Positions 1 to 64,000 of a stretch of DNA of 64,000 nt are shown here, one piece after another. Numbering within the stretch: the stretch's first letter is position 1; the number at the start of each line of letters is the position of its first letter. The stretch is from Cenarchaeum symbiosum A (GTDB lineage Archaea; Thermoproteota; Nitrososphaeria; Nitrososphaerales; Nitrosopumilaceae), in contig DP000238.1 in assembly GCA_000200715.1 (NCBI GenBank), forward strand, positions 1,970,849-2,034,848. The letters are read 5' to 3'. The notes under the pieces are model-generated. The model was not told the DNA's origin. It ran no database searches and was given only the letters and a program-made list of their open reading frames with translations. A program made the translations under genes and the position numbers.

Positions 1-486
1 GTCTTTGGCGTGATAATGGGGACCGGCGTGGGGGGCGGCCTGGTGGTAGACGGGATAATACGCGGCGGGCGCAACGGGATAGCCGGCGAGTGGGGCCACC
101 ATATACTGCACAGGGATGGAAGGGAATGCTATTGCGGGGAAAAGGGCTGTGTAGAGATGTACATCTCGGGGCCTGCGCTTGAGAGAAGGTGGGCTGAGCT
201 TACCGGCAGGTCCGAGCCCCTAAAGGAGATAATGGGCGGGGTACACGGCTCTGTAAAATGGAGGCACGAGTTCATGGACAACTTTGGCGCCGGCCTCGCA
301 AATGTAATAGACATACTGGATCCAGATGTGATAGTGCTGGGGGGCGGCGTATCAAATGTGCCCCTTCTGTACAGCGAGGGAAGGGACGCAGTATACAAGA
401 GGGTATTCAGCGATATAGTCGATACGCCGATACTCCGGAACGAGCTGGGAGATTCGTCGGGGGTGATAGGCGCGTGTTTGTTGTGA
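1..486 (+). CDS. ROK family sugar kinase, C-terminal part (5' end outside window)
   Basis: The reading frame is open from the first base, so the gene begins upstream. The protein shows the ROK signature: a glycine-rich GTGVGGG phosphate-binding turn near the start, then a histidine followed by the zinc motif CYCGEKGCVE (ROK consensus CxCGxxGCxE), and the late IVLGGGVS loop typical of the second ATPase lobe. ROK proteins phosphorylate glucose, N-acetylglucosamine, N-acetylmannosamine or similar sugars in the cytoplasm; the exact substrate cannot be read from this part. No DNA-binding domain is visible, but the N-terminus is missing. It ends directly against guaA, which lies tail-to-tail with no spacer. 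Confidence 0.85.
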   Translation, partial: VFGVIMGTGVGGGLVVDGIIRGGRNGIAGEWGHHILHRDGRECYCGEKGCVEMYISGPALERRWAELTGRSEPLKEIMGGVHGSVKWRHEFMDNFGAGLANVIDILDPDVIVLGGGVSNVPLLYSEGRDAVYKRVFSDIVDTPILRNELGDSSGVIGACLL

Positions 487-2010
487 CTATTGCGGCTCGA
501 TTGTAGCTGGCGGCTTGCTTGATATTGCATATGTGACCCACGTGACCTCCTCTATCTCGTTTGTTATCCTGTTGCTCATCTTTTCGAGCAGTCCGTGCGG
601 GAGTCTGGACCAGTCTGCCGTCATTGCATCAAGTGATTCTACTACCCGTATGGTCACTATGCTGCCGTGCCTTCTTTCGTCTCCGACTACGCCCACCGCC
701 CGGTCGTCCCCCACTGCCGCATAGGCCTGCCATACTGTATCGTACAGCCCTGCTGCTTCAAGCTCTTCTTCGACTATCTTGCTTGCGGCCTTTGCTATGC
801 CGAGCTTTCTTGGCGTCACCTCGCCCATTATACGTACTGCCAGGCCGGGCCCCGGAAACGGGTGCCTCGAGACGAGCCCCGGCGGCACGCCTAATCTTGC
901 TGCTATCTTTCTTACCTCGTCCTTGTACAGCTCCCTGAGTGGCTCGAGGATCTCGAGTCCCAGCCGGTCCGGCAGGCCGCCCACATTGTGGTGCGATTTT
1001 ATCACCGCGGCGGGACCGCCGGTGGCGCCGCTCTCCACCACATCGGGGTAGAGAGTCCCCTGGGCAAGCCACCGGAACGGCCCGTTCTTTTCGGCATATT
1101 CAGAGAATACATCCGCAAACTCGCCGCCTACTACTTTTCTCTTTTCTTCCGGGTCTGTTATCCCTTTGAGCTTTTCAAGGAATCTCTCTGCTGCATACAA
1201 TGCTGTAAACCGCATGCCAAACTCCTCCTTGAAGATTCTCTCCACTTCCGCCTCCTCATTGTGGCGCAGCAGGCCGTTATCGACAAATACGCACTTGAGG
1301 CGGTCGCCGACCGCCTTGTGTATGAGCAGGGCAGTCACTGTAGAGTCTATCCCCCCGCTGACCCCGCAGAGTATGTTGCCTTCGAGCCCTGACATTTTAT
1401 CCACGGCATCGTCGATAAACGCGTCCATGGTCCATTCCTGCTTTGCGCCGCATATCTTTAGCACGAAATTGCGCAGTATCTCCGAGCCCTGTTCTGTATG
1501 GGCCACCTCCGGGTGGAACTGTATCCCGTAGATGGACCTTGACCTGTCGGCTATCACTGCCGCGCTGGATCCTCCGGTATGGCCCATTATCTCAAAGCCC
1601 GGGGGCACCTGTTCTGCCTCGTCTCCATGGCTCATCCAGGCGCGAAACGAGCCGCCAAGCCCGCCGAGCAGGTCCCCGTCGTCATCCACCGACAAAAGCG
1701 ACGAGCCGTACTCCCTGTTTGCGCGCCTGACTTTTCCGCCAAAGCCGTCGACGATAACCTGGTGGCCATAGCAGATTCCAAGGATGGGCAGCCCTATCTC
1801 CAGTACTCCTGCGCCGGGCCGGGGCGCCCCCTCCTTGTATACGCTTGACGGGCCGCCTGACAGGACCACCCCGCTTGGCGCCTCCTTTCGCAGTTTGTCT
1901 GCCGATATATCGTGGGGGAGCAGAACAGCGTGTACCTCAAAGTCGCGTATCCGCCTGCATATCAGGTGGCTGTACTGTGAGCCAAAGTCAAGAACGGCTA
2001 TCTTGTCCAT
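487..2010 (-). CDS. guaA: GMP synthase, glutamine-hydrolysing
   Basis: Converts XMP, glutamine and ATP to GMP. Both functional halves are in one 507-residue chain, close to the bacterial-type length, unlike the split GuaAa/GuaAb of many euryarchaea. Residues 1-185 are a class I glutamine amidotransferase with nucleophile Cys80 in LGICYGH and the His166/Glu168 pair in FHPE. The ATP-pyrophosphatase half carries the PP-loop SGGIDS at 218-223, and the C-terminal dimerisation domain ends with the usual TWVTYAISSKPP-like segment. The ATG start lies 3 nt after the stop of the upstream coiled-coil gene, so the two are probably one transcript. IMP dehydrogenase, the preceding enzyme, is about 3 kb away. 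Confidence 0.97.
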   Translation of the reverse strand: MDKIAVLDFGSQYSHLICRRIRDFEVHAVLLPHDISADKLRKEAPSGVVLSGGPSSVYKEGAPRPGAGVLEIGLPILGICYGHQVIVDGFGGKVRRANREYGSSLLSVDDDGDLLGGLGGSFRAWMSHGDEAEQVPPGFEIMGHTGGSSAAVIADRSRSIYGIQFHPEVAHTEQGSEILRNFVLKICGAKQEWTMDAFIDDAVDKMSGLEGNILCGVSGGIDSTVTALLIHKAVGDRLKCVFVDNGLLRHNEEAEVERIFKEEFGMRFTALYAAERFLEKLKGITDPEEKRKVVGGEFADVFSEYAEKNGPFRWLAQGTLYPDVVESGATGGPAAVIKSHHNVGGLPDRLGLEILEPLRELYKDEVRKIAARLGVPPGLVSRHPFPGPGLAVRIMGEVTPRKLGIAKAASKIVEEELEAAGLYDTVWQAYAAVGDDRAVGVVGDERRHGSIVTIRVVESLDAMTADWSRLPHGLLEKMSNRITNEIEEVTWVTYAISSKPPATIEPQ

Positions 2011-2013
2011 GGG

Positions 2014-2637
2014 TCAGCCTCCTTTTTCGAGCATCTTTGAAAAGGACCAGCCGGCGGTCCTGATAATCTCGTCCCGCCTGTCCTGGCTGGTGCAGTTCCG
2101 GATTGTTATGCCGCGGATCCGGCCCCCCTCTTCCTCTACGGTATAGTCGATCGCAGAGCCCTGCTCGATGCTGCCCTTTGCCACCCCTGCCTCGTCTTCA
2201 TGCTTCATGCCGTCGAGTATTCTCTCTATAAAGAACGACCTGAATGGAGGAGTCCGGGAATCCAGCTCAACGCCTTCGTTGAGCACTATCGAGATATTCC
2301 CCGGGGATAAATGCGCGCTGCCCACTTCTGAACCGCCCGCCAGCACGGGTACAGCTTCTGCCTCGTCTTCCGAGGGCTCATCATGGATCGCTTCGGGTAT
2401 ATCCTCCGGCACATCCTGCATCTCCGGCGCGGCCGCCTCTACACTGCCGGATACCTCGGGGATCTCGCCGCCGGGCGGCAGCGACGACGCCTTTGCAAAG
2501 CTGCCACGCTTTATCACAGAGTCCAGCACCTCGAGGTTCTGCCTGAGAAACTCGATCTCTTCTTCGTGCTTTTCTATCTTTTCACTGATGCGCTCTTTTA
2601 GATCCAGTATCCCCCGGATGCCGCCGTCCTCGTCCAC
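2014..2637 (-). CDS. Hypothetical acidic coiled-coil protein in operon with guaA
   Basis: About 207 residues; I do not recognise a family. An N-terminal charged coiled coil (roughly residues 8-45, ISEKIEKHEEEIEFLRQ) leads into an acidic, proline-rich low-complexity stretch, then a folded-looking C-terminal part (about 115-205) with alternating hydrophobic strands. The frame can extend to a TTG at 2655, but an AT-rich box (ATTAAAG, about 2661-2668, minus strand) sits about 27 nt upstream of the GTG at 2637, the usual leaderless spacing here, so I chose 2637. The stop is 3 nt before guaA, so it likely shares its expression. No signal peptide or membrane segment is seen. Confidence 0.7.
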   Translation of the reverse strand: MDEDGGIRGILDLKERISEKIEKHEEEIEFLRQNLEVLDSVIKRGSFAKASSLPPGGEIPEVSGSVEAAAPEMQDVPEDIPEAIHDEPSEDEAEAVPVLAGGSEVGSAHLSPGNISIVLNEGVELDSRTPPFRSFFIERILDGMKHEDEAGVAKGSIEQGSAIDYTVEEEGGRIRGITIRNCTSQDRRDEIIRTAGWSFSKMLEKGG

Positions 2638-2677
2638 GGGGCAGATGACAGTCAAGGGTAATTAAAGCATATTCGCG

Positions 2678-3163
2678 TCAGGACAGGCCCAGCAGCCTCT
2701 TCAGGGCGGAGAGCAGGCCTACTCTCCTGCACGGGCATGAGGCGGAGAACTTTCTTGCATCCTTCATCATCGATTGCACCACCCCGTAGACGGTGGTGCC
2801 GTCGCGCCAGATGCGGCCCTCTATCCACTCCCTTATGTCGCGGGGCATGTCCGACGGGAAGCCCCCGTCCCACCTGCTGTCAGATCCCGCTGCTTCTACT
2901 ATCCTGTTCCAGAGCAGCTGGTACTGGGGCACCTCGCTGAGCTCCGGCAGGCCGAGCCTTTCGCTGGTGGTAAACTTTATCACCGCTGTTTTATTCGCAA
3001 ACCATTCGCCTTCTATCTCGACTATGTCGCCTGCCCCGGGCCTCCTGTTCTTGGTCATCTCGCTGATCAGCATGTCCCTGTATGTGACGCCGATCCTGAG
3101 GCAGCCCCGCTGGGCGCTCCTGTACTCGTCGGCGGGCATCTCCATGTATATGACGTGCTTCAT
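2678..3163 (-). CDS. Hypothetical protein, basic C-terminus
   Basis: A 161-residue soluble protein that I cannot assign. The first half (MKHVIYMEMPADEYRSAQ, then GDIVEIEGEWFANKTAVIKF) looks like an alpha/beta domain with a beta-rich core; the C-terminus ends in a short basic, cysteine-containing tail (SCPCRRVGLLSALKRLLG). The frame runs upstream, but that extension is proline- and arginine-rich junk. The ATG at 3163 has a TTTATAAC box on the minus strand (3184-3191) about 24 nt upstream, which fixes the start. It stands alone between the mptE and guaA transcription units. Confidence 0.65.
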   Translation of the reverse strand: MKHVIYMEMPADEYRSAQRGCLRIGVTYRDMLISEMTKNRRPGAGDIVEIEGEWFANKTAVIKFTTSERLGLPELSEVPQYQLLWNRIVEAAGSDSRWDGGFPSDMPRDIREWIEGRIWRDGTTVYGVVQSMMKDARKFSASCPCRRVGLLSALKRLLGLS

Positions 3164-3248
3164 GTTATCTGGGCCATTTGATGTTATAAAAAAACCATGC
3201 CACTTTTGTCCCCAATGTATAATAGGATCCGCCGCGGGGCCCGAGCCC

Positions 3249-3968
3249 CTACGGGGCCAGCCCCGGTAGCCGGACCCTCTCAAAGCCGCGTATGTACCCC
3301 GATGTGGTGTATAGAGTAGCGCGAGACCAGCCGGCAAGCCACTCGAGGAGTACCCTGGCTCTCTTGAGCTTTTTGATCTTTGTCGCCCTGTCAGCAGGCC
3401 TTGTATCTGATAGCGAGCCTATCCTGCTGCCCAGGTCCATGCCTGCGAGGACGATTTTTCGGGCGCCGAGCGCCTCTGCGAGAAATACGGCCCGGTCCCC
3501 GTCCGTGAATCCTCCGAAATTATACAGCCTGCCAAGCTCCCTGCCCTGGGTGGTCCCAAGGACATTCCCAAAGGAGCGAACCATTGGGAGCCTCTCTATG
3601 TTGTCTCCGTGCGCGTGCACTATCATTATGCGGCTTCTTCCTGCCCTGAGGAGAGATTTTGTATCGCCATCAAGGTCGGTAGTTATGATATCAGGCATTA
3701 TGCCCTCATCTAGCAGGCCCCGCAGGGCCCCGTCTGATGCTATGATGGGCAAGTCAAGGCCGGGGATGACCTTGAGGGCTCTATGGAGGGAGGGGCCCGC
3801 GCCGACTACCAGGACTGTCTTTCCCCGGAGGATGCCGGCAATCCTGCCCAGGGGGACAGGCCTGCCTATTATCCCGTCGAGCTCTTTTGCTGAGAGCCTG
3901 TCCTGTGCGGCACTATAACCAAACTCTGCCAATATCCCCCTGTACCGGGCGGCCCAGCCCCTGATCAT
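3249..3968 (-). CDS. mptE: 6-hydroxymethyl-7,8-dihydropterin pyrophosphokinase, MptE-type
   Basis: DUF115/MptE family enzyme that transfers pyrophosphate from ATP to 6-hydroxymethyl-dihydropterin, the archaeal replacement for FolK in pterin cofactor synthesis. The 239-residue protein shows the nucleotide-binding turn VVGAGPSL (54-61), the acidic motif TTDLDGD (96-102), IVHAHGDN, and the late GMDLGS segment that mark this family. The frame extends upstream to 4085 but would cross into the divergent gene; the ATG at 3968 has an AT-rich box (TTACTTATCA, about 3991-4000) about 26 nt upstream. It is divergent from the dihydropteroate synthase gene, the next pathway step, with 33 bp between start codons. 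Family assignment is from recognised motifs. Confidence 0.88.
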   Translation of the reverse strand: MIRGWAARYRGILAEFGYSAAQDRLSAKELDGIIGRPVPLGRIAGILRGKTVLVVGAGPSLHRALKVIPGLDLPIIASDGALRGLLDEGIMPDIITTDLDGDTKSLLRAGRSRIMIVHAHGDNIERLPMVRSFGNVLGTTQGRELGRLYNFGGFTDGDRAVFLAEALGARKIVLAGMDLGSRIGSLSDTRPADRATKIKKLKRARVLLEWLAGWSRATLYTTSGYIRGFERVRLPGLAP

Positions 3969-4001
3969 ACCACTAAAATCCGGCCCGCCCTGATAAGTAA
4001 T
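3969..4001. promoter_or_regulatory. Compact bidirectional promoter between mptE and folP
   Basis: Only 33 bp separate the two starts. The plus-strand box CACTAAAATC (3971-3980) lies 26 nt before the folP GTG. The minus-strand box TTACTTATCA (3991-4000) lies about 26 nt before the mptE ATG, and therefore right beside the folP start. The two TATA elements are nested, so pre-initiation complexes for the two genes could exclude one another. Confidence 0.55.
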
Positions 4002-4877
4002 GTGAGGCTGGGCCCCGTCCCGGCGGGCGGCAGCTCGCCGGTGCGCATAATGGGAGTGATCAATGCGAGTCCTGAATCGTTCCACCCCGGATCCGTAAAG
4101 AGCACGCCCCGGGCGGCGGCAGCTGCGGCCATGGCCATGGAAGAAGAGGGCGCGGATATAATAGACGTGGGGGGCATGTCGACTGCCCCGTACCTTGGAA
4201 CGATGGTATCAGAAGGCATAGAATTGAAAAGGGTGGACAGCACGGTGCGGGCCGTCCGGGGGGCGACCGACCTGCCCATCTCGGTCGATACGTGCAGGGC
4301 CAGTGTAGCCCGCCGGGCTATGGAACTTGGCGCCGAGATCATAAATGATGTGACTGGCCTGAACCATGACCCCGATATGGCCGGGGTGATTGATAGGTAC
4401 GCGCCGTCGTTGATACTGTGCGCGTATGCGAACAAGGCAAGGACGGGCTCGATAACCGAGACCCGGGATATACTACAGAACAGCATAAGGCTGGCGCGCG
4501 CAGCAGGCGCTGACCCCGGGGGGATAGCGGTGGATCCCGCCATAGGCTTTTTCAGGCCGTCCGGCAGGGGGCGGCTGTTCTCTAGGACGAAAGCGGACTG
4601 GGCGGTGCGCGATCTCTGCATACTGCGGGACCTTGGACAGCTGGGCCGGCGGCATCCCGTGGTGGTATCCGTATCGGCAAAGTCGTTCATAGGGGAGGTC
4701 CTGGGGATTGGGGATCCGCGGGACAGGATGCCGGGATCTCTTGCGTGCGAGGTACTCGCGGTAATAAACGGGGCAGACGTGATCAGGACGCACAATGTCC
4801 AAGAGACCCGCAGGGCGGTGGGGGCGGCAGCCATGGCCCCGCATAAAGCTTATAACACTTCCAACGGCTTATTCTAG
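4002..4877 (+). CDS. folP: Dihydropteroate synthase-like protein
   Basis: TIM-barrel pterin-binding enzyme that joins hydroxymethyl-dihydropterin pyrophosphate to an aminobenzoate. Diagnostic segments are IMGVINASPESF (16-27; family IMGVxNxTPDSF), GADIIDVGG with its conserved aspartate, ISVDTCRASVARRA, EIINDVTG, and the late VSVSAKSFIG, corresponding to the family's SRKSFIG region. At 291 residues it has normal length. The start is GTG, leaderless from the box at 3971-3980. Its divergent partner is mptE. Archaeal members of this family can act in tetrahydromethanopterin rather than folate synthesis; the sequence does not decide between them. Confidence 0.85.
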   Translation: MRLGPVPAGGSSPVRIMGVINASPESFHPGSVKSTPRAAAAAAMAMEEEGADIIDVGGMSTAPYLGTMVSEGIELKRVDSTVRAVRGATDLPISVDTCRASVARRAMELGAEIINDVTGLNHDPDMAGVIDRYAPSLILCAYANKARTGSITETRDILQNSIRLARAAGADPGGIAVDPAIGFFRPSGRGRLFSRTKADWAVRDLCILRDLGQLGRRHPVVVSVSAKSFIGEVLGIGDPRDRMPGSLACEVLAVINGADVIRTHNVQETRRAVGAAAMAPHKAYNTSNGLF

Positions 4878-4886
4878 AGGGTTTCA

Positions 4887-6311
4887 TTGGAATTTAGGGA
4901 GGGTCTGACTTTTGACGACGTGCTCCTTGTACCCAAGTATTCAGATATAACGAGCAGGTCCCAGGTGGACCTTGGGACGCGCCTCTCCCGGAACATATCG
5001 ATCAACATGCCGCTGATCAGCGCCAACATGGATACCGTCACAGAATCGGCCATGGCCGTGACGATGGCAAGGGAGGGGGGCATAGGGATAATCCACAGGT
5101 TTCTTACCATGCAAGAACAGGTGGACGAGGTACTCAAGGTAAAGCGCTCGGGCAGCGTGGTAATAGAGAACCCGTATACGATAAGCCCCGAGCAGACCGT
5201 CCATGACGCGGCGGCATACGCAGAAGACAAGGGCGTCTCGGGATTGTTGGTAGCGGGCCCTGATTCAAAGCTTGTGGGGATACTCACCGAGCGGGACATG
5301 GAGTTCGAAGAGGACACATCGCGGCCCGTCCGGGATCTTATGACAAAGGATGTCGTCACGGCGGGCCCCGACATAGGCCCCGGCGAGGCGAGAAGGCTAA
5401 TGCACAAGAACAGGATAGAGAAGCTGCCCCTGGTCGATGGCTCCGGCACGATAAGGGGCCTGATAACGAGCAAGGATATCACCGATTTGGAGAACTATCC
5501 GGGGGCCTCCAAGGATTCCAAGGGAAGGCCTCTTGTGGGGGCGGCAGTCGGAGTAAAGGACGACTTTATGGAGAGGACAGACATGCTGCTCGGTGCGGGC
5601 GCCGATGTCATAGTGGTGGATATAGCGCACGGGCACAGCGAGAACGCGCTGTCTGCCGTCCGGCACATAAAAAAGGGCTTTCCCTCGTGCGAGCTGATAG
5701 CTGGCAACGTGGCAACTGCCAGGGGCGCAGAAGACCTGATAAAAGCGGGCGTGGATGCTGTCAAGACGGGAGTCGGCTCTGGCTCTATCTGCATAACCCG
5801 GGTGGTGACGGGCTCCGGAGTGCCGCAGCTTACAGCCGTAATGGACTGCGCAAAGGTGGGCCGGGACAACGACATACCAGTGATATCCGACGGGGGGACC
5901 CGCACTTCGGGCGATGCGACAAAGGCACTGGCCGCAGGCGCCTCGTCGGTAATGGTGGGAAGCATGCTGGGGGGGACAGACGAATCCCCCGGGTCGGTCC
6001 TTACAAAGAACGGCAAGCGCTTCAAGGTATACAGGGGGATGGCCTCGCTTGGCGCGTCGCTTGGCAGGCGCTCAAAGTCGCCCGGCTTTTCCATGGATGA
6101 TGATCTTAACGACTATGTGGCAGAAGGAGTAGAGGCCATGGTCCCCTACAAGGGGAGCGTAAATGACATACTCAAGCAGCTCACAGGCGGGATACGCTCG
6201 GGATTGAGCTATTGCGGGGCGCATACAATACCGCAGATGCAGAAGAATGCAGAGTTCATCAAGATGTCGGGTGCCGGCTTTGCAGAGAGCCAGCCGCACG
6301 TATTCTCATAG
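4887..6311 (+). CDS. guaB: Inosine-5'-monophosphate dehydrogenase
   Basis: Oxidises IMP to XMP with NAD+, the committed step to GMP. The 474-residue chain has the family order: barrel start GLTFDDVLLVPKYSD, catalytic-core segment SANMDTVTE, a CBS-domain pair (about 95-200), then the second half of the barrel with VVDIAHGHS and the active-site loop GSGSICITR carrying the catalytic Cys302. The flap ends with YVAEGVEAMVPYKG. The start is TTG at 4887; a TATA-like GCTTATAACA (4848-4857) lies a little further upstream than usual, implying a short leader. It follows folP by 9 nt. Confidence 0.96.
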   Translation: MEFREGLTFDDVLLVPKYSDITSRSQVDLGTRLSRNISINMPLISANMDTVTESAMAVTMAREGGIGIIHRFLTMQEQVDEVLKVKRSGSVVIENPYTISPEQTVHDAAAYAEDKGVSGLLVAGPDSKLVGILTERDMEFEEDTSRPVRDLMTKDVVTAGPDIGPGEARRLMHKNRIEKLPLVDGSGTIRGLITSKDITDLENYPGASKDSKGRPLVGAAVGVKDDFMERTDMLLGAGADVIVVDIAHGHSENALSAVRHIKKGFPSCELIAGNVATARGAEDLIKAGVDAVKTGVGSGSICITRVVTGSGVPQLTAVMDCAKVGRDNDIPVISDGGTRTSGDATKALAAGASSVMVGSMLGGTDESPGSVLTKNGKRFKVYRGMASLGASLGRRSKSPGFSMDDDLNDYVAEGVEAMVPYKGSVNDILKQLTGGIRSGLSYCGAHTIPQMQKNAEFIKMSGAGFAESQPHVFS

Positions 6312-6340
6312 GGATATGCCGGGGGCGCCCCCGGGCGGCG

Positions 6341-6354
6341 CCATGATTATATGA
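6341..6354 (+). promoter_or_regulatory. Promoter of PIN gene 1, duplicated at PIN gene 2
   Basis: CCATGATTATATGATG contains a TATA element centred near 6349, 27 nt before the ATG at 6376. The same sequence, CCATGATTATATCAT, stands at 7111-7125 before the paralog, so the tandem duplication included the promoter. Confidence 0.6.
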
Positions 6355-6375
6355 TGTTATATGGCACCTGCCGCC

Positions 6376-7086
6376 ATGACGACAGAACCTGAGCAGCTAG
6401 AGGCCAACCGCAACAACCTTGTATACTATGACACCAACGTGTGGATCGCGCACCTCATCGGACCTGATAGCGATGCCTTTACGGCCAAATGCAACGCCCT
6501 GTTTTACGACGTGGAAAAGCGCAGGGTCAAGCTCGCTGCGTCAAACCACATCCTCTCGGAGACGCTGCACACGCTGCGCAAGGATGTAGTTGATAATGCA
6601 CCCCCGGGCGCGGGAGAAGATGAATGCCGCAGGCTGGTGGATGAAAGGTCAAAGAGTTTTTTGGACGAGGTTGACAGGCTGAAAAGAGAGGAAAAGATCC
6701 AGGTGGCGCCCATGCTGGCCGCCGAAGGGCAGATCAAGGATCACTACCAGTATGTCTGGGACAAGTTGATCAGCATACCGTATCAGGCAATGATAATGAA
6801 CCGGTGCCCCAAGTGCAAGGAGCACCTCCCGGAGCATCATGACGGCCCCTGCACCAGGTGCACCAAAAATGTCAGGTCCCGGGTGGGATACAGATACTCG
6901 GGAATGGGATATCCCGACATGGACCATGCATACATTGCTTTACAGCACGACGTCTCCGCCCTTTATACCGCCGACCGCGGGTTTGAGAATCTCTGGGGCG
7001 ATCCGGAGTTTGAGGGCATGGAGATCTATGTGTTTCATAGAAGCCGCGGCAAATGGTCGTCTGAGCGGAACCCCTGGCCTGTCTAG
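6376..7086 (+). CDS. PIN-domain nuclease-like protein with inserted zinc ribbon (copy 1)
   Basis: A 236-residue protein whose ends resemble a PIN (VapC/Nob1-type) RNase fold: Asp19 in VYYDTNVWIAHL, Glu62 in LSETLHTL, Asp183 in DMDHAYIAL and Asp200 in YTADRGF match the four metal-binding acids. Between them, instead of the usual short linker, is a helical segment and a zinc ribbon with Cys144, Cys147, Cys159 and Cys162 (CxxC-x11-CxxC). The start at 6361 is also open, but ATG 6376 has the right TATA distance and aligns with the paralog's start. A related gene follows in tandem. No antitoxin-like small gene is beside it, so a VapBC pair is not supported. Confidence 0.75.
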   Translation: MTTEPEQLEANRNNLVYYDTNVWIAHLIGPDSDAFTAKCNALFYDVEKRRVKLAASNHILSETLHTLRKDVVDNAPPGAGEDECRRLVDERSKSFLDEVDRLKREEKIQVAPMLAAEGQIKDHYQYVWDKLISIPYQAMIMNRCPKCKEHLPEHHDGPCTRCTKNVRSRVGYRYSGMGYPDMDHAYIALQHDVSALYTADRGFENLWGDPEFEGMEIYVFHRSRGKWSSERNPWPV

Positions 7087-7144
7087 CCCGCATCATCCGG
7101 CCTGAAAGCGCCATGATTATATCATACCGCACAAGACAAGCGCC

Positions 7145-7831
7145 GTGAGTGCAGAATCCGGGCAGGCGGCCGGCCGCAACAAGCTGGTATACTATGACAC
7201 CAACGTGTGGATCGCACACCTCCGCGGGTACAACGACGAATTCTTCCAGTCGGAATGCGACACCCTGTTCGATGACATGCATGAGGGCAAGGTCAAGGTT
7301 GTGGTGTCAAACCATGTCCTCTCGGAGACCCTGCATACCATACGCAAGCAGGTAGTCGAGACCGCCCCCGAGGGCGCGGCGATGGACGAATGCAACAAGC
7401 TGGTAGACGAGAAGACAAAAGAGTTTACGGGCGAGGTTGAAAAGCTGAAGATGCAGCAAAAGATACTGATTGTTCCCACATCTACGGCCGATGCCTCCCT
7501 CAAGGACCACTACCGGTATGTCTGGGACAAGATGCACAGCATGCCGTTCAAGTCGCTGACAAAGACCGTCTGCCCCGCGTGTGCAAAGTACCTGCATAAA
7601 AGCCACAAAGGCGAGTGCCCCGCATGCAAGAAGGACGTCAAGCCCAAGATGGCATACCGGTACTCGGGCATGGGGTATCCCGACCTGGATCATGCGTACA
7701 TGGCGCTGCAGCACAACGCCTCCGTTTTGTACACCCACGACAAAGCGTTCAAGAACCTATGGGGCGATCCGGAGTTTGAGGGCATGAAAATCTGCGTCTT
7801 TGATGACAAAATAGGCTGGCTTGTTTCATAA
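7145..7831 (+). CDS. PIN-domain nuclease-like protein with inserted zinc ribbon (copy 2)
   Basis: Tandem paralog of the preceding gene, 228 residues, collinear along its whole length: KLVYYDTNVWIAHL, LSETLHTI, a zinc ribbon CPAC-x11-CPAC, then GMGYPDLDHAYMALQHN and LYTHDKAF. The metal-binding acids of the PIN fold are kept except that TADRGF becomes THDKAF, with the aspartate retained. The GTG start lies 26 nt after a TATA box inside CCATGATTATATCAT (7111-7125). The last residues diverge from copy 1. An RNA-processing or decay role is possible from the fold but unproven. Confidence 0.75.
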   Translation: MSAESGQAAGRNKLVYYDTNVWIAHLRGYNDEFFQSECDTLFDDMHEGKVKVVVSNHVLSETLHTIRKQVVETAPEGAAMDECNKLVDEKTKEFTGEVEKLKMQQKILIVPTSTADASLKDHYRYVWDKMHSMPFKSLTKTVCPACAKYLHKSHKGECPACKKDVKPKMAYRYSGMGYPDLDHAYMALQHNASVLYTHDKAFKNLWGDPEFEGMKICVFDDKIGWLVS

Positions 7832-7833
7832 CA

Positions 7834-8004
7834 CTATGCATCCTCCCAGATGTCCCCGCCCGACCTGTCCAGTATGCGGTTCTTTGTGACAAAGGGGGCC
7901 CTTGGGTCGTGCCATTCCTCATGCCTTTTCATTGCCGCGGCATCATCAAAGGAGGCCTTGCACAGCCTGCATGCCTTCCTGCCGGCGGGCCCGCCCGTCT
8001 CCAC
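7834..8004 (-). CDS. C2H2 zinc-finger mini-protein
   Basis: A small protein of about 56 residues with one classical zinc finger, CRLCKASFDDAAAMKRHEEWH: Cys-x2-Cys-x12-His-x3-His, with the family's phenylalanine and a hydrophobic residue before the first histidine. The frame can be extended to a TTG at 8088, but a TTTAAA box (8030-8035 on this strand) lies about 28 nt upstream of the in-frame GTG at 8004, so I prefer that start. After the finger comes a basic/acidic tail (FVTKNRILDRSGGDIWEDA). It ends 2 nt from the PIN gene (convergent). DNA or RNA binding is likely by analogy only. Confidence 0.65.
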   Translation of the reverse strand: METGGPAGRKACRLCKASFDDAAAMKRHEEWHDPRAPFVTKNRILDRSGGDIWEDA

Positions 8005-8094
8005 GGGGGCTGCGGCGCGCCCTGTGATCTTTAAACCATCCGGGGCCGCACAACGCGCTAGTCTTTTATCCCCGACAGCAGGGGCCAATGTTGG

Positions 8095-8559
8095 ATGCTG
8101 ACCAAAAAGACCGCCATAGGCACTGCCATAGGCTCGGTCATTACGGTGATCGGGCTAAGCGCGTTTGTGCTGTCCATAGGCCTGCAGACAGTAGAAGTGG
8201 ATGAGACGTTCGACACGGGCGAGCGCACGGGGTACTCGTTTAGCGCGCCGCAAAACGCCGAGCAGCAGATCAGCGTATCCGCGGAATCGTTTGACGTGAG
8301 GTTTGTAGCTCCTGGCAACGTCACCATTCCGCTGGCCAGCTATGAAGGCAACTTTACGCACAACTGGTCCCATCTGGAGGACGGTGACAGCAGGATCGAG
8401 ATACAGAACACGGGCCAGACCGAGATGCACGTGACGGCAGTATACCACATATCGACAGACCCGATATTTTACACCTACCACGTGCTTGTTATGATCTCGG
8501 GGATAGTGGTCATAGGGGTCAGCGCCGGGTTCAGTGCAAGAAAGCCCCGCGGCTTTTAG
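8095..8559 (+). CDS. Hypothetical membrane protein with extracellular beta domain
   Basis: 154 residues with two hydrophobic segments, at about 8-30 (GTAIGSVITVIGLSAFVLSIG) and 128-148 (VLVMISGIVVIGVSAGF), bracketing a roughly 95-residue polar, beta-rich loop with several potential N-glycosylation sequons (NVT, NFT, NWS). The arrangement predicts an outside-facing domain anchored at both ends. A TATA element TTTTAT (8064-8069) lies about 28 nt upstream of the ATG, supporting the start. It overlaps the 3' end of the convergent pheA by 4 nt. No family recognised. Confidence 0.7.
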   Translation: MLTKKTAIGTAIGSVITVIGLSAFVLSIGLQTVEVDETFDTGERTGYSFSAPQNAEQQISVSAESFDVRFVAPGNVTIPLASYEGNFTHNWSHLEDGDSRIEIQNTGQTEMHVTAVYHISTDPIFYTYHVLVMISGIVVIGVSAGFSARKPRGF

Positions 8560-9377
8560 CCTGGAACAGCCATCGGGTAGGATCCCAAAACCTTGAAGAA
8601 TGACGTATTGCGGCCAGCCTCCTCTAGCACCCCGGCTATACCGGGGTCGGCCGCGCTGCCCTCAAAGTCGACGTAAAAGTTGTACTCCCAGGGGGATCCA
8701 CTTCTCGGGCGGGACTCGATCTTTGTAAGGTTTACAGCCGCCCTCCCAAAGGCGGCAGTTATCCGGTGTAGGGCCCCCGGCTCGTGCCGTATCGAGAATA
8801 TTATCGACGTCTTGTCCTTTTTCGACGGGGGGCACGCCTTGTCCCCCAGTACCAGAAACCTTGTGTGGTTGTTCGGATCGTCTGCTATGTCCTCTCTGAT
8901 CACGGGGACGCCGTAAATCTCCGAGGCCCTCCTGCTGGCTATGCATGCGAGATCCACACTGTCCATTTTTTTTATCATGGGTACGCTGCCCGCCGTGTCA
9001 TAGGTGGGGACCGTCCTCATTCCTTCTTTTTGGATAAAGCGCCTGCACTGGCCCAGGGCCTGGGGGTGGGAGTAGACGGTGGTTATCTTTCCGGGGGCGC
9101 CGGTCCCTATCAGGCAGTGCTCTATCCTGTGGTATATCTCGCCTACTGCTATTAGTTTTGTAGAGTATAACAGGTCGCTGCTCTCGCCTACAGACCCCTC
9201 GATCGAGTTCTCTATGGGGAGTACCGAATAGTCGGTCGTGCCGCGTACCGTGCTGTCGAGCACGTCTGCAAAGCTCTGGCAGGGGATGGTCTCTATGTTT
9301 TCAAAGAATGATACTGCTGCGCCCTCGCTGTACGCGCCCCGCTCGCCCTGGAACGCGACGCGGGTGCTCTTAGACAC
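8556..9377 (-). CDS. pheA: Prephenate dehydratase
   Basis: Converts prephenate to phenylpyruvate in phenylalanine synthesis. The 273-residue stand-alone enzyme has the catalytic-domain landmarks FQGERGAYSE, VLPIENSIEGSV and DDPNNHTRFLVLG (TRF catalytic motif, here following NNH), and a C-terminal ACT regulatory domain (about 188-265) beginning SIIFSIRHEPGALHR with the ESRPRSG...WEYNFYVDFEG segment that binds phenylalanine for feedback inhibition. There is no chorismate mutase domain. The start is GTG and overlaps the 3' end of the exosome gene by 8 nt, so the two are likely co-transcribed. Confidence 0.95.
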   Translation of the reverse strand: MSKSTRVAFQGERGAYSEGAAVSFFENIETIPCQSFADVLDSTVRGTTDYSVLPIENSIEGSVGESSDLLYSTKLIAVGEIYHRIEHCLIGTGAPGKITTVYSHPQALGQCRRFIQKEGMRTVPTYDTAGSVPMIKKMDSVDLACIASRRASEIYGVPVIREDIADDPNNHTRFLVLGDKACPPSKKDKTSIIFSIRHEPGALHRITAAFGRAAVNLTKIESRPRSGSPWEYNFYVDFEGSAADPGIAGVLEEAGRNTSFFKVLGSYPMAVPG

Positions 9378-10338
9378 CGGGGCTTAGCAGCTTTTCGTTT
9401 CCAAAGTCAGAGGAGAGCTTTCTCTCGTCGACCCAGCCGCACTCGGTGCACTTTATGTTATAGTCCCGCTCCGGGGCATCCCAGCTGCGCCGCCGATCAA
9501 AGCCGCGCCCGCCGTCGCGGCCCTCGCGCCGCCTATCGCCAAAGTCCCCGCGTCTCCTGTCACCGGAGTCTTCCCGGTCACGCCTTCTATCTGCAAAATC
9601 ATCCCTGTCGCGCCTTCTATCCCCGAAGCTGTCACCGCGCCGCCTATCACCAGAGTCCTCCCGGTCACGCCGCCTGTCCGCAAAATCATCCCTGTCGCGC
9701 CTTCTATCGCCAAAGTCCCCGCGCCTTCTATCACCGTCTTCCCTGTCGCGCCTTCTATCTGCAAAGTCATCCCTGTCGCGCCGCCTATCCCCGAAGCTGT
9801 CTCCGCGCCTCCTGTCAAAGTCGCGCCCGCCGTCACGGCGGTCGCCGCGGTCGTCCCTGCGGCCCTTTTTCAGGCCGTCGTGGTTCCGTATTACATCCTT
9901 GCCGCACTTTCTGCACTTTGTGAACAGGACGCCGAGGCTGGGATCGTTCATGCCCGCGTGTATGTCGCCGTTGATGCGCTTTATGATCTTGAGGACCACT
10001 ATGTCGTTGACCAGGGTCACGGTGCTCTTGCGGATGTTTCTCGTCGAGCACATGCACTCGATGCCGGACGTGATGGGTCTGCCGTTGATGAGCTTCATGG
10101 ATACGGCAAACCTGTGCGTCATGACTGCTGCGACCGAGCCTATTATGGTGTCGCCCGCGTCGGGAATGGGCAGCAATCTGGGGACCTTTATGTTGGCGAC
10201 GCGGCTGCTCTTGTCGAACTCGGCCGTGCCGACCCCTGCGGCGCGCACCTTGTCCCCGTCGTCAAAGGCGTTTTTGCCCGCTTCATACTCCTCTATGGAG
10301 GCTATCACGTCCCCTGGAATGGTAAATGAATCGGGCAT
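9370..10338 (-). CDS. csl4: Exosome subunit Csl4 with repeat-rich insertion in its zinc ribbon
   Basis: RNA-binding cap subunit of the archaeal exosome. Residues 1-60 match the Csl4 N-terminal domain (IPGDVIASIEEYEAG), 60-130 an S1 domain (GDTIIGSVAAVM...DIVVLKIIKRINGDIHA). The C-terminal zinc ribbon is split: Cys142/Cys145 (KCRKCGKDV) and Cys297/Cys300 (IKCTECGW) are separated by about 140 residues of Arg/Asp-rich sequence made of a roughly 28-residue unit (core GDRRRDRDDFADRRRDRED) repeated three and a half times. The family normally has about 10-15 residues there. ATG 10338 has the box GTTATAAT (about 10361-10369) about 27 nt upstream; the upstream extension of the frame is rejected. It overlaps pheA by 8 nt. 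Confidence 0.88.
   Translation of the reverse strand: MPDSFTIPGDVIASIEEYEAGKNAFDDGDKVRAAGVGTAEFDKSSRVANIKVPRLLPIPDAGDTIIGSVAAVMTHRFAVSMKLINGRPITSGIECMCSTRNIRKSTVTLVNDIVVLKIIKRINGDIHAGMNDPSLGVLFTKCRKCGKDVIRNHDGLKKGRRDDRGDRRDGGRDFDRRRGDSFGDRRRDRDDFADRRRDREDGDRRRGDFGDRRRDRDDFADRRRDREDSGDRRRGDSFGDRRRDRDDFADRRRDREDSGDRRRGDFGDRRREGRDGGRGFDRRRSWDAPERDYNIKCTECGWVDERKLSSDFGNEKLLSPGV
9500..9816. repeat. In-frame tandem repeat of about 84-87 bp inside csl4
   Basis: Roughly three and a half copies of a 28-29 codon unit encoding the Arg/Asp-rich linker. Units alternate between SFG and FG versions, showing repeated unequal duplication. The repeats keep the reading frame throughout. Confidence 0.8.
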
Positions 10339-10856
10339 TATACGGAGGCCCCGGGTTGGAATTATAACTCTTTGTGGGGGATCTGCGGGAGCTTGCCCCT
10401 GCCGGCATGCTTTCCGCTTTCGGGCATGGATTTTATGGTTTTTCGAGGCTGATAACATGCACTGAAATCTGATCAGCAAAACTGCCGCATGGGGGCAGTC
10501 CGGTCCGACTCCCGCATTGTTCGCTAAAGTTATGCGATTCAGCAGCTGGTGCCAGCCGGCCCAGCCAAGGGGAATGGCCTACCCGTCATTGTATGACTAA
10601 ATGCTCCATGTTCCCCCCTCCGGTACCCAACACTTGTGATCGCCATGCCGGCATTGCACCGTCTCTCGTATAGGGCATTCTATCTGGATATGGCGTTGAC
10701 AAGGCGGCATAGATCTGTATGGGATCGTGCAACATCTAGGTTTTAAGTCGATTTTATATCGTCTAGTGCGGGACGGGCTAGTCAAAGTACGGGAATAGTT
10801 GGGTTAGAATAATAAACAATGTCAATTTATATGTAAAACCCCTCTCATGGCAATCT
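10339..10856. other. Intergenic region, no gene seen
   Basis: It holds the divergent promoters for csl4 (box at about 10361-10369, minus strand) and for the small gene at 10857 (TTTATATG, 10826-10833). The middle part (10480-10780) is mixed in composition with no codon bias; short frames such as 10597-10785 on the minus strand look random. I found no tRNA or other RNA gene. Confidence 0.5.
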
Positions 10857-11051
10857 ATGCCTTTCAATACAAAAGAAATATATCAAAAATTCATGGAAGA
10901 ACAAATTAAAAAACTAACCGAAGCAGTAGTCGAACTTCCTACCGGTGAAGATGCTGAAAAAACCAGATCATATCGTGATCGTATCAATGAAATAAGGCAA
11001 GACATCTATGATTCAACCAGCATATACATACGATCTATAGAGAAAGAATAG
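10857..11051 (+). CDS. Small helical hypothetical protein
   Basis: 64 residues, rich in Lys, Glu and Ile and predicted fully helical (YQKFMEEQIKKLTEAVVELP, then SYRDRINEIRQDIYDS). The coding DNA is clearly more AT-rich than its neighbours, hinting at transfer or strong constraint. The ATG lies 27 nt after a TTATAT box (10828-10833), which argues that it is a real leaderless gene. No domain recognised; it could be a small DNA-associated or regulatory protein. It stands alone between csl4 and the dehydrogenase. Confidence 0.55.
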   Translation: MPFNTKEIYQKFMEEQIKKLTEAVVELPTGEDAEKTRSYRDRINEIRQDIYDSTSIYIRSIEKE

Positions 11052-11450
11052 AGTATTTTGTCTGGCAACAGAGCAATTTTTATTTTTTAAATACTATCAT
11101 ACAGTAATGCACATGCTTCACCCAAGTATTCAAAAGCCAGGTAATGCCTAGCCTATGCTTGAAATGTGTGCTTATGTGAGAGCACATACTGGTTATCATC
11201 CCCCGCGCAGGGCAACCATGACATATTGGCAGGCAGACTATGTTTATCCCGGCTATGGAGGACTTGTGGGTCGTTGGACGGGATAAGCTGCATGCGCCGG
11301 ATGAGCCCCGCAAGCTGGGTGTGGGCGTCAGACCGCCGGATGACAAAATACGGTGATCTGATTATACGCTACTGGGCCCAGGATGGGCCCGCATGCAGAA
11401 GAACCATGCATTCCAAAAGCGATATTAGATGTGCAATGTGCAGCACCGCC

Positions 11451-12494
11451 GTGAGGGCTTTAGTCTACGACAGGTATGCGGAGGAGAACGACTTTGCGTC
11501 CATACTGGACATAAAGGATATCGACGAGCCAGAGCCGGGCCCGCGCGAAGTATGCTTCAGGGTAAGGGCTGCAGCGCTCAACCACGACGACATCTGGGGC
11601 ATGAGGGGCAAGCCGATAGGAGTACCGATGCCGCACATATCCGGCTCCGATGCTGCAGGGGATGTGACAGCCGTCGGCTCGCAGGTTGAAGGGCTCAAGG
11701 TGGGCGACCGCATAGTATCCCACGGGAATATCTCATGCAGAATATGCAGGATGTGCACGTCAGGCAGGGAGTACGACTGCAAGAATAGAATAGTCTGGGG
11801 CTTTCAGACGGGGCCGTTATGGGGGGGCTTTTGCGAGGTATCGCACCTGCCCGAGATAAACGCAGTGCCAATACCCGATGGCGTATCGTACGAGGAGGCT
11901 GCAGCATCATCGATGACGATGATGACCTCCTGGCACATGCTAGTCGGGCGCGCCCGGATAGTCCCGGGCCAGTCTGTATTGATCATGGGAGGGGGCTCCG
12001 GCATGGGCATATTCGGGATACAGATAGCAAAGATGTTCGGATGTACAGTGATAGCGACGGCAGGCCCTGGCAAGCTCGAACAGTGTATCGAGCTTGGGGC
12101 AGACCACGCCATAGACCACAGGAGGGACGACTGGGATTCCCGGGTAAAGGAAATAGCGGGATCAGGCCTTGATGTGATATTCGAGCACATAGGCGGGGAG
12201 CACTGGAACAGGGAGCTTGCCCTGTTGCGGCGCGGCGGGACGGTAGTGACTACAGGGGCTACCACGGGGTATGATGTGCGTACAAACCTGAACAGGCTCA
12301 CCTCCGAGGGCCTGAGCATACTCGGCTCGACACAGGGGACCCGGGCGGAGCTTGAACAGTGCCTCTACTGGCTGTCCAGGGGCGATATACGGGCGGTAAT
12401 AGATTCAGAGTACCCCCTGGAGAGGGCTGCCGAGGCGCACCAGAGGATGCTCCGGGGTAAAGGGTTATTTGGGAAGATTCTGCTTAAACCGTAA
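11451..12494 (+). CDS. Zinc-type alcohol dehydrogenase-like oxidoreductase (MDR superfamily)
   Basis: A 347-residue medium-chain dehydrogenase/reductase. The N-terminal GroES-like domain has the structural-zinc loop Cys96-x2-Cys99-x2-Cys102-x7-Cys110 (CRICRMCTSGREYDC) and an active-site region LNHDDIWGMRG followed by PHISGSDAAGDV. The canonical catalytic-zinc Cys is not evident, as in the quinone-oxidoreductase-like MDR subgroup. The Rossmann fold has LIMGGGSGMGIFGIQIAK. The frame is open from 11166, but a TATA-like GATATTAGAT (11421-11430) lies 26 nt before the GTG at 11451, where MDR homology begins. Substrate is unknown; MDR proteins include acryloyl-CoA reductase of autotrophic archaea, so a carbon-fixation role is possible but untested. 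The TPR gene follows by 2 nt. Confidence 0.85.
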   Translation: MRALVYDRYAEENDFASILDIKDIDEPEPGPREVCFRVRAAALNHDDIWGMRGKPIGVPMPHISGSDAAGDVTAVGSQVEGLKVGDRIVSHGNISCRICRMCTSGREYDCKNRIVWGFQTGPLWGGFCEVSHLPEINAVPIPDGVSYEEAAASSMTMMTSWHMLVGRARIVPGQSVLIMGGGSGMGIFGIQIAKMFGCTVIATAGPGKLEQCIELGADHAIDHRRDDWDSRVKEIAGSGLDVIFEHIGGEHWNRELALLRRGGTVVTTGATTGYDVRTNLNRLTSEGLSILGSTQGTRAELEQCLYWLSRGDIRAVIDSEYPLERAAEAHQRMLRGKGLFGKILLKP

Positions 12495-12496
12495 AA

Positions 12497-13117
12497 ATGA
12501 GCTCGGATCCTAGAATTGACTCGCTGCTTGACGAGGCAAACCAGCTGTTCCTCAAAAAGAGGTACGATGAGGCCGTCCACTTTTACGAGGAGGTGCTCGA
12601 TACGGACCCCGGCAACCTGAGCGCGATTAACAACGCGGGGTACGCGCTATCCAAGACCGGCAGTTTTGAGAAGGCGCTGTCCTATTACGGAAAGGGCCTC
12701 GAGCTGTACCCCGGGGACGTCTCGATAACCGTAAACATGATCTCCTGCATGAGAAAGCTTGGCGATCTAGACGGGGCGCTGGGCCGCTGCGAGGCCTTGC
12801 TGGTGGATATGCCCGACTATAACGCGGTGCTGTACCACAAGGAGAGGATACTGTATTCGATGTCAAGATTCGACGAGTCCGTTATATGCTGCGACAGGAT
12901 ACTGGCAGTATACCCTGACAACTGGGAGGTCATATACGACAGGGCGCGCTCGCTGGCCAGGCTCGATAGGATCCCCGACTGTACAGAGACGCTTAGAAGG
13001 GCGATAGGGATGCACCCGGGTGCGGCGGCCAAGGCGCTCGGGGACAAGGCGTTTGAGAATGCCTGCAAGGATAGCACATTTCAAAAGATGCTGGTGGATC
13101 AGCCCGATTCAGACTGA
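12497..13117 (+). CDS. Tetratricopeptide-repeat protein
   Basis: 206 residues forming about five TPR units: EANQLFLKKRYDEAVHFYEEVL, a second with INNAGYALSKTGSFEKALSY, a third with INMISC-type spacing (NMISCMRKLGDLDGALGRCEALL), then RILYSMSRFDESVICCDRIL and ARSLARLDRIPDCTETLRRAI. The repeats show the Gly/Ala-8 and Pro-32 positions (LDTDPGN, LELYPGD, AVYPDN). It is a cytoplasmic protein-protein scaffold with no other domain. The start is 2 nt after the dehydrogenase stop, implying one transcript and possibly joint function. Confidence 0.9.
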   Translation: MSSDPRIDSLLDEANQLFLKKRYDEAVHFYEEVLDTDPGNLSAINNAGYALSKTGSFEKALSYYGKGLELYPGDVSITVNMISCMRKLGDLDGALGRCEALLVDMPDYNAVLYHKERILYSMSRFDESVICCDRILAVYPDNWEVIYDRARSLARLDRIPDCTETLRRAIGMHPGAAAKALGDKAFENACKDSTFQKMLVDQPDSD

Positions 13118-13128
13118 ATACGCCGGTT

Positions 13129-14124
13129 CTATAACCAGTGGGGGATCTGCAGGTAGGATCCGATCTCTTCTTTCCGGATGACCCGCAGAAGCGCCGCCGC
13201 CTGGGGTGTGGACAGAAGAGGCTTGTCAAACGGGTTGTCGGTGGATATCCTGGGGCAGGCCACCTGGATGTAGGCGTCTATCCCGGAGAAGCTGCGCAGC
13301 CTGTCGTTGGTTATATCCGTCATGGCGAGCAGCTGGACTGTCCTGCCCTCTTTTTCGAGCTCTTTTTTGAACTTTAGAGCGGTAAGCTTTGAGAGCTGCC
13401 CCTCTTTTAGGCCGACTATTATCCCGAATGTCTGCGCATCTGCGGCCTTGTAGACAGCCAGCGTGGCCTTGCGCTGCAGCTTTTCGGCAAACTCTGTGAC
13501 ATCCCTTACCTCGTTAAAGTACGGGTCGAGCACGAACGTGGGCAGTCCCGTAGACAGGGCAAGGCCCGCCGCATGGAAGTTGCTCTGCCCCATGAAGACG
13601 TTGGCGTCGGCTGACTCTTTTGTATCCATGGCGGGATAGAACTCGCAGCCGAACACCTGGCCGTCGTTGAGCTGCCCCCTTCCCTTTCCCACTTTTACTA
13701 TGACGCCGCCCTTTTCTAGTATGGACCTGACCGCATCCACCTGGTTTAGATGCTGGCTGTCGGTGACGAGCGAGACGGTTTTGCCTGCGAGGAGGGATAC
13801 TGTCTTTTCGGCCACAGAATCAAACGGCATATCATCGTAGGCGTCTATCAGGTGGACGTTTTTCCCGTACTGTTCGACATTGATTGTATGGCCTATGTTG
13901 AAGAGTATCTCTGCTCCCAGGGTCTCTGCTCCCGCCGAGTTAAAATCGCAGGTGCCCCATGTGGTATCTGCGAGTATGTACGCGGGTATGCCGAATTTCT
14001 CCATTATCCTTGATGCTGTGCGCTGCACCTGGGGCAGCATGCCATCTGGGCCGTTGAGGGCCACCGACATGGGCTTTCTCTCCTCTATTATCTCGGATAT
14101 TCTATCCTCGTCTATTACTATCAT
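13129..14124 (-). CDS. dph2: Diphthamide biosynthesis radical enzyme Dph2
   Basis: First enzyme of diphthamide synthesis on elongation factor 2: a 4Fe-4S enzyme cleaving S-adenosylmethionine to a 3-amino-3-carboxypropyl radical. The three cluster cysteines are visible at Cys59 (DTTWGTCDF), Cys160 (FGCEFYPA) and Cys290 (IQVACPRIS), one in each of three similar domains. Length 331 fits the archaeal homodimeric form. The ATG at 14124 follows an AT-rich TTTAAATTAAT box (about 14149-14159) on this strand; the open extension upstream is discarded. It is divergent from the CAP-domain gene, whose promoter uses the same AT-rich block. Confidence 0.93.
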   Translation of the reverse strand: MIVIDEDRISEIIEERKPMSVALNGPDGMLPQVQRTASRIMEKFGIPAYILADTTWGTCDFNSAGAETLGAEILFNIGHTINVEQYGKNVHLIDAYDDMPFDSVAEKTVSLLAGKTVSLVTDSQHLNQVDAVRSILEKGGVIVKVGKGRGQLNDGQVFGCEFYPAMDTKESADANVFMGQSNFHAAGLALSTGLPTFVLDPYFNEVRDVTEFAEKLQRKATLAVYKAADAQTFGIIVGLKEGQLSKLTALKFKKELEKEGRTVQLLAMTDITNDRLRSFSGIDAYIQVACPRISTDNPFDKPLLSTPQAAALLRVIRKEEIGSYLQIPHWL

Positions 14125-14171
14125 TTTCAGATGAGGGGATGGCGGTATTAATTTAAACCAAGCTTCGGAGG

Positions 14172-15116
14172 ATGCGCCGCATCTATGCAGGGATGCTCTG
14201 TTCTGCAAGTCAAGCCACAAATAGCAGACATGCACATCTTGAGCCATTGGAGACGGACTGCAGCCACCTGTACGTCTTTGACGGGGGGCACTTTCGCTGC
14301 GTAAGGTGCGGGCATCTCCGCCAGGCTAGGCCGTACAAAAAGAGGAGGGCCGCAAGGGCTGTCCCGGGGATGGCCCTGCTGGCAGTACTGGCGGTGGCCG
14401 GGGCAGGAGTGTACCTGGGCGTGCTGCACTTTGACGTGAGCAGGCAGGACATAGAGGCCCAGGCAATGGGGATATACGACGCGATCCCGATCGATGCCGC
14501 CGAAGACGCCATCCTCGGCGCGTTCTCTGCAGAGACTGGGAATACACTGTACAGCTCGATACCTGCCGGAGCCATCGATGCCGCAGAGAATGTGGCAGCA
14601 GAGATCTCCCAGTACCCGCCGTTTAGGACAGAATCAGGCTTTGATCATGCAGCTGTAGAATCGTACATCTTCCGGCTTACAAATGAGGAGAGGGTGGCAT
14701 ACGGCATTGAGCCACTGTACAGGACTCCCGAGATAGACGGGATAGCGCTCGGGCACAGCAGGGACATGTACGACCGGGATTATTTTGAGCACGAGACGCC
14801 CGAAGGGCTAGGCCCGACGGGCAGGGGGCAGGAGGCAGGCTACGACTGCCGAAAGAACTATCTTGGATACTATACCTACGGACTGGCGGAGAACATCGCG
14901 TATGGGCATACGTATTCATCGTACATGCAGGAGGGCATACCGTCTACATATGGGTGGCTGGCGGGAGAGGAGGATCTTGCACGGCAGCTTGTCGATGGCT
15001 GGATGAACAGTCCCGGCCACAGGGAGAACATACTGGAGGAGAAGTACAACCGGATAGGGGTGGGCGTGTACATAGGCGAATCAGAGGAGGTGTACGCCAC
15101 GCAGAACTTTTGCTAG
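14172..15116 (+). CDS. CAP/SCP-domain protein with N-terminal zinc knuckle and membrane anchor
   Basis: 314 residues. A short cytoplasmic zinc-ribbon-like piece (CSHLYVFDGGHFRCVRCGHL, Cys30, Cys43, Cys46 and a His) is followed by a basic stretch and a transmembrane segment (about 67-86, GMALLAVLAVAGAGVYLGVL), then an outside CAP domain (about 160-314): LTNEERVAYGIEPL, HSRDMYDRDYFEHETP, GLAENIAYGH, WMNSPGHRENIL and YATQNFC. CAP proteins occur in cell-surface and secreted roles; catalytic activity is unclear. The start is uncertain: ATG 14172 is about 25 nt from the AT-rich block shared with dph2; ATG 14193 is an alternative. Confidence 0.82.
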   Translation: MRRIYAGMLCSASQATNSRHAHLEPLETDCSHLYVFDGGHFRCVRCGHLRQARPYKKRRAARAVPGMALLAVLAVAGAGVYLGVLHFDVSRQDIEAQAMGIYDAIPIDAAEDAILGAFSAETGNTLYSSIPAGAIDAAENVAAEISQYPPFRTESGFDHAAVESYIFRLTNEERVAYGIEPLYRTPEIDGIALGHSRDMYDRDYFEHETPEGLGPTGRGQEAGYDCRKNYLGYYTYGLAENIAYGHTYSSYMQEGIPSTYGWLAGEEDLARQLVDGWMNSPGHRENILEEKYNRIGVGVYIGESEEVYATQNFC

Positions 15117-15170
15117 AGAAACATCCGGTTCTGTCCGGCAGCTTTTATGGCTCGGCTGCGTAGACGTACC

Positions 15171-15959
15171 ATGACTGCCGAGGGCATGGCGGATAGCGCC
15201 GCAGACCGCAAGTGCAAGCTAAAGTGGAACCAGGATCTATTCGGCAAGATCTCCGTGGTGCCCCCGCTCGGGTATATCCGGTCCAGGAGGCAGGCAGTCG
15301 GGCATATACTTCCCATTCTACAGTCTATACGCCATGATGAATACAGGGAGCCGATGGCGGGGGAGGGCGCCGTCTTTTTTGCAAAGCCGTGGTCCGCAAA
15401 CAGCGTCCTCAACGACCTGGACGAGGATCTGATCACCACGTACAGGATACTGCGGAATGCCTCCACCCGGGACGAGCTTGCAACGGCCATCGCAGAGAAT
15501 CCGCCCGTGCGGGGCATGATCCCGGACGACGGCAACGATCCGGCAACAGTGGCGCGGAGGCGCCTATCCCAGAGCCACATCGAGCACAGCAGCCCTGAAA
15601 AGATGACGCCAGACAAGTGGAAGGAGATGATCACGATGGCCGGCCGCAAGCTGGAGGGCACAGAGCTTACGGTCTCTGACTTTGAGGATTCAATAGCAGA
15701 GCCCGGCAGGAACGTCCTGATGTTTGTAGATCCCCCGCGTTATAACCCGGGCGGGGTCTTTACAGAAGGCGACCACAGCCGGCTCGCAGGGGCGCTCCGG
15801 CTGGCCCCACACAAGTTCCTCCTAGTATGCAATGACTGCCCCGAGGTAAGAAAGCTCTACGACTGGGCCCGCGTAAAGGAGGCAGCACTGGGGGCACAGA
15901 CGGGGGAGCTGTTCATATCCAACTTTGAGCTGCCTGACAGACCCTGTCAAGATGCGTAG
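15171..15959 (+). CDS. D12-class adenine DNA methyltransferase-like protein
   Basis: 262 residues with the permuted motif order of D12 (Dam-like) N6-adenine methyltransferases: PPLGYIRSRRQAVGHIL (N-terminal target region), SAM-binding motif I as REPMAGEGAVFFAKP, SVLNDLDEDLITTYRIL, and catalytic motif IV as LMFVDPPRYNPGG, then the tail FLLVCNDCPEVRKLYDW. Motif IV reads DPPR-Y rather than DPPY. No restriction endonuclease gene is adjacent, so it would be an orphan methylase. The start ATG 15171 lies 27 nt after TTTTAT (15136-15141 region to 15147); an earlier frame start at 15147 lies inside the box itself. Confidence 0.8.
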   Translation: MTAEGMADSAADRKCKLKWNQDLFGKISVVPPLGYIRSRRQAVGHILPILQSIRHDEYREPMAGEGAVFFAKPWSANSVLNDLDEDLITTYRILRNASTRDELATAIAENPPVRGMIPDDGNDPATVARRRLSQSHIEHSSPEKMTPDKWKEMITMAGRKLEGTELTVSDFEDSIAEPGRNVLMFVDPPRYNPGGVFTEGDHSRLAGALRLAPHKFLLVCNDCPEVRKLYDWARVKEAALGAQTGELFISNFELPDRPCQDA

Positions 15960-15985
15960 ATCATCCAACAGCCGTGTTATTCCTA

Positions 15986-16657
15986 TTACCTTGTGAGAAA
16001 ACCCAGGCGGGTTTCACGCATATTCCATTTCCACGCCCTGTAGTATATCACCAGTGCGGATATGAGAACCAGCAGGATGGCTATTCCTACACTTTCAGAC
16101 ATCTGATAAGTTTCAATCATATATTCTGTAATGATCGAATGATAAACAAGAATTGCAAATGACACTGCAAGGCATATGATTGTCTTCCTTGAACGTATTG
16201 CCATGTTTTCATACGCATCATTGTCCTGTTTTTTCAGATATTTGTATTCAGAGCGTTTTATCCTGTCCCATACCGCATACGTCACAAAAATTGTGAATAC
16301 AACTGCAGGGAACTGCTCTGTGAAATATTCGGTGGTTGATATGCTCAGCAAGTAGAAATACTCGAAAAGTATCATGATATCCAGGACAAACCGGGCCGAG
16401 CCCTGCCAATTATCACTGTATGGCCTCTTGGATAATGAGCGGGAGTATCCTATCCAGCTTGATACTATTATCACATATGAGACGAATAATGACGCGGCCG
16501 TGATGGCGCTTTCATCGTCAAATATGCCGTCAACGGGAATCAGCACCTCCGACAAGTTTAGAAAGCCTTGTACCATCACTATGGCAAAAATGACGTATAT
16601 CCCCATCATAAACGAGGAACTGGCGGTCTGCTCCTGGAAAAAGCTGGGCAATGTCAA
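15986..16657 (-). CDS. Hypothetical multi-pass membrane protein
   Basis: 223 residues with about five hydrophobic segments: around 18-40 (MGIYVIFAIVMVQGFLNLSEV), 52-72 (AASLFVSYVIIVSSWIGY), 92-108 (FVLDIMILFEYFYLL), 117-132 and two near the end (IICLAVSFAILVYHSII and VGIAILLVLISALVIYYRAW). Charged loops include KRSEYKYLKKQDNDAYENM. The start is TTG at 16657, placed directly after the stop of the small upstream gene; a TTATTATT box (about 16677-16684) also lies 25 nt upstream, so it may have its own transcript. The coding DNA is more AT-rich than the core neighbours. No family recognised. Confidence 0.65.
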   Translation of the reverse strand: MTLPSFFQEQTASSSFMMGIYVIFAIVMVQGFLNLSEVLIPVDGIFDDESAITAASLFVSYVIIVSSWIGYSRSLSKRPYSDNWQGSARFVLDIMILFEYFYLLSISTTEYFTEQFPAVVFTIFVTYAVWDRIKRSEYKYLKKQDNDAYENMAIRSRKTIICLAVSFAILVYHSIITEYMIETYQMSESVGIAILLVLISALVIYYRAWKWNMRETRLGFLTR

Positions 16658-16849
16658 CTATTCCACATCCGGTACAGAATAATAATCCATGTTGGAATCC
16701 GGGCTTGGGGGTGTGCCAAATTCACACTTTGTATTTTTGGCCTCTTTTGGATGGTCTTTTATGTACCCTAATATGCCGCCACCAACCCTGTGATTTTTAA
16801 ATTCACAAACCACCTCTTTATAGTTATTTTTTGTCAGAAATATTGACAC
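16658..16849 (-). CDS. Small hypothetical protein upstream of a membrane protein
   Basis: A 63-residue frame (start SIFLTKNNYKEVVCEFKNHR) of protein-like composition ending immediately before the TTG of the membrane-protein gene. The GTG at 16849 lies about 24 nt downstream of a strong ATTATATAAT box (16868-16877, minus strand), the leaderless spacing seen elsewhere in the window, which is the main reason to believe it. Mixed charge, two cysteines, glycine-rich middle (GGGILGYI); no membrane segment. Function unknown. Confidence 0.5.
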   Translation of the reverse strand: MSIFLTKNNYKEVVCEFKNHRVGGGILGYIKDHPKEAKNTKCEFGTPPSPDSNMDYYSVPDVE

Positions 16850-17207
16850 ACGTCTAACACACTTTGATATTATATAATGGTGCCGTATCTGGCCCTGCCG
16901 CGGACGGGGACCCACTGATATTCCCCCATGCCGGTCCCGTCAGCCCGGGGCATATCCATCTTACACTAGACGGCACGGATTGGCAAAAAACCGGCAGGCT
17001 CGGGGAAAATACAAGAAGCGCATGCGGACGCAGGCATATCCTGCTGGTCCATCGCGGCCTGGCAGGGGGGCGGCCGGCGGGCCGCGGCCTGGAGTCCCGG
17101 AAAATTTGAAAGGCTCGAAATTCAAGCCTCCGGCCTGGGGCCTGCTTGGCATTTTGTTCACACATACATGGTGTACCCACGCCTGTCGGAAAGGCAAAAA
17201 ACGGAGC
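16850..17207. other. Intergenic region, no gene seen
   Basis: It contains the minus-strand promoter box at 16868-16877. The rest is GC-rich with a frame open toward TiaS (from 16980), but its translation is Pro/Gly/Arg-rich and lacks TiaS similarity until the ATG at 17208. No RNA gene recognised. Confidence 0.45.
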
Positions 17208-18548
17208 ATGGGGCCACTATTGCAGTTGGCCGGCACCAGACTGCACATAGGGATAGACGATACGGATTCTATAAAGGGCATGTGCACCACCTATCTTGGC
17301 TTTAGGCTGGCCCGCCTGCTGCAAAAAGAGGGGGCAGAGTTCGAGGACTATCCCCGGCTTGTGCGCCTCAACCCCAATGTGCCGTGGAAGACCCGGGGCA
17401 ACGGGGCAGTGGGGATGACCGTGAATGTCTCCGACCCGGAAGCGGCGAGGAAGATCGCCATAGATGCGGTATCCCTGTATTCCGATCTAGAGAACGGGGC
17501 AAACCCTGCGGCGGTATTCTGCGAGGGAGGGATCCCACAGCCCGTGAGGGATCTCAGCAGGGAGGCGCTGCACGTCATGGTGGAGCAGGAGAGGGCCCGG
17601 GGGATAATAGAGCGCCACTGTTCCGGACTGTTCTATACGGGCAGCGGCCAGGGCATGGTGGGCGCGGCTGCCGCCATCGGGTATGAATTTGGAGACAGCA
17701 CGCTTGAACTATTAAGCTACAGAAGAGAAGAGAACCGCGGGACGCCGCGGCCGATCTGGCCTGAGGATGTCCGGGGAATACAGGGCGCATACCCCGATAC
17801 GTTCAACAGCTATGACGAGGCAAGGGGCACATCAATAATCGCGCCGCGCGGGCCCGACCCCGTATTCTATGGGATAAGGGGCGAGCTGGCCAGTTCACTA
17901 CTGGGAGCATCAGAGATGGTAAGGACTCCTGAGAGATTGGAGGGCTACATGATATACAGGAGCAACCAGGGGACGGCGGACCACCTGGAATATGTAATAG
18001 ATGCAGCCGATCCCCGCCCGTATTCCTCGGGGACCATCTCCGGTGTAATATCTACAGAACCGGTTGTCCGGGAGGGCGGCCACGTATTCTTTGAGATAAA
18101 TGCAGGAGGCTCCATGGTGCCATGCGCCGTATACAAGGAATCCGGCATGACAGATGCAGCGGCCCTTCTCCGCGGGGGTGACAAAGTGGTGGTGGGCGGC
18201 GGCATAAGGAGGGAGTCTGGCAGCCACCCAAAGGTGCTCAATGTTGAATTTGCAAGGGTGGAACGGCTGGCGCGAATATACCGCATGGCAAACCCCTACT
18301 GTACAAAATGCTCAAAGAGCATGAAGTCAAAAGGGATAGGCCAGGGGTTCAAGTGTACACGGTGCGGGGCCGCCTCTATACACAGGGTGGAGCGGGAGAT
18401 CCCGCGGGGCATATCTGTTGGGTTGTACCTGCCGGTGGCGTCGTCCCAGAGGCACCTTGCGCGCCCCTACGGGCGCCAGGGCAGGACCAGCCGCATACAG
18501 TTCGACGGCGCATCGCCGTGGCTAGGTGTGTTTGATAGCGGGGAGTAG
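17208..18548 (+). CDS. tiaS: tRNA(Ile2) 2-agmatinylcytidine synthetase TiaS
   Basis: Modifies C34 of the CAU-anticodon tRNA-Ile to agmatidine so that it reads AUA; essential in archaea. The 446-residue protein has the family start LHIGIDDTDS (12-21) with its GMCTTYLG loop, VRLNPNVPWKTRGNGAV, a kinase-like core with FYTGSGQGMVGAAAAIGYEF, an OB-fold region (about 285-370), and a C-terminal zinc ribbon CTKC-x13-CTRC. A longer open frame exists upstream, but similarity begins at LQLAGTRLHIG. No clear TATA lies 26 nt upstream of ATG 17208, so the start may be a few codons off. The last 13 nt overlap a tRNA gene on the opposite strand. Confidence 0.92.
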   Translation: MGPLLQLAGTRLHIGIDDTDSIKGMCTTYLGFRLARLLQKEGAEFEDYPRLVRLNPNVPWKTRGNGAVGMTVNVSDPEAARKIAIDAVSLYSDLENGANPAAVFCEGGIPQPVRDLSREALHVMVEQERARGIIERHCSGLFYTGSGQGMVGAAAAIGYEFGDSTLELLSYRREENRGTPRPIWPEDVRGIQGAYPDTFNSYDEARGTSIIAPRGPDPVFYGIRGELASSLLGASEMVRTPERLEGYMIYRSNQGTADHLEYVIDAADPRPYSSGTISGVISTEPVVREGGHVFFEINAGGSMVPCAVYKESGMTDAAALLRGGDKVVVGGGIRRESGSHPKVLNVEFARVERLARIYRMANPYCTKCSKSMKSKGIGQGFKCTRCGAASIHRVEREIPRGISVGLYLPVASSQRHLARPYGRQGRTSRIQFDGASPWLGVFDSGE

Positions 18549-18625
18549 ATTTGAACTACTGATCTGCGGGTTATGAGCCCGCCGGGATGACTTTGCCCGC
18601 ATGCGTCTGACTTCCCCACCCCGCT
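18536..18625 (-). tRNA. Initiator tRNA-Met (CAU) with enlarged D-arm
   Basis: Read on the minus strand: acceptor AGCGGGG (18625-18619) pairs with CCCCGCT (18543-18537), discriminator A at 18536, CCA not encoded. The anticodon arm is GCGGG-CTCATAA-CCCGC, and the T-arm AGTAG-TTCAAAT-CTACT. The A1:U72 pair and three consecutive G:C pairs in the anticodon stem mark an archaeal initiator. The D-arm stem GGGA/TCCC encloses about 25 nt instead of about 8-11, with AAGTCA near both ends. This is either a small non-canonical intron or an unusual D-loop. A TATA-like CATATACC (18645-18652) lies about 25 nt upstream. Its 3' end overlaps the tiaS stop in antisense. Confidence 0.85.
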
Positions 18626-18644
18626 GAGACGAGGAGGCGGGTGG

Positions 18645-18652
18645 CGGTATAT
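18645..18652 (-). promoter_or_regulatory. Promoter of the initiator tRNA gene
   Basis: On the minus strand ACATATACCGCC gives a TATA element about 24 nt before the first tRNA base at 18625, the expected archaeal distance. No other candidate lies nearby. Confidence 0.5.
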
Positions 18653-18795
18653 GTGCTTTTCAAGGGTGTTCCAGCTTGCCGCCTTTTCATGCACGGTCCA
18701 CAGCTAGGCACGGGGGTATGCCTGTCAACCTTCCGGGGCCCGCAGGTGTAGTGTCTCCCTTGGAATTAATTAACCGGGGGTGCCGCACTATCTCG

Positions 18796-19890
18796 GTGGA
18801 CAAAAGAGTACGCATAGGCGGGATAATAGCTGCTGTCGCCATATCGATAATCATAATCACCTCGCCCGGGGAGCCGCTCCCCCTGCCCCGGCCGACTACA
18901 ACCAGCTCGGGCAGCGGCTCTGTAGACGTTCTTGCCACCGGCCTTGACGAGCCCAGGCACCTGGCGTTCTACGGGGACAGGGTATTCCTTACTGAAAAAG
19001 CAGGCAGGGTCAGAGTAGTGCAGGATGATGTCCTGTTAGAGGAGCCGCTTGCCGTGCTCAGGGTCGCCGACGAGCTCGACAGCGGCCTGCTGGGGATAGC
19101 CGTCCATCCCGATTTTGGGGAGAACCACAAACTGTACGTGTACCATTCGTACATCGAAGACGGGGCCGCCTGGAACCGCATACTGCAGATTACCGAAAGG
19201 GACAACAAGCTCGAGGATGCAGAGACCGTATTAGACAAGATACCCGGGTCGCGGTTCAGCAATGGAGGGGTGATAAAGTTTGGGCCCGACGGCAAGCTGT
19301 ACGTGGGGACGGGATCGGTCTCTGATACTTTGCATTTATCCCAGGAGATGGATTCTCTTGGAGGCAAGATACTGCGGATAAACGACGACGGCAGCATACC
19401 ATCAGACAACCCCTTTGAGGGCTCGCCGGTCTATTCCCTGGGGCACCGTGACCCGCAGGGGATGGCATGGTCTTCTGACGGCACAATGTATGCCAGCGAT
19501 CTTGGCCCGTCGAAAAACGACGAGATCAACGTGATCATCCCCGGGGGAAACTATGGGTGGCCCGACCATGAGTGCTCCGGCGGGGGGTATGAAGATTCCA
19601 TACTGTGCTTTGATCCTGCTATAGAGCCCGGGGGCCTGGTGGTATATTCGGGGGAGCAGCTTGAATTTGGCGGCAGTCTCATAATGACCTCTCTCAGGGT
19701 GGGCAGCCTGTACGGGTTTGACCCTACTGACGGCGGCCTCGAAGACAGGCAGAGCATACTTGCCGGCCTTGGAAGAATACGCGACGTAGACGAGGGGCCC
19801 GACGGGTACCTCTACGCGCTCACCTCGAATACTGACGGAAGGGGCTTTCCCGACAGGACTGACGACAAGCTGTTGAGGGTGATCCGGTGA
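18796..19890 (+). CDS. PQQ-dependent glucose/sorbosone dehydrogenase-like protein, membrane anchored
   Basis: 364 residues. An N-terminal hydrophobic anchor or signal (IGGIIAAVAISIIIITS, about 8-24) leads to a six-bladed beta-propeller of the GSDH family: ATGLDEPRHLAF, FLTEKAGRVRVV, GLLGIAVHPDF, FSNGGVIKFGPDGKLYVGTG, GGKILRINDDGSIP, YSLGHRDPQGMAW, GGNYGWPDHEC, and the final DVDEGPDGYLYALTSN. Such proteins oxidise sugars or related alcohols outside the cell with PQQ, but many archaeal members have unknown substrates. The GTG at 18796 lies about 26 nt after TTAATTAA (18766-18773); the longer open frame starting at 18676 is rejected. Its stop overlaps the HMG-CoA reductase start (TGATG), so both share a transcript. 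Confidence 0.88.
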   Translation: MDKRVRIGGIIAAVAISIIIITSPGEPLPLPRPTTTSSGSGSVDVLATGLDEPRHLAFYGDRVFLTEKAGRVRVVQDDVLLEEPLAVLRVADELDSGLLGIAVHPDFGENHKLYVYHSYIEDGAAWNRILQITERDNKLEDAETVLDKIPGSRFSNGGVIKFGPDGKLYVGTGSVSDTLHLSQEMDSLGGKILRINDDGSIPSDNPFEGSPVYSLGHRDPQGMAWSSDGTMYASDLGPSKNDEINVIIPGGNYGWPDHECSGGGYEDSILCFDPAIEPGGLVVYSGEQLEFGGSLIMTSLRVGSLYGFDPTDGGLEDRQSILAGLGRIRDVDEGPDGYLYALTSNTDGRGFPDRTDDKLLRVIR

Positions 19891-21137
19891 TGAGTAGCTC
19901 TGCGATACCGGACTTTTTCAAAAAGGACCGCGCCGAGAGGATTAGACTGGTCAAAGAGCACGCTGGCCTGACCGAGGAGGAGGCGCGGCTGCTTGATGGC
20001 GGCATATCCTTTGCAGAAGCGGACAGGATGGTCGAGAATGCGATAGGCACGTTTGCCCTGCCCCTTGGAATAGCTACAAACTTTGCAGTGAACGGTAGGG
20101 ATGTCCTGGTCCCCATGGTGATAGAGGAGCCGTCTGTGGTAGCCGCCGCGTCAAGAGCGGCAAAGGCGGCCCGCATACACGGCGGGTTTACGGCGAAGGC
20201 AACAGATCCCCTGGTGCCCGGCCAGATACAGGTGCTCGGGGCCGATATGGGCAGGGCCGCAGAAGGTATCAGGGCCGCATCCCGGGAGATATTGGATACG
20301 GCCAATGCCTGCAGCAGTACTCTCTCCAAGATGGGCCGGGGCGCCCGGGAGGTCACAACAAGAGAGGTGGGGACCGATACAGGGCCGATGCTGCTGATAG
20401 AATTGCTAGTAGACGTGGGGGATGCCATGGGCGCCAACGTGGTCAATTCGATGTGCGAGGCGGTGGCCCCAGTTATCGAGCGGGCTACAGGGGGGGAGGC
20501 GGTCCTCCGGATACTATCGAACTATACCACGCAGAGGCTGGCCCGGGCTTCTGCCGTCTTTGACGGGTCCATGGCGGGGGGCCCGGGTATAGTGGGCAAG
20601 ATGATATCCGCGTACCAGCTGGCCAGATATGACGTGTACCGGGCTGTAACCCACAACAAAGGCGTGATGAACGGCTGCATAGCCGTATCCGGTGCGACCG
20701 GGCAGGATTCCCGGGCCATAGAGGCTGCCGCCCATGCGTATGCGGCCCGTTCCGGAAGGTACACTTCTCTTACAGAATGGTCGCAGGATTCTCAGGGGAA
20801 TTTAGTGGGCTCCCTGGAGATGCCGCTCTCTGTGGGTACAGTGGGCGGGGTCACGGCAGTCCATCCCTTGGCCCGTCTCTGTATCAAGATGACCGGCGCC
20901 TCGTCGGCGGGAGAGCTTGCCTGCGTGATCGTATCTGCCGGTCTTGCGCAGAACTTTGCCGCTCTAAGGGCGCTCTCTGCCGAGGGGATACAAAAGGGCC
21001 ACATGAGATTGCACGCCCGGAACGTGGCCGCGGCAGCAGGTGCCACGCCTGACCAGATAGACGGAATAGCTGCCAAGATGGCCGAGGAGGGCGACATTTC
21101 CCCCCGCAGGGCCCGTGAGCTGTTGGATGGGCCCTAG
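19890..21137 (+). CDS. hmgA: Hydroxymethylglutaryl-CoA reductase, class II type
   Basis: Makes (or oxidises) mevalonate, the isoprenoid lipid precursor. The 415-residue chain carries the class II pattern ENAIGTFALPLGIATNFAVNG and VPMVIEEPSVVAAAS (catalytic Glu), DVGDAMGANVVNSMCE, the catalytic Lys in AVTHNKGVMNG, the Asp in GQDSRAIEAAAHA, GTVGGVTAVHPLA, and the late His in KGHMRLHARN. Class II forms are typical of Archaeoglobus, Thermoplasma and thaumarchaea, where they serve biosynthesis. The ATG (19890) overlaps the stop of the sugar dehydrogenase gene; a GTG three bases earlier is also possible. A decayed copy of its 3' end lies about 740 bp downstream. Confidence 0.93.
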   Translation: MSSSAIPDFFKKDRAERIRLVKEHAGLTEEEARLLDGGISFAEADRMVENAIGTFALPLGIATNFAVNGRDVLVPMVIEEPSVVAAASRAAKAARIHGGFTAKATDPLVPGQIQVLGADMGRAAEGIRAASREILDTANACSSTLSKMGRGAREVTTREVGTDTGPMLLIELLVDVGDAMGANVVNSMCEAVAPVIERATGGEAVLRILSNYTTQRLARASAVFDGSMAGGPGIVGKMISAYQLARYDVYRAVTHNKGVMNGCIAVSGATGQDSRAIEAAAHAYAARSGRYTSLTEWSQDSQGNLVGSLEMPLSVGTVGGVTAVHPLARLCIKMTGASSAGELACVIVSAGLAQNFAALRALSAEGIQKGHMRLHARNVAAAAGATPDQIDGIAAKMAEEGDISPRRARELLDGP

Positions 21138-21176
21138 ATACAAGGCTTGGATCCTTGCCCATCGATCGATTTGGTA

Positions 21177-21191
21177 TTGACCTGTGGTCAA
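21177..21191 (+). promoter_or_regulatory. Inverted-repeat element, array gene 1
   Basis: TTGACCTGTGGTCAA, a near-perfect inverted repeat (TTGAC-N5-GTCAA), preceded by GATCGATTTGG. It lies 64 nt upstream of the chosen start, well above the TATA box CATAAATTAA. The same element recurs before the other array genes. Confidence 0.6.
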
Positions 21192-21240
21192 TATGGCGTG
21201 AACAAGCAGGTTCATAAATTAACAAGATAGCATGTTGGTG

Positions 21241-21807
21241 TTGGGTGCCGAAGAGATTGATCTGTATGATGCGTTTGGCATGGTGTTATTGGCAGGCGGG
21301 GGTGAACCCATAGGCAGAACGGCATTGCAAAAACTGATCTACTTTTGTTGCAACTCTGCCGCTAATATAGAGAATGCAGACTTTGCACCCCAATACTATG
21401 GCCCGTATAGCGCAAAGCTTAGCGTGGTGATGGAACGGATGTTCTCATGCGGATATATAGAGCAAATCATGAGACATGGAATTCAGTATGACGTATATCA
21501 CTACAAACTCATGGATAATGGCGCAAGGCTGGCCAACAAGGCCAAGAGCCAGCACCCTGAGGATTATCTTAAAATCGGAGATATTGTCAAGACATGCGAT
21601 GATATGGTAGAGCCTCTGGCGCCAAAACTTTCATACGTTTCCAAGATCCATTACATATCAAAAAAGCAAAAGGCCAGAACGCCCGATAAAATATCGCTGC
21701 ATGGCATGAGATATGGCTGGAACATGGATATTGCGCTTGTCCGCGAACATTGGCCACTTTTTGAAAAATTCAATGAAAAATGCCAGATGAATCCAATCAC
21801 GCACTGA
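21241..21807 (+). CDS. Array family A protein, member 1 (SocA/YwgA-like fold suspected)
   Basis: First of seven tandem paralogs, about 188 residues. Core motifs shared by all: GR-x3-LQKL-x-YF (here GRTALQKLIYF), a PQYYGPYSAKL motif around residue 50-60, an acidic helix ending in SCGYIEQ, YHYKL-x3-GARLA, and a long helix with a Cys (IVKTCDDM). Members with the segment SYVSKIHYISKK and PDKIS (1, 3, 4) form one subgroup. The pattern recalls the DUF4065/Panacea (SocA) and YwgA families of small regulatory or antitoxin-like proteins; that link is from memory. ATG 21232 is open, but TTG 21241 lies 25 nt from the TATA centre and 64 nt from the upstream element, as in other copies. Confidence 0.7.
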   Translation: MGAEEIDLYDAFGMVLLAGGGEPIGRTALQKLIYFCCNSAANIENADFAPQYYGPYSAKLSVVMERMFSCGYIEQIMRHGIQYDVYHYKLMDNGARLANKAKSQHPEDYLKIGDIVKTCDDMVEPLAPKLSYVSKIHYISKKQKARTPDKISLHGMRYGWNMDIALVREHWPLFEKFNEKCQMNPITH

Positions 21808-21859
21808 TGAGCGATCTGCCATGGGCTGGCATGATGGCCGATCTGGACCCTAACTGCGG

Positions 21860-21960
21860 GCCGGCCGGCGCGGCAGATCCGGCAGACGGGATACGCAAAG
21901 ATGGCCAAAGAGGGCATGTGCCCCCGCAGGGCCGGGGAACTATCGGCCGGGTCCCGACCT
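21860..21960 (+). pseudogene. Remnant of a duplicated HMG-CoA reductase 3' end
   Basis: The stretch GACGGGATACGCAAAGATGG, continuing through CCAAAGAGGGCATGTGCCCC and CGCAGGGCCGGGGAAC, matches the last 25 codons of hmgA (21057-21136: GACGGAATAGCTGCCAAGATGG, then GAGGAGGGCGACATTTCCCC and CGCAGGGCCCGTGAGC) with substitutions and a two-base deletion. It lies between array genes 1 and 2, followed directly by the gene-2 upstream element, just as the real hmgA end precedes gene 1. The duplicated unit therefore included the hmgA tail, promoter and array gene. Confidence 0.6.
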
Positions 21961-21979
21961 TTCAACTATTGATATAACA

Positions 21980-21994
21980 TTGACCCCTGCCCAA
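21980..21994 (+). promoter_or_regulatory. Inverted-repeat element, array gene 2
   Basis: TTGACCCCTGCCCAA, followed by CATGG; 64 nt upstream of the TTG at 22044. The left half matches the consensus TTGAC; the right half is CCCAA instead of GTCAA. Confidence 0.5.
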
Positions 21995-22043
21995 CATGGT
22001 TTGACCATCCAGACTAAAATCTATGTAATGCGGCCTACCCGTG

Positions 22044-22622
22044 TTGGATTCCAAAAAGATGAGCCCGTATAATCTCCTCTACCTGATATTGCTCGTCGAT
22101 CGGGACATCCCCAAGTTGAGATCGGCGCTGCATGATCTGGCCTACTTTTGCCACAGTTACATCCCAAAGATCGATGACATGGACTTTGAGCCGCATTATC
22201 GCGGCCCGTACAGCGCACAACTGAGTGTCATGCTGGTGGAGATGATCTCATGCTCGTTTATAGACGAAAATACAAGACCCGGGCCGGCTCACCAGAGATA
22301 CCACTACCTTCTTTCGGATGCCGGCAAAAGGCTTGCCCTGGCCGCAAAAGCCAGGCATGAAAGGGAATGCGGGCAGATCGTTCATGTGGTAGGCACATGC
22401 AACAGCATGACCGGCCTTCATCCGGACAGGCTCTCACAGGCAGCCAAGGTGCACTACATATCAAAAGAGCACAACACCGGCTCTGTAGACGAAATACTTG
22501 AGCATGCCCCAGAGTATGGCTGGCAGATGGAAAAGACAGACGTTGCAGCTGGGATAGATCTTGTCAAAACACTTGAAGATATGGCGCAAACCGGCAGGCC
22601 GGCGTCTGTACCCGCGCATTGA
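22044..22622 (+). CDS. Array family A protein, member 2
   Basis: About 192 residues, diverged from its neighbours: the usual GR-x3-LQKL motif is degraded (KLRSALHDLAYF) while EPHYRGPYSAQL, MISCSFIDENTR, YHYLLSDAGKRLA and a Cys-bearing helix (VVGTCNSM) are kept. The C-terminal part has QAAKVHYISKEH and EYGWQMEKTD. Loss of the QKL core residues suggests altered or relaxed function. GTG 22041 and TTG 22044 are both about 25 nt from the TATA-like ACTAAAATC (22013-22021); TTG gives the same 64-nt distance to the upstream element as in other copies. It follows a decayed hmgA tail. Confidence 0.65.
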   Translation: MDSKKMSPYNLLYLILLVDRDIPKLRSALHDLAYFCHSYIPKIDDMDFEPHYRGPYSAQLSVMLVEMISCSFIDENTRPGPAHQRYHYLLSDAGKRLALAAKARHERECGQIVHVVGTCNSMTGLHPDRLSQAAKVHYISKEHNTGSVDEILEHAPEYGWQMEKTDVAAGIDLVKTLEDMAQTGRPASVPAH

Positions 22623-22756
22623 GCATGGCCCCTGTCTGTTTCGTAGCACGTCTGGTCTAGGATTCAGGCCGGGAAAACCCTGTCCTTGAAGGGCCCGGGA
22701 GACGTTGTACAAACCCTGCACGGGATCTGGATCTTTGAGCATGGATCGATTTTGAG

Positions 22757-22771
22757 CTGACTTGTGCTCAA
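22757..22771 (+). promoter_or_regulatory. Inverted-repeat element, array gene 3
   Basis: CTGACTTGTGCTCAA, with GGATCGATTTTGAG immediately before it, as at genes 1, 4 and 6. It lies 64 nt upstream of the TTG at 22821. Confidence 0.6.
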
Positions 22772-22820
22772 CATAGCGCAATTAGATAGGCTCATAAATC
22801 AACGAAATGGGGAAATGATA

Positions 22821-23390
22821 TTGAGTGCTGAAAAAATCGACATATACGATACACTTTTCATGATCCTGTCGGCAAACGGGGACGGGGAGAATAGCAGAAC
22901 GCTCTTGCAAAAGATAACCTATTTTTGCTCTAATTCAATCATAAATATTGAGAACATGGCTTTTAAGCCCCAGTATCATGGCCCATATAGCGCAAAGGTC
23001 AACGTGGCATTGGAAAAGATGGTCTCATGCGGGTTTTTAGAACGAGTGACAATATATGGATTTAATGGCAAATCTAACTACAGACTCACAGATGATGGCA
23101 AAGAACTAGCCAATGACGCAAAAGGAAAATACGGCAAAGAGTATGATAAGATCTGCAGTGTTGTAAAAACATGCCACAATGAAGCCGAACCCAAAGGAAC
23201 TGAACCCGAAGATACAAAGCTGTCATATGCCGCCAAGATACATTACATATCGAGGGAACACAAGACAGACTCGCCTGACAAAATATCCAAATATTCCAAG
23301 AGGTATGACTGGGCCATGGACGCTTCGTTTATCGACAAGCATTTTTCCCTTGCCATGGAACTTGATACCGGTTGTAAGAACAACTCTTGA
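22821..23390 (+). CDS. Array family A protein, member 3
   Basis: About 189 residues, subgroup of members 1 and 4. It keeps SRTLLQKITYF, KPQYHGPYSAKV, VSCGFLERVT, YRLTDDGKELA, the Cys helix VVKTCHNE, then YAAKIHYISREHKTDSPDKIS and YDWAMDASF. The coding sequence is more AT-rich than the core genome. An ATG at 22815 is in frame, but the TTG at 22821 is 25 nt from CATAAATC and matches the start of members 1 and 4 (AEKID). Function unknown; soluble, helical, no signal peptide. Confidence 0.7.
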   Translation: MSAEKIDIYDTLFMILSANGDGENSRTLLQKITYFCSNSIINIENMAFKPQYHGPYSAKVNVALEKMVSCGFLERVTIYGFNGKSNYRLTDDGKELANDAKGKYGKEYDKICSVVKTCHNEAEPKGTEPEDTKLSYAAKIHYISREHKTDSPDKISKYSKRYDWAMDASFIDKHFSLAMELDTGCKNNS

Positions 23391-23407
23391 GATCGATCGA
23401 TTTTGAG

Positions 23408-23422
23408 TTGACTTGTGATCAA
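23408..23422 (+). promoter_or_regulatory. Inverted-repeat element, array gene 4
   Basis: TTGACTTGTGATCAA, nearly symmetric, preceded by GATCGATCGATTTTGAG and followed by TATAATTC. It lies 64 nt upstream of ATG 23472 and only 16 bp after the end of gene 3. Confidence 0.65.
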
Positions 23423-23471
23423 TATAATTCTCCTAGCTAGGTTCATAAATAAACAAAGTTACAAGCCAGCA

Positions 23472-24071
23472 ATGGATGCTGAAAAAATCGATCTCTATGA
23501 CGCGCTCAGCTTGATCCTATCGGCAGTCGATGGCAGGCCAAACGGCAAAGCAGTATTGCAGGGGCTAATCTACTTTTGTTGCAGATCGGTGGCAAATATC
23601 GAGAGTGTGCGTTTCGAGCCTTCCTATAACGGCCCATACAGCGAAAGAGCTATCGATGTAATGTACCGGATGACCTCATGCGGGTTTTTGGAACATGTGA
23701 CAATACGGAGCTCATCTTATCGTATAGATTATTACGAACTTACAAAAAGTGGTGAGCACTTGGCCGAAGACGCGAAAAAACTCCACGGCGATGATTACTC
23801 TGCGATTTGTAATATCATAGACAAATGCTATGCTGCGATCGAATCCCCGTCGGCAGGGCCCGAAGCAGCCGAGTTCCGGGAGAAAAAACTTTTACGCATT
23901 GCCAAAGTTCATTACCTATTAAGGAAATTCCAGACTGACTCACCTGATAAAATATCAGAATATGCCAAGGGATATGGCTGGAATATGGACTCTGCGCTTG
24001 TCAGCGGGCACCTGCCCCTCGCCATGGAATTCAATGAATGCTATGCACAGACCCCTGACCCGTGGGATTAG
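23472..24071 (+). CDS. Array family A protein, member 4
   Basis: 199 residues. Core motifs: GKAVLQGLIYF (QKL changed to QGL), PSYNGPYSERA, MTSCGFLEHVT, YYELTKSGEHLA, the Cys helix IIDKCYAA, a short insertion (ESPSAGPEAAEFREKK) and then IAKVHYLLRKFQTDSPDKIS and GYGWNMDSALV. ATG 23472 lies 24 nt from the box CATAAATAAA (23444-23453) and provides the anchor for judging starts of members 1 and 3. The upstream gene ends only 81 bp earlier, so each member clearly has a separate promoter. Confidence 0.72.
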   Translation: MDAEKIDLYDALSLILSAVDGRPNGKAVLQGLIYFCCRSVANIESVRFEPSYNGPYSERAIDVMYRMTSCGFLEHVTIRSSSYRIDYYELTKSGEHLAEDAKKLHGDDYSAICNIIDKCYAAIESPSAGPEAAEFREKKLLRIAKVHYLLRKFQTDSPDKISEYAKGYGWNMDSALVSGHLPLAMEFNECYAQTPDPWD

Positions 24072-24271
24072 GCCACCGGTGATCGCGCGTGACCGCCCTG
24101 TGAACCGGACTCAAATCTGCCCTTATTCCTGTCGCATGCATGGAAATCCGAGCATGACGACTCCCATGAGGGCATGCCTCCGCCCCATCCTCCGGCAGAG
24201 TATCGTGAATCCTCCCCGCCCATCCATGTTATACGGCAAGGCTCTGGCCGTTTAAGGCGGCCGGTAGAGCA

Positions 24272-24286
24272 TTGACCGCAGCTCAA
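24272..24286 (+). promoter_or_regulatory. Inverted-repeat element, array gene 5
   Basis: TTGACCGCAGCTCAA followed by CAT; both half-sites TTGA/TCAA are kept although the surrounding intergenic sequence is unrelated to that of other copies. It lies exactly 64 nt upstream of ATG 24336. Confidence 0.6.
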
Positions 24287-24335
24287 CATCCGGCGAATGA
24301 TGAGAATTTAAAAACCCCAAAGATCAATACATTGC

Positions 24336-24887
24336 ATGGGACGGGATCCACCGGACGTACACGACGCGATCTTTCTGACGCTGCATGCCCGCAAAGGGAG
24401 GAAAAATGGCAGGCGCGCTCTTCAAAAACTGATTTACATGTGGTCCAATCACATCTCATCGCTTGAGGATGTTGATTTCAAGCCCTACTATTTTGGCCCG
24501 TACAGTGCAAGGCTGGCAATGGCCGTAGACGAGATGATTGCATTTGGCTTTGTTGACGAGACCAGGGTGAAGGGAACCCATTACAATAAATTCTACACAC
24601 TCACCGAGGACGGCAAAAACATAGCCGGTACTGCCGCCATTGAATATCAAAGGGAGTTCGATGGGATAAGGCGCATCATTGATGCATGCGACCGGCACAA
24701 CAGCCTCAAATCCAGGCCGGTCCCAAACGTCGACATGCTCCATTATATGCTCTCAGACCTGCCGGGCACCCGGGCGGACAAATCGCCTGCTTCCACGATA
24801 AAAGGTGCAAGGGAGCTTGGATGGAAGTTGACGAAAAACGGCATTGAGCGGGGGACCAGACTGCTCGAAGAACTCAAACTTGGCTGA
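24336..24887 (+). CDS. Array family A protein, member 5
   Basis: 183 residues: DAIFLTLHARKG, GRRALQKLIYMWSNHISSLEDVDF, KPYYFGPYSARLAMAVDEMIAFGFVDETR, YTLTEDGKNIA, a Cys helix (IIDACDRHN) and a shorter C-terminal region ending GWKLTKNGIERGTRLLEELKLG, shared with members 6, 7 and the distant member at 42272. The TATA-like ATTTAAAAA (24305-24313) is about 26 nt before the ATG. Base composition is closer to the core genome than in members 3 and 4. Confidence 0.72.
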   Translation: MGRDPPDVHDAIFLTLHARKGRKNGRRALQKLIYMWSNHISSLEDVDFKPYYFGPYSARLAMAVDEMIAFGFVDETRVKGTHYNKFYTLTEDGKNIAGTAAIEYQREFDGIRRIIDACDRHNSLKSRPVPNVDMLHYMLSDLPGTRADKSPASTIKGARELGWKLTKNGIERGTRLLEELKLG

Positions 24888-25071
24888 TAGCCTGTCAGTT
24901 GTCTGGCCATACATTCCTGATCCGGTTTATACCTCACAGGTTCGTTGGAATTGTAGACACAGATAACTGATAGACCAGCTTCTCATAGCCTATGCGGCCC
25001 CAGTGAGGATATTTTCAAATACATGGCAACTAATTCCATGCCTTAATGTCCCATGACGGATTGATTTTGTG

Positions 25072-25086
25072 TTGACACCAGCTCAG
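25072..25086 (+). promoter_or_regulatory. Inverted-repeat element, array gene 6
   Basis: TTGACACCAGCTCAG, with GGATTGATTTTGTG just before it, resembling the upstream extension seen at genes 1, 3 and 4. It lies 63 nt before ATG 25135. Confidence 0.55.
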
Positions 25087-25134
25087 CTTCGAGCACAACA
25101 TCATACTTTTAAATCACTTTTAGTTTTTTCCAGC

Positions 25135-25692
25135 ATGATGACCAGAATGATAGGAGCCCAGGATGTCATTGTCCTGATTCTGCACGCCAACGGTGACAAG
25201 TTGCGTGGAAGAAGCATGATCCAAAAACTGGCTTATTTCTGGTCCCTCTCAATATCCTGTATAGAGAATGCCAGCTTCAAGTTCCGATATGACGGCCCGT
25301 ACAGCGCCGAGATTCGGTATGCTCTGTCCAGAACGCTAGCACGGGAGCTTGTCGATGAAAACACAAGGGCGGGGCCCCTTTATGACCAGTATCACTACCA
25401 AATAGTCGAAGAAGCCGGAGATTTCGTCAAGGCCGTTGCGGACAGGCACCAGGACGAATTTAAACAGATCAAGCATATCATAGACACCTGCAAAGAATCC
25501 AGCAGCTTTCAATATGAGGAGCTGTCACACGCGACAATAGCCCATCGCGTATACAATAGGATGCCCAAAGAAGTCAGGACCAAGTCTGCGGATGTCATAC
25601 TAAAGGACGCACTCTCACTGGGCTGGAATGTTGAACGGGAAAAGATCCAAAATGGAATCAAGCTCCTTGAAAAACTCGGCCTTCTCCCATAA
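25135..25692 (+). CDS. Array family A protein, member 6
   Basis: 185 residues. It has DVIVLILHANGDKLRGRSMIQKLAYFWS, KFRYDGPYSAEIRYAL, LVDENTR, YHYQIVEEAGDFV, the Cys helix IIDTCKES and the C-terminal LGWNVEREKIQNGIKLLEKL. The open frame reaches 25069, but ATG 25135 (or ATG 25138) is 24-27 nt from CTTTTAAATC (25106-25115). Intact in every core motif. It is the closest in pattern to member 7 and to the copy in the AT-rich island. Confidence 0.72.
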   Translation: MMTRMIGAQDVIVLILHANGDKLRGRSMIQKLAYFWSLSISCIENASFKFRYDGPYSAEIRYALSRTLARELVDENTRAGPLYDQYHYQIVEEAGDFVKAVADRHQDEFKQIKHIIDTCKESSSFQYEELSHATIAHRVYNRMPKEVRTKSADVILKDALSLGWNVEREKIQNGIKLLEKLGLLP

Positions 25693-25850
25693 CCACCGGC
25701 ATGATATTCACTGCAGTTCAATACGTAATTCCATGGGCTTTGTCTCCGTGCGCCCCATATGGGTAGGGCCGCGGGGGCCGGACAGTTCCCGGGACTCTCC
25801 GATCACATTGCGAAGGCTTTCCTGCACCCCGTTCATCCCTAACATCCTCA

Positions 25851-25865
25851 TTGACCTGTACTGCC
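25851..25865 (+). promoter_or_regulatory. Upstream element, array gene 7 (right half degraded)
   Basis: TTGACCTGTACTGCC: the left half TTGACCTGT is identical to that of gene 1, the right half is not TCAA. It lies 66 nt before ATG 25917. Confidence 0.4.
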
Positions 25866-25916
25866 GCTGATGCCATGCTGAACAAGGAATATTAACAAAT
25901 ATGTCATAAATTCTGC

Positions 25917-26486
25917 ATGACTGCCAACCGGATAACGGCACATGAAGTGATAATCCTGATTCTTGCCGCGAGTGAAAAGCACCTTAACGGACGGACCGTA
26001 CTGCAAAAATTAGGCTATTTCTGGTCGGTTTATGTCTCGGATATTGACGAAGTCAAGTTTGAGCCACATTATTACGGCCCGTACAGCGCCAAACTGCGCC
26101 AAGCCATAGACGAAATGGTCGGTTATGGCCTCTTGAATGTGACAGTCCACGGCGATCCCGTGAATGACAGGCATCATTACACCCTGTCAGCCGACGGCAG
26201 AGGGCTGGTAAAGGATCTAAAAAACCAATACGGTGCCTATTACGCTGAAATTCAAAAGGTGATAGAGAAGTGTGTAAAACTGCGCAGCTTTCAGCCCAAT
26301 CTGCTTTCGCATGCTGCAAAAGTGACGTACAAGAGTATGTTGAAAGAACTCGATGCGGAACCCGAGGATGATCTGATGCTAATGTCGGTGAAACTGGACT
26401 GGAACATGACAAAATCCCAGGCCAAGTCGGGCGAAAAGCTTTACAACGAGATTAAAACTATCTTCCCAATCAAAGCATACTGTTAA
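25917..26486 (+). CDS. Array family A protein, member 7
   Basis: 189 residues, the last of the tandem set: VIILILAASEKHLNGRTVLQKLGYFWS, EPHYYGPYSAKLRQAIDEM, LLNVTV, HHYTLSADGRGLV, the Cys helix VIEKCVKL, LLSHAAKVTYKSM and LDWNMTKSQAKSGEKLYNEI. ATG 25917 lies 25 nt from AATATTAAC (25888-25896). All core residues are present. No toxin-like or other partner gene lies between members, so the genes are not obviously a classical two-gene module. Confidence 0.72.
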   Translation: MTANRITAHEVIILILAASEKHLNGRTVLQKLGYFWSVYVSDIDEVKFEPHYYGPYSAKLRQAIDEMVGYGLLNVTVHGDPVNDRHHYTLSADGRGLVKDLKNQYGAYYAEIQKVIEKCVKLRSFQPNLLSHAAKVTYKSMLKELDAEPEDDLMLMSVKLDWNMTKSQAKSGEKLYNEIKTIFPIKAYC

Positions 26487-26681
26487 CTATACTGTTCCAT
26501 GATCCTTCACGGGCCTGTGGACCTGTCAAATCTAGAATCCGGTTATGGTTGCAAAATCCCTCCAGGAATTGTACAACTTAAGATGGTTAGAGACTCGGTA
26601 CGTGATACCTGTACGGATGTAGAGCCACTGGACCCAGGGCACGGCCTATCGGCATAGTTTTCATCCGGGATTATTCACGGT

Positions 26682-26888
26682 TCATTTCTCTGCTACGCGC
26701 TCGGGGTCCTTGAAATCGGCATCACCCTCATGTACCTTGAACTCCATGACGGTCTGCCGCATGTTTCCGCCGCACTTGTCACACCATCCCATGATTGCGC
26801 TGCCAGGCCGTGCATCAGGGGTTATCTTTACCTCGTGGAGCACGTTCTGATGGCCTCTGCAAAGGGTGCGCACCTCGTCGTAGTTCAT
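26682..26888 (-). CDS. Small zinc-knuckle hypothetical protein
   Basis: 68 residues with CxxH (LCRGHQ, residues 10-13) and CxxC (WCDKCGG, 36-39), a plausible single zinc site, followed by a strand and an acidic tail. The coding bias matches the core genome. A GAATATC box (26911-26917 on this strand) lies about 26 nt before ATG 26888, giving the usual leaderless layout. Similar tiny zinc proteins in archaea often bind nucleic acids; nothing here proves that. It stands alone between the family A array and the histidine operon. Confidence 0.6.
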   Translation of the reverse strand: MNYDEVRTLCRGHQNVLHEVKITPDARPGSAIMGWCDKCGGNMRQTVMEFKVHEGDADFKDPERVAEK

Positions 26889-27195
26889 TGTTCCAACCGG
26901 GCTTGCCCGTGATATTCGCTATACTGCATGGTAGCAGTCCGCTGCGCGGTTTTATCAAGTTTATGCACTATTCCATTGCAGGAATGCCTCATACATGGGC
27001 GTTCCCAGTAAACCCTGCATTCGTAGTAAAGGCCCGCCAAAAAATATCCGGCATATGTCATGCCGTACCGACTAGGACGCGATACTATGGGTCCGGTTTC
27101 AGCAGTACTGTTCACATCTGCCGGCTGGATAGAATCTGAAATATGCGGGGATCGCCATAAATCGTATTATATAACCGGCAGGGGGCCGCTTTCTC
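26889..27195. other. Intergenic region upstream of the histidine operon
   Basis: It holds the promoters of the small zinc protein (26911-26917, minus) and hisG. A minus-strand frame (27061 or 27115 down to 26885) overlaps the zinc-protein start by ATGA, but its translation is not convincingly protein-like. No attenuator or leader peptide rich in histidine is seen before hisG. Confidence 0.45.
27166..27175 (+). promoter_or_regulatory. Promoter of the histidine operon
   Basis: GTATTATATAACC has a strong TATA element centred near 27171, 25 nt before the hisG ATG. No palindromic operator is apparent in the 60 nt upstream. Confidence 0.6.
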
Positions 27196-28170
27196 ATGCC
27201 GGTAAAGTTCGCCATCCCAAAGGGCAGCCTCGAGGACGCCACGTTCAAGCTGTTGGAGAGGTCGTGGACCCGCGTCAACCGCAAGAGCAGGACTTACAGG
27301 GTCTTCCTTGACGACCCCCAGATCATAGTCAAGATGCTCCGCCCCCAGGAGATTCCCACCTTGGTGGCAGAGGGCCTCTATGATGTTGGTATAACCGGCA
27401 AGGACTGGGTAGGCGAGACCCGGGCCGATGTCGAGCCGCTACTCGATCTTGAATACGGCCGCATAAAGCTGGTAGTCGCATTCCCGGACAACTATCGATA
27501 CAAGGACCTTGACGCCATGATAGCCGATTACGCCAAAAAGAAAAAAACCCTGAGGATATCATCCGAATATCTGATCACCGCGTCGAACTACATAAAACAG
27601 ACAAAATCGTACAAGAAATACCACGGCTCCCGCGATCCTCTGATAGTCACCCCGTGGGTCCGCATAGGCTCAAACCAAAAGGTACAGGTCCACCTGTCAT
27701 TTGGCGCCACAGAGGCCAAGCCACCTGAAGATGTGGACGCGATAATGGATGTCACAGAGACCGGCACCACCCTAAAACAGAACAAGCTCCACATAGCCGA
27801 CAAGGTGCTAGAATCAAGCGCCCACCTGATAGCCAACAAGGATTCGCTCAAGGATCCCGCCAAGCGGGGCAAGATATACGATATAGTAACGCTCATGCGC
27901 GGGGCTGTCCGCGGCCGCAAGCACCTGCACATATACCTCAACGTAAGCGAGGCCAACCTCAAAAAGCTGCTAAAGACGATGCCCTCCCTCAAGAGGCCCA
28001 CGGTCTCTCCCCTCAGCGAGGAGGGCTGGTACGGCGTAAACACGGTAATACTAAAGACTGACTACCACAAGCTCATACCCAAGCTGCGCAAGCTGGCCCA
28101 GGGTCTGGTGGTCCACGAGCCGCGGCAGATATTGGAGCTCGAAGAGATAAAGCGTGACGAGGAGAATTGA
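27196..28170 (+). CDS. hisG: ATP phosphoribosyltransferase, long form
   Basis: First step of histidine synthesis, joining ATP and PRPP. The 324-residue protein begins KFAIPKGSLEDATFKLLERS, then LVAEGLYDVGITGKDWV, EYLITASNYIK and DVTETGTTLKQNKL, the phosphate-binding segment; the last ~75 residues (VSEANLKKLLKTMPSLKRPT...) are the HisG_C regulatory domain that allows histidine feedback, so no HisZ partner is needed. The ATG is leaderless from the TATA at 27166-27175. It is the first gene of a nine-gene operon; hisD starts inside its stop codon region. Confidence 0.96.
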   Translation: MPVKFAIPKGSLEDATFKLLERSWTRVNRKSRTYRVFLDDPQIIVKMLRPQEIPTLVAEGLYDVGITGKDWVGETRADVEPLLDLEYGRIKLVVAFPDNYRYKDLDAMIADYAKKKKTLRISSEYLITASNYIKQTKSYKKYHGSRDPLIVTPWVRIGSNQKVQVHLSFGATEAKPPEDVDAIMDVTETGTTLKQNKLHIADKVLESSAHLIANKDSLKDPAKRGKIYDIVTLMRGAVRGRKHLHIYLNVSEANLKKLLKTMPSLKRPTVSPLSEEGWYGVNTVILKTDYHKLIPKLRKLAQGLVVHEPRQILELEEIKRDEEN

Positions 28171-29435
28171 TACGGATAGCAAGGGTACGTGACGCCGAAA
28201 AGTTCGCGTCATCTGCAAGGCCCCGCATACCAGAACACCGCAGGAAAGATGTGCAAAAGATTATCGAATATATCAGAAAGGGGGGCGATGCGGCACTCCA
28301 AAAAACAGAGGCGCGCTTTGGCTCCCGGGTGAGCTCCTTCCGGGTGACAAAAAAAGAGATACAGGCGGCATACTCTATAATCTCAAGGCAGGAGCTTGCC
28401 GCTGTAAAAGCCTCCAAGATAGCACTCGAGAGGACCGAGCGGGCCACCCTCTCCGGGCTGAACGGGACGGTCATGCGGCACAAAGGCACCATAATACACA
28501 GGGGCTACTCCCCTATCTCCAGCGTCGGATGCTACGTGCCAGGGGGTCTGGCAAAGTATCCAAGCTCTGCGATAATGTCGGTTGTTCCCGCAAGAATAGC
28601 GGGTGTGCCCCGGATAGTGGTGGCCACCCCGCCGGATAGAAGCGGCAGCATAGACCCCCTTACCCTGGTGGCGGCCGATGCCTGCGGTGCGACCGAGATA
28701 TACAAGACGGGCGGGGCCCAGGCGGTGGCCGCCCTCTCCTACGGCACAAGGACCATCCATCCAGTAGACAAGATAGTGGGGCCCGGGGGCCTGTATGTAA
28801 CCCTGGCAAAGTCGCTTGTCAGCGGGGATACTGCAATAGACATGCTGGCGGGCCCCACCGAACTGGCCATACTGGCGGATTCCTCCTCCGATGCCCGGCA
28901 TATAGCGGCCGATCTAATCTCCCAGGCAGAGCACAGCAGTGACACGTCTTGCTATGTAATAACGAACTCTGCATCAAAGGCCCGCGAAATAGACGGCATT
29001 CTCTCGGATAGGATGCGTGGCATGCCCCGCTCTGGTATAATCCGGCCGGCCCTCAAAAATAACGGATTTATCGCCGTGTGTACCACGATGGATGCCATGG
29101 TAAAGCTTGCCAATATGATGGCCCCGGAGCACCTTGAGGTGCTCACCAAAAAGCCGCGCAATATAGCAGATAGGATAAGGACAGCGGGCCTTGTACTGGT
29201 GGGCCCGTACACGCCATCTTCTGCGAGCGACTATATGCTCGGCACCAACCATATACTGCCCACCGGCGGCTCGGGCAGGGCCAGGGGCTCGCTCTCGGTA
29301 CTGGACTTTCTAAGGCTGGATACACAGGTAGAGTCCACCCGGGCTGGACTGCGCCGCATATCGGGGCACCTGCGGACGCTCTCTGCAGCAGAGGGCCTGG
29401 ATAGCCACCATAAGGCAGTGGAGGAAAGGCTGTGA
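28167..29435 (+). CDS. hisD: Histidinol dehydrogenase
   Basis: Oxidises histidinol to histidine in two NAD-dependent steps with a zinc ion. The 422-residue protein has GCYVPGGLAKYPSSAIM, YKTGGAQAVAALSYG, VDKIVGPGGLYVTLAK, DMLAGPTELAILAD, the zinc region SQAEHSSDTSCYVIT, the catalytic EHLEVLTKKP, and a C-terminal SHHKAVEERL. The TTG start overlaps the hisG stop (TTGA), a translational-coupling arrangement. Length and motif order are standard. Confidence 0.96.
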   Translation: MIRIARVRDAEKFASSARPRIPEHRRKDVQKIIEYIRKGGDAALQKTEARFGSRVSSFRVTKKEIQAAYSIISRQELAAVKASKIALERTERATLSGLNGTVMRHKGTIIHRGYSPISSVGCYVPGGLAKYPSSAIMSVVPARIAGVPRIVVATPPDRSGSIDPLTLVAADACGATEIYKTGGAQAVAALSYGTRTIHPVDKIVGPGGLYVTLAKSLVSGDTAIDMLAGPTELAILADSSSDARHIAADLISQAEHSSDTSCYVITNSASKAREIDGILSDRMRGMPRSGIIRPALKNNGFIAVCTTMDAMVKLANMMAPEHLEVLTKKPRNIADRIRTAGLVLVGPYTPSSASDYMLGTNHILPTGGSGRARGSLSVLDFLRLDTQVESTRAGLRRISGHLRTLSAAEGLDSHHKAVEERL

Positions 29436-30499
29436 TGGGCTGGCTTGCCGAAAAGATAGCAGAGTACTCCAAGATGGCGGGGCACGGCAAGCCCGTGCAC
29501 AGCGCCGGCGCCTTGAAACTTGACTCGAATGAGAACTTTGCCATACCTAAACAGCTCCAGGCAGACATACTAAACGCAGCAAGAAAAAAGACCGACATCC
29601 GGGAGTACCCGCTGGGCCACGCAGAAAGGCTGGCAGAGGCCATAGCCGCACACATGGACATGCCAAAATCGATGATAGCTGTAGGCAACGGTTCGGACCA
29701 GCTGCTAGACTTGATATTTACGCATTTTGCATCAAAGAGCACAAAACTGGTGACTACCCGGCCCACGTTTGGGTTTGTCACAGAGAGGTGCGCTTTGCAC
29801 GGCATACCCGTTACGGCTGTCCCTTATACAGAACAGATGACGCTCGACATGGATTTGCTCGAGGAGAAATCCAAGGATGCAGACATACTATACCTTGATG
29901 TGCCAAACAACCCCACCGGATACATGCCCCCAGAGGAGTGGCTGCGCCGGCTGGTCCAGGACTTTGAGGGCATGGTCATATTAGACGAGGCGTACGGCGA
30001 GTTTAGCGACTATTCGGTTATCCCCTGGGCGCGCCACCATGATAATCTGGTAGTGATAAAGACGCTCTCAAAGTCATTCGGGATAGCGGCACTTCGGCTA
30101 GGGTATCTGGCGGCAAGCCCTTCTTTTGTCGAGGTATTCAACAGGGTCATCCAGTATCCATACCCGATAAACTCCATAGCCGTAGAGGCGTTTTTGGCAT
30201 CTTTGGATAGGCTTCCCCAGATTAACGATTCCATACAGGTGGTAAAGGCCGAGCGGGACAGGGTGACAGAGGCATTGCGGGAGCATGATGCCTTTGAGGT
30301 GTTCGATTCACACGCCAACTTTGTGCTCTTTGACGCCAGGGGCTCATACCAGAGGCTGCACACCGCACTGCTAGAACAGGGCATACTGATAAGAAAGCTA
30401 GGAAAGATAGGTTCCCGCGAGGGCTGCCTGCGGGTTACAATAGGAACCCACGAGATGAACTCTAAATTTTTACTAGCGATAAGGGATTTGCTACGATGA
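29435..30499 (+). CDS. hisC: Histidinol-phosphate aminotransferase
   Basis: PLP enzyme transferring an amino group from glutamate to imidazole acetol phosphate. The 354-residue chain has LDSNENFAIPK, AVGNGSDQLLDLI, LYLDVPNNPTGYM, VILDEAYGEF, the PLP-lysine motif KTLSKSFGIAALRLGY, and the late arginine in LRVTIGTHEMN. ATG 29435 overlaps the hisD stop (GTGATG); a GTG three bases earlier is possible. Fold type I family; substrate assigned from operon position. Confidence 0.94.
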   Translation: MGWLAEKIAEYSKMAGHGKPVHSAGALKLDSNENFAIPKQLQADILNAARKKTDIREYPLGHAERLAEAIAAHMDMPKSMIAVGNGSDQLLDLIFTHFASKSTKLVTTRPTFGFVTERCALHGIPVTAVPYTEQMTLDMDLLEEKSKDADILYLDVPNNPTGYMPPEEWLRRLVQDFEGMVILDEAYGEFSDYSVIPWARHHDNLVVIKTLSKSFGIAALRLGYLAASPSFVEVFNRVIQYPYPINSIAVEAFLASLDRLPQINDSIQVVKAERDRVTEALREHDAFEVFDSHANFVLFDARGSYQRLHTALLEQGILIRKLGKIGSREGCLRVTIGTHEMNSKFLLAIRDLLR

Positions 30500-31461
30500 G
30501 CCTGTACGCCACACAGGATGCATGGGATGAGCTTCGAAGCGCGGATTCCATAATATTCGACTGCGACGGGGTAATGGTGGACGTATCGGAATCGTACGAC
30601 CGCGCGATAGACCTCTCCGTCCGGAATATGCTCGAACGACACGCGGGGATCAGAGACCCACCCCCTATCACCCACGAGATAATAGAGGGCTTCAAGGCTA
30701 CTGGAGGCTTTAACGATGAGGTGGACCTGGCATATGCCGCCATACTGACTGCAGCAGCGGCAGACTTGACAGGCGAGGGAAGAAACGGCATGTTCGACAA
30801 GGTAATCCGGAATGCCGACCGCACGGGGATATCCTCTGTCGAGGGATATCTGGAAAAGATAGCCGATTTAGGCCCGCTCCGGGAAAAGCTGTCATACCCC
30901 GATGAACAGAGCCCCCTGCGTTCTACATTTGACCAGCTCTTCTATGGGAAGGATCTATACCGGAAGGTGACAGGAAAAAAGTCAGAGTTTACGGGAAGGG
31001 GCCTTATCGAGAACGACCGCGTCATACTCGACGGGGATCTCATATCATACCTCCGGTACAGGTTTGGCGAATGCATGGGGATAGTGACCGGCAGGGGCCT
31101 GCAATCGATACGGCACCCGCTTGGCGCTATGTTCGACGAGTTTGACGTGGAGCATTCGTTCTTTCTAGAGGATGAGCCGCGCTCTCTTGCAAAGCCCAAC
31201 CCGGAGGCGCTATTGCGGTGCATGTCGGGCATGAACTCCACCCACTGCATCTACGTAGGCGATTCCTACGAGGACCTCCTGATGGCCCGGGATACGTCCG
31301 TCTCGGGGAGTCTTGCCACCTTTTGCGGGGTGACTGGAACAAGCAGGGACCCCGGTGCAAAGCTTGACCTGTTCCGGGGCGGCGGGGCCTCTATAGTTAT
31401 AGACTCTATAACATCCCTGCCGCAGGTGTTAAATCAGGCGCGGGGGGGCACACCGGATTGA
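30496..31461 (+). CDS. HAD-superfamily hydrolase in the his operon, candidate histidinol-phosphate phosphatase
   Basis: 321 residues with the four HAD motifs: [20 protein letters not shown] (Asp22, Asp24); [25 protein letters not shown] (Lys); [15 protein letters not shown]. An unusually long helical cap (about 45-190) lies between motifs I and II. It starts 4 nt inside hisC (ATGA) and ends 1 nt into hisB, in the middle of a histidine operon that otherwise lacks a histidinol-phosphatase. It is neither the HisB-N (DDDD) nor the PHP-type HisK enzyme. The phosphatase role is inference from context and chemistry. Confidence 0.8.
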
Positions 31462-32042
31462 TGCGAAAGAACGAATCCCAGAGGGAGACAAAGGAGACAG
31501 AGGTGAGTGTATCTGTTCTGCTGGACGGCACCGGTTCCACAACAGTAAACACCGGCCAGCCGTTTCTTGACCACCTTGTATCATCTTTGGGCAAGCACGC
31601 CATGTTCGATATAGATCTCAAGGCAAGCTCCCGCGACGGCATAGTGCACCACCTTGTAGAAGATGTGGCCATTACTTTGGGTGGCGCCATAGACAAGGCC
31701 CTCGGGGACCGGTCCGGGATAATGCGGTTTGGCCACGCATCTGTACCTCTTGATGAATCGCTCAGCGAGGCGGTAGTCGACCTGGTAAAGAGGCCCTACC
31801 ACCGCATAGAGATGAAGATAAAGAGGCCAGAAGTAGAGGGCATTGCCAAGGAGGACCTCGAGCACTTTTTCGATTCTCTATTGCGAAACCTGGACTGTTG
31901 CATACACCTGACTGTAAAATACGGGAACAACGACCACCACAGGGTGGAATCGGCGATAAAGTCGCTGGCAGTAGCCCTGCGCATGGCTGTATCGGCGGAT
32001 CCGCGCCGCGAGGGCCCCCCCAGCACCAAGGGGAGCATGTAA
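31461..32042 (+). CDS. hisB: Imidazoleglycerol-phosphate dehydratase
   Basis: Dehydrates IGP to imidazole acetol phosphate with two manganese ions. The 193-residue monofunctional enzyme shows both His-rich metal repeats: [31 protein letters not shown], and in the second half [11 protein letters not shown] and [19 protein letters not shown]. The phosphatase domain found in the bifunctional enterobacterial HisB is absent, which fits the separate HAD gene before it. Start ATG 31461 overlaps the HAD stop; the stop TAA overlaps the hisH start. Confidence 0.95.
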
Positions 32043-32647
32043 TGGTCAAGGTTGCCATACTGGACTATGGCGCCGGGAACCTATTCAGTTTAAAGAACTC
32101 GCTAGAGAGGGCGGGTGCGGAAGTGTATATCGTGGATGAGCCCTCCGGGTGTGCAGGATACTCGGGTGTTCTATTGCCCGGGGTCGGCAACTTTGATCCC
32201 GCCGTCAAAAAGATACGCGGGAAGAATACCATATTCGAGGATGACATACTGGGAAAAATACCTGTCCTGGGGATCTGCCTTGGAATGGAGATGTTCTTTG
32301 AAAGCAGCGAAGAGGGCATCGAGCAGGGCCTAGGGGCCATACCCGGAAAAGTGGTGGTCCTGCCATCATCCATGAAGGTGCCCCACATGGGGTGGAACAG
32401 CCTTGAGCAGTCCAGACAGGGCAGGCTGCTAGAAGGCGTGCAGGATAATTCGTGGGCGTACTTTGTCCACTCGTATATGGTAAAACCGGAGGATCCCGGT
32501 GTAGTATCGGCTAGCGCAGACTATGGGACAAGCATACCCGCTGTAATAGAAAAAGGATGCATCTACGGGACGCAGTTCCATCCTGAAAAATCAGGTCCTG
32601 CGGGGCGCCTCATGCTGGAGAACTTTCTTACAGAGTGTTCGAGATGA
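32042..32647 (+). CDS. hisH: Imidazole glycerol phosphate synthase, glutaminase subunit
   Basis: Supplies ammonia to HisF. The 201-residue class I amidotransferase has VAILDYGAGNLFSLKNSL, LPGVGNF, nucleophile Cys79 in LGICLGMEMFF, HMGWNSL, FVHSYMV and the His/Glu pair in GTQFHPEKSG. A longer open frame exists upstream inside hisB, but ATG 32042 overlaps the hisB stop and begins the conserved sequence. The C-terminus overlaps hisA by 4 nt. Confidence 0.96.
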   Translation: MVKVAILDYGAGNLFSLKNSLERAGAEVYIVDEPSGCAGYSGVLLPGVGNFDPAVKKIRGKNTIFEDDILGKIPVLGICLGMEMFFESSEEGIEQGLGAIPGKVVVLPSSMKVPHMGWNSLEQSRQGRLLEGVQDNSWAYFVHSYMVKPEDPGVVSASADYGTSIPAVIEKGCIYGTQFHPEKSGPAGRLMLENFLTECSR

Positions 32648-33348
32648 AGGTCATACCGGCCATCGACTTGATGGATGGGCAAGTAGTCAGGCTAAGGCGC
32701 GGCAAGGCAAAAGACAAGACTGTCTACAGTGATGACCCCGTAAAGGTGGCCTTGACCTGGGAGAAGGATGGCGCGGATATGCTGCATATTGTAGACCTTG
32801 ATGCGACACTTGGCAGGGGGAACAATATCGATATGATAAGAAACATAACCGATGCAGTCTCCATTCCTGTCGAGGCGGCAGGTGGCCTGCGGAGTATCGA
32901 TCTAGTGGCAGGCGCTCTAGAGGGGGCAGACAGGGTGGTACTCGGCACCCTGGCATTCCGGGACAGAGACGCACTCCGGGAGATACTGGAGAGTTATGGC
33001 TCCAAAAAGATAGTCATATCTGTCGACCATGTAAAGGGCAAGATAATGGTGGACGGCTGGAGGGAGAACACGGGGATAAACCTGGTCGATGCCATGCAGG
33101 GGTTTGTGGGCGCCGGGTTTACAGAGTTTCTCTTAACCGATGTGGACAGGGACGGCATGATGCAAGGCCCAGAAACTGACACCCTGGGCAAAGTATGCCG
33201 CATGTCCGATTCTCATGTAATAGCCAGCGGGGGGATAACTGTCCCCGGAGACGTAAAGAGCGTCAGGGATGCCGGCGCATGGGGAGTAATACTGGGCAAG
33301 GCCCTCTACGAGGGCAAAGTGAGCGTAAAAGGGGCCATCTCATGCTGA
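32644..33348 (+). CDS. hisA: ProFAR isomerase
   Basis: Isomerises the aminoaldose ProFAR to the aminoketose PRFAR. The 234-residue TIM barrel begins VIPAIDLMDGQVVRLRRG with catalytic Asp in strand 1, then IVDLDATLGRGNNIDMI, VEAAGGLRS (phosphate loop), VVLGTLAF, TEFLLTDVDRDGMMQGP with the second Asp, VIASGGITV and GVILGKALYEG. ATG 32644 overlaps the hisH stop by 4 nt; the GTG at 32635 is less likely. Its last 7 nt overlap hisF. Confidence 0.95.
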   Translation: MKVIPAIDLMDGQVVRLRRGKAKDKTVYSDDPVKVALTWEKDGADMLHIVDLDATLGRGNNIDMIRNITDAVSIPVEAAGGLRSIDLVAGALEGADRVVLGTLAFRDRDALREILESYGSKKIVISVDHVKGKIMVDGWRENTGINLVDAMQGFVGAGFTEFLLTDVDRDGMMQGPETDTLGKVCRMSDSHVIASGGITVPGDVKSVRDAGAWGVILGKALYEGKVSVKGAISC

Positions 33349-34136
33349 CAAAAAGGATAATCCCCTGTTTAGACGTGGCCGGAGGAAGGGTGGTCAAGGG
33401 TCTGCACTTTGAATCCCTGCGGGACGCGGGTGATCCCGTCGAGCTTGCAAAAAAGTACAGCGACGAAGGGGCAGACGAGCTCGTATTTCTGGATATTACA
33501 GCGTCAGATGAGGGGCGGGGCACCCTGAGGGAATTGGTCCGGGATGTGGCCAGCGTAATAGACATACCGTTTACCGTCGGAGGGGGCATAGGCTCTATCT
33601 CTGACGCCCGGGAGATACTGCGCAACGGGGCGGACAAGGTGGCGATAAACACTGCCGCGGTAAAGGATCCCTCCATACTGACCGGCCTGATGGAGATATT
33701 TGGAAAACAGTGCGTGGTAGTGGCCATAGACGGAAAGAGGGTCCCGGGGACAGACGGCCGGAACATCTTTGGCACAGATGCCAAGTACTGGTTTGAGGTG
33801 TTCATATACGGGGGAAAGAAGGGAACCGGAACAGATGCAATATGGTGGGCAGGCGAGGCCGCCCGTCTTGGCGCCGGCGAGGTGCTATTGACCAGCATAG
33901 ACTATGACGGCACGAAAAACGGCTATGACATAGAACTGACCGGTGCCGTGGCCGGCTCCGTGCCTGTCCCTGTCGTGGCATCGGGGGGCTGCGGGGGCCC
34001 TGAGCACATGGTCGATATGTTCAAAAATACTGACGCTGATGCGGCCCTTGCCGCTTCTATCTTCCACTATGATTCACACGGGATACGGTGGACCAAAGAG
34101 CACCTCCGGGGAACGGGCATCCCCGTACGATTATAA
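33342..34136 (+). CDS. hisF: Imidazole glycerol phosphate synthase, cyclase subunit
   Basis: Closes the imidazole ring from PRFAR and ammonia, releasing AICAR to purine synthesis. The 264-residue TIM barrel has IIPCLDVAGGRVVKG (Asp11 position), LVFLDITASDEGR, FTVGGGIGSISDA, VAINTAAVKDPS, VVVAIDGKRV (second catalytic Asp), GAGEVLLTSIDYDGTKNGYD and VVASGGCGGPEHMVD. A longer frame reaching into hisA is rejected; ATG 33342 overlaps the hisA stop. The 3' end contains a TATA-like box for hisI. Confidence 0.96.
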   Translation: MLTKRIIPCLDVAGGRVVKGLHFESLRDAGDPVELAKKYSDEGADELVFLDITASDEGRGTLRELVRDVASVIDIPFTVGGGIGSISDAREILRNGADKVAINTAAVKDPSILTGLMEIFGKQCVVVAIDGKRVPGTDGRNIFGTDAKYWFEVFIYGGKKGTGTDAIWWAGEAARLGAGEVLLTSIDYDGTKNGYDIELTGAVAGSVPVPVVASGGCGGPEHMVDMFKNTDADAALAASIFHYDSHGIRWTKEHLRGTGIPVRL

Positions 34137-34138
34137 GC
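34129..34138 (+). promoter_or_regulatory. Probable internal promoter for hisI at the hisF stop
   Basis: GATTATAAGC spans the hisF stop codon and is centred 26 nt before the hisI ATG (34160), the standard leaderless distance here. hisI is the only operon gene after hisG not overlapping its predecessor (23-nt gap), consistent with separate initiation. Confidence 0.5.
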
Positions 34139-34159
34139 GGCATACGGGATTGTTTGAAT

Positions 34160-34486
34160 ATGGAAAAGAAAATAGACGAGATAGACTTTGAAAAGGCAGG
34201 CGGCATAGTCCCTGTTATAGTCCAGGATAATAACACCCATGAAGTGCTGACCCTCGCTTATTCCAACAGGGAATCCCTCGAGCTGACCCGCAAGACTGGC
34301 CTCTCATGGTTCTGGAGCCGTTCTAGAAGCAAGCTCTGGCAGAAGGGCGAGGAATCAGGCAATACCCAGCAGGTGAAAAAAATCCTAGTCGACTGCGACC
34401 AGGATGCCCTGATATACCTAGTGGAGCCGTCGGGGCCCGCGTGCCATACCGGCGAGAGAAACTGCTTCCACCATTCTTTGCTCTAG
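34160..34486 (+). CDS. hisI: Phosphoribosyl-AMP cyclohydrolase
   Basis: Opens the adenine ring of PR-AMP with zinc. The 108-residue protein has VIVQDNNTHEVLTLAYSN, LTRKTGLSWFWSRSRSKLW, KGEESGNTQQVKKILVDCDQDA and the C-terminal zinc region GPACHTGERNCFHHSLL, all standard. There is no HisE (phosphoribosyl-ATP pyrophosphatase) domain fused at the end and no hisE elsewhere in the window, although hisE often accompanies hisI. It ends 4 nt into a convergent gene. Confidence 0.94.
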   Translation: MEKKIDEIDFEKAGGIVPVIVQDNNTHEVLTLAYSNRESLELTRKTGLSWFWSRSRSKLWQKGEESGNTQQVKKILVDCDQDALIYLVEPSGPACHTGERNCFHHSLL

Positions 34487-34947
34487 CAGACTGTCCCTAT
34501 GGTTCCTTCTCCCCCGGGTATGTACTCGTCGGTCATCACGAATTCCAGCGGCGGATACTCGTTGTTTGCAAATACTACCCTCCAGGTGCCCACCAGCTGC
34601 TCTGGCGTGCATATCTTTAGCGCGGCAGACGTATCGGGGAAGAAATACTGGTTGAACTCTGACTTTTTGGACCCGTCATACTGGAACGACCTGTACAGTA
34701 TGCCCTCGGGGGAAAATATGCCCACTGCCCCCTGATCGTCGGCGCGCAAGCCCCTCATTATGTAAAAGACATTCTCGCCTAATCTATGCTCGTACTGGAG
34801 TATCCCTATGGGGCCTGACCAGATGGTCTGGTGCCTGCCTGGGGCCTGCTCCATCTCTGGTTCCGGCTCGGGCCCGTACGCAAAGACTATCACTCCTACG
34901 ATTATGACTATAGTAGGAATGGCGATCGCCGGCAGTGCCTTTTTCAA
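34483..34947 (-). CDS. Hypothetical secreted or membrane-anchored protein
   Basis: 154 residues: an N-terminal hydrophobic segment (about 5-24, LPAIAIPTIVIIVGVIVFAYG), an acidic proline linker (PEPEPEME), then a beta-rich outside domain with WSGPIGILQYEHRLGENVFYIM, GIFSPEGILYRSFQYDG and TWRVVFANNEYPPLEFVMTD. The TTG start at 34947 lies about 28 nt from CTTAATC (minus strand near 34975). No family recognised. It is convergent with hisI. Confidence 0.7.
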   Translation of the reverse strand: MKKALPAIAIPTIVIIVGVIVFAYGPEPEPEMEQAPGRHQTIWSGPIGILQYEHRLGENVFYIMRGLRADDQGAVGIFSPEGILYRSFQYDGSKKSEFNQYFFPDTSAALKICTPEQLVGTWRVVFANNEYPPLEFVMTDEYIPGGEGTIGTVC

Positions 34948-35097
34948 TTTCTATCTGTGAATATAGGGGCTTGATTAAGATTTTCCCGTTATTGAGTATT
35001 TTCAGATTTTTATAGGATATATAGTGATATTCTGTGTTATATAGTATGATATATGTGATTATCTTGTAAAATTATATATGGTGTGTAAATTATACAG

Positions 35098-35114
35098 GTT
35101 AAGTGTCACTTAAC
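35098..35114. promoter_or_regulatory. Perfect 17-bp palindrome before thrC
   Basis: GTTAAGTGTCACTTAAC: two 8-bp arms around one central base, placed directly upstream of the TATA-like TGTATATTA (35115-35123). A repressor bound here would touch the TFB/TBP site. The surrounding 34948-35136 is strongly AT-rich, with several TATATA-type runs and no gene. Confidence 0.6.
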
Positions 35115-35136
35115 TGTATATTAGGACATATTATCA

Positions 35137-36375
35137 ATGATTTCGAGGATGATCCCTAGATTGAACAGCATACATCTAGAATGCAGGGAATGCGGCAAGA
35201 TACACGAGCCCGACTTTAGGTATGTCTGTGAAGATTGCTTTGGGCCGCTTGATGTCAGATATGACGGGGTGTCTGTGAACAGGGATACGTTCTCTGGCAG
35301 GGCTCATACATACTGGAGATATTACGAGATGCTGCCCATACTGGATAAATCGCATATTGTCGATATAGGATCAGGGATGACGCCTTTGATGCGCGCAGAC
35401 CGTTTAGGTGATGAGCTGGGGTTGAAGAATTTGTATATCAAGAATGATTCTGTAAATCCAACGTTTTCATTCAAGGACAGGCCTGCCGGGGTGGCCGTAT
35501 CAAAGGCTACCGAGCTTGGGCTCAAGGCGGTAGGGTGCGCATCTACTGGTAATTTGGCGTCTGCAACTGCTGCTCATGCTGCCAAAGCTGGCCTTCCATG
35601 CCATGTCTTTGCGCCCGGGGATATAGAGGTGCCAAAGATAGCGCAGGCATTATCGTACGGGGCAAACTTTGTGGCAGTAGACGGCACATACGATGATTCC
35701 AACAGGATAGCCGCCCAGATAGGCGAGCAGAAAGGGATAGGAATAGTGAACATTAACCTGCGCTCGTATTACGTAGAGGGCTCCAAGACGCTGGCGTATG
35801 AAGTGGCGGAACAGCTGAACTGGGAGGTGCCAGATAGACTGGTTGTTCCTGTAGGCAGCGGCGCCATGCTAAATGCTATCTGCAAGGGCTTTGAGGAGCT
35901 CGACGAGCTGGGCCTCTTGGGAGATGTTTCTTCAATGAGGATGGTGGCTGCGCAGCCACTGGGATGTGCTCCTGTAGTGGATGCGTATAGAAAGAACCAG
36001 GATATAGTCCAGCCGGTCGAGAGGCCGGAGACCGTGGCCAAGAGTTTAGCCATAGGGGATCCCGGGGATGGCAGGTATGTACTCAAGAGGCTAAAGCAGT
36101 ACAAGGGGCATGCAGAAGATTCCAACGATCGCGAGATATTAAACGGGATAACACTGCTTGCCAGGACAGAGGGGATATTTACAGAACCTGCAGGGGGAGT
36201 AGCCGTGGCTGTATTGAAAAAGATGGTCGAGGATGGCAAGATAGACAGGGATGAGAAGGTTGTCTGTTATATCACGGGCAATGGCCTCAAGGCAACAGAG
36301 CCCCTCATGGAGGTGCTTCCAAAGCTCGATGTGATGAAGGCAGATGTGGAGGCCATATCGGCGGTGGTAAAATAA
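35137..36375 (+). CDS. thrC: Threonine synthase
   Basis: PLP enzyme converting O-phosphohomoserine to threonine. About 412 residues: an N-terminal zinc ribbon typical of archaeal forms (Cys16, Cys19, Cys31, Cys34 in LECRECGK and YVCEDCFG), the PLP-lysine motif NPTFSFKDRPAG (Lys113), CASTGNLASATAAHAAKAGL, and the phosphate-binding glycine loop VPVGSGAML. ATG 35137 is 18 nt and ATG 35149 (MIPRLNSIHLEC) about 30 nt from the TATA element, so the shorter form may be the real one. Its stop overlaps the ubiquitin-like/E1 gene. Regulation by a palindrome at 35098-35114 is likely. Confidence 0.93.
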   Translation: MISRMIPRLNSIHLECRECGKIHEPDFRYVCEDCFGPLDVRYDGVSVNRDTFSGRAHTYWRYYEMLPILDKSHIVDIGSGMTPLMRADRLGDELGLKNLYIKNDSVNPTFSFKDRPAGVAVSKATELGLKAVGCASTGNLASATAAHAAKAGLPCHVFAPGDIEVPKIAQALSYGANFVAVDGTYDDSNRIAAQIGEQKGIGIVNINLRSYYVEGSKTLAYEVAEQLNWEVPDRLVVPVGSGAMLNAICKGFEELDELGLLGDVSSMRMVAAQPLGCAPVVDAYRKNQDIVQPVERPETVAKSLAIGDPGDGRYVLKRLKQYKGHAEDSNDREILNGITLLARTEGIFTEPAGGVAVAVLKKMVEDGKIDRDEKVVCYITGNGLKATEPLMEVLPKLDVMKADVEAISAVVK

Positions 36376-37751
36376 TGGCGAATATCACGTTTACCGTTCC
36401 CCCTGTTCTGAACGGCGGCACGGAGAAGAAAATCCCAATGTCCGCGGGTACTCTCAAGGAGGCCTTTGATGCCGTGTGTAAAGACATGGGGGAGGACTTT
36501 GGGCGGCGAGTACTTGAAAAGGACGGCACTCCGCGCTCGCTGATCAACGTGTATGTAAACGGCAAGAATGCGCGGTTCTCGGGCTGGATGGATACTGCAT
36601 TCAAGGACGGCGATGACGTGTATCTCTTGCCTGCGGTGGCGGGGGGCTCCGAGATGTCCCGCAAGGAGATGGATAGGTATTCCAGGCAGATCATGCTAGA
36701 TAGCATAGGCTATGAAGGACAGCTCAAGCTGAAAAACGCCCGGGTCTGCGTGGTGGGAGTAGGAGGCATAGGGAACCCGATAGTCACCAGGCTGGCTGCC
36801 ATGGGTGTTGGAAAGCTCCGCATAGTGGACAGGGATGTCATAGAGCTGTCTAATCTGCACAGGCAGACCATGTATGAGGAGAGTGACGTGGGCAGGGTAA
36901 AGGTAGAGGCTGCAGCCGAGAAGCTGCGCAGGCTCAACTCCGACGTCAAGGTAGAGCCAATGGCTGTCTCGATAAGTGAGAACAGTGCACCTGATGTTGT
37001 GGAGGGGTGTGATGTAGTGGTGGATGCCTTGGATGGCGTGGCTGCAAGATATGCACTGAACAGGGCATGCCTTACCAAAAAGATACCGTTTGTAACGGGC
37101 GCGGCGGTTGGCACCTCCGGACAGGTCTTTACCATACTGCCAAGGGAGACTGCATGTTATAACTGCAGGTTTCCGGCTTTGGGGGAGGGCGACGTGCCCG
37201 CGTGTTCCATAGAAGGTGTACATCCGTCGATACTCTCCATAGTGGGGGGAATCGAGGTGGCCGAAACCGTGCGCGTGGTACTGGGAAAGAAGCCCGACCT
37301 AGCCGGTCGCCTACTGCACATAGACTTGGATCCGCTGAGTTTTTCATTCGTAGATATAGCTCGGGAGGAGCAGTGCCCAGTGTGCGGCCCGGGAGTTATG
37401 GTGATAGAAAACAGCGGCACAAGCGTAAAGGAAAGTACCTCTGTGGAAGCCAACAGAGAAATGGTGGTAGAGGAGCTCTGCGGCAGGGCTGGCGGAAAGC
37501 GGACCTTCTCTCTGACCCCGGGTAGGGTATTTGAGATTGATGTGGATGGCATAACCCGAGCCGCGTCGGCGCGGGGCTTTCGTGTAGAGGACCAGGGAGA
37601 ACTGGGCCTATCCGTGAGGACGGACGATCTCTCAGTGAGCTTCATGAAGAGCGGCTCGGCAATGGTGGTAGGCACCAAGGATGAGGACGAGGCGAGGAAT
37701 CTCTACAATAATTTAGTAGGTAAGGATCAGGTGATAAGATCCTCCCACTAG
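36375..37751 (+). CDS. Ubiquitin-like (MoaD/SAMP) domain fused to an E1/MoeB-like adenylyltransferase
   Basis: 458 residues in three parts. Residues 1-91 are a beta-grasp MoaD/ThiS-like domain ending in Gly90-Gly91 (YLLPAVAGG), normally the free, activated C-terminus. Residues 97-340 are an E1-like domain: RYSRQIMLDSIGYEGQLKLK, ATP loop VVGVGGIGNP, RIVDRDVIELSNLHRQTMY, zinc cysteines 261/264 (CYNC) and 334/337 (CPVC), and candidate catalytic Cys277 in PACSIEGV. Residues 380-458 are a small extra domain. It should activate sulfur carriers for molybdopterin, thiolation or protein modification. The fusion means the carrier tail is not free unless cleaved, or that the domain acts in cis. The start overlaps the thrC stop. 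Confidence 0.87.
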   Translation: MANITFTVPPVLNGGTEKKIPMSAGTLKEAFDAVCKDMGEDFGRRVLEKDGTPRSLINVYVNGKNARFSGWMDTAFKDGDDVYLLPAVAGGSEMSRKEMDRYSRQIMLDSIGYEGQLKLKNARVCVVGVGGIGNPIVTRLAAMGVGKLRIVDRDVIELSNLHRQTMYEESDVGRVKVEAAAEKLRRLNSDVKVEPMAVSISENSAPDVVEGCDVVVDALDGVAARYALNRACLTKKIPFVTGAAVGTSGQVFTILPRETACYNCRFPALGEGDVPACSIEGVHPSILSIVGGIEVAETVRVVLGKKPDLAGRLLHIDLDPLSFSFVDIAREEQCPVCGPGVMVIENSGTSVKESTSVEANREMVVEELCGRAGGKRTFSLTPGRVFEIDVDGITRAASARGFRVEDQGELGLSVRTDDLSVSFMKSGSAMVVGTKDEDEARNLYNNLVGKDQVIRSSH

Positions 37752-37844
37752 TTCTGTCTTAAGGTTAGACAGTTCTCAAACAGGAATGTTGCACAACTCG
37801 GCTAAGAGGTCGGTGTGCTATCACCACCCTCATGCATTATGTGC

Positions 37845-38024
37845 TCATGGCCACAAACCGGTTGTAGACCAGCCCGCCTTGCCCAAGTTCATCCCAGCCG
37901 GTCCCCTGTCCCAGTTCGGCTTATAGGCGTCGTTAATCGGGTCAACAATTCTATCGACGGGATTGTAGTTGTATATGACACATTTCATAATTTCTTCATA
38001 ATCTAGATTAAAAATGAATAGCAT
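37845..38024 (-). CDS. Small hypothetical protein downstream of the repeat-protein gene
   Basis: A 59-residue frame (MLFIFNLDYEEIMKCVIYNY, later PINDAYKPNWDRGPAGMNLG and ending STTGLWP) on the same strand and 10 nt after the stop of the 890-residue protein. Amino-acid composition is protein-like with abundant Tyr, Asn and Trp. It could be a small third gene of that operon or the C-terminal relic of a larger gene. No promoter of its own is seen. Function unknown. Confidence 0.4.
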   Translation of the reverse strand: MLFIFNLDYEEIMKCVIYNYNPVDRIVDPINDAYKPNWDRGPAGMNLGKAGWSTTGLWP

Positions 38025-38034
38025 GGATTGTAAG

Positions 38035-40707
38035 TCATCTATTCGTTAAATTACTCCTAGATAGTTTCAGTAGTTTTAGAGATGGAATAATTTTGCTCCA
38101 CACATTTCTATTAGTGTCCAAATCATAGATTAATTGAGTTATTATTCTCCGATCATTTTTTGATAAATGAGTGCCAAATTTGAAAATTTCTCTCAAACAT
38201 CTTCCTAAAATAATACGATTATTTGTATCTACCATTATTTTTACAGTATGTATCCATTTTTCGAAAATTATGGAATTGGATTCAGGTCCACTGAAGATCT
38301 TGGTTATACCTAGGAATAAAAATTTATACCACGCTAAATCTTTAATCGAATGTAATATATCAATGAATTGTCTTGATATGTCTTCATTGTCATCTGTATT
38401 GGATAACAGTTTATCCAACATTTTACGGAATGCATCTGGCATTATAATACATTGTAGCTCAAGTATCTCTGCACGCAAATCACTCGACATTTTATTGAGA
38501 AAAAATTCTGATAGTTTATCATTTTGATCTAAATTTTCATGAAAAAATGTCATTGACATTTTTCTGTGTAGATTTTTGAATATGAGATCGGAGTGTCCTT
38601 CCGTGATTTGAGTATCAAGTTCAAGTAGCTCATCTAAGCAATATTGCATAATCGGAAAATCTGAATCATTCCATGTTTCTATTTTATTCATCCATATGTT
38701 GGTTAATGTGGGATCTGGTATATCCAAAGGATAATAGATCATTCGTATGAAAGAATCAAGAAAGCCGGGTAAAGATAATTCTCTGAATGATTGCAAAAAT
38801 GATGTAATTCTTTTAGATAGATCTTTTCCAGATTCAATGTTTAATATTATATCATTTAGCTCGGATCTAAGCTGATTGTTCATTCCAATACGCTGCTGGG
38901 CAGGTATTTCTGCCCGTCTATCTTCTACAGTTCTAGCATCTAATTCTCGTATCATCTTAAGACATTCAAGAACTGTTTGTGCATTATTCACATTTGTCAT
39001 TTGTATCATTAGATTCATCCAATTTGTAATTATTGCGGGTTTATGTACGATTCCACTGTACGTATTCTGTATGAACGATTTCAAAAATTCTTTTGATGCT
39101 GTCTCACTGACCCAGTTAAAAAATGGAATAATATCATTCCACACATCTTTATTTTCCTCCAGACCGGATATTAGATAACTCAATTCCTTTTCTTGTTCAT
39201 CTGTCGCCGAAAAATAAAACTCATCAATATTTCTGAGTCTGGTATTGCTAGATAAGACATTTTTTATCTTTTTAAGACATTCAACTGTAAGTGACGTATC
39301 TTTGGCATCTATTAACGAGTTAATATCGCTCATCAATTTTTGACTATTTTCTGTTAGATAGAGTTTTATCGCAATTGTTTCAAATGTATACAAAAAATTT
39401 ATTTTTCTTATTGATTGTAGAAATGGAATAATTTCTTCCCAAGAATCATTTTTTTGAGTTAGATCATTAATTATAACAGATAATTTTTCTTGCATATTTG
39501 AATCCATCATGATATTTCCATCTCTTATTTTCATCAAACAATGTAACATAGTTTCTTTATCCTTATCGCGAATTATTGATTCAATATTACTAAACCATGT
39601 ATCAAACAATCCATGCTTATTTATAGAATCAAAATCGTAGAATACGCTTGAATATACTATAAGAAATGCCGATCGATAATTTTTTCTATATGCTTGGAAA
39701 AATGGAATTACTCGATGCCATATATCCTTATTATTTTTTAAATCGTGTAATAAGTCGGATAATTTACGACGATTATCAGCACTAATTACCACTTGTATAT
39801 CATGAACTTTCTCCAGACAATATTTCACAATATCGCGTTTTCTGCCATTAACCATAGAACTCATACCGGCAATCCAAAGTTCTGCAATACGATTGTCAGA
39901 TATTTCATAGATTGACGATTTCAAGAATTCGGATAACCATACTTGATTGTTAATGTTCTGCACACTGTTTAACAGAGTCTCTATTGCAATTGTGTGTTTG
40001 GTATCACTATTTGCCAGATGTAAATTATTCATCATGCTATTTATTCCCATTTTAAAAATAGTTAATTGATTTTTTTCTTTTGCATTATCTAATATCATAT
40101 TCCATAATTCTATAGGTCTGGGAGCAACAATGGTGTTCATTAGTGATATATCCTTATTTGGTGATCTTTCTAATAGCCTTGTTCTTTGATCGATGGTTGC
40201 AATTTCACTATTCACTACTACTGGATAATCTATAGATTGAACATCAATGTCAGGAAATGCGTAATCTCCAAGGATGCTCAAATAGTGCAATTGACATTCT
40301 GTATTATTTTCATCTATTGCCAAACTTGTCAATAGTGATATTTTACTATGTAGAAAAGCTCTTGTCCAGTACGTATCATCCCAGGTGAGACGATTTTTCA
40401 ATTGAGTGGAGTAATATTGCATACCATCTCGTACGTAGTGATTTTTCTTACTTAGAATAGATTGTTCCATCATAGAATACCAAACATCAAACATTACACT
40501 ATGGTAATTCGGACTTAATAATTCCAAAGGAGTTGGAATAGGATCTTTGAAATTAGAAAACTCCTTCATAAATACTGAAACACATAGATCACGATTATTC
40601 CGTACACAGGCCAGCATAACTTCTCTGATATAAAGTAAAAAATGATTTTCGGCGTGCTCTCTACGTCTAACATAATATTCGTCATTTACACTCAATTTCT
40701 TTATCAC
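38035..40707 (-). CDS. Large AT-rich alpha-helical repeat protein
   Basis: 890 residues, not assigned to a family. A motif of the form L-x2-LI-x-DL-x3-K-D-x-W-x2-IIPF-x-QS-x-R recurs at about residues 317, 410, 510, 618 and 857 (for example LHDLKNNKDIWHRVIPFFQA, ISGLEENKDVWNDIIPFF), with period about 93-108 (857 lies two periods after 618), each followed by helices ending in CLKKI/CLMKI. This is an alpha-solenoid built from at least five units. The coding DNA is strongly AT-rich compared with the core genome, suggesting transfer. The GTG start overlaps the upstream membrane gene by 4 nt (GTGA). The C-terminal end of that gene resembles part of the same repeat, so the two may once have been one chain. 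Confidence 0.75.
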   Translation of the reverse strand: MIKKLSVNDEYYVRRREHAENHFLLYIREVMLACVRNNRDLCVSVFMKEFSNFKDPIPTPLELLSPNYHSVMFDVWYSMMEQSILSKKNHYVRDGMQYYSTQLKNRLTWDDTYWTRAFLHSKISLLTSLAIDENNTECQLHYLSILGDYAFPDIDVQSIDYPVVVNSEIATIDQRTRLLERSPNKDISLMNTIVAPRPIELWNMILDNAKEKNQLTIFKMGINSMMNNLHLANSDTKHTIAIETLLNSVQNINNQVWLSEFLKSSIYEISDNRIAELWIAGMSSMVNGRKRDIVKYCLEKVHDIQVVISADNRRKLSDLLHDLKNNKDIWHRVIPFFQAYRKNYRSAFLIVYSSVFYDFDSINKHGLFDTWFSNIESIIRDKDKETMLHCLMKIRDGNIMMDSNMQEKLSVIINDLTQKNDSWEEIIPFLQSIRKINFLYTFETIAIKLYLTENSQKLMSDINSLIDAKDTSLTVECLKKIKNVLSSNTRLRNIDEFYFSATDEQEKELSYLISGLEENKDVWNDIIPFFNWVSETASKEFLKSFIQNTYSGIVHKPAIITNWMNLMIQMTNVNNAQTVLECLKMIRELDARTVEDRRAEIPAQQRIGMNNQLRSELNDIILNIESGKDLSKRITSFLQSFRELSLPGFLDSFIRMIYYPLDIPDPTLTNIWMNKIETWNDSDFPIMQYCLDELLELDTQITEGHSDLIFKNLHRKMSMTFFHENLDQNDKLSEFFLNKMSSDLRAEILELQCIIMPDAFRKMLDKLLSNTDDNEDISRQFIDILHSIKDLAWYKFLFLGITKIFSGPESNSIIFEKWIHTVKIMVDTNNRIILGRCLREIFKFGTHLSKNDRRIITQLIYDLDTNRNVWSKIIPSLKLLKLSRSNLTNR

Positions 40708-41399
40708 GCGATTATAGATACAAAGATGTCTTGTAATCCCTTAGTGAAAAGAGTAACGTTATACGTCTCAACTGCCTTCAACATTATTTGTTCCCATTCG
40801 TTAAATCTCTCACTACCTCTTGTTGAAAAATATTCTATGTCGGGTATTGTTTCTATTTTTATCCGTGTTTCTATTTTTTCTATTATTTCTTCCATTACTT
40901 CTAAAGGTTGTAGTCTGTAGATCATATGATATACGTAACCTACAAGGTATACAAGAGAAAATCCAGTTCCTAAAAATACAAATGGTATAAACTTTCCTGG
41001 TTCGGTTATTGATGTTATAATAATGGGAATAATACTAAATGCAATTAGACTTATGAAAATTATAACAAAACCATATACGACCCTATGGTTCATTTGTTTT
41101 ATGAGTGCGATTACTGTATATGACTGAGCACGAAACTGTATCCCCAGCAATGTTGCTCCTAATGTAACTGCTAGAGTGGTAACTAGTATTTCCGTATTTA
41201 TAACTAGAAGATTTATTGCGTGTTTTTCTTTCATGAATTCTATATGGGTGAAATATAGAAATATCATAATATCAAGAACGATGAAGAAAAACAGAAACCA
41301 GCTCCATATTGAACCTCCACGGAACATTCGTGGAGGTTTATTATCACTGTAACCTGATCGGATAATTTTGTCCTTTATATCCTCGTAATACTGCTTCAA
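40704..41399 (-). CDS. Four-helix membrane protein paired with the repeat protein
   Basis: 231 residues with hydrophobic segments near 31-51 (IWSWFLFFFIVLDIMIFLYF), 64-86 (LLVINTEILVTTLAVTLGATLLG), 107-130 (VVYGFVIIFISLIAFSIIPIII) and 138-160 (FIPFVFLGTGFSLVYLVGYVY), then a cytoplasmic helical tail (EVMEEIIEKIETRIKIE and NEWEQIMLKAVETYNVTLFT). The tail resembles the helical units of the following 890-residue protein. AT-rich throughout. Together they look like a membrane-anchored solenoid system; a defence role is conceivable given the island location but is unsupported by any catalytic motif. Confidence 0.7.
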   Translation of the reverse strand: MKQYYEDIKDKIIRSGYSDNKPPRMFRGGSIWSWFLFFFIVLDIMIFLYFTHIEFMKEKHAINLLVINTEILVTTLAVTLGATLLGIQFRAQSYTVIALIKQMNHRVVYGFVIIFISLIAFSIIPIIITSITEPGKFIPFVFLGTGFSLVYLVGYVYHMIYRLQPLEVMEEIIEKIETRIKIETIPDIEYFSTRGSERFNEWEQIMLKAVETYNVTLFTKGLQDIFVSIIA

Positions 41400-42271
41400 A
41401 CTTCTAAGTTGGTTTATATTTCATGTTTATTAGTGGTCGTATAAGTATCTATACTCTTTTGATAAAGTCTAAGTTTCTACTGCGATCTACGTATCTATCT
41501 CTTCATAATCATCATGTTTCGCTTCATCTGCGAAATATTCACGACATAGATGCTGGATATTTTCCATCTTAGTCCTTTTGTATCTGCTCTACTGCCCCCT
41601 TCTCCTACGATCAACCTAAATGTTCTATTAGCCACGTTATTAACTGGAGATGTGCTGGAATGGGCCTGGGGGTTAAACGGCTTAGCCTTGACGTTCTCTG
41701 ACTTGTAAATTTGATACACATCGTTTTGTAGACCTTTTGACCGTGTATCTTCGAGCTTGTGCTCTGGGCCATACTATGTCCCTGTGCGGCCTCAGATATG
41801 GTTTCTCTACCCCCAAGGAGCGCTGGCATGTCTAGTCACTGCGGAACAGCCAGATCTGGGCATTCTTGCCGCCATACCTATATCCGGCTTCTTCGTTCAC
41901 TGCCTTACCAGAGTCTTAAATCTCTGGATCTCTACCTTGTTCTCCAAGGCTATCCCTCTCGAGCTCTTGGACCATTACTTGGCAAACGACCCGATTCGCC
42001 CCTAGTTAACTATGGTCGTGCTTGTCCTGCAGTACTTTGAGCTAATTCCTATTCCCCGTCTAGAACTATTCACGCCTGACACACAGGCAAGCTACCCACA
42101 CAGTATGGCTCTGCAAGTGGGTTTAAACGGAGTTAACTAACTGGACCTTCTGTTGCTGGGCTAGTTTTGTGCCTAGAATGCCTTATGGCGTTAGATAGCT
42201 TGTCCTTATGAGAGTTTTGATACTAGAATCTTATATAAACGGAAAACCCTTATTAAGATAGTGGTGAGGGA
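41400..42271. other. Degenerate region with scattered coding-like fragments
   Basis: 872 bp without an intact gene. On the minus strand, short protein-like pieces in different frames (for example KAVNEEAGYRYGGKNAQIWL near 41840-41920, YKSENVKAKPFNPQAHSS near 41650-41710, ENIQHLCREYFADEAKHDDY near 41490-41560) are separated by stops, suggesting one or more decayed genes. Plus-strand frames here are not convincing. The promoter region of the next family A gene (CTTATATAAAC, 42230-42240) closes it. Confidence 0.4.
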
Positions 42272-42886
42272 TTGGAGAACTATATAGTTGCTAAAAGCAT
42301 AGGCGTGTATAACGTAGTTGCACTGATACTTCGAGCCAACCAACAAAATCCATGTGGACGGACCGTGATCCAAAAATTGACTTATTTCTGGTCTCTTTTG
42401 GTTTCGCCAATCAATGGTGTGTTTTTCGAACCGCATTACTATGGACCATACAGTTCTAGATTACAACGGGCTCTACACGAAATGACTTCGTATGCCTATC
42501 TTGTTGAAAATATGACTCCCGATTCTGTTTATAGGACTTATCATTACCAACTGTCTAACAATGGTATAGAACTCGCTTTACGCGCCTATGATATGTATAA
42601 GGATAATTTTGAGAAAATTCAAAAAATTATAAATGTGTGCCGAGACGATTCTGTACTACGCGCATACGAACTTTCATTAGCTGCAAAAATATTCTATATA
42701 TCGGATAAAATGGATGTGGGGAAAATCTCTCCCATCCCCAAGAACACTACCGCAATCATTAGTGCTGCTACGAAATACGGTTGGAATATGACTCAAACGG
42801 AAGTAACTAAAGGATCTAAAATCCTAAGCAAGCTTACAAGTATGTATCCACCTCTTCACCAAGGACAAAACTCCCTCCCGGACTGA
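42272..42886 (+). CDS. Array family A protein, distant member 8 in the AT-rich island
   Basis: 204 residues, with all the core motifs of the 21-26 kb array: VVALILRANQQNPCGRTVIQKLTYFWS, FFEPHYYGPYSSRLQRALHEM, YHYQLSNNGIELALRA, the Cys helix IINVCRDD, and KYGWNMTQTEVTKGSKILSKL. It is closest in pattern to members 6 and 7. The DNA is AT-rich, unlike members 5-7, and the upstream TTGAC-type element is not preserved. The TTG start is in frame, with CTTATATAAAC (42230-42240) a little far and CTTATTAAG (42249-42257) nearer. It probably moved with, or into, the island separately from the array. Confidence 0.68.
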   Translation: MENYIVAKSIGVYNVVALILRANQQNPCGRTVIQKLTYFWSLLVSPINGVFFEPHYYGPYSSRLQRALHEMTSYAYLVENMTPDSVYRTYHYQLSNNGIELALRAYDMYKDNFEKIQKIINVCRDDSVLRAYELSLAAKIFYISDKMDVGKISPIPKNTTAIISAATKYGWNMTQTEVTKGSKILSKLTSMYPPLHQGQNSLPD

Positions 42887-43239
42887 CATGCTCTGTTTTT
42901 CCCACCCCAAATATCATGTGATAACACTATCCCTGATAACCTGACGCACAGCTGTGCAGCATACTCCACAACCTGAACCGTGACATAATACGACCTGGAA
43001 GACTTGACTGTGGGGGCCGCGGCAACACTCCGCGTAAGGGAGCTACCACTCGGTGGGCCCCTCTGGGACACATTATCGACCCTACGGAGTATGTGTGAAC
43101 AGTAGTGCCACCTCGCCCCAAATCGAAAACATCCGTCGTACTTGTTACAAATGATCATCATATTCGGCGACAGGTGCTGAAGCGAAAAGAAATAGATTTT
43201 CCTACCTTTACGAACCTTCTGCTTGAGGGCTGTCCCACA
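42887..43239. other. Island boundary, no gene seen
   Basis: Sequence of intermediate composition with frames on both strands that lack protein character. The following base-composition change at about 43240-43260 marks the edge of the high-GC family B array. Confidence 0.4.
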
Positions 43240-43509
43240 CCTATGATGGGATCAATTCAGGTGGAAGGTTCGAGCGGGGCGGAGGTATTCAACAGGTACA
43301 TTTCGGGCTCGGGCAGCCACTTGGTGGACCTGACCCGGCAGATGCCCTACGGGGACCGCTGGACAGTAAGGTACCGCAGGGGCCTCGAGGGAATAGAGGG
43401 AATGCTCCCAGAAGCGGATATCTGGCCCACGTACAGGCGCAGCAAGGACTGGGCACTAAAGGCGCCCCGGAAGCGGGCGGCAAAACGCAGGCCTGCGGGG
43501 CGCGCCTAG
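43240..43509 (+). pseudogene. Truncated family B gene at the island junction
   Basis: The C-terminal part of a module-S protein: VFNRYISGSGSHLVDLTRQM, PYGDRWTVRYRRGLEGIEGM and LPEADIWP align with the conserved YMSGEGRYLE-x2-TR-x-LPDGRRWTI region of the intact genes downstream. Upstream of about 43240 the frame continues to 43105 but in unrelated, AT-richer sequence. The N-terminal two thirds, including the HTH-like part and the promoter, are missing, so it is probably non-functional and marks a recombination breakpoint. Confidence 0.6.
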
Positions 43510-43577
43510 AACGGTACTGCGCGCCGGCCCTGCACCGGCGGCAGCCAAAGGGTTCACACCATGCCCTGCCTGAAACC

Positions 43578-43587
43578 TTATAGATCA
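43578..43587 (+). promoter_or_regulatory. Family B promoter core, gene 1
   Basis: TTATAGATCA, 28 nt before the ATG at 43606. The same ten bases (one mismatch in gene 3) stand 28-29 nt before all five family B genes. Confidence 0.65.
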
Positions 43588-43605
43588 TCTGATCCCCCAT
43601 CCCGC

Positions 43606-45426
43606 ATGAAAAAGCGAAAGGCCGCGCACAAGGCCCGAGAGAGCGGGCTCAAGACGCGTGACATTCTCGGAATAGATCTTCCACCCAAGCCAGGGGATGA
43701 GGCCGATCACAGGCTGCCTGTGCGGCATGTCCTGATTGCTGTCCTCATGAGGATCAAAGGGAGGATGTCGCGCGAAGATCTTGGGGAGCTCCTGGGAAAC
43801 GGGGCCGCACTGTGGTACACCAATCTGATACTGCAGTCGGGCTCGAAAATGCCCGACCACCCAGCGATTGCAGAGGAGACAAACCGCGGGGCAGGCGGCA
43901 TAACCCACACCAGGGAGCTGTTCCTTGAATGCCTGTCCGTGCCGCTGGCGGGCGGCGGGGCTAGCCACAAAAAGGTGCTCATAGTGGCAGACGCCGACAG
44001 CAGGATAATAGAAGCGGGCAAGGCCCGGGATGGTTCGACCCCGGATATAGAGATGGCCCGCATCCACCTTGCAGGGGACTCGCACCTTGCCTCTATCTGC
44101 GCGGCGCGACCGGGGGAGGATCCGTGCATCATAACGGCGGGCCCCGGCTTTGAGGGGCTCGGAGATGAGCTGCCCGGGACGGTCGTGCACACTTGCGGTG
44201 CGGCAGAATCCGACGGCGCGTCTGCGGCCGAGATGGCTCCCATTCAAAAAGCCATGAACAGGCTGCAGGATTATGCGATTCTGACGGAACCCTTTGATGA
44301 AACATCGCATGATCTGGACGTGACTGTGCAGTACATGGTAAACACTGCAAACACTTCGATAGGACAGGAATGGGACGGCAAGGAAGATTATGACGAGGTC
44401 CCGCGCGACATCGATGCCGCCATGCAGGGGCTCTTTGCAGCCTCCGGCCGCCTCCCCCCGGGACATTCCCGCACGCAGGATCTTGCGCCTGTCGAACCTG
44501 TAAAGGATGGCGGGGGCCCTGCCGGCCAGCTCTCGGACCCGTATGATGCCCTCAACAGAAAGGCGCTAGAGATAATGGACGGCCGGGGCATGCTTGAGCT
44601 GCTGAACCTCGAACCGGGTGATGACGGGGCAGTGCTGCTCTACGGCAGGGAGCCGCCCATGGGAGGCGGCCGGGTACCCTCTACTGGCGGCACCGTACTG
44701 GCCGCGATAATGCGGCTCAGGGGGATTACTACCGATGATGCAGTGGGTAGACTCTACGGGATGGATAAGGGCTCTACATCAAAGGAGATCAGGGCTGGAA
44801 TGAACACGCTATACAACATGATGACGTGGAAGCCCGAGAGCATGATGAAGGAGCTCAAGAGGGCCCGCCCCCACCGTATAACAAAGATCATAACAGGAAA
44901 CTGGCTGTACCTTGGATGCCTTGCTGTTCCCGTCATTCCCCGGGATAAACAGGACCGGCGCGGCGGCACCCCCAGAAAAGCCATGGTAATAGCCGACAGG
45001 ACAGGCCAGGTCATCGGCCTCGGCAAGAGCCGGCACGGGGGTTCAGATGCGGAGATGGCAAAGGAATACCTGGAAGGAAACGGCAGGCGCCTTGCGCAGC
45101 TGCTCCGGTCCCGTGCAGAGGACGGCTGGGCAGTGGTGGCAGGCGGCAGCTTTGAGGGGCTGGCCGGGATGCTGCCGGGTATTACCGTCCTCAATGTACA
45201 GGACATCCGGGATGATCCCGGGTTCTCTGGGATATGGGGGATACCTTATGATGCATCCGGCAGGCGTACATATCTCATGGAGAGGACCATGAACATGTTT
45301 GGCGACTATGGAATCCTTGAACAGTACGACGAAGACTGGTACGACCTGGACAGGACACTGCAGGTTGTCTCAGGGCTGGTAAACGCGCGGGCCGTATTCA
45401 TGCGCAGTGCTCTTGATATGCTGTAG
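43606..45426 (+). CDS. Family B protein 1: two tandem transposase-like modules (L-L)
   Basis: 606 residues. A basic N-tail (KKRKAAHKARESGLKTRD) precedes two copies of module L. Each has a helical HTH-like part (VRHVLIAVLMRIKGRMSRED; GTVLAAIMRLRGITTDDAVG), a strand pair (KKVLIVADADSRIIEAGKA; KAMVIADRTGQVIGLGKS), a glycine strand where DDE transposases have their second Asp (IITAGPGFEGL; AVVAGGSFEGL) and a final helix (DLDRTLQVVSGLVNARAVFM). The order recalls IS5/DDE_Tnp_4 transposases, but the catalytic acids are not at the expected places. No terminal inverted repeats are seen. Probably a domesticated, inactive derivative; the link is inference. Confidence 0.6.
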   Translation: MKKRKAAHKARESGLKTRDILGIDLPPKPGDEADHRLPVRHVLIAVLMRIKGRMSREDLGELLGNGAALWYTNLILQSGSKMPDHPAIAEETNRGAGGITHTRELFLECLSVPLAGGGASHKKVLIVADADSRIIEAGKARDGSTPDIEMARIHLAGDSHLASICAARPGEDPCIITAGPGFEGLGDELPGTVVHTCGAAESDGASAAEMAPIQKAMNRLQDYAILTEPFDETSHDLDVTVQYMVNTANTSIGQEWDGKEDYDEVPRDIDAAMQGLFAASGRLPPGHSRTQDLAPVEPVKDGGGPAGQLSDPYDALNRKALEIMDGRGMLELLNLEPGDDGAVLLYGREPPMGGGRVPSTGGTVLAAIMRLRGITTDDAVGRLYGMDKGSTSKEIRAGMNTLYNMMTWKPESMMKELKRARPHRITKIITGNWLYLGCLAVPVIPRDKQDRRGGTPRKAMVIADRTGQVIGLGKSRHGGSDAEMAKEYLEGNGRRLAQLLRSRAEDGWAVVAGGSFEGLAGMLPGITVLNVQDIRDDPGFSGIWGIPYDASGRRTYLMERTMNMFGDYGILEQYDEDWYDLDRTLQVVSGLVNARAVFMRSALDML

Positions 45427-45620
45427 GCCGCGGCTATACCGTGCCGCCGCATCTGCCGCCCATGCCACGGATGATTTCGCACAGGCCCCGGTCCGCGGAA
45501 CCATGGATGCCCGGCACTTGCAGGCCGCGGCATCCCGCATTCCCCGGTACCGCATGAGGGATCCCGCAGTCCGGCACAAAACACATCCCGACAAGAACAG
45601 GCGGGGACGTGCCCCTAGGT

Positions 45621-45630
45621 TTATAGATCA
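45621..45630 (+). promoter_or_regulatory. Family B promoter core, gene 2
   Basis: TTATAGATCA preceded by GGT, 29 nt before ATG 45650; continues into TTTGAT, similar to TCTGAT of gene 1. Confidence 0.65.
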
Positions 45631-45649
45631 TTTGATTTTACGCCCTCAC

Positions 45650-46639
45650 ATGGCAAAGCAGAAAAGGGAGCACAAGGCCGGAAAGAGCCAGGGGCCAAAG
45701 AATGCAGGAAAGGGACGCGGCTCCCCCGGGCCGCGGGATGATCTGTTCCGCGCGATGGGCGTGCCTGAAAACCCCGATCTGAAGGATTTGCTGCAGGTGC
45801 CCGCCGGCGCATCCCCGGGGGATAATAATGACGCAATATTCCGCAGGCTCGACGACGCCATCTCCGATTCTATCACCTTGGACCGGCTGATCGGGTTCCC
45901 AACGGACGGATTCCAGCACATCCTGGCCGGGTTTACAAAGGAGATAATGGGAGACGAATCCCGCCCGCTCTTCCGGGACGACACCCACGGCAGGTCCGGG
46001 CCGAAGATAAGCCACCTGTTATTGATGGTGCTGATGGACGTCAGGGGCGGGCCCGTGCAGTCCGGGATGGAGGCCATCTTTAATGTAGACCATGACACCG
46101 CACGGGAATATCTCAAATACGGCAAGTCCATGTGCACAAAAGTACTGGAGACGCCAGACAAGATAGTCGCGCGGATCATGGACGGTCTAGAAAGGGAGGA
46201 ATACGACGAGGTTGAACGGCTCGCCCCGGAATTTACGCTGCTTGTGGGATTCAAAGAGATGGAGTTTACCCTGGAAGACGGGACGCCAAAAACCGTCAAC
46301 GTACTGTTCATCATTACAATGCGGGATCTGATACTCGAGGGATGGCAGATCCCCCAGGACTGTACCGACAACATGGATGCGTTCGGGCGGTACGTCTCCG
46401 GCGAGGGAAGATACCTGGAGAAGATGACCCGGCAGATGCCCGATGGTAGACGCTGGACAATATCACATGATATAGACGACTGTGGCATCCTAAAACTGCT
46501 CCCCGAGGTGGCTGTCACCTCCCTGGACGGGCCTGATCATGCCGGGGCTCCAAGGCCCCGCGGCGTGGCCCGAAAGAGCAAGGCGCGCAGGGGGGATCAA
46601 AAGCCGCGGACAGGCGGCAGGGCGCGCCGGGCAAGCTGA
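45650..46639 (+). CDS. Family B protein 2: single module S
   Basis: 329 residues. Basic Gly/Lys N-tail (AKQKREHKAGKSQGPKNAGK), then the module-S signature: DGFQHILAGFTKEIMGDESR, PLFRDD, HLLLMVLMDVRGGPVQSGME, AIFNVDHDTAREYLKYGKSM, an acidic helix EREEYDEVERLAP, strands FTLLVGFKEMEFTLED and LFIITMRDLI, YVSGEGRYLEKMTRQMPDGR and RWTISHDIDD, and a basic C-tail (ARKSKARRGDQKPRTGGRAR). The HLLLM...GGPVQ...YLKYGKS part looks like the HTH of DDE_Tnp_4 proteins. The longer open frame from 45407 is rejected because the promoter lies inside it. Confidence 0.62.
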   Translation: MAKQKREHKAGKSQGPKNAGKGRGSPGPRDDLFRAMGVPENPDLKDLLQVPAGASPGDNNDAIFRRLDDAISDSITLDRLIGFPTDGFQHILAGFTKEIMGDESRPLFRDDTHGRSGPKISHLLLMVLMDVRGGPVQSGMEAIFNVDHDTAREYLKYGKSMCTKVLETPDKIVARIMDGLEREEYDEVERLAPEFTLLVGFKEMEFTLEDGTPKTVNVLFIITMRDLILEGWQIPQDCTDNMDAFGRYVSGEGRYLEKMTRQMPDGRRWTISHDIDDCGILKLLPEVAVTSLDGPDHAGAPRPRGVARKSKARRGDQKPRTGGRARRAS

Positions 46640-46703
46640 GGAAATGTGCGGCAAATGCACCCGCACGGCAAGCACAAGATCGCATTTTGTTAACTTGCGC
46701 CGC

Positions 46704-46713
46704 TTATAGATCC
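46704..46713 (+). promoter_or_regulatory. Family B promoter core, gene 3
   Basis: TTATAGATCC, 29 nt before ATG 46733; one mismatch to the other four copies. Confidence 0.6.
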
Positions 46714-46732
46714 CCAAGATCCCTCCCCGTAC

Positions 46733-47971
46733 ATGTACACAGAGGAGAGGGCCGAGCTCGAAAGGCTCAGGGCCAAAAACAAGAGACTGAAGGCAGGGCT
46801 CAAGAGGCAGAAGGCAGAGATCAGAAGGCTGGAGGCCAGAAAGAAAATGCAGGATGCCCAGATAAGGCAGCATGACGACCTGGTGGCCCGGATGCGTACC
46901 ATGCTCGGCATTGGGGCAGAAGTGCTGGAAATGATCGAAAAGCCCGACCTGAAGAACCTGATGTTTCCGAACCCCGCCAGAAAGGAATCAAGGGCGCGCA
47001 TACACGATGTCATAGTCCGCGGGCTAGACGGCATGCTGGCCGACGGCGAGGACCTGCACGAGATCACCGGGTACACTGCAGGGGAGCTCCGGCACATGCT
47101 CGATGGATTCACAAAGGCCGTAATGGCCGACGAGTCCCGCCCGCTGTTTAATGGCGGCCCGGGGGAGCGCGGCATCAACCGGTGCAAGATGAAGATGGAG
47201 CACCTGCTGATTATGGTCCTGTTTCACGCCAGGATAGGCCCTGAGCAGGCCTGTCTGGCTGCCGCCTTCAACACAGACCATGAGACCGCGGCAAGGAACC
47301 TTGCATACGCAATGTCCGCGTATCTTCACGTTGTGGAGAGCCCTGAAGGTATAGTTGCGCGGCTGATGGATGCGCTTGACAGGGGAGCGTACGGCGAGGT
47401 CGAGCGCGAACTGCCCGGCCTTGCCCTGTTTATTACCAGTGCGAGGATCCCCTGTGAACTGCCAGACGATGACGACGACCAGCTGGGCAACCTGATAGAA
47501 CAGGCCAGAAAGGGCTGCTATGACGAGCTGGTCGTATCCGGCGGGCGGCACATAATAGGTGCCGTGGAGGCCCCCCCTGCCGGCACCGGCATCGAGGCGC
47601 TCGAACAGTACATGTCAGACAAGGGGGGATACCTCGAGAGGCTGACCCGGCCCCTTCCCGACGGGAGGCGCTGGACCATAGTGGCCGGCGCCGGCTTCCA
47701 GAGATTGGAGAGGCTGCTCCCCTGGGCGGACGTGATAACCCCGCACAAAAAACTCCGGAGGCGCGCGGTGTCTTTACAGCAGAGGGAACACAACCGTATG
47801 CTTGCAGACGGGCGCAAATCAGCAGAGCAGATGACCCGGGAGATTAAAAAATTCAAGCTGGCATGCGGCCCCGCATATGAGAATTTTGGGACAGGCGAGA
47901 TGCTTCAGCTTACCGCCGGCATGGTCAACTCGCATATGGACTGGAACGCAGGCACAGATTCTGGCAGATGA
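46733..47971 (+). CDS. Family B protein 3: module S with N-terminal coiled coil
   Basis: 412 residues. The basic tail of its relatives is replaced by a charged coiled coil (about 3-60, EERAELERLRAKNKRLKAGL and following). Then module S: RHMLDGFTKAVMADESRPLF, HLLIMVLFHARIGPEQACLA, AAFNTDHETAARNLAYAMSA, RGAYGEVERELPGLALFITS, YMSDKGGYLERLTRPLPDGR, RWTIVAGAGFQRLERLLPWA and a final helix EMLQLTAGMVNSHMDW. The late helix is present here but lost in gene 2. The coiled coil suggests oligomerisation. Catalytic acids of DDE enzymes are not evident. Confidence 0.62.
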   Translation: MYTEERAELERLRAKNKRLKAGLKRQKAEIRRLEARKKMQDAQIRQHDDLVARMRTMLGIGAEVLEMIEKPDLKNLMFPNPARKESRARIHDVIVRGLDGMLADGEDLHEITGYTAGELRHMLDGFTKAVMADESRPLFNGGPGERGINRCKMKMEHLLIMVLFHARIGPEQACLAAAFNTDHETAARNLAYAMSAYLHVVESPEGIVARLMDALDRGAYGEVERELPGLALFITSARIPCELPDDDDDQLGNLIEQARKGCYDELVVSGGRHIIGAVEAPPAGTGIEALEQYMSDKGGYLERLTRPLPDGRRWTIVAGAGFQRLERLLPWADVITPHKKLRRRAVSLQQREHNRMLADGRKSAEQMTREIKKFKLACGPAYENFGTGEMLQLTAGMVNSHMDWNAGTDSGR

Positions 47972-48041
47972 GCGGCACCCGGGGCGGGGATCTGCGCCGG
48001 CCCTGAATCGGCATCCAGGGGATCGCGCTATGCTTGAAACT

Positions 48042-48051
48042 TTATAGATCA
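48042..48051 (+). promoter_or_regulatory. Family B promoter core, gene 4
   Basis: TTATAGATCA, 28 nt before ATG 48070, preceded by GAAACT as in gene 1 (GAAACC). Confidence 0.65.
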
Positions 48052-48069
48052 TCCTGTCCCCCGTATCCC

Positions 48070-50166
48070 ATGAACGAGCGGAAGCGATCACACAGGGCGA
48101 AAAAGGCAAGGCGCGGCGCCGGCCCCTCCGCACGGGCCCCGGCCGCTGCCCCCGATGTTCCGAAAAACCCCTATCTGGAAAACCTGATAAAAGAGTGCTA
48201 TGCAGGCGGGGCCCCTGCTGTGCGCATGCGCAGAAGGGCGGCCATAAGCCTTGATACAGTACTTGATGAGCCCGCCGAAGTTGAGCGGCTAACCGGGCGC
48301 AAAATGGAGGATTTTCTGGACATACAGGTAAGATTACAAGGTAAGATGATGAGTGACAGGTCCCGCCCCATATTCCGCGACGACCACCGCTGTATATCTG
48401 ACGAAAGTACCGGGCTCGAGATAGGGCACCTCCTGCTGATGCTGCTCATGGAGCCCCGGGGCGGGCCTGTCCAAGACGGCCTTGCGGCCATCTTTAACAT
48501 GGATGGCAATACGGCGTCAGAATATCTGGAATATGGAAGGTCCGTCCTGAAAAAAGTGCTGACAGCACCGGAAGCGGCGCCTGCAGAACCGGATTGGGAG
48601 CTGTCCGACTCGGATTGGTCGCACGATAGAATAATGGATGCTTTGCACAGGGGCGCATACGACGAGGTCGAGCGCATTGCCCCGGATCTATTCCTGCTTG
48701 TCTCCATGCAAAAGACCTTTTACGATCCGGAGGATGAGCACTGGGGGCAGCACGCAGTCCCCCCTGACTCGCCCGACAGGCCCTACCACCTGCTGACGAT
48801 AATTACAAGGGCGTTTGAGACTATTGACGCATGGGCCGTCCCGCAGGACCATATCAGCAGGCTCAAGGCCTTTAAAAAATACCTGGAAGGGGACGGCAGA
48901 TACCTAAAGGAGCTGACCCGGAGGCTGCCCGACGGGAGGCGCTGGAAGATAGTATACGGCGGAAACCTCGGCGGAATGGAGGAGTTATTCCCCGAGGCGG
49001 ACGTGGAGCCCATAAACAAGCCCCAAAAGCGCACACCGCGGAAAAAACCCCATCCGGCTGAACGCAAAATACACAAGGGCCCAAAGGCGGCGCGCAGGCC
49101 CGGGGCCGGCTTTGGCGGACTCCAGAAATTGTTCCCCAGAGCGGATATCAACCCGGAGGGGACTGCAGGGCGCGCAGAGACAGAATATGGCAAAGACGGG
49201 GGCACTGGGTATGTGGAGGTAGAATACAACACTCCTGCCCCGGACCACGGCGGGCCCGTCATGTACAGCGACCCCGGCAATACCCTGCTGGATCTGACGT
49301 GCGGCAAGGGCATGCTGACCATTATGGGGCTCGAACCCGGGGAAGACGGGCAGATGCTGCTCGACGGCCGCGTGCCCCCGGGAAGGCCGCAGATTACTAC
49401 CGGCGGCGCCATGGCGGCCGTACTGTTGCAGCTCAGGGGAACTATCACTCTCGATGACATGGAAAAGTTCTATGGGATAAGCAGGAAGGAGGCGCTATCA
49501 GAGGTCCGCAGGGCGATGGACCTTTTACACGATTCACTGGCGACAAAGCCCGAGGATATAGCCGATGAGCTCAAAAAAGCGCCCGGCACGGGGATAAGCG
49601 GCGACCACCTGAACTTTGGATGCCTTACAGTTCCCGTCTGCCGGTGGAGGCCGCTGAGCGGGCCGCACAGAAAGGCCATATTTGTAGCCGATTCAAACAG
49701 CAGAATAGTCGGCCTAGGGGACAGCGTAGACGGGGACGCCGACAGAAGGGGCATGATACAGGGGTACCTGGCAGGAAAGGGAAGGCATCTTGCGCGCCTT
49801 ATACGGGATAGAAAGGACGACCTGACGATATACGCGGGCTCCCGCCTTGTCGAGCTGGAAGATGAGCTGCCGGAGAATCTGGTCAAAAGGTACATACGTC
49901 CAAAGGACCGCTCCGGGGGGATCCGCGGCAAGATAACCATGGAAAAGATGGCAGCGCATGCCGCCGGCAGGGACAAGGGGGTACTGAACAGGATCCTCGA
50001 CGCGCTTGAAGACTACAAGATACTAGAAAGGTCGTACGGCGACCGCAATGTCATAGTGGGGTCGTATGACGACGAATGGTACCCCCTGGACAGGACCCTG
50101 CAGGTGCTGTGCGGCATGGTGAACCTGAGGATGCAGATCATGCTGAGAAACCCTGATCCGGACTGA
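48070..50166 (+). CDS. Family B protein 4: composite of modules S and L
   Basis: 698 residues. Basic N-tail (NERKRSHRAKKARRGAG), module S (about 60-330: SRPIFRDDHRCISDES, HLLLMLLMEPRGGPVQDGLA, RGAYDEVERIAPDLFLLVSM, YLEGDGRYLKELTRRLPDGR, RWKIVYGGNLGGMEELFPEA), a basic linker with a partial repeat (GAGFGGLQKLFPRADINPEG), then module L (about 425-698: GGAMAAVLLQLRGTITLDDM, KAIFVADSNSRIVGLGDSVD, LTIYAGSRLVELEDELPENL, WYPLDRTLQVLCGMVNLRMQ). It links the two architectures of the array. No metal-binding acid triad is recognised. Confidence 0.62.
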   Translation: MNERKRSHRAKKARRGAGPSARAPAAAPDVPKNPYLENLIKECYAGGAPAVRMRRRAAISLDTVLDEPAEVERLTGRKMEDFLDIQVRLQGKMMSDRSRPIFRDDHRCISDESTGLEIGHLLLMLLMEPRGGPVQDGLAAIFNMDGNTASEYLEYGRSVLKKVLTAPEAAPAEPDWELSDSDWSHDRIMDALHRGAYDEVERIAPDLFLLVSMQKTFYDPEDEHWGQHAVPPDSPDRPYHLLTIITRAFETIDAWAVPQDHISRLKAFKKYLEGDGRYLKELTRRLPDGRRWKIVYGGNLGGMEELFPEADVEPINKPQKRTPRKKPHPAERKIHKGPKAARRPGAGFGGLQKLFPRADINPEGTAGRAETEYGKDGGTGYVEVEYNTPAPDHGGPVMYSDPGNTLLDLTCGKGMLTIMGLEPGEDGQMLLDGRVPPGRPQITTGGAMAAVLLQLRGTITLDDMEKFYGISRKEALSEVRRAMDLLHDSLATKPEDIADELKKAPGTGISGDHLNFGCLTVPVCRWRPLSGPHRKAIFVADSNSRIVGLGDSVDGDADRRGMIQGYLAGKGRHLARLIRDRKDDLTIYAGSRLVELEDELPENLVKRYIRPKDRSGGIRGKITMEKMAAHAAGRDKGVLNRILDALEDYKILERSYGDRNVIVGSYDDEWYPLDRTLQVLCGMVNLRMQIMLRNPDPD

Positions 50167-50239
50167 GGATGCCATGCATCTCTATTTTGTGATGTGTTTG
50201 CGATACCCGGGATAAGCCGCGGGATCATCCCCCGATGGT

Positions 50240-50249
50240 TTATAGATCA
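50240..50249 (+). promoter_or_regulatory. Family B promoter core, gene 5
   Basis: TTATAGATCA preceded by GGT, 28 nt before ATG 50268. Confidence 0.65.
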
Positions 50250-50267
50250 GCAGTCCCCCCATTATCC

Positions 50268-51281
50268 ATGACACGAAAGGCCGCACGCAGGCGCAAAGCA
50301 GGAATGGACAGACGGGATTCTGGCCGGGATGGTCCCGGGGGGCCGGCCGGGGATCCCATACAGGGCGACCTTGGGGACCTGCGGGCCTGGGGCTTTACCG
50401 GCAGGGAGAGTATGGGGGATATGCGCGAGGCGCTGATCGGCACGTTAAACCGCATGCTCGATGATCCAAAACAGATGCGCGAGGTGATCGCATGCAAGCC
50501 CGGCGGGTTTGAGCACATACTTGCAGGGTTTGCAGAAGAGATAATGAACGACCCGTCCCGCCCTATCTTCCGTGACGGCTCGGAGGTGGAGATGCGGCAT
50601 CTCCTGCTGATCATACTGTTGTATTTGCGGGGGATGCCCGTCCAGGGCGCCCTGGCTGTGATATTTGGCGTGACCCCCGGCACTGCTTCTGCATACCTTG
50701 GATACGGCATGACTGCGTGCCGCAGGGCCGTGCTCACCCCTGTCAAGCTGGCCGCGCGCATGCTTGACATGGTCAAAAATAAAGAGTACGAGGATCTTGA
50801 CCAGGTGGCGCCCGCCTATATGCTGTTTATCGAGCGGACGGATATCCCGTATACAAGGCTGGATGGCCGCACGAAAAGCGGGGCGGTCAGGGGGAGCCAC
50901 GTGACGCAGGATGTATTGGTCGTCTGCACGGGAAAGGCCAGGGTGGTGGCCATGGTCGAGATACCTTCGGGGGGCAGCCCGCTCGGGGCGCTGGCAGATT
51001 ACATGTCCGGAGAAGGCGGCTTTCTTGAGGAGATAACCCGGCCGCTGTCTGATGGGACGCGCTGGTCGATTGTTCCCAACGAGTGCTTTCGGGGGGACTT
51101 GGAAGGGTCTTTTCCGCGCAGGCCTGTTCATGCAGATCATGTAGAGCACGAGTATGCAGACGCGTATGAGACCGGGAACATATTCCAGTTGATGAACGGG
51201 ATAAGCAACTCGTACATCGAATGGGAGCAGAAAGCAGGGGAGGGGCCGTGGGCGGATGGCGCCATGGATGATTTGGAGTGA
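50268..51281 (+). CDS. Family B protein 5: single module S
   Basis: 337 residues. Basic N-tail (TRKAARRRKAGMDRRDSGRD), then GGFEHILAGFAEEIMNDPSR, PIFRDGSEVEMRHLLLIILL, YLRGMPVQGALAVIFGVTPG (the clearest HTH-like segment of the family), KNKEYEDLDQVAPAYMLFIE, VLVVCTGKARVVAMVEIPSG, YMSGEGGFLEEITRPLSDGT, RWSIVPNECFRGD and a final helix IFQLMNGISNSYIEWEQ. The strand RWSIVPNECF stands where DDE enzymes carry their second Asp. It is the last gene of the array and is followed by an AT-rich gap. Confidence 0.62.
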   Translation: MTRKAARRRKAGMDRRDSGRDGPGGPAGDPIQGDLGDLRAWGFTGRESMGDMREALIGTLNRMLDDPKQMREVIACKPGGFEHILAGFAEEIMNDPSRPIFRDGSEVEMRHLLLIILLYLRGMPVQGALAVIFGVTPGTASAYLGYGMTACRRAVLTPVKLAARMLDMVKNKEYEDLDQVAPAYMLFIERTDIPYTRLDGRTKSGAVRGSHVTQDVLVVCTGKARVVAMVEIPSGGSPLGALADYMSGEGGFLEEITRPLSDGTRWSIVPNECFRGDLEGSFPRRPVHADHVEHEYADAYETGNIFQLMNGISNSYIEWEQKAGEGPWADGAMDDLE

Positions 51282-51469
51282 TCATGCCTGCTTACAGGGG
51301 AAAGCCGACCGGGTAAGTAAAACGGCGTGGGGATATAACACCTACAGGTGACATTGGAACTAACAGCAGGTGGAGGAAAATAGCATTTAACGTCACGTTC
51401 ATTGTGCTGTATAACGTGTACGTACTGATTGTATCTGATATTGCTAAATATATTTGACAGGACTTAGTG

Positions 51470-52426
51470 TCAATTCATTATACTATTGTCAAAAAATTCA
51501 TCATGATTATCGATTTTGCCTTCTAAAAAATAATGATATTTTTTCTTACAATTGTTAAGATGTTTATATTCTATAAATAGTTTAAAATAATAACCACTTT
51601 TTACGAATTCGTCTCTACCCCACCTCATTTCTATTTTCCTACCATAACTAACGCTCTCGTTGACTCCCAATGAGTTTATGTTTTGAGTATCTTTGTCGTT
51701 ATTTCCCACATTGCCTATTGTAACTTCCTCTGCATTTTTTGCTTCTCGCATCGCGCGATTTCTAAGATCATCTGCTCTTTGTCTTAGATCTTTTACATCA
51801 TTACGCCGCCATATTTTTTCTTTTAACTGTATATTTTTCTTGCGTATACGATCAGCTTCATCAATCATATTCATTGCCTCTGTTTTTATCCCTCGCCATT
51901 TACTCTTCACATCTGTGGATGTAGGTTTTGCTTCCAACTGAAGTATTTTCCTATTCATTTCCTCTTCCGCACTAGTTGCTATCGCCTTAATCATGATTAC
52001 ATCAAAAGTGTGCATGTAGTCTATCAAAAAATGTTTGGGCTCCTTGAAAACTAAAAAAACTGTTTCAATATTCACGGCCGGAATGGACCCATAGTTTCTC
52101 AGTCTTATCTCTACTTTACCATCGGTTGTTCTGAATGGAGACTCATTCTCTGAAAAAACATCCCGACCAATAATGGGTCTTATGCGGGCAGTAATATCTC
52201 TCTTGAGATGCATTACGTAATATCCTGTGGCAGATGCCGCTCCTGCCGCAACTATTACTGCAAATAAAGGTGATGCAGTGATAGCTTTCTCCCACCATCC
52301 CAACATACCTTCTACCTGTGCAACCGATGTCATCACTTCTGATTGATTGCCGTCCTCCCCCATGACCATTCCTGTGTTATGCACGGCAGCCAATGCTAGT
52401 ATCAAGATAATCATGCCGCGGTACAA
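51470..52426 (-). CDS. AT-rich secreted/membrane coiled-coil protein
   Basis: 318 residues: an N-terminal signal-like segment (GMIILILALAAVHNTGMVMG), a second hydrophobic helix (about 52-72, PLFAVIVAAGAASATGYYVM), a beta-rich part (TDGKVEIRLRNYGSIPAVNI), and a long charged coiled coil (about 160-240, with EADRIRKKNIQLKEKIWRRN and LRQRADDLRNRAMREAKNAE), ending in a polar tail. The coding DNA is AT-rich like the 38-41 kb island. The TTG start at 52426 is about 29 nt from TTATATC (minus strand, 52451-52457); ATG 52414 is an alternative. It is divergent from the S-layer gene. No family recognised. Confidence 0.65.
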   Translation of the reverse strand: MYRGMIILILALAAVHNTGMVMGEDGNQSEVMTSVAQVEGMLGWWEKAITASPLFAVIVAAGAASATGYYVMHLKRDITARIRPIIGRDVFSENESPFRTTDGKVEIRLRNYGSIPAVNIETVFLVFKEPKHFLIDYMHTFDVIMIKAIATSAEEEMNRKILQLEAKPTSTDVKSKWRGIKTEAMNMIDEADRIRKKNIQLKEKIWRRNDVKDLRQRADDLRNRAMREAKNAEEVTIGNVGNNDKDTQNINSLGVNESVSYGRKIEMRWGRDEFVKSGYYFKLFIEYKHLNNCKKKYHYFLEGKIDNHDEFFDNSIMN

Positions 52427-52911
52427 TTAGCTCGCACCTGTGGGCATTAGGATATAACTTGTCTGAGTCCAAATGATGCAGGGATTCCACAGGACGTCTA
52501 ATTCACAACAAACAATCTCTGGACCTGCAGGATGGATCCTTGCCATTTCGGCAGGCCTGTCGAGCTCCCATCCGGCCTACCCTGACTGTTCTTATCTGCC
52601 TCAATACTCTTTTCCATCTGATCAATCTTGAGACTAAGAGATCTACTCTTGGTCTGCTTGGCACAGACGCTAGTAGACAATACGGCAAGGTTTACGTCGT
52701 TCACACTACTTGGCTCCTCAGAAGACCTCAGATCGCTACACTGTACGCCGATCCCAGTGTTTTTAACAGAGCAGGACATAGCATATTCAGGCATGGTACA
52801 CAGGGCCTATTCACACCTGGCAGGCCTCCAAAGGCCCAATTCGTGCCTAGAAGGCTGTACCATTTGTTCATTAGCCTTTTATACTCACAATCGAGAGCAA
52901 ATGACAATAAT
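52427..52911. other. Region upstream of the S-layer-like gene
   Basis: 485 bp without a supported gene. The S-layer frame is open back to 52540, but that extension is not signal-peptide-like, and the TATA element TTTTATAC (52877-52884) lies within it. On the minus strand 52498-52794 encodes a partly coiled-coil frame (SLKIDQMEKSIEADKN) with no promoter; it may be a relic. Confidence 0.4.
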
Positions 52912-55900
52912 ATGAACAACAAACTAGGACGAAAAATAACTAGTCTTACGATAATGACGATAATGGTCGCAGGAGGGGTGACGTTCGCGTTCCCGCCTGC
53001 GATACCGGCATACGCACAAAGCTCAGCAGAGTACCTGTTCGTATCGGCAGCCAATCCCGACTTTGAGAACAGCTTTGCTGGCCCGATGGTCATCGAGGTT
53101 ATTGTCAATGATCCGGATCTCAAAGAGATAGACGAGGCAGAAAGCGAGCCAGACGTTACCGTCAATGGCCAGGACCTGACAATGGTCCAGGCGACAGACG
53201 GCAACTGGTATGCATACTTTGCAGATCAGACTATGGCAACAAGAGCTGATAATATGGTGGGCATCAATGGTACCGGTTTGGACTTTGGGAAGATGTGTTC
53301 AGAAAACAGTGAGTTGATCAAGACGCTTAAACGCTATCAGGATACTGACGGTGTATTCTTTCAGTACGATCTTGTGAACTGTGATGAGACCGATCTAACT
53401 ACTTCAAACCTCTTTGGTAATGAAGATACCGTCGAACATGATAACATGACAGTGATAAGAGAGGAGAAGCTTCCAACCGCTAACGACGTTCCAGTACCAG
53501 GTGTGACAAGGGGACAGATCAACGTTCTGTCTAACGAATTCCCTGCTATCCAGCTGTATGACTTTACGGTAGATGGAGACGTCGAGGTAAAGTTCAACAG
53601 GGGTGGCGGAGTTCAGCAGATCGACCTGAAATATCTAGATGATATGGGTGATCTTGTATCGTGGAGTCCAGACAGATCCGAATATCCTCTGGATGCACAC
53701 GTACATGTCACAATAAACGACATCCAACTGAACATTGATCCGACAGACGAGGATTCTTGGACTTTTGACGCTACCGAGGATGACACACGTACATACTATC
53801 AGATCTTTGACGAAAATGGCGATTTTGCTCCATACACTGAGATACCAGTTAGAAACAACATTAACCAACTAACCCCAATCGACGTGGGTCCACTCAACTT
53901 TGAGGACAATGGTGTATTGGAAGTCAATCCCAAGACGCAGGGTACAGATGTTCTAACAGTAAGCGACAATGATGACCAAATACTTGGCATGACTGACAGT
54001 GTGCCCTTCGACTCTCTCGGCCTTCAAATAACGTTTACAGAGACGCAGTCAAACTCCGGCATATTCAAGAACACTGACGAGGGAGACTCTGCAAACATCC
54101 GGATTACCGATAATGCGAGCAGGGGAACCACCGCTACAGTCGAGTACAATGAAGTGGCAGGCTCTGTAGTAGTCTCCAACTTCTTTGGCTCCATAGAGAT
54201 AGACGAGGATCACGTGGGCGGCACTTGGAACTCCGGCGAGGAGATCCATGTGACGGTTACCGACCAGGATGCAAACAAGAACTCGCTTGTAGACGAGGAC
54301 TTTGACCTGTATGATCCCGATGTGGCACTGGTACCTTCTGTCAGGATAGGCGACCCGATTACCGGAGCCGACTTGATTGAGGGCACTGTGCTAGCTATGA
54401 GCGGCATGCAGAGTGTTAGTGGCATCACGTTCCACACCAGCTCTACTCTTGATCAAGTCCTCCCTACGGTCGTGAGTGCAGCTAATACGGTTACAGGCAC
54501 TCAGGACTCGCTCAACTCGACAGAGGATCATGACTGTGCCAATCTTGTAGGTAATGATTTCTGTGTAGAGGCCTTTAGCGACAGGATCAGGATAAACCTC
54601 TCCAAGGATACACAGTTCGGCATAGGTGCCAGCGACCCCTCACCTCAGGATACGGCAGAGATAGGGTTCACATTTGATCGCAATGTCACAGGAGACATAG
54701 TGGAGAAATGGCTGGTCAACGGCACTGATGATGCAAAGTATCACTACCTCAACTATGACCTCAGGGCGTTTGAGCTATCAAGCGACGACGCTGATGAGAA
54801 CTTTGCAGGTGGAGATATAGAAATCATCATAGGCGGCACTTGGACAGGCCACGGTGCTAATGACGCAACACACTATCTTGAAGGTCAGGACGACTTTGCA
54901 GGACTGGTCAGCCTCGATGAGGCAAACAGGAACTCAAATGCCGATCCTGAAACTATGGATCGCCACATAACGACATCCTTGGCGGATGCAATTGGCAACC
55001 TGCACGTGCACTTTACCATAGAGGGCATTGGTACACCTATCTTGGATGCGGGAGAGTATCCAGTAGCAGTAGACTTGTTCAGGTTCGGCCAGACAGGCGA
55101 CGGAGACGACTTCGATGACAGGTTCAACGATGCCATATACAGGATCGAACTCGAAGAGAGCGGCGACAATACAGGTGCCTTTGAAGGCAGCATGGAGTAT
55201 ATCATGCTTAACCAGATCAATGTAAACGATACAGTGACGTACGAGGCAATCTCCCCGGTAGACGATGAGGTAGAGCTCATTGTCCACGAGGACCTTACCG
55301 ACGAGGATTCCGTCAGAGTCAACTACCTTGACCTCGGCGGGGACGGTGTATCCACCCAGGTCGCAGACCAGGTGGCGGCACCAACCCACTCGGGTTCGGT
55401 ATCCTTTGATGCTGACAACTACAAGGTTGCAGATACCGTCACAGTGACGGTAGACGATCCTGATCTCAACATAGACGTAGAGACCATAGATGTCTTCACA
55501 GTTGTAAATGAGGCAGACGATGCACAGGATGCAGTCGGCGCTGCCGGCTACGGAATGAACAGCAAGAACGAGCCCTTTGGGCGCCTGCTGGACATCACGT
55601 TTGACGACGAGATATGGACAGAGGCCAATGTTGGTGACGAACCTAATGCGGCATGTACGCTTGAAGACGGAGTCGATCGCGGTCTTGCCGCGACCGGCTT
55701 TACACTCAAGGAGACGGCCGCCGATTCAGGTCTGTTTACCGGAGACTTCCAGATACCGACACGATATTGTCCCGCAGACCCGGACTTTGGCGATGAAGAT
55801 GGAGTCACGACCACTGGTACTGACATGGAAGTCAACTATGTCGACTATCGTGACGCGTCTGGTGAGATAATCGAGGTAGGCGACAGTGTGGGGCTCAGGG

Positions 55901-58080
55901 CCAATACCGGCTCTGTAAGCCTTGACAGGACTGTCTACCCGGTTCCATTTGGCGGTCACCTCGACGGTGAGTTCAACTTCCCAATACATGCTGAAGGACA
56001 AATCCTTCTCCCCAATAACGAGATTAACCCCAATAACTTCCTTCCTGAAGGAGTTCTTACCATACATGCCCGGATAAACGATCCGGACTTTGACGTATCA
56101 GCAAGCGGTGAGGATAACATTGCAATAACAACCAACAGGAACGACGGAAACAGGGATAATAGTGATGGCGATGACGACGATGGTATTGACTTTAACAGTG
56201 ACGGCACAGTAGACATGGACAACGGTCCACACGGCCCTGTATTATTCACCATATCCAGGGGCGGCAATACCGTATACCATGCAACCGCAGGTGCTCCCGA
56301 TGCTCGGGAAGCCGTAGCTCTCGCTGATGATATGTCAAACGTTTTTGAGCCTGAACTAGCTCCGTCTAACGCCGTTCTACCCCAGGAACTTGGTCCAATA
56401 AACGAGATTGCCCCAGATGCGGGCATCTTCGAGGTGGACCTCGAGATAGCCTGGAATGACGGCCCCGATGGCATGCTACTGCAGGGAGACATACTCACAG
56501 TAGAGTATACCGACCCGACAGACGCATCAGGTGACCCGAATACCGTAACCGATTCCGCAACCTTTGACCTCAGAAACGGCGTTCTCCAGTCCGACAAGTC
56601 GGTCTACATCATAGGCAGTGACATGATCATTACCCTGATAGAGCCTGACTTTGACCTGGACAACGATGCAGCAGAGACCTACCCGCTCACCCTCATAGAA
56701 TGGGATTCTGACGCGGGTTCGGCCACTCTTGGCAGCAACGAAGAGGACTTTGATCCCGAGCCATCCGATCTCAGGGAGACCGGTGACAGCACTGGCATAT
56801 TCCAGTCTGTTATAGAGATCCCAGAAGAGGTCGAGAATGACAGGATTGAGAGAGGCGAAGAGGTAGAACTCGAATACACCGACTGGGGGCCCTCTGGGGC
56901 CGACTTTGTCGGTGAAGAGGACGAGGACATCAACCTGACGATATTCACATCCAACTTTGGCGCGACCATCGAGCTGGACCAGAAGGTCTACACGTGGACG
57001 GACAAGGTGTACATTACCATAGTTGCACCCGACCACAACTTTGATGACGACCTGATAGACGAGATTGGCGAGACCAACCTGGACGAGATTACGGTCTCTA
57101 CCAGGGAGGCAGACCTTGACAACTATAAGCTTGACGAGACAGGACCTGATACAGGCATATTCACGGGTGAAGTGATCCTCACAGGGTTTAGATTCGACGT
57201 GGATGGCGACTTTGGCACAGGCGATAACAGCGGCTTTGATACTGTTCCACGTACCGGAGGCGGCGGACCGACAGACGGCTTTTTGGAGACCAGCGAGGAT
57301 GACGGCCTTACCGTCTCCTTTGAGTTCTCTGAAGACGAGACTGTCGTAGGCTCGGCGCTTATCCGCTGGAACATCGGCGAAGCACAGTGGCTGGAGGCAG
57401 CATATCCGGCAACAGGCACAGGCGTGGTCCGCGTTGTGGACCCAGACCTGAACCTGAACCCGGAGGCTGTCGACAACCTTGAAGTTGACGTATGGTCAGA
57501 CTCTGACGCAGGAGGCATTCAGCTTACTGTAACAGAGACCAACGAGGCCACCGGCATATTCGAAGGAACTGTCTCTTTCACTGTCAATGATCAGTCATCA
57601 GGCCACAGGCTCTATGTCGCCGAAGGCGACACTGTGACTGCAAGGTATGAGGACAATACTCTTCCGGATCCATTCACTACCGCGGACAACCTCGACATCA
57701 CGGGCACTGCCATCATAGGCACGATAGTACCACCTCTTGAGAGAGTGGATATCATCGATGCCAGACTGGTAGACTCGTTTGGCGGGGCACTGACTACCGT
57801 GGCAGTCGATCAACAGGTACAGATCACAGCCGATCTGGCAAGCGGCCAGGACAGGGACCAGACATTTGCGTACCTGCTCCAGGTCCAGGATGCCAACGGC
57901 GTGACAGTATCACTTGCATGGATCACAGGATCGCTCGCGGCTGGACAGTCGTTCAGCCCGGCGCTATCCTGGATACCCGAGGAAGCAGGCTCGTATACGG
58001 CAACCATATTCGTCTGGGAATCAGTTGACAACCCAACGGCGCTATCCGCGCCAGCAACGGTCCAGATAACAGTAGCGTAA
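52912..58080 (+). CDS. S-layer-like surface protein, copy 1 (intact)
   Basis: 1722 residues, the size and style of the S-layer protein of thaumarchaea such as Nitrosopumilus. A signal peptide covers about 1-35 (KLGRKITSLTIMTIMVAGGV then AIPAYA, probable cleavage after AYA). The mature chain is very acidic and rich in Thr, Asn and Gly, made of repeated beta domains that each carry a motif of the form ET-x3-(T/S)G-x-F-x-G: TETQSNSGIFKN, EESGDNTGAFEGS, KETAADSGLFTGD, RETGDSTGIFQS, DETGPDTGIFTGE, TETNEATGIFEGT. A different, CARDB-like C-terminal domain (about 1600-1722) ends it. ATG 52912 has a short leader after TTTTATAC (52877-52884). A poly-T terminator follows. A near-identical partner faces it. 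Confidence 0.9.
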   Translation: MNNKLGRKITSLTIMTIMVAGGVTFAFPPAIPAYAQSSAEYLFVSAANPDFENSFAGPMVIEVIVNDPDLKEIDEAESEPDVTVNGQDLTMVQATDGNWYAYFADQTMATRADNMVGINGTGLDFGKMCSENSELIKTLKRYQDTDGVFFQYDLVNCDETDLTTSNLFGNEDTVEHDNMTVIREEKLPTANDVPVPGVTRGQINVLSNEFPAIQLYDFTVDGDVEVKFNRGGGVQQIDLKYLDDMGDLVSWSPDRSEYPLDAHVHVTINDIQLNIDPTDEDSWTFDATEDDTRTYYQIFDENGDFAPYTEIPVRNNINQLTPIDVGPLNFEDNGVLEVNPKTQGTDVLTVSDNDDQILGMTDSVPFDSLGLQITFTETQSNSGIFKNTDEGDSANIRITDNASRGTTATVEYNEVAGSVVVSNFFGSIEIDEDHVGGTWNSGEEIHVTVTDQDANKNSLVDEDFDLYDPDVALVPSVRIGDPITGADLIEGTVLAMSGMQSVSGITFHTSSTLDQVLPTVVSAANTVTGTQDSLNSTEDHDCANLVGNDFCVEAFSDRIRINLSKDTQFGIGASDPSPQDTAEIGFTFDRNVTGDIVEKWLVNGTDDAKYHYLNYDLRAFELSSDDADENFAGGDIEIIIGGTWTGHGANDATHYLEGQDDFAGLVSLDEANRNSNADPETMDRHITTSLADAIGNLHVHFTIEGIGTPILDAGEYPVAVDLFRFGQTGDGDDFDDRFNDAIYRIELEESGDNTGAFEGSMEYIMLNQINVNDTVTYEAISPVDDEVELIVHEDLTDEDSVRVNYLDLGGDGVSTQVADQVAAPTHSGSVSFDADNYKVADTVTVTVDDPDLNIDVETIDVFTVVNEADDAQDAVGAAGYGMNSKNEPFGRLLDITFDDEIWTEANVGDEPNAACTLEDGVDRGLAATGFTLKETAADSGLFTGDFQIPTRYCPADPDFGDEDGVTTTGTDMEVNYVDYRDASGEIIEVGDSVGLRANTGSVSLDRTVYPVPFGGHLDGEFNFPIHAEGQILLPNNEINPNNFLPEGVLTIHARINDPDFDVSASGEDNIAITTNRNDGNRDNSDGDDDDGIDFNSDGTVDMDNGPHGPVLFTISRGGNTVYHATAGAPDAREAVALADDMSNVFEPELAPSNAVLPQELGPINEIAPDAGIFEVDLEIAWNDGPDGMLLQGDILTVEYTDPTDASGDPNTVTDSATFDLRNGVLQSDKSVYIIGSDMIITLIEPDFDLDNDAAETYPLTLIEWDSDAGSATLGSNEEDFDPEPSDLRETGDSTGIFQSVIEIPEEVENDRIERGEEVELEYTDWGPSGADFVGEEDEDINLTIFTSNFGATIELDQKVYTWTDKVYITIVAPDHNFDDDLIDEIGETNLDEITVSTREADLDNYKLDETGPDTGIFTGEVILTGFRFDVDGDFGTGDNSGFDTVPRTGGGGPTDGFLETSEDDGLTVSFEFSEDETVVGSALIRWNIGEAQWLEAAYPATGTGVVRVVDPDLNLNPEAVDNLEVDVWSDSDAGGIQLTVTETNEATGIFEGTVSFTVNDQSSGHRLYVAEGDTVTARYEDNTLPDPFTTADNLDITGTAIIGTIVPPLERVDIIDARLVDSFGGALTTVAVDQQVQITADLASGQDRDQTFAYLLQVQDANGVTVSLAWITGSLAAGQSFSPALSWIPEEAGSYTATIFVWESVDNPTALSAPATVQITVA

Positions 58081-58100
58081 GACTAGAAAGTTCACATTAT

Positions 58101-58119
58101 CTTTCTTTTTTTTATTTTG
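58101..58119 (+). terminator. Poly-T terminator of S-layer copy 1
   Basis: CTTTCTTTTTTTTATTTTG, about 20 nt after the stop: a T-rich archaeal terminator without a required hairpin. The whole 40-nt 3' flank (58081-58120) recurs after copy 2. Confidence 0.65.
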
Positions 58120-58289
58120 ATTAAAACTTGATTCATGCAGCGCGATGTGCTCGGCCTATTCTACAATCTTTCACACCTCCCGATCACCAGGTGTTTGGCA
58201 CTCTGCATTCAACAGCGGAGAAGACACGATAGATTTGAGGCGAACAAGTTATGATATGGTGGTAGTTTTAGCCAGTCCTGGGACAAATA

Positions 58290-58490
58290 TCATGTATGCG
58301 GTTTTTCATCACGCGTGGCCCCCAACATCACTATGAAAAGCCCGGCCACTAGTATCACATAGTATGTGACGCGCTCCCCAAGCTCCGGCTCCCTCCCGTT
58401 CTCATAGTTGGATGCTATATTGAATGCCATGTATGCAACGCCGACCACGGCCACAATGATGCCGATTTTGATGACGGTGGTCTTGTGCAT
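58290..58490 (-). CDS. Small two-helix membrane protein between the S-layer copies
   Basis: 66 residues: two hydrophobic helices (about 6-24, VIKIGIIVAVVGVAYMAFN, and 40-56, VTYYVILVAGLFIVMLG) joined by a short polar loop (ASNYENGREPELGER) and a charged C-terminus. ATG 58490 lies 26 nt from TTTTATTG (58513-58520, minus strand); the extension to ATG 58523 lacks a promoter. It is the only gene I can support in the 1.3-kb spacer. No family recognised. Confidence 0.6.
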   Translation of the reverse strand: MHKTTVIKIGIIVAVVGVAYMAFNIASNYENGREPELGERVTYYVILVAGLFIVMLGATRDEKPHT

Positions 58491-59437
58491 GTATGACACA
58501 GTCAGTTGCACAATAAAACTCATGCATGATTCCTACTGCGAAAGCTGTGCTTGGGAGGTCTCAATTTTTACAGCCGCGGCTAAGATCTGCCCTCGTTGAT
58601 TATGCCCTATCTGGTCTGTCGCCGTGTCGAGTCGTTAATCCCCCGGATACTGACTGTGCCCCTCATCCAGCCTGCACCAACTGCTACATCAAACTTGGGC
58701 ATGCATCTACGCTCGGTTCTTTCTCGCACCCGCTGTAGGCGTACAACATAAGCCACCACAGGTGTCTCACACTATACAGAGCCACTTCTAGTACTGTGAG
58801 CAGTATACGAACAAGTCCAAGGCCGACCCTGCATCATACAACATCAAAAGGAGGGGCGCGCATACGAGGACAGGATAGCAAAGCCATCGGTCCTGGAATA
58901 TGACCAGTACGACGACTTCAAAAAGGCCCTGGACGCGGATGTTGATGGGCATGTTCGGGGCAGGCACGACTAGACCCACTCGCTGGATGGGGGAGGACAT
59001 CAATGACTGACGAACCTAATTACGGGACAATAGATCACTAGGTTGACATCTAAACATTTAAATAATTAAACGGTATATTACTTAATCTGTCGCGGTAGCA
59101 GTCTACAGGAAAGACTGTATTCACAACGGAGGAGGAAAACCAGACCGGTGGGGCTCCCTTGAAGAGTACTGGGACGAGAGCCCCTACACCACGACAATTC
59201 CCTATCCGCACACGGCCCATTGGCCGACTTTCCTCTCCTTTTTCCATAATTCAAAATTAGACTCTGGTCAACTCCCGGTTTTTACTGCGGTATATAGTTC
59301 GGGTCTTTTCACCTCTGAGAACAGGTAGCTGTCGGAGGCTGCCATATGCCACCATGAAAATCTAGTGATGGCTGTGTAAAAGCTATAATCGTATTGGACA
59401 GCAACCTACAGGGTGCGCAGCATACGCTGGTGTCTAG
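58491..59437. other. Spacer with decayed coding fragments
   Basis: About 950 bp. Plus-strand protein-like fragments in shifted frames occur at about 58798-58850 (EQYTNKSKADPASYN), 58850-58971 (RIAKPSVLEYDQYDDFKKAL then DADVDGHV) and 59105-59230 (YRKDCIHNGGGKPDRWGSLE then EYWDESPYTTT). They look like remains of one or two genes broken by frameshifts. No RNA gene or mobile-element end is recognised. Confidence 0.45.
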
Positions 59438-59477
59438 TCAAAATAAAAAAAAGAAAGATAATGTGAACTTTCTAGTC
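59438..59477 (-). terminator. 3' flank and poly-T terminator of S-layer copy 2
   Basis: Read on the minus strand, the 40 nt after the stop are identical to the 40 nt after copy 1, including the T-rich tract, and the match ends abruptly beyond it. Confidence 0.65.
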
Positions 59478-62400
59478 TTACGCTACTGTTATCTGGACCG
59501 TTGCTGGCGCGGATAGCGCCGTTGGGTTGTCAACTGATTCCCAGACGAATATGGTTGCCGTATACGAGCCTGCTTCTTCAGGTATCCAGGATAGCGCCGG
59601 GCTGAACGACTGTCCAGCCGCGAGCGATCCTGTGATCCATGCAAGTGATACTGTCACGCCGTTGGCATCCTGGACCTGGAGCAGGTACGCAAATGTCTGG
59701 TCCCTGTCCTGGCCGCTTGCCAGATCGGCTGTGATCTGTACCTGTTGATCGACTGCCACGGTAGTCAGTGCCCCGCCAAACGAGTCTACCAGTCTGGCAT
59801 CGATGATATCCACTCTCTCAAGAGGTGGTACTATCGTGCCTATGATGGCAGTGCCCGTGATGTCGAGGTTGTCCGCGGTAGTGAATGGATCCGGAAGAGT
59901 ATTGTCCTCATACCTTGCAGTCACAGTGTCGCCTTCGGCGACATAGAGCCTGTGGCCTGATGACTGGTCGTTGACAGTGAAAGAGACAGTTCCCTCGAAT
60001 ATGCCGGTGGCCTCGTTGGTCTCTGTTACGGTAAGCTGAATGCCTCCCGCGTCAGAGTCTGACCATACGTCAACTTCAAGGTTGTCGACAGCCTCCGGGT
60101 TCAGGTTCAAGTCGGGGTCCACAATGCGGACCACGCCTGTTCCAGTCGCCGGGTATGCTGCTTCGAGCCACTGTGCCTCGCCGATGTTCCAGCGGATAAG
60201 CGCCGAGCCTACGACAGTCTCGTCTTCAGAGAACTCGAAGGAGACGGTAAGCCCGTCATCCTCGCTTGTCTCCAAAAAGCCGTCTGTCGGCCCGGTGCCC
60301 CCGGTACGTGGAACAGTGTCGAAGCCGCTGTCATCTCCTGTGTCGAAGTCGCCATCCACGTCGAATCTAAACCCTGTGAGGATCACTTCGCCCGTGAATA
60401 TGCCTGTATCGGGTCCTGTCTCGTCAAGCTTGTACATGTCAAGGTCGGCCTCCCTGGTAGAGACCGTAATCTCGTCCAGGTTGGTCTCGCCAATCTCGTC
60501 TATCAGGTCGTCATCAAAGTTGTGGTCGGGTGCGACTATGGTAATGTACACCTTGTCCGTCCACGTGTAGACCTTCTGGTCCAGTTCGATGGTGGCGCCA
60601 AAGTTAGATGTGAATATCGTCAGGTTGATGTCCTCGTCCTCTTCACCGACATAGTCAGCCCCTGAGGGCCCCCAGTCGGTGTATTCGAGCTCGACTTCCT
60701 CGCCTCTCTCTATACGATCTCCGTTTACGTTGCCTTCAAAGATCTGCTCGGGGATCTCGATGACGGACTGGAATATGCCAGTGCTGTCACCGGTCTCCCT
60801 GAGATCGGATGGCTCGGGATCAAAGCCCTCGCCGGAATCGCCCAGAGTGGCCGAACCCGCATCGGAATCCCATTCTATGAGGGTCAGCGGGTACGTCTCT
60901 GCGGCATCGTTGTCCAAGTCAAAGTCAGGCTCTATCAGGGTAATGATCATGTCACTGCCTATGATGTAGACTGACTTGTCGGACTGGAGCACACCGTTTC
61001 TGAGGTCAAAGGTTGCAGAGTCGGTTACTGTATTCGGGTCACCTGATGCATCTGTCGGGTCGGTATACTCTACTGTGAGTATGTCTCCCTGCATCAGCAT
61101 GCCATCGGGGCCGTCATCGTGGGCGATCTCAAGGTCCACCTCGAAGATGCCCGCATCTGGGGCAATCTCGTTTATTGGACCAGTCTCTTGAGGCAAGACA
61201 GTGTCTCCAATCGCGAAGTTTGAAAGCCGCTGGTTGATTGCGTTATCCGCTATTTCCTCAGTCTCTTCCATAGCCACGGGTCCGCCGGCTGTTGCATGGT
61301 ATACGGTGTTGCCGCCCCTGGATATTGTGAATAATACAGGGCCGTGGGCACCATCGTCCATGTCGACTATCTCGTCATTGTTGAAGTCAATGCCATCAAT
61401 ATTGCTGCCATCGCGATTAGTGTCACTGTCATTCCTGTTGGTTGTTATTGAAATTTTATCCTCACCACTTGCAGATACGTCAAAGTCCGGATCGTTTATC
61501 CGGGCATGTATGGTAAGAACTCCTTCAGGAAGGTAGTTACTGGGGTCTTCAATGGGAGAGATTTGTCCTTCAGCATGTATTGGGAAGTTGAACTCGCCTC
61601 TAAAGTCAGCTCCGAACGGAACCGGGTAGACTGTCCTGTCAAGGCTTACAGAGCCTGTATTGGCCCTGAGCCCCACACTGTCGCCTACCTCGATTATCTC
61701 GCCAGACGCGTCACGGTAGTCAACATAGTTGACCTCCATGTCAGTGCCTGTGGTTGTCGCTCCAAACTCTTCTCCGGGGCGTGGTTCCGCTGGACAGTAC
61801 AGTGTCGGTATCTGGAAGTCGCCAGTGAACAGGCCTGAATCTGCCGCCGTCTCTTTTAGTGTAAAGCCGGTTGAAGCAAGACCCGTGTCAATTCCGGACA
61901 GATCACAATTGTTGGTCTCAGTCCATCTTTCGTCGTCAAACGTGATGTCCAGCAGTCGGCCAAAGGGCTCGTCCTTGCTGTTCACACCGTAATCCCGCTC
62001 GCCCACAGTATCTACTGCGGCTTCTACAAGTATCCTCCTGTTAGGAGAGGTGCTAGTATCCAGAACAGTATCCTCATCAAGATCGTATCGGACCACGGTA
62101 AAGACATCTATCGTCTCTACGTCTATGTTGAGATCCGGATCGTCTACCGTCACCGTTACAGTGTCTGCGACCTTGTAGTTGTCAGCATCAAAGGTTACCG
62201 AGCCCGAGTGGGTCGGTGCCGCCACCTGGTCTGCGACCTGGGTGGATACACCGTCCCCGCCAAGATCAAGGTAGTTGACCCTGACGGAATCCTCGTCGGT
62301 AAGGTCCTCGTGGACTATGAGTTCTACCTCATCGTCGACCGGGGAGATTGCTTCGTATGTGCCTGACTGGTTGACGTTGATCTGGTTGAGCATGATATAC

Positions 62401-64000
62401 TCCATGCTGCCTTCAAAGGCGCCGGTATTGTCGCCGCTCTCCTCGAGTTCGATCCTGTATATGGCATCGTTGTATCTGTCGGCAGAGTCATCGCCGTCGC
62501 CTGTCTGGCCGAACCTGAACAAGTCTACCGCTACTGGGTACTCTCCCTTGTCCAAGGTAGGTGTACCAATGCCCTCTATAGTAAAGTGCACGTGCAGGTT
62601 GCCCGTTGCATTATTCAAGGATGTCGTTATGTGACGCCCGTTAGAGAGACCTGAGTTCTCATTTCCCTTCTCTAGACTGACCAGTCCCGCAAAGTCATCC
62701 TGATCTTCAAGATAGTGGGTATCTGTTTCAGCACTGTGGCCTGTTCCAGTACCGGCTATGATGATCTCGATGTTATCACTGTCTGCAAAGTTCTTGCCGT
62801 CGTCGCCCAAGAGCTCAAACGCCCTGAGGTCATAGTTGAGGTAGTGGAACTTTGCATCAGCTTCCGTGTTGTCCGTGCCGTTCCTCAGCCAGTTATTCAC
62901 TATGTCGTCCTTGATATCGCGATCAAACGTGAACCCTATCTCTGCCGTATTCGGCATTGAGGGACTGAGAGCCGTGCCCATACCGATGCCAAACTGTACA
63001 TTTTCAGTGAGGTTTATCCTGATCCTGTCACTAAAGGCCTCTACACAGAAGCCGCTAGCCGCAAGATCGGCACAGTCGTGATCCGCCACCCATTGGAGCG
63101 AATCCTGAACGCCGCCTGTAACGGTTATACCATCAAGATCAGAACTGGTATGGAACGTGACGCCGCTGATAGTCATGCCCGGTGTTATTGCTCCCACATC
63201 GGGTGGTGCACCGTCATTCGGCCTGTCTACTAGAGCCTGAACAGTGCCCTCAATCAGGTCGGCGCCGGTAAATCGGGCTGCCTATCCTGACCGAAGGAAT
63301 CAGTAGAACATCGGGTTCATACAGGTCAAAGTCCTCGTCTACAAGCGAGTTCTTGTTTGCATCCTGGTCGGTAATCGTCACATGGATCTCCTCTCCGGAG
63401 TTCCAGGTACCGCCCACGTGCTCCTCGTCTATGTCTACGGAGGCAAAGAAGTTGGAAACGACCACGGAGCCTGCCACTTCGTTGTACTCGACTGTGGCAG
63501 TGGTTCCCCTGCGCGCTTCATCGGTAATCCTGATGTTTGCAGAGTCTCCCTCGTCAGTGTTCTTGAATATGCCGGAGTTTGACTGCGTCTCTGTAAACGT
63601 TATTGGAACCATAACACCATTGAGTCTACCATTATCGTCAAGTACTTGGTCATCATTGTCTGTGACTCTTAGTACAACGTTATCTGCATCCTGCGTGTTA
63701 ATATTGACTTCCAATACGCCATTGTCCTCAAAGTTGAGGGGACCTACGTCGATTGTGGTTAGAGGAATCGTGTTTCCACTATTGCCATCCTCCACCATGG
63801 GAGCGAATTCTCCATTTTCGTCAAAGATCTGGTAGTATGTAGCCTCGTTATCTTCAGCAGTACCAAAAGTCCAAGAATCCTCGTCTGTCGGGTCGATGTT
63901 GAGCTGCATGTCGTTTATTGTGACATGCACGTGTGCACCCAGAGGGTATTCAGACCTGTCCGCACTCCACGATACAAGATCGCCGGTGTCATCCAGATAT
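59478..64000 (-). pseudogene. S-layer-like surface protein, copy 2 (5' end outside window, one frameshift)
   Basis: Convergent paralog of the 52.9-58.1 kb gene, aligned from the window edge (YLDDTGDLVSW) to the stop. From the N-terminal side the frame runs to about 63270, where the minus strand reads CCGATTTACCGG against CCGATTACCGG in copy 1: one extra T changes the frame and soon meets a stop (TGA). Downstream the original frame resumes (from 63267 to 59478) and encodes about 1240 further residues without another defect. The last several hundred residues are almost identical to copy 1, while the middle differs by substitutions and small indels. It may be a recent pseudogene, a phase-variable gene or a sequencing error; the otherwise clean frame favours one of the latter two or a very recent event. 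Confidence 0.8.

Follow-up and report, generated by a model that had tools for sequence, protein, structure and literature searches.

Probable domesticated transposases in Cenarchaeum symbiosum: a tandem, partly fused archaeal family of putative DNA-binding regulators

Why would an archaeon keep a row of open, transposase-like genes whose products lack the residues needed for catalysis? The question is raised by a locus of Cenarchaeum symbiosum A, an archaeon that lives in sponges, within a stretch of 64,000 nucleotides (positions 1,970,849 to 2,034,848 of the 2,045,086-base contig DP000238.1; here, "the window"). Its paralogous genes are assembled from two modules, S and L, which a preliminary description, made from the sequence alone, had read as non-catalytic descendants of DDE_Tnp_4/IS5-type transposases. 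Domestications in which a transposase loses catalysis are documented mainly in eukaryotes, e.g., plant ALP1, which derives from PIF/Harbinger (PMC4671723). Our full-text search of open-licence papers found no archaeal case, and no description of this transposase-derived family was found in the same literature.

Results

The array and its paralogs

Positions 43240 to 51281 of the window contain five open genes (p1 to p5) and an S fragment (p0), all on the plus strand. The coordinates, module order (L-L, S, S, S-L, and S, plus a truncated S at 43240 to 43509), and motifs quoted in the preliminary description were all correct on re-checking. Likely true starts of p1 to p5 are at 43606, 45650, 46733, 48070, and 50268. 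In the list, D1 and D2 denote the positions of the first and second catalytic Asp.

43240..43509, + strand: p0, truncated S gene (ORF 43105-43509); C-terminal half, DRWTV...RYRRGLEG; Arg in the Asp2 position
43606..45426, + strand: p1, L-L fusion, 606 aa; D1 = Glu/Gly, D2 = Gly/Gly, Glu retained in the second module only
45650..46639, + strand: p2, S, 329 aa; Lys/Arg-rich C-terminal tail; D1 = Gly, Asp in the D2 column (HDIDD), without the Glu helix
46733..47971, + strand: p3, S, 412 aa; N-terminal coiled coil of 58 residues; D1 = Thr, D2 = Gly, Glu retained
48070..50166, + strand: p4, S-L fusion, 698 aa; D1 = Ser/Gly, D2 = Gly/Gly
50268..51281, + strand: p5, S, 337 aa; D1 = Glu, D2 = Asn

BLASTP matches among the array genes reach E values down to 8e-57, far above chance. 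Matches of the fragment p0 to p2 (8e-13) and p4 (1e-12) are confined to the C-terminal half, and p0 is probably a pseudogene. Elsewhere, the genome also carries two further S genes, p6 and p7, as well as decayed relics. These two genes lie at 1.566 to 1.568 Mb, 450 kb from the array, next to a short S-layer-like gene, and across the two loci the paralogs are 23 to 53% identical. In the tree, p6 groups with p4S and p7 with p5 (support of 100/99 for each), as would be expected if the p4-p5 segment had been copied.

Descent from IS5-superfamily transposases

To relate the modules to known proteins, we compared their profiles with intact IS transposases of related archaea using hhalign. Both matched strongly (S, probability 99.5, E = 2.4e-23; L, probability 98.0, E = 2.4e-13). 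S and L also share homology with one another, and each spans the HTH and RNase H regions, although many S modules end early at the C terminus. Thus, the two modules of the preliminary description exist but are not distinct pieces, both being full-length relatives of the transposase by alignment and hhalign; a division into HTH-only S and RNase-H-only L modules was rejected on the same comparisons. The tree resolves S, L, and the intact IS transposases as three supported groups.

Direct Pfam matches of the array proteins all fell under the curated cut-offs, including a weak match of p3 to DDE_Tnp_4 (0.0076) and matches to HTH_Tnp_4 of the L part of p4 (5.3e-5) and of p5 (1.3e-4). The closest intact relative, from a congener (uncultured Cenarchaeum sp., OY282369.1, L078), matches DDE_Tnp_4 at 6.6e-21 and HTH_Tnp_4 at 3e-12 and is also matched by the NCBIfam IS5 models. 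AlphaFold2 gave a poor model for S (pLDDT of 63; best solved Foldseek match at E = 6e-3) and a fair one for L (pLDDT of 76, pTM of 0.77; best solved match Mos1 at E = 5e-4), with low global TM-scores for both. The best solved matches were Mos1 and other DDE transposases, which suggests, weakly for S and better for L, a related rather than an unrelated fold. A PDB sequence search with the S profile returned no relevant match. Collectively, the profile comparisons and the tree bear out the proposed DDE_Tnp_4/IS5-type ancestry and indicate that the array proteins descend from IS5-superfamily (HTH_Tnp_4 plus DDE_Tnp_4) transposases of the thaumarchaeal lineage.

Loss of catalytic residues

Alignment to intact relatives showed that the first catalytic Asp is lost in all nine modules, its place being taken by Gly (p2, p7, p1L2, and p4L), Ser (p4S and p6), Glu (p5 and p1L1), or Thr (p3). 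The second Asp is present only in p2 and p7 and the Glu only in p3 and the second module of p1; no module retains two of the three residues together. The D-D-E triad is retained in nearly all aligned relatives, broken copies included. The non-catalytic reading therefore held when the conserved acids were checked, with an intact triad in 0 of 9 modules. The description of the Asp2 strand as AGxGF, AGSRL, YGGNL, or PNECF is right for most modules and fails for p2 (HDIDD) and p7 (PDESF), where Asp is still in the column.

Broken relics of the wider family lie near 95.5, 1125, and 1145 kb of the genome. The 1125-kb relic retains D-D-E and the 1145-kb relic retains Asp2 and Glu, both in broken frames. 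The latter groups with p3 in a tree for which its sequence was joined from two frames, with one residue wrong. Because this relic, which groups with p3, retains Asp2 and Glu, some catalytic residues may have been lost repeatedly; a single inactivation event was not established, given this relic and the Asp2 retained in p2 and p7. The same relic carries DGRRWTI, which weakens the suggestion that S-specific invariant residues mark a newly gained function.

Retention of open frames and shifted conservation

All seven intact genes (p1 to p7) keep open frames, with no stop at a dS of ~0.9 or more, whereas simulated neutral drift of p5 by 0.25 substitutions per site introduced ~4 in-frame stops. Paralog dS is ~0.9 to 2.5, near synonymous saturation. 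Nei-Gojobori dN/dS ratios, which are approximate at such distances and moderate at 0.4 to 0.5, were 0.44 (0.32 to 0.59) for p5/p7, 0.40 (0.28 to 0.52) for p4S/p6, and 0.52 (0.37 to 0.68) for p1L2/p4L. These values point to purifying selection as what keeps the frames open. The usual pattern is inverted in this genome: relics with catalytic residues decay, and dead copies stay open.

We also compared conservation scores by region between S paralogs and intact IS transposases. S scored higher in the pre-HTH helices (0.38 versus 0.28), the HTH (0.41 versus 0.36), and the linker (0.48 versus 0.29) and lower in the Asp1 sheet (0.23 versus 0.35) and the region after Asp2 (0.19 versus 0.35). The YMSGEG...DGRRWTI segment is also among the most conserved parts of S, unlike the profile of the intact transposases. 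None of the nine modules has kept the recognition-helix Gln that is conserved in the IS (Q140 of the congener's transposase), and thus the ancestral IS target is probably no longer bound.

A common promoter element

All seven intact genes, p6 and p7 included, carry [CT]TTATAGAT[CT] 19 to 20 bp before the ATG. Within the array, the elements are as follows.

43577..43586, + strand: p1 promoter element CTTATAGATC, 19 bp before ATG
45620..45629, + strand: p2 promoter element TTTATAGATC, 20 bp before ATG
46703..46712, + strand: p3 promoter element CTTATAGATC, 20 bp before ATG
48041..48050, + strand: p4 promoter element TTTATAGATC, 19 bp before ATG
50239..50248, + strand: p5 promoter element TTTATAGATC, 19 bp before ATG

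A position 19 to 20 bp before the ATG is that of a TATA box and fits leaderless archaeal transcripts. The core TTATAGATC occurs 12 times in the 2.05-Mb genome versus 8 times for a reversed control; five of the occurrences are the array promoters, and two more are in the p6/p7 locus. The bases flanking TTATAGATC vary among copies and the paralogs are near synonymous saturation, so the extension beyond the TATA box looks constrained. Duplication could account for a common promoter element by descent; at the dS separating these paralogs, passive identity is unlikely. The promoter sequences suggest a shared operator at the TATA-proximal element.

One relative's IS begins with TAGATCTTATG, hence the temptation to read TTTATAGATC as an IS end. 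Its identification as a leftover terminal repeat was dropped because the end of the 95.5-kb relic is distinct: it reads TAGAGTCTATGCATATTG and lies ~70 bp upstream of the relic's TTATAGATC.

Mobility and genome context

An absence of terminal repeats had been noted at the outset, and searches of the 64-kb window agreed, finding neither ends like those of related IS (at up to 3 mismatches) nor end-to-end inverted repeats; a mobile IS array was therefore rejected. Near-identical scattered copies, a sign of recent mobility, are likewise missing among the diverged array paralogs. Several IS groups related to the array have recognizable ends. Elsewhere in the genome, we counted 13 end-like sequences versus 5 in the control, one of them perfect and adjoining the 95.5-kb relic. 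In the C. symbiosum genome, the parent IS survives as broken relics and end-like sequences, with no intact copy, whereas the congener has many copies, intact and broken; its closest IS is present in three near-identical full-length copies (100, 96, and 96%), alongside further intact groups.

No array was found at the orthologous position in the one congener genome examined. There, the orthologs of 35137-37751 (threonine-synthase-like and ThiF-like) directly adjoin a large S-layer-like gene, which defines the following segment.

37752..52476, no strand assigned: array-bearing segment of ~15 kb, absent from the congener, between the ThiF-like and S-layer-like orthologs (upper bound approximate)

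Besides the array, this segment carries two AT-rich genes, a DarG-like protein, and an unknown gene; with one congener compared, the difference reflects either a gain in C. symbiosum or a loss in the congener. Across 250 genomes of the family (Nitrosopumilaceae) and 400 of the class (Nitrososphaeria), matches outside C. symbiosum were ordinary IS transposases or their fragments, with no dead form among the readable matches. Within this set, the dead family was found in the C. symbiosum genome only, in keeping with the proposed expansion in one lineage. A scan of viral contigs gave one partial match only. PADLOC had no defence-system match for p3 or p4, and a defence system was rejected on this basis.

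Discussion

Domestication of the array's transposases is well supported. The family has multiplied through tandem and segmental duplication, with L-L and S-L fusions in addition. IS5-type transposases bind the ends of their elements through the HTH and act as dimers. The loss of catalysis, together with the helical/HTH half, the coiled coil of p3, the Lys/Arg-rich ends, and the fused p1 and p4, fits dimeric DNA-binding proteins. The proteins may therefore bind DNA as dimers or pseudo-dimers: the helical/HTH half that they have kept would make the contact, and the dead RNase H half would hold the partners together. They would regulate transcription, most likely including that of their own genes, via the shared TTTATAGAT[C/T] element beside the TATA box. 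Judged from these sequences, the case for DNA-binding regulation by family members is evenly balanced, and autoregulation at the common promoter element is a tentative proposal. As a whole, we lean toward a tandemly expanded, partly fused, domesticated archaeal transposase family whose members serve as DNA-binding, probably autoregulating regulators.

A dead relative that still has its HTH and dimer surfaces makes a natural poison, and the proteins could instead be transposition repressors that bind related IS ends or poison active transposases, silencing the parent IS. The genome, which is without an intact IS copy, and the many copies of the congener would agree with this, as would a survey that counted 0 IS in the species (PMC6563490). 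The contrast, however, comes from one genome pair, and once active IS are gone there is little left to select for. The paralogs have also diverged, to 30 to 50% identity, unlike a set guarding one target, and the Gln kept by the IS is missing from all nine modules, which favors host regulators with changed targets over IS repressors. We therefore regard repression of the parent IS as unlikely. We judge the same of a co-opted anti-transposon system in which nine dead modules, some fused as single-chain pairs and all co-regulated from one TATA-proximal operator, either occupy the ends of related elements or form dead complexes and so hold these elements in check.

Two other accounts appear less probable still. 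If the genes were old transposase copies nearing loss, with frames open by chance or recently, one would understand the truncated p0, the relics elsewhere, the lost C termini of several S modules, and dN/dS ratios that are moderate rather than low. Yet the upper bounds of these ratios stay at 0.52 to 0.68 in three pairs, seven genes have acquired no stop, promoter elements are identical at fixed spacing, and the copies that broke are those with catalytic residues. Alternatively, the ~15-kb segment may be a genomic island, and its transposase-derived proteins may work for that island, in copy control or targeting, and not for the host. Its absence from the syntenic place in the congener, its AT-rich genes and DarG-like protein, and the exceptional share of such islands in C. 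symbiosum (PMC4158269) speak for this, but p6 and p7 occupy an unrelated locus that has nothing else of the segment, and no integrase, replication gene, or element ends were identified.

The steps of transposase domestication appear together in one archaeal genome: relics with catalytic residues decay, and dead copies persist, duplicate, and fuse. The family also bears on how transposases are counted. C. symbiosum has been scored as lacking IS in the survey above and as enriched in transposases (PMC6790972), an enrichment seen by Pfam and not by COG (PMC7848895). Dead paralogs may explain part of this discrepancy, and transposase counts thus need not mean mobility. Transposase domestication is already known; the tandem, fused, co-promoted archaeal set is, as far as the open-licence papers searched show, a new form of it.

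Among known systems, truncated-transposase repressors such as the P-element KP protein are encoded by the element and keep its target. KP resembles the array proteins as a dead derivative that could retain DNA-binding and dimer surfaces; it differs in being on the element with its target kept, whereas the array family is diverged and off the element. IS5-superfamily transposases (such as L078 of OY282369.1) share with the array HTH and RNase H homology, domain order, and an N-terminal coil. Unlike them, the array lacks the triad, terminal repeats, and near-identical copies and has a tandem arrangement, fusions, and its own spaced promoter. ALP1 and ALP2 of plants are domesticated PIF/Harbinger transposases (PMC4671723, PMC7282668), and ALP1 has DGA in place of DDE (PMC4671723). 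ALP1 is the closest in kind to the array: the ALP proteins, too, derive from transposases, no longer move, and combine a degraded DDE triad with a conserved sequence. They are, however, eukaryotic, present in one or two copies, and subunits of a Polycomb complex, whereas the array is an archaeal tandem family with the HTH in the same chain and with fused modules.

Neighboring genes of the array

The ~15-kb segment that carries the array of transposase relatives and is absent from the syntenic place in the congener also contains the following genes.

38035-41399, minus strand: two AT-rich genes (30 to 36% GC)
42272-42886: DarG-like protein, adjoining the array, named from a match to the PADLOC DarG profile

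The DarG-like protein matched this profile at positions 168 to 291 (E = 8e-10), and the match corresponds to an antitoxin C-terminal domain, with the DarG macrodomain absent. One of the AT-rich genes encodes a repetitive, helical-looking protein of 890 aa that had no Pfam match, and the other encodes a membrane protein with weak likeness to DUF2254.

Elsewhere in the window lie an ORF row and two large genes.

21232-26486, plus strand: seven ORFs in a row, 183 to 218 aa each
52540-58080, plus strand: large S-layer-like gene
59478-63197, minus strand: large S-layer-like gene

A Pfam search of the seven ORFs gave no match; this row is probably what the preliminary description, which called the transposase-related array the second, had counted as the first paralog array. 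The S-layer-like genes are convergent and share 99% identity across their C-terminal ~360 residues, and another convergent pair at ~137 to 140 kb of the genome is 92 to 94% identical to the same S-layer-like query. Through such convergent repeats, surface-protein genes could undergo inversion or gene conversion.

Other copies and relics of the family

Two insertion sequence (IS) copies lie 4.4 kb apart, in opposite orientation, on the congener contig.

1191857: L091
1196300: L092

L091 has lost the first catalytic Asp (D to G) and retains the second Asp, the Glu, and recognizable ends; L092 had an equal search score. These copies possibly moved in trans or were duplicated. An IS relic of about 0.8 kb (L101/L132; genome position 95.5 kb) carries an internal deletion; its left end is perfect (TAGAGTCTATGCATATTG), and of its transposase a C-terminal remnant persists. 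In genome G110, a 251-aa ORF (L024) combines a long coiled coil with an IS5-type transposase that is represented by its C-terminal half, in which the second Asp and the Glu are retained; the HTH and the first Asp are missing. This domain arrangement may represent another case of transposase reuse.
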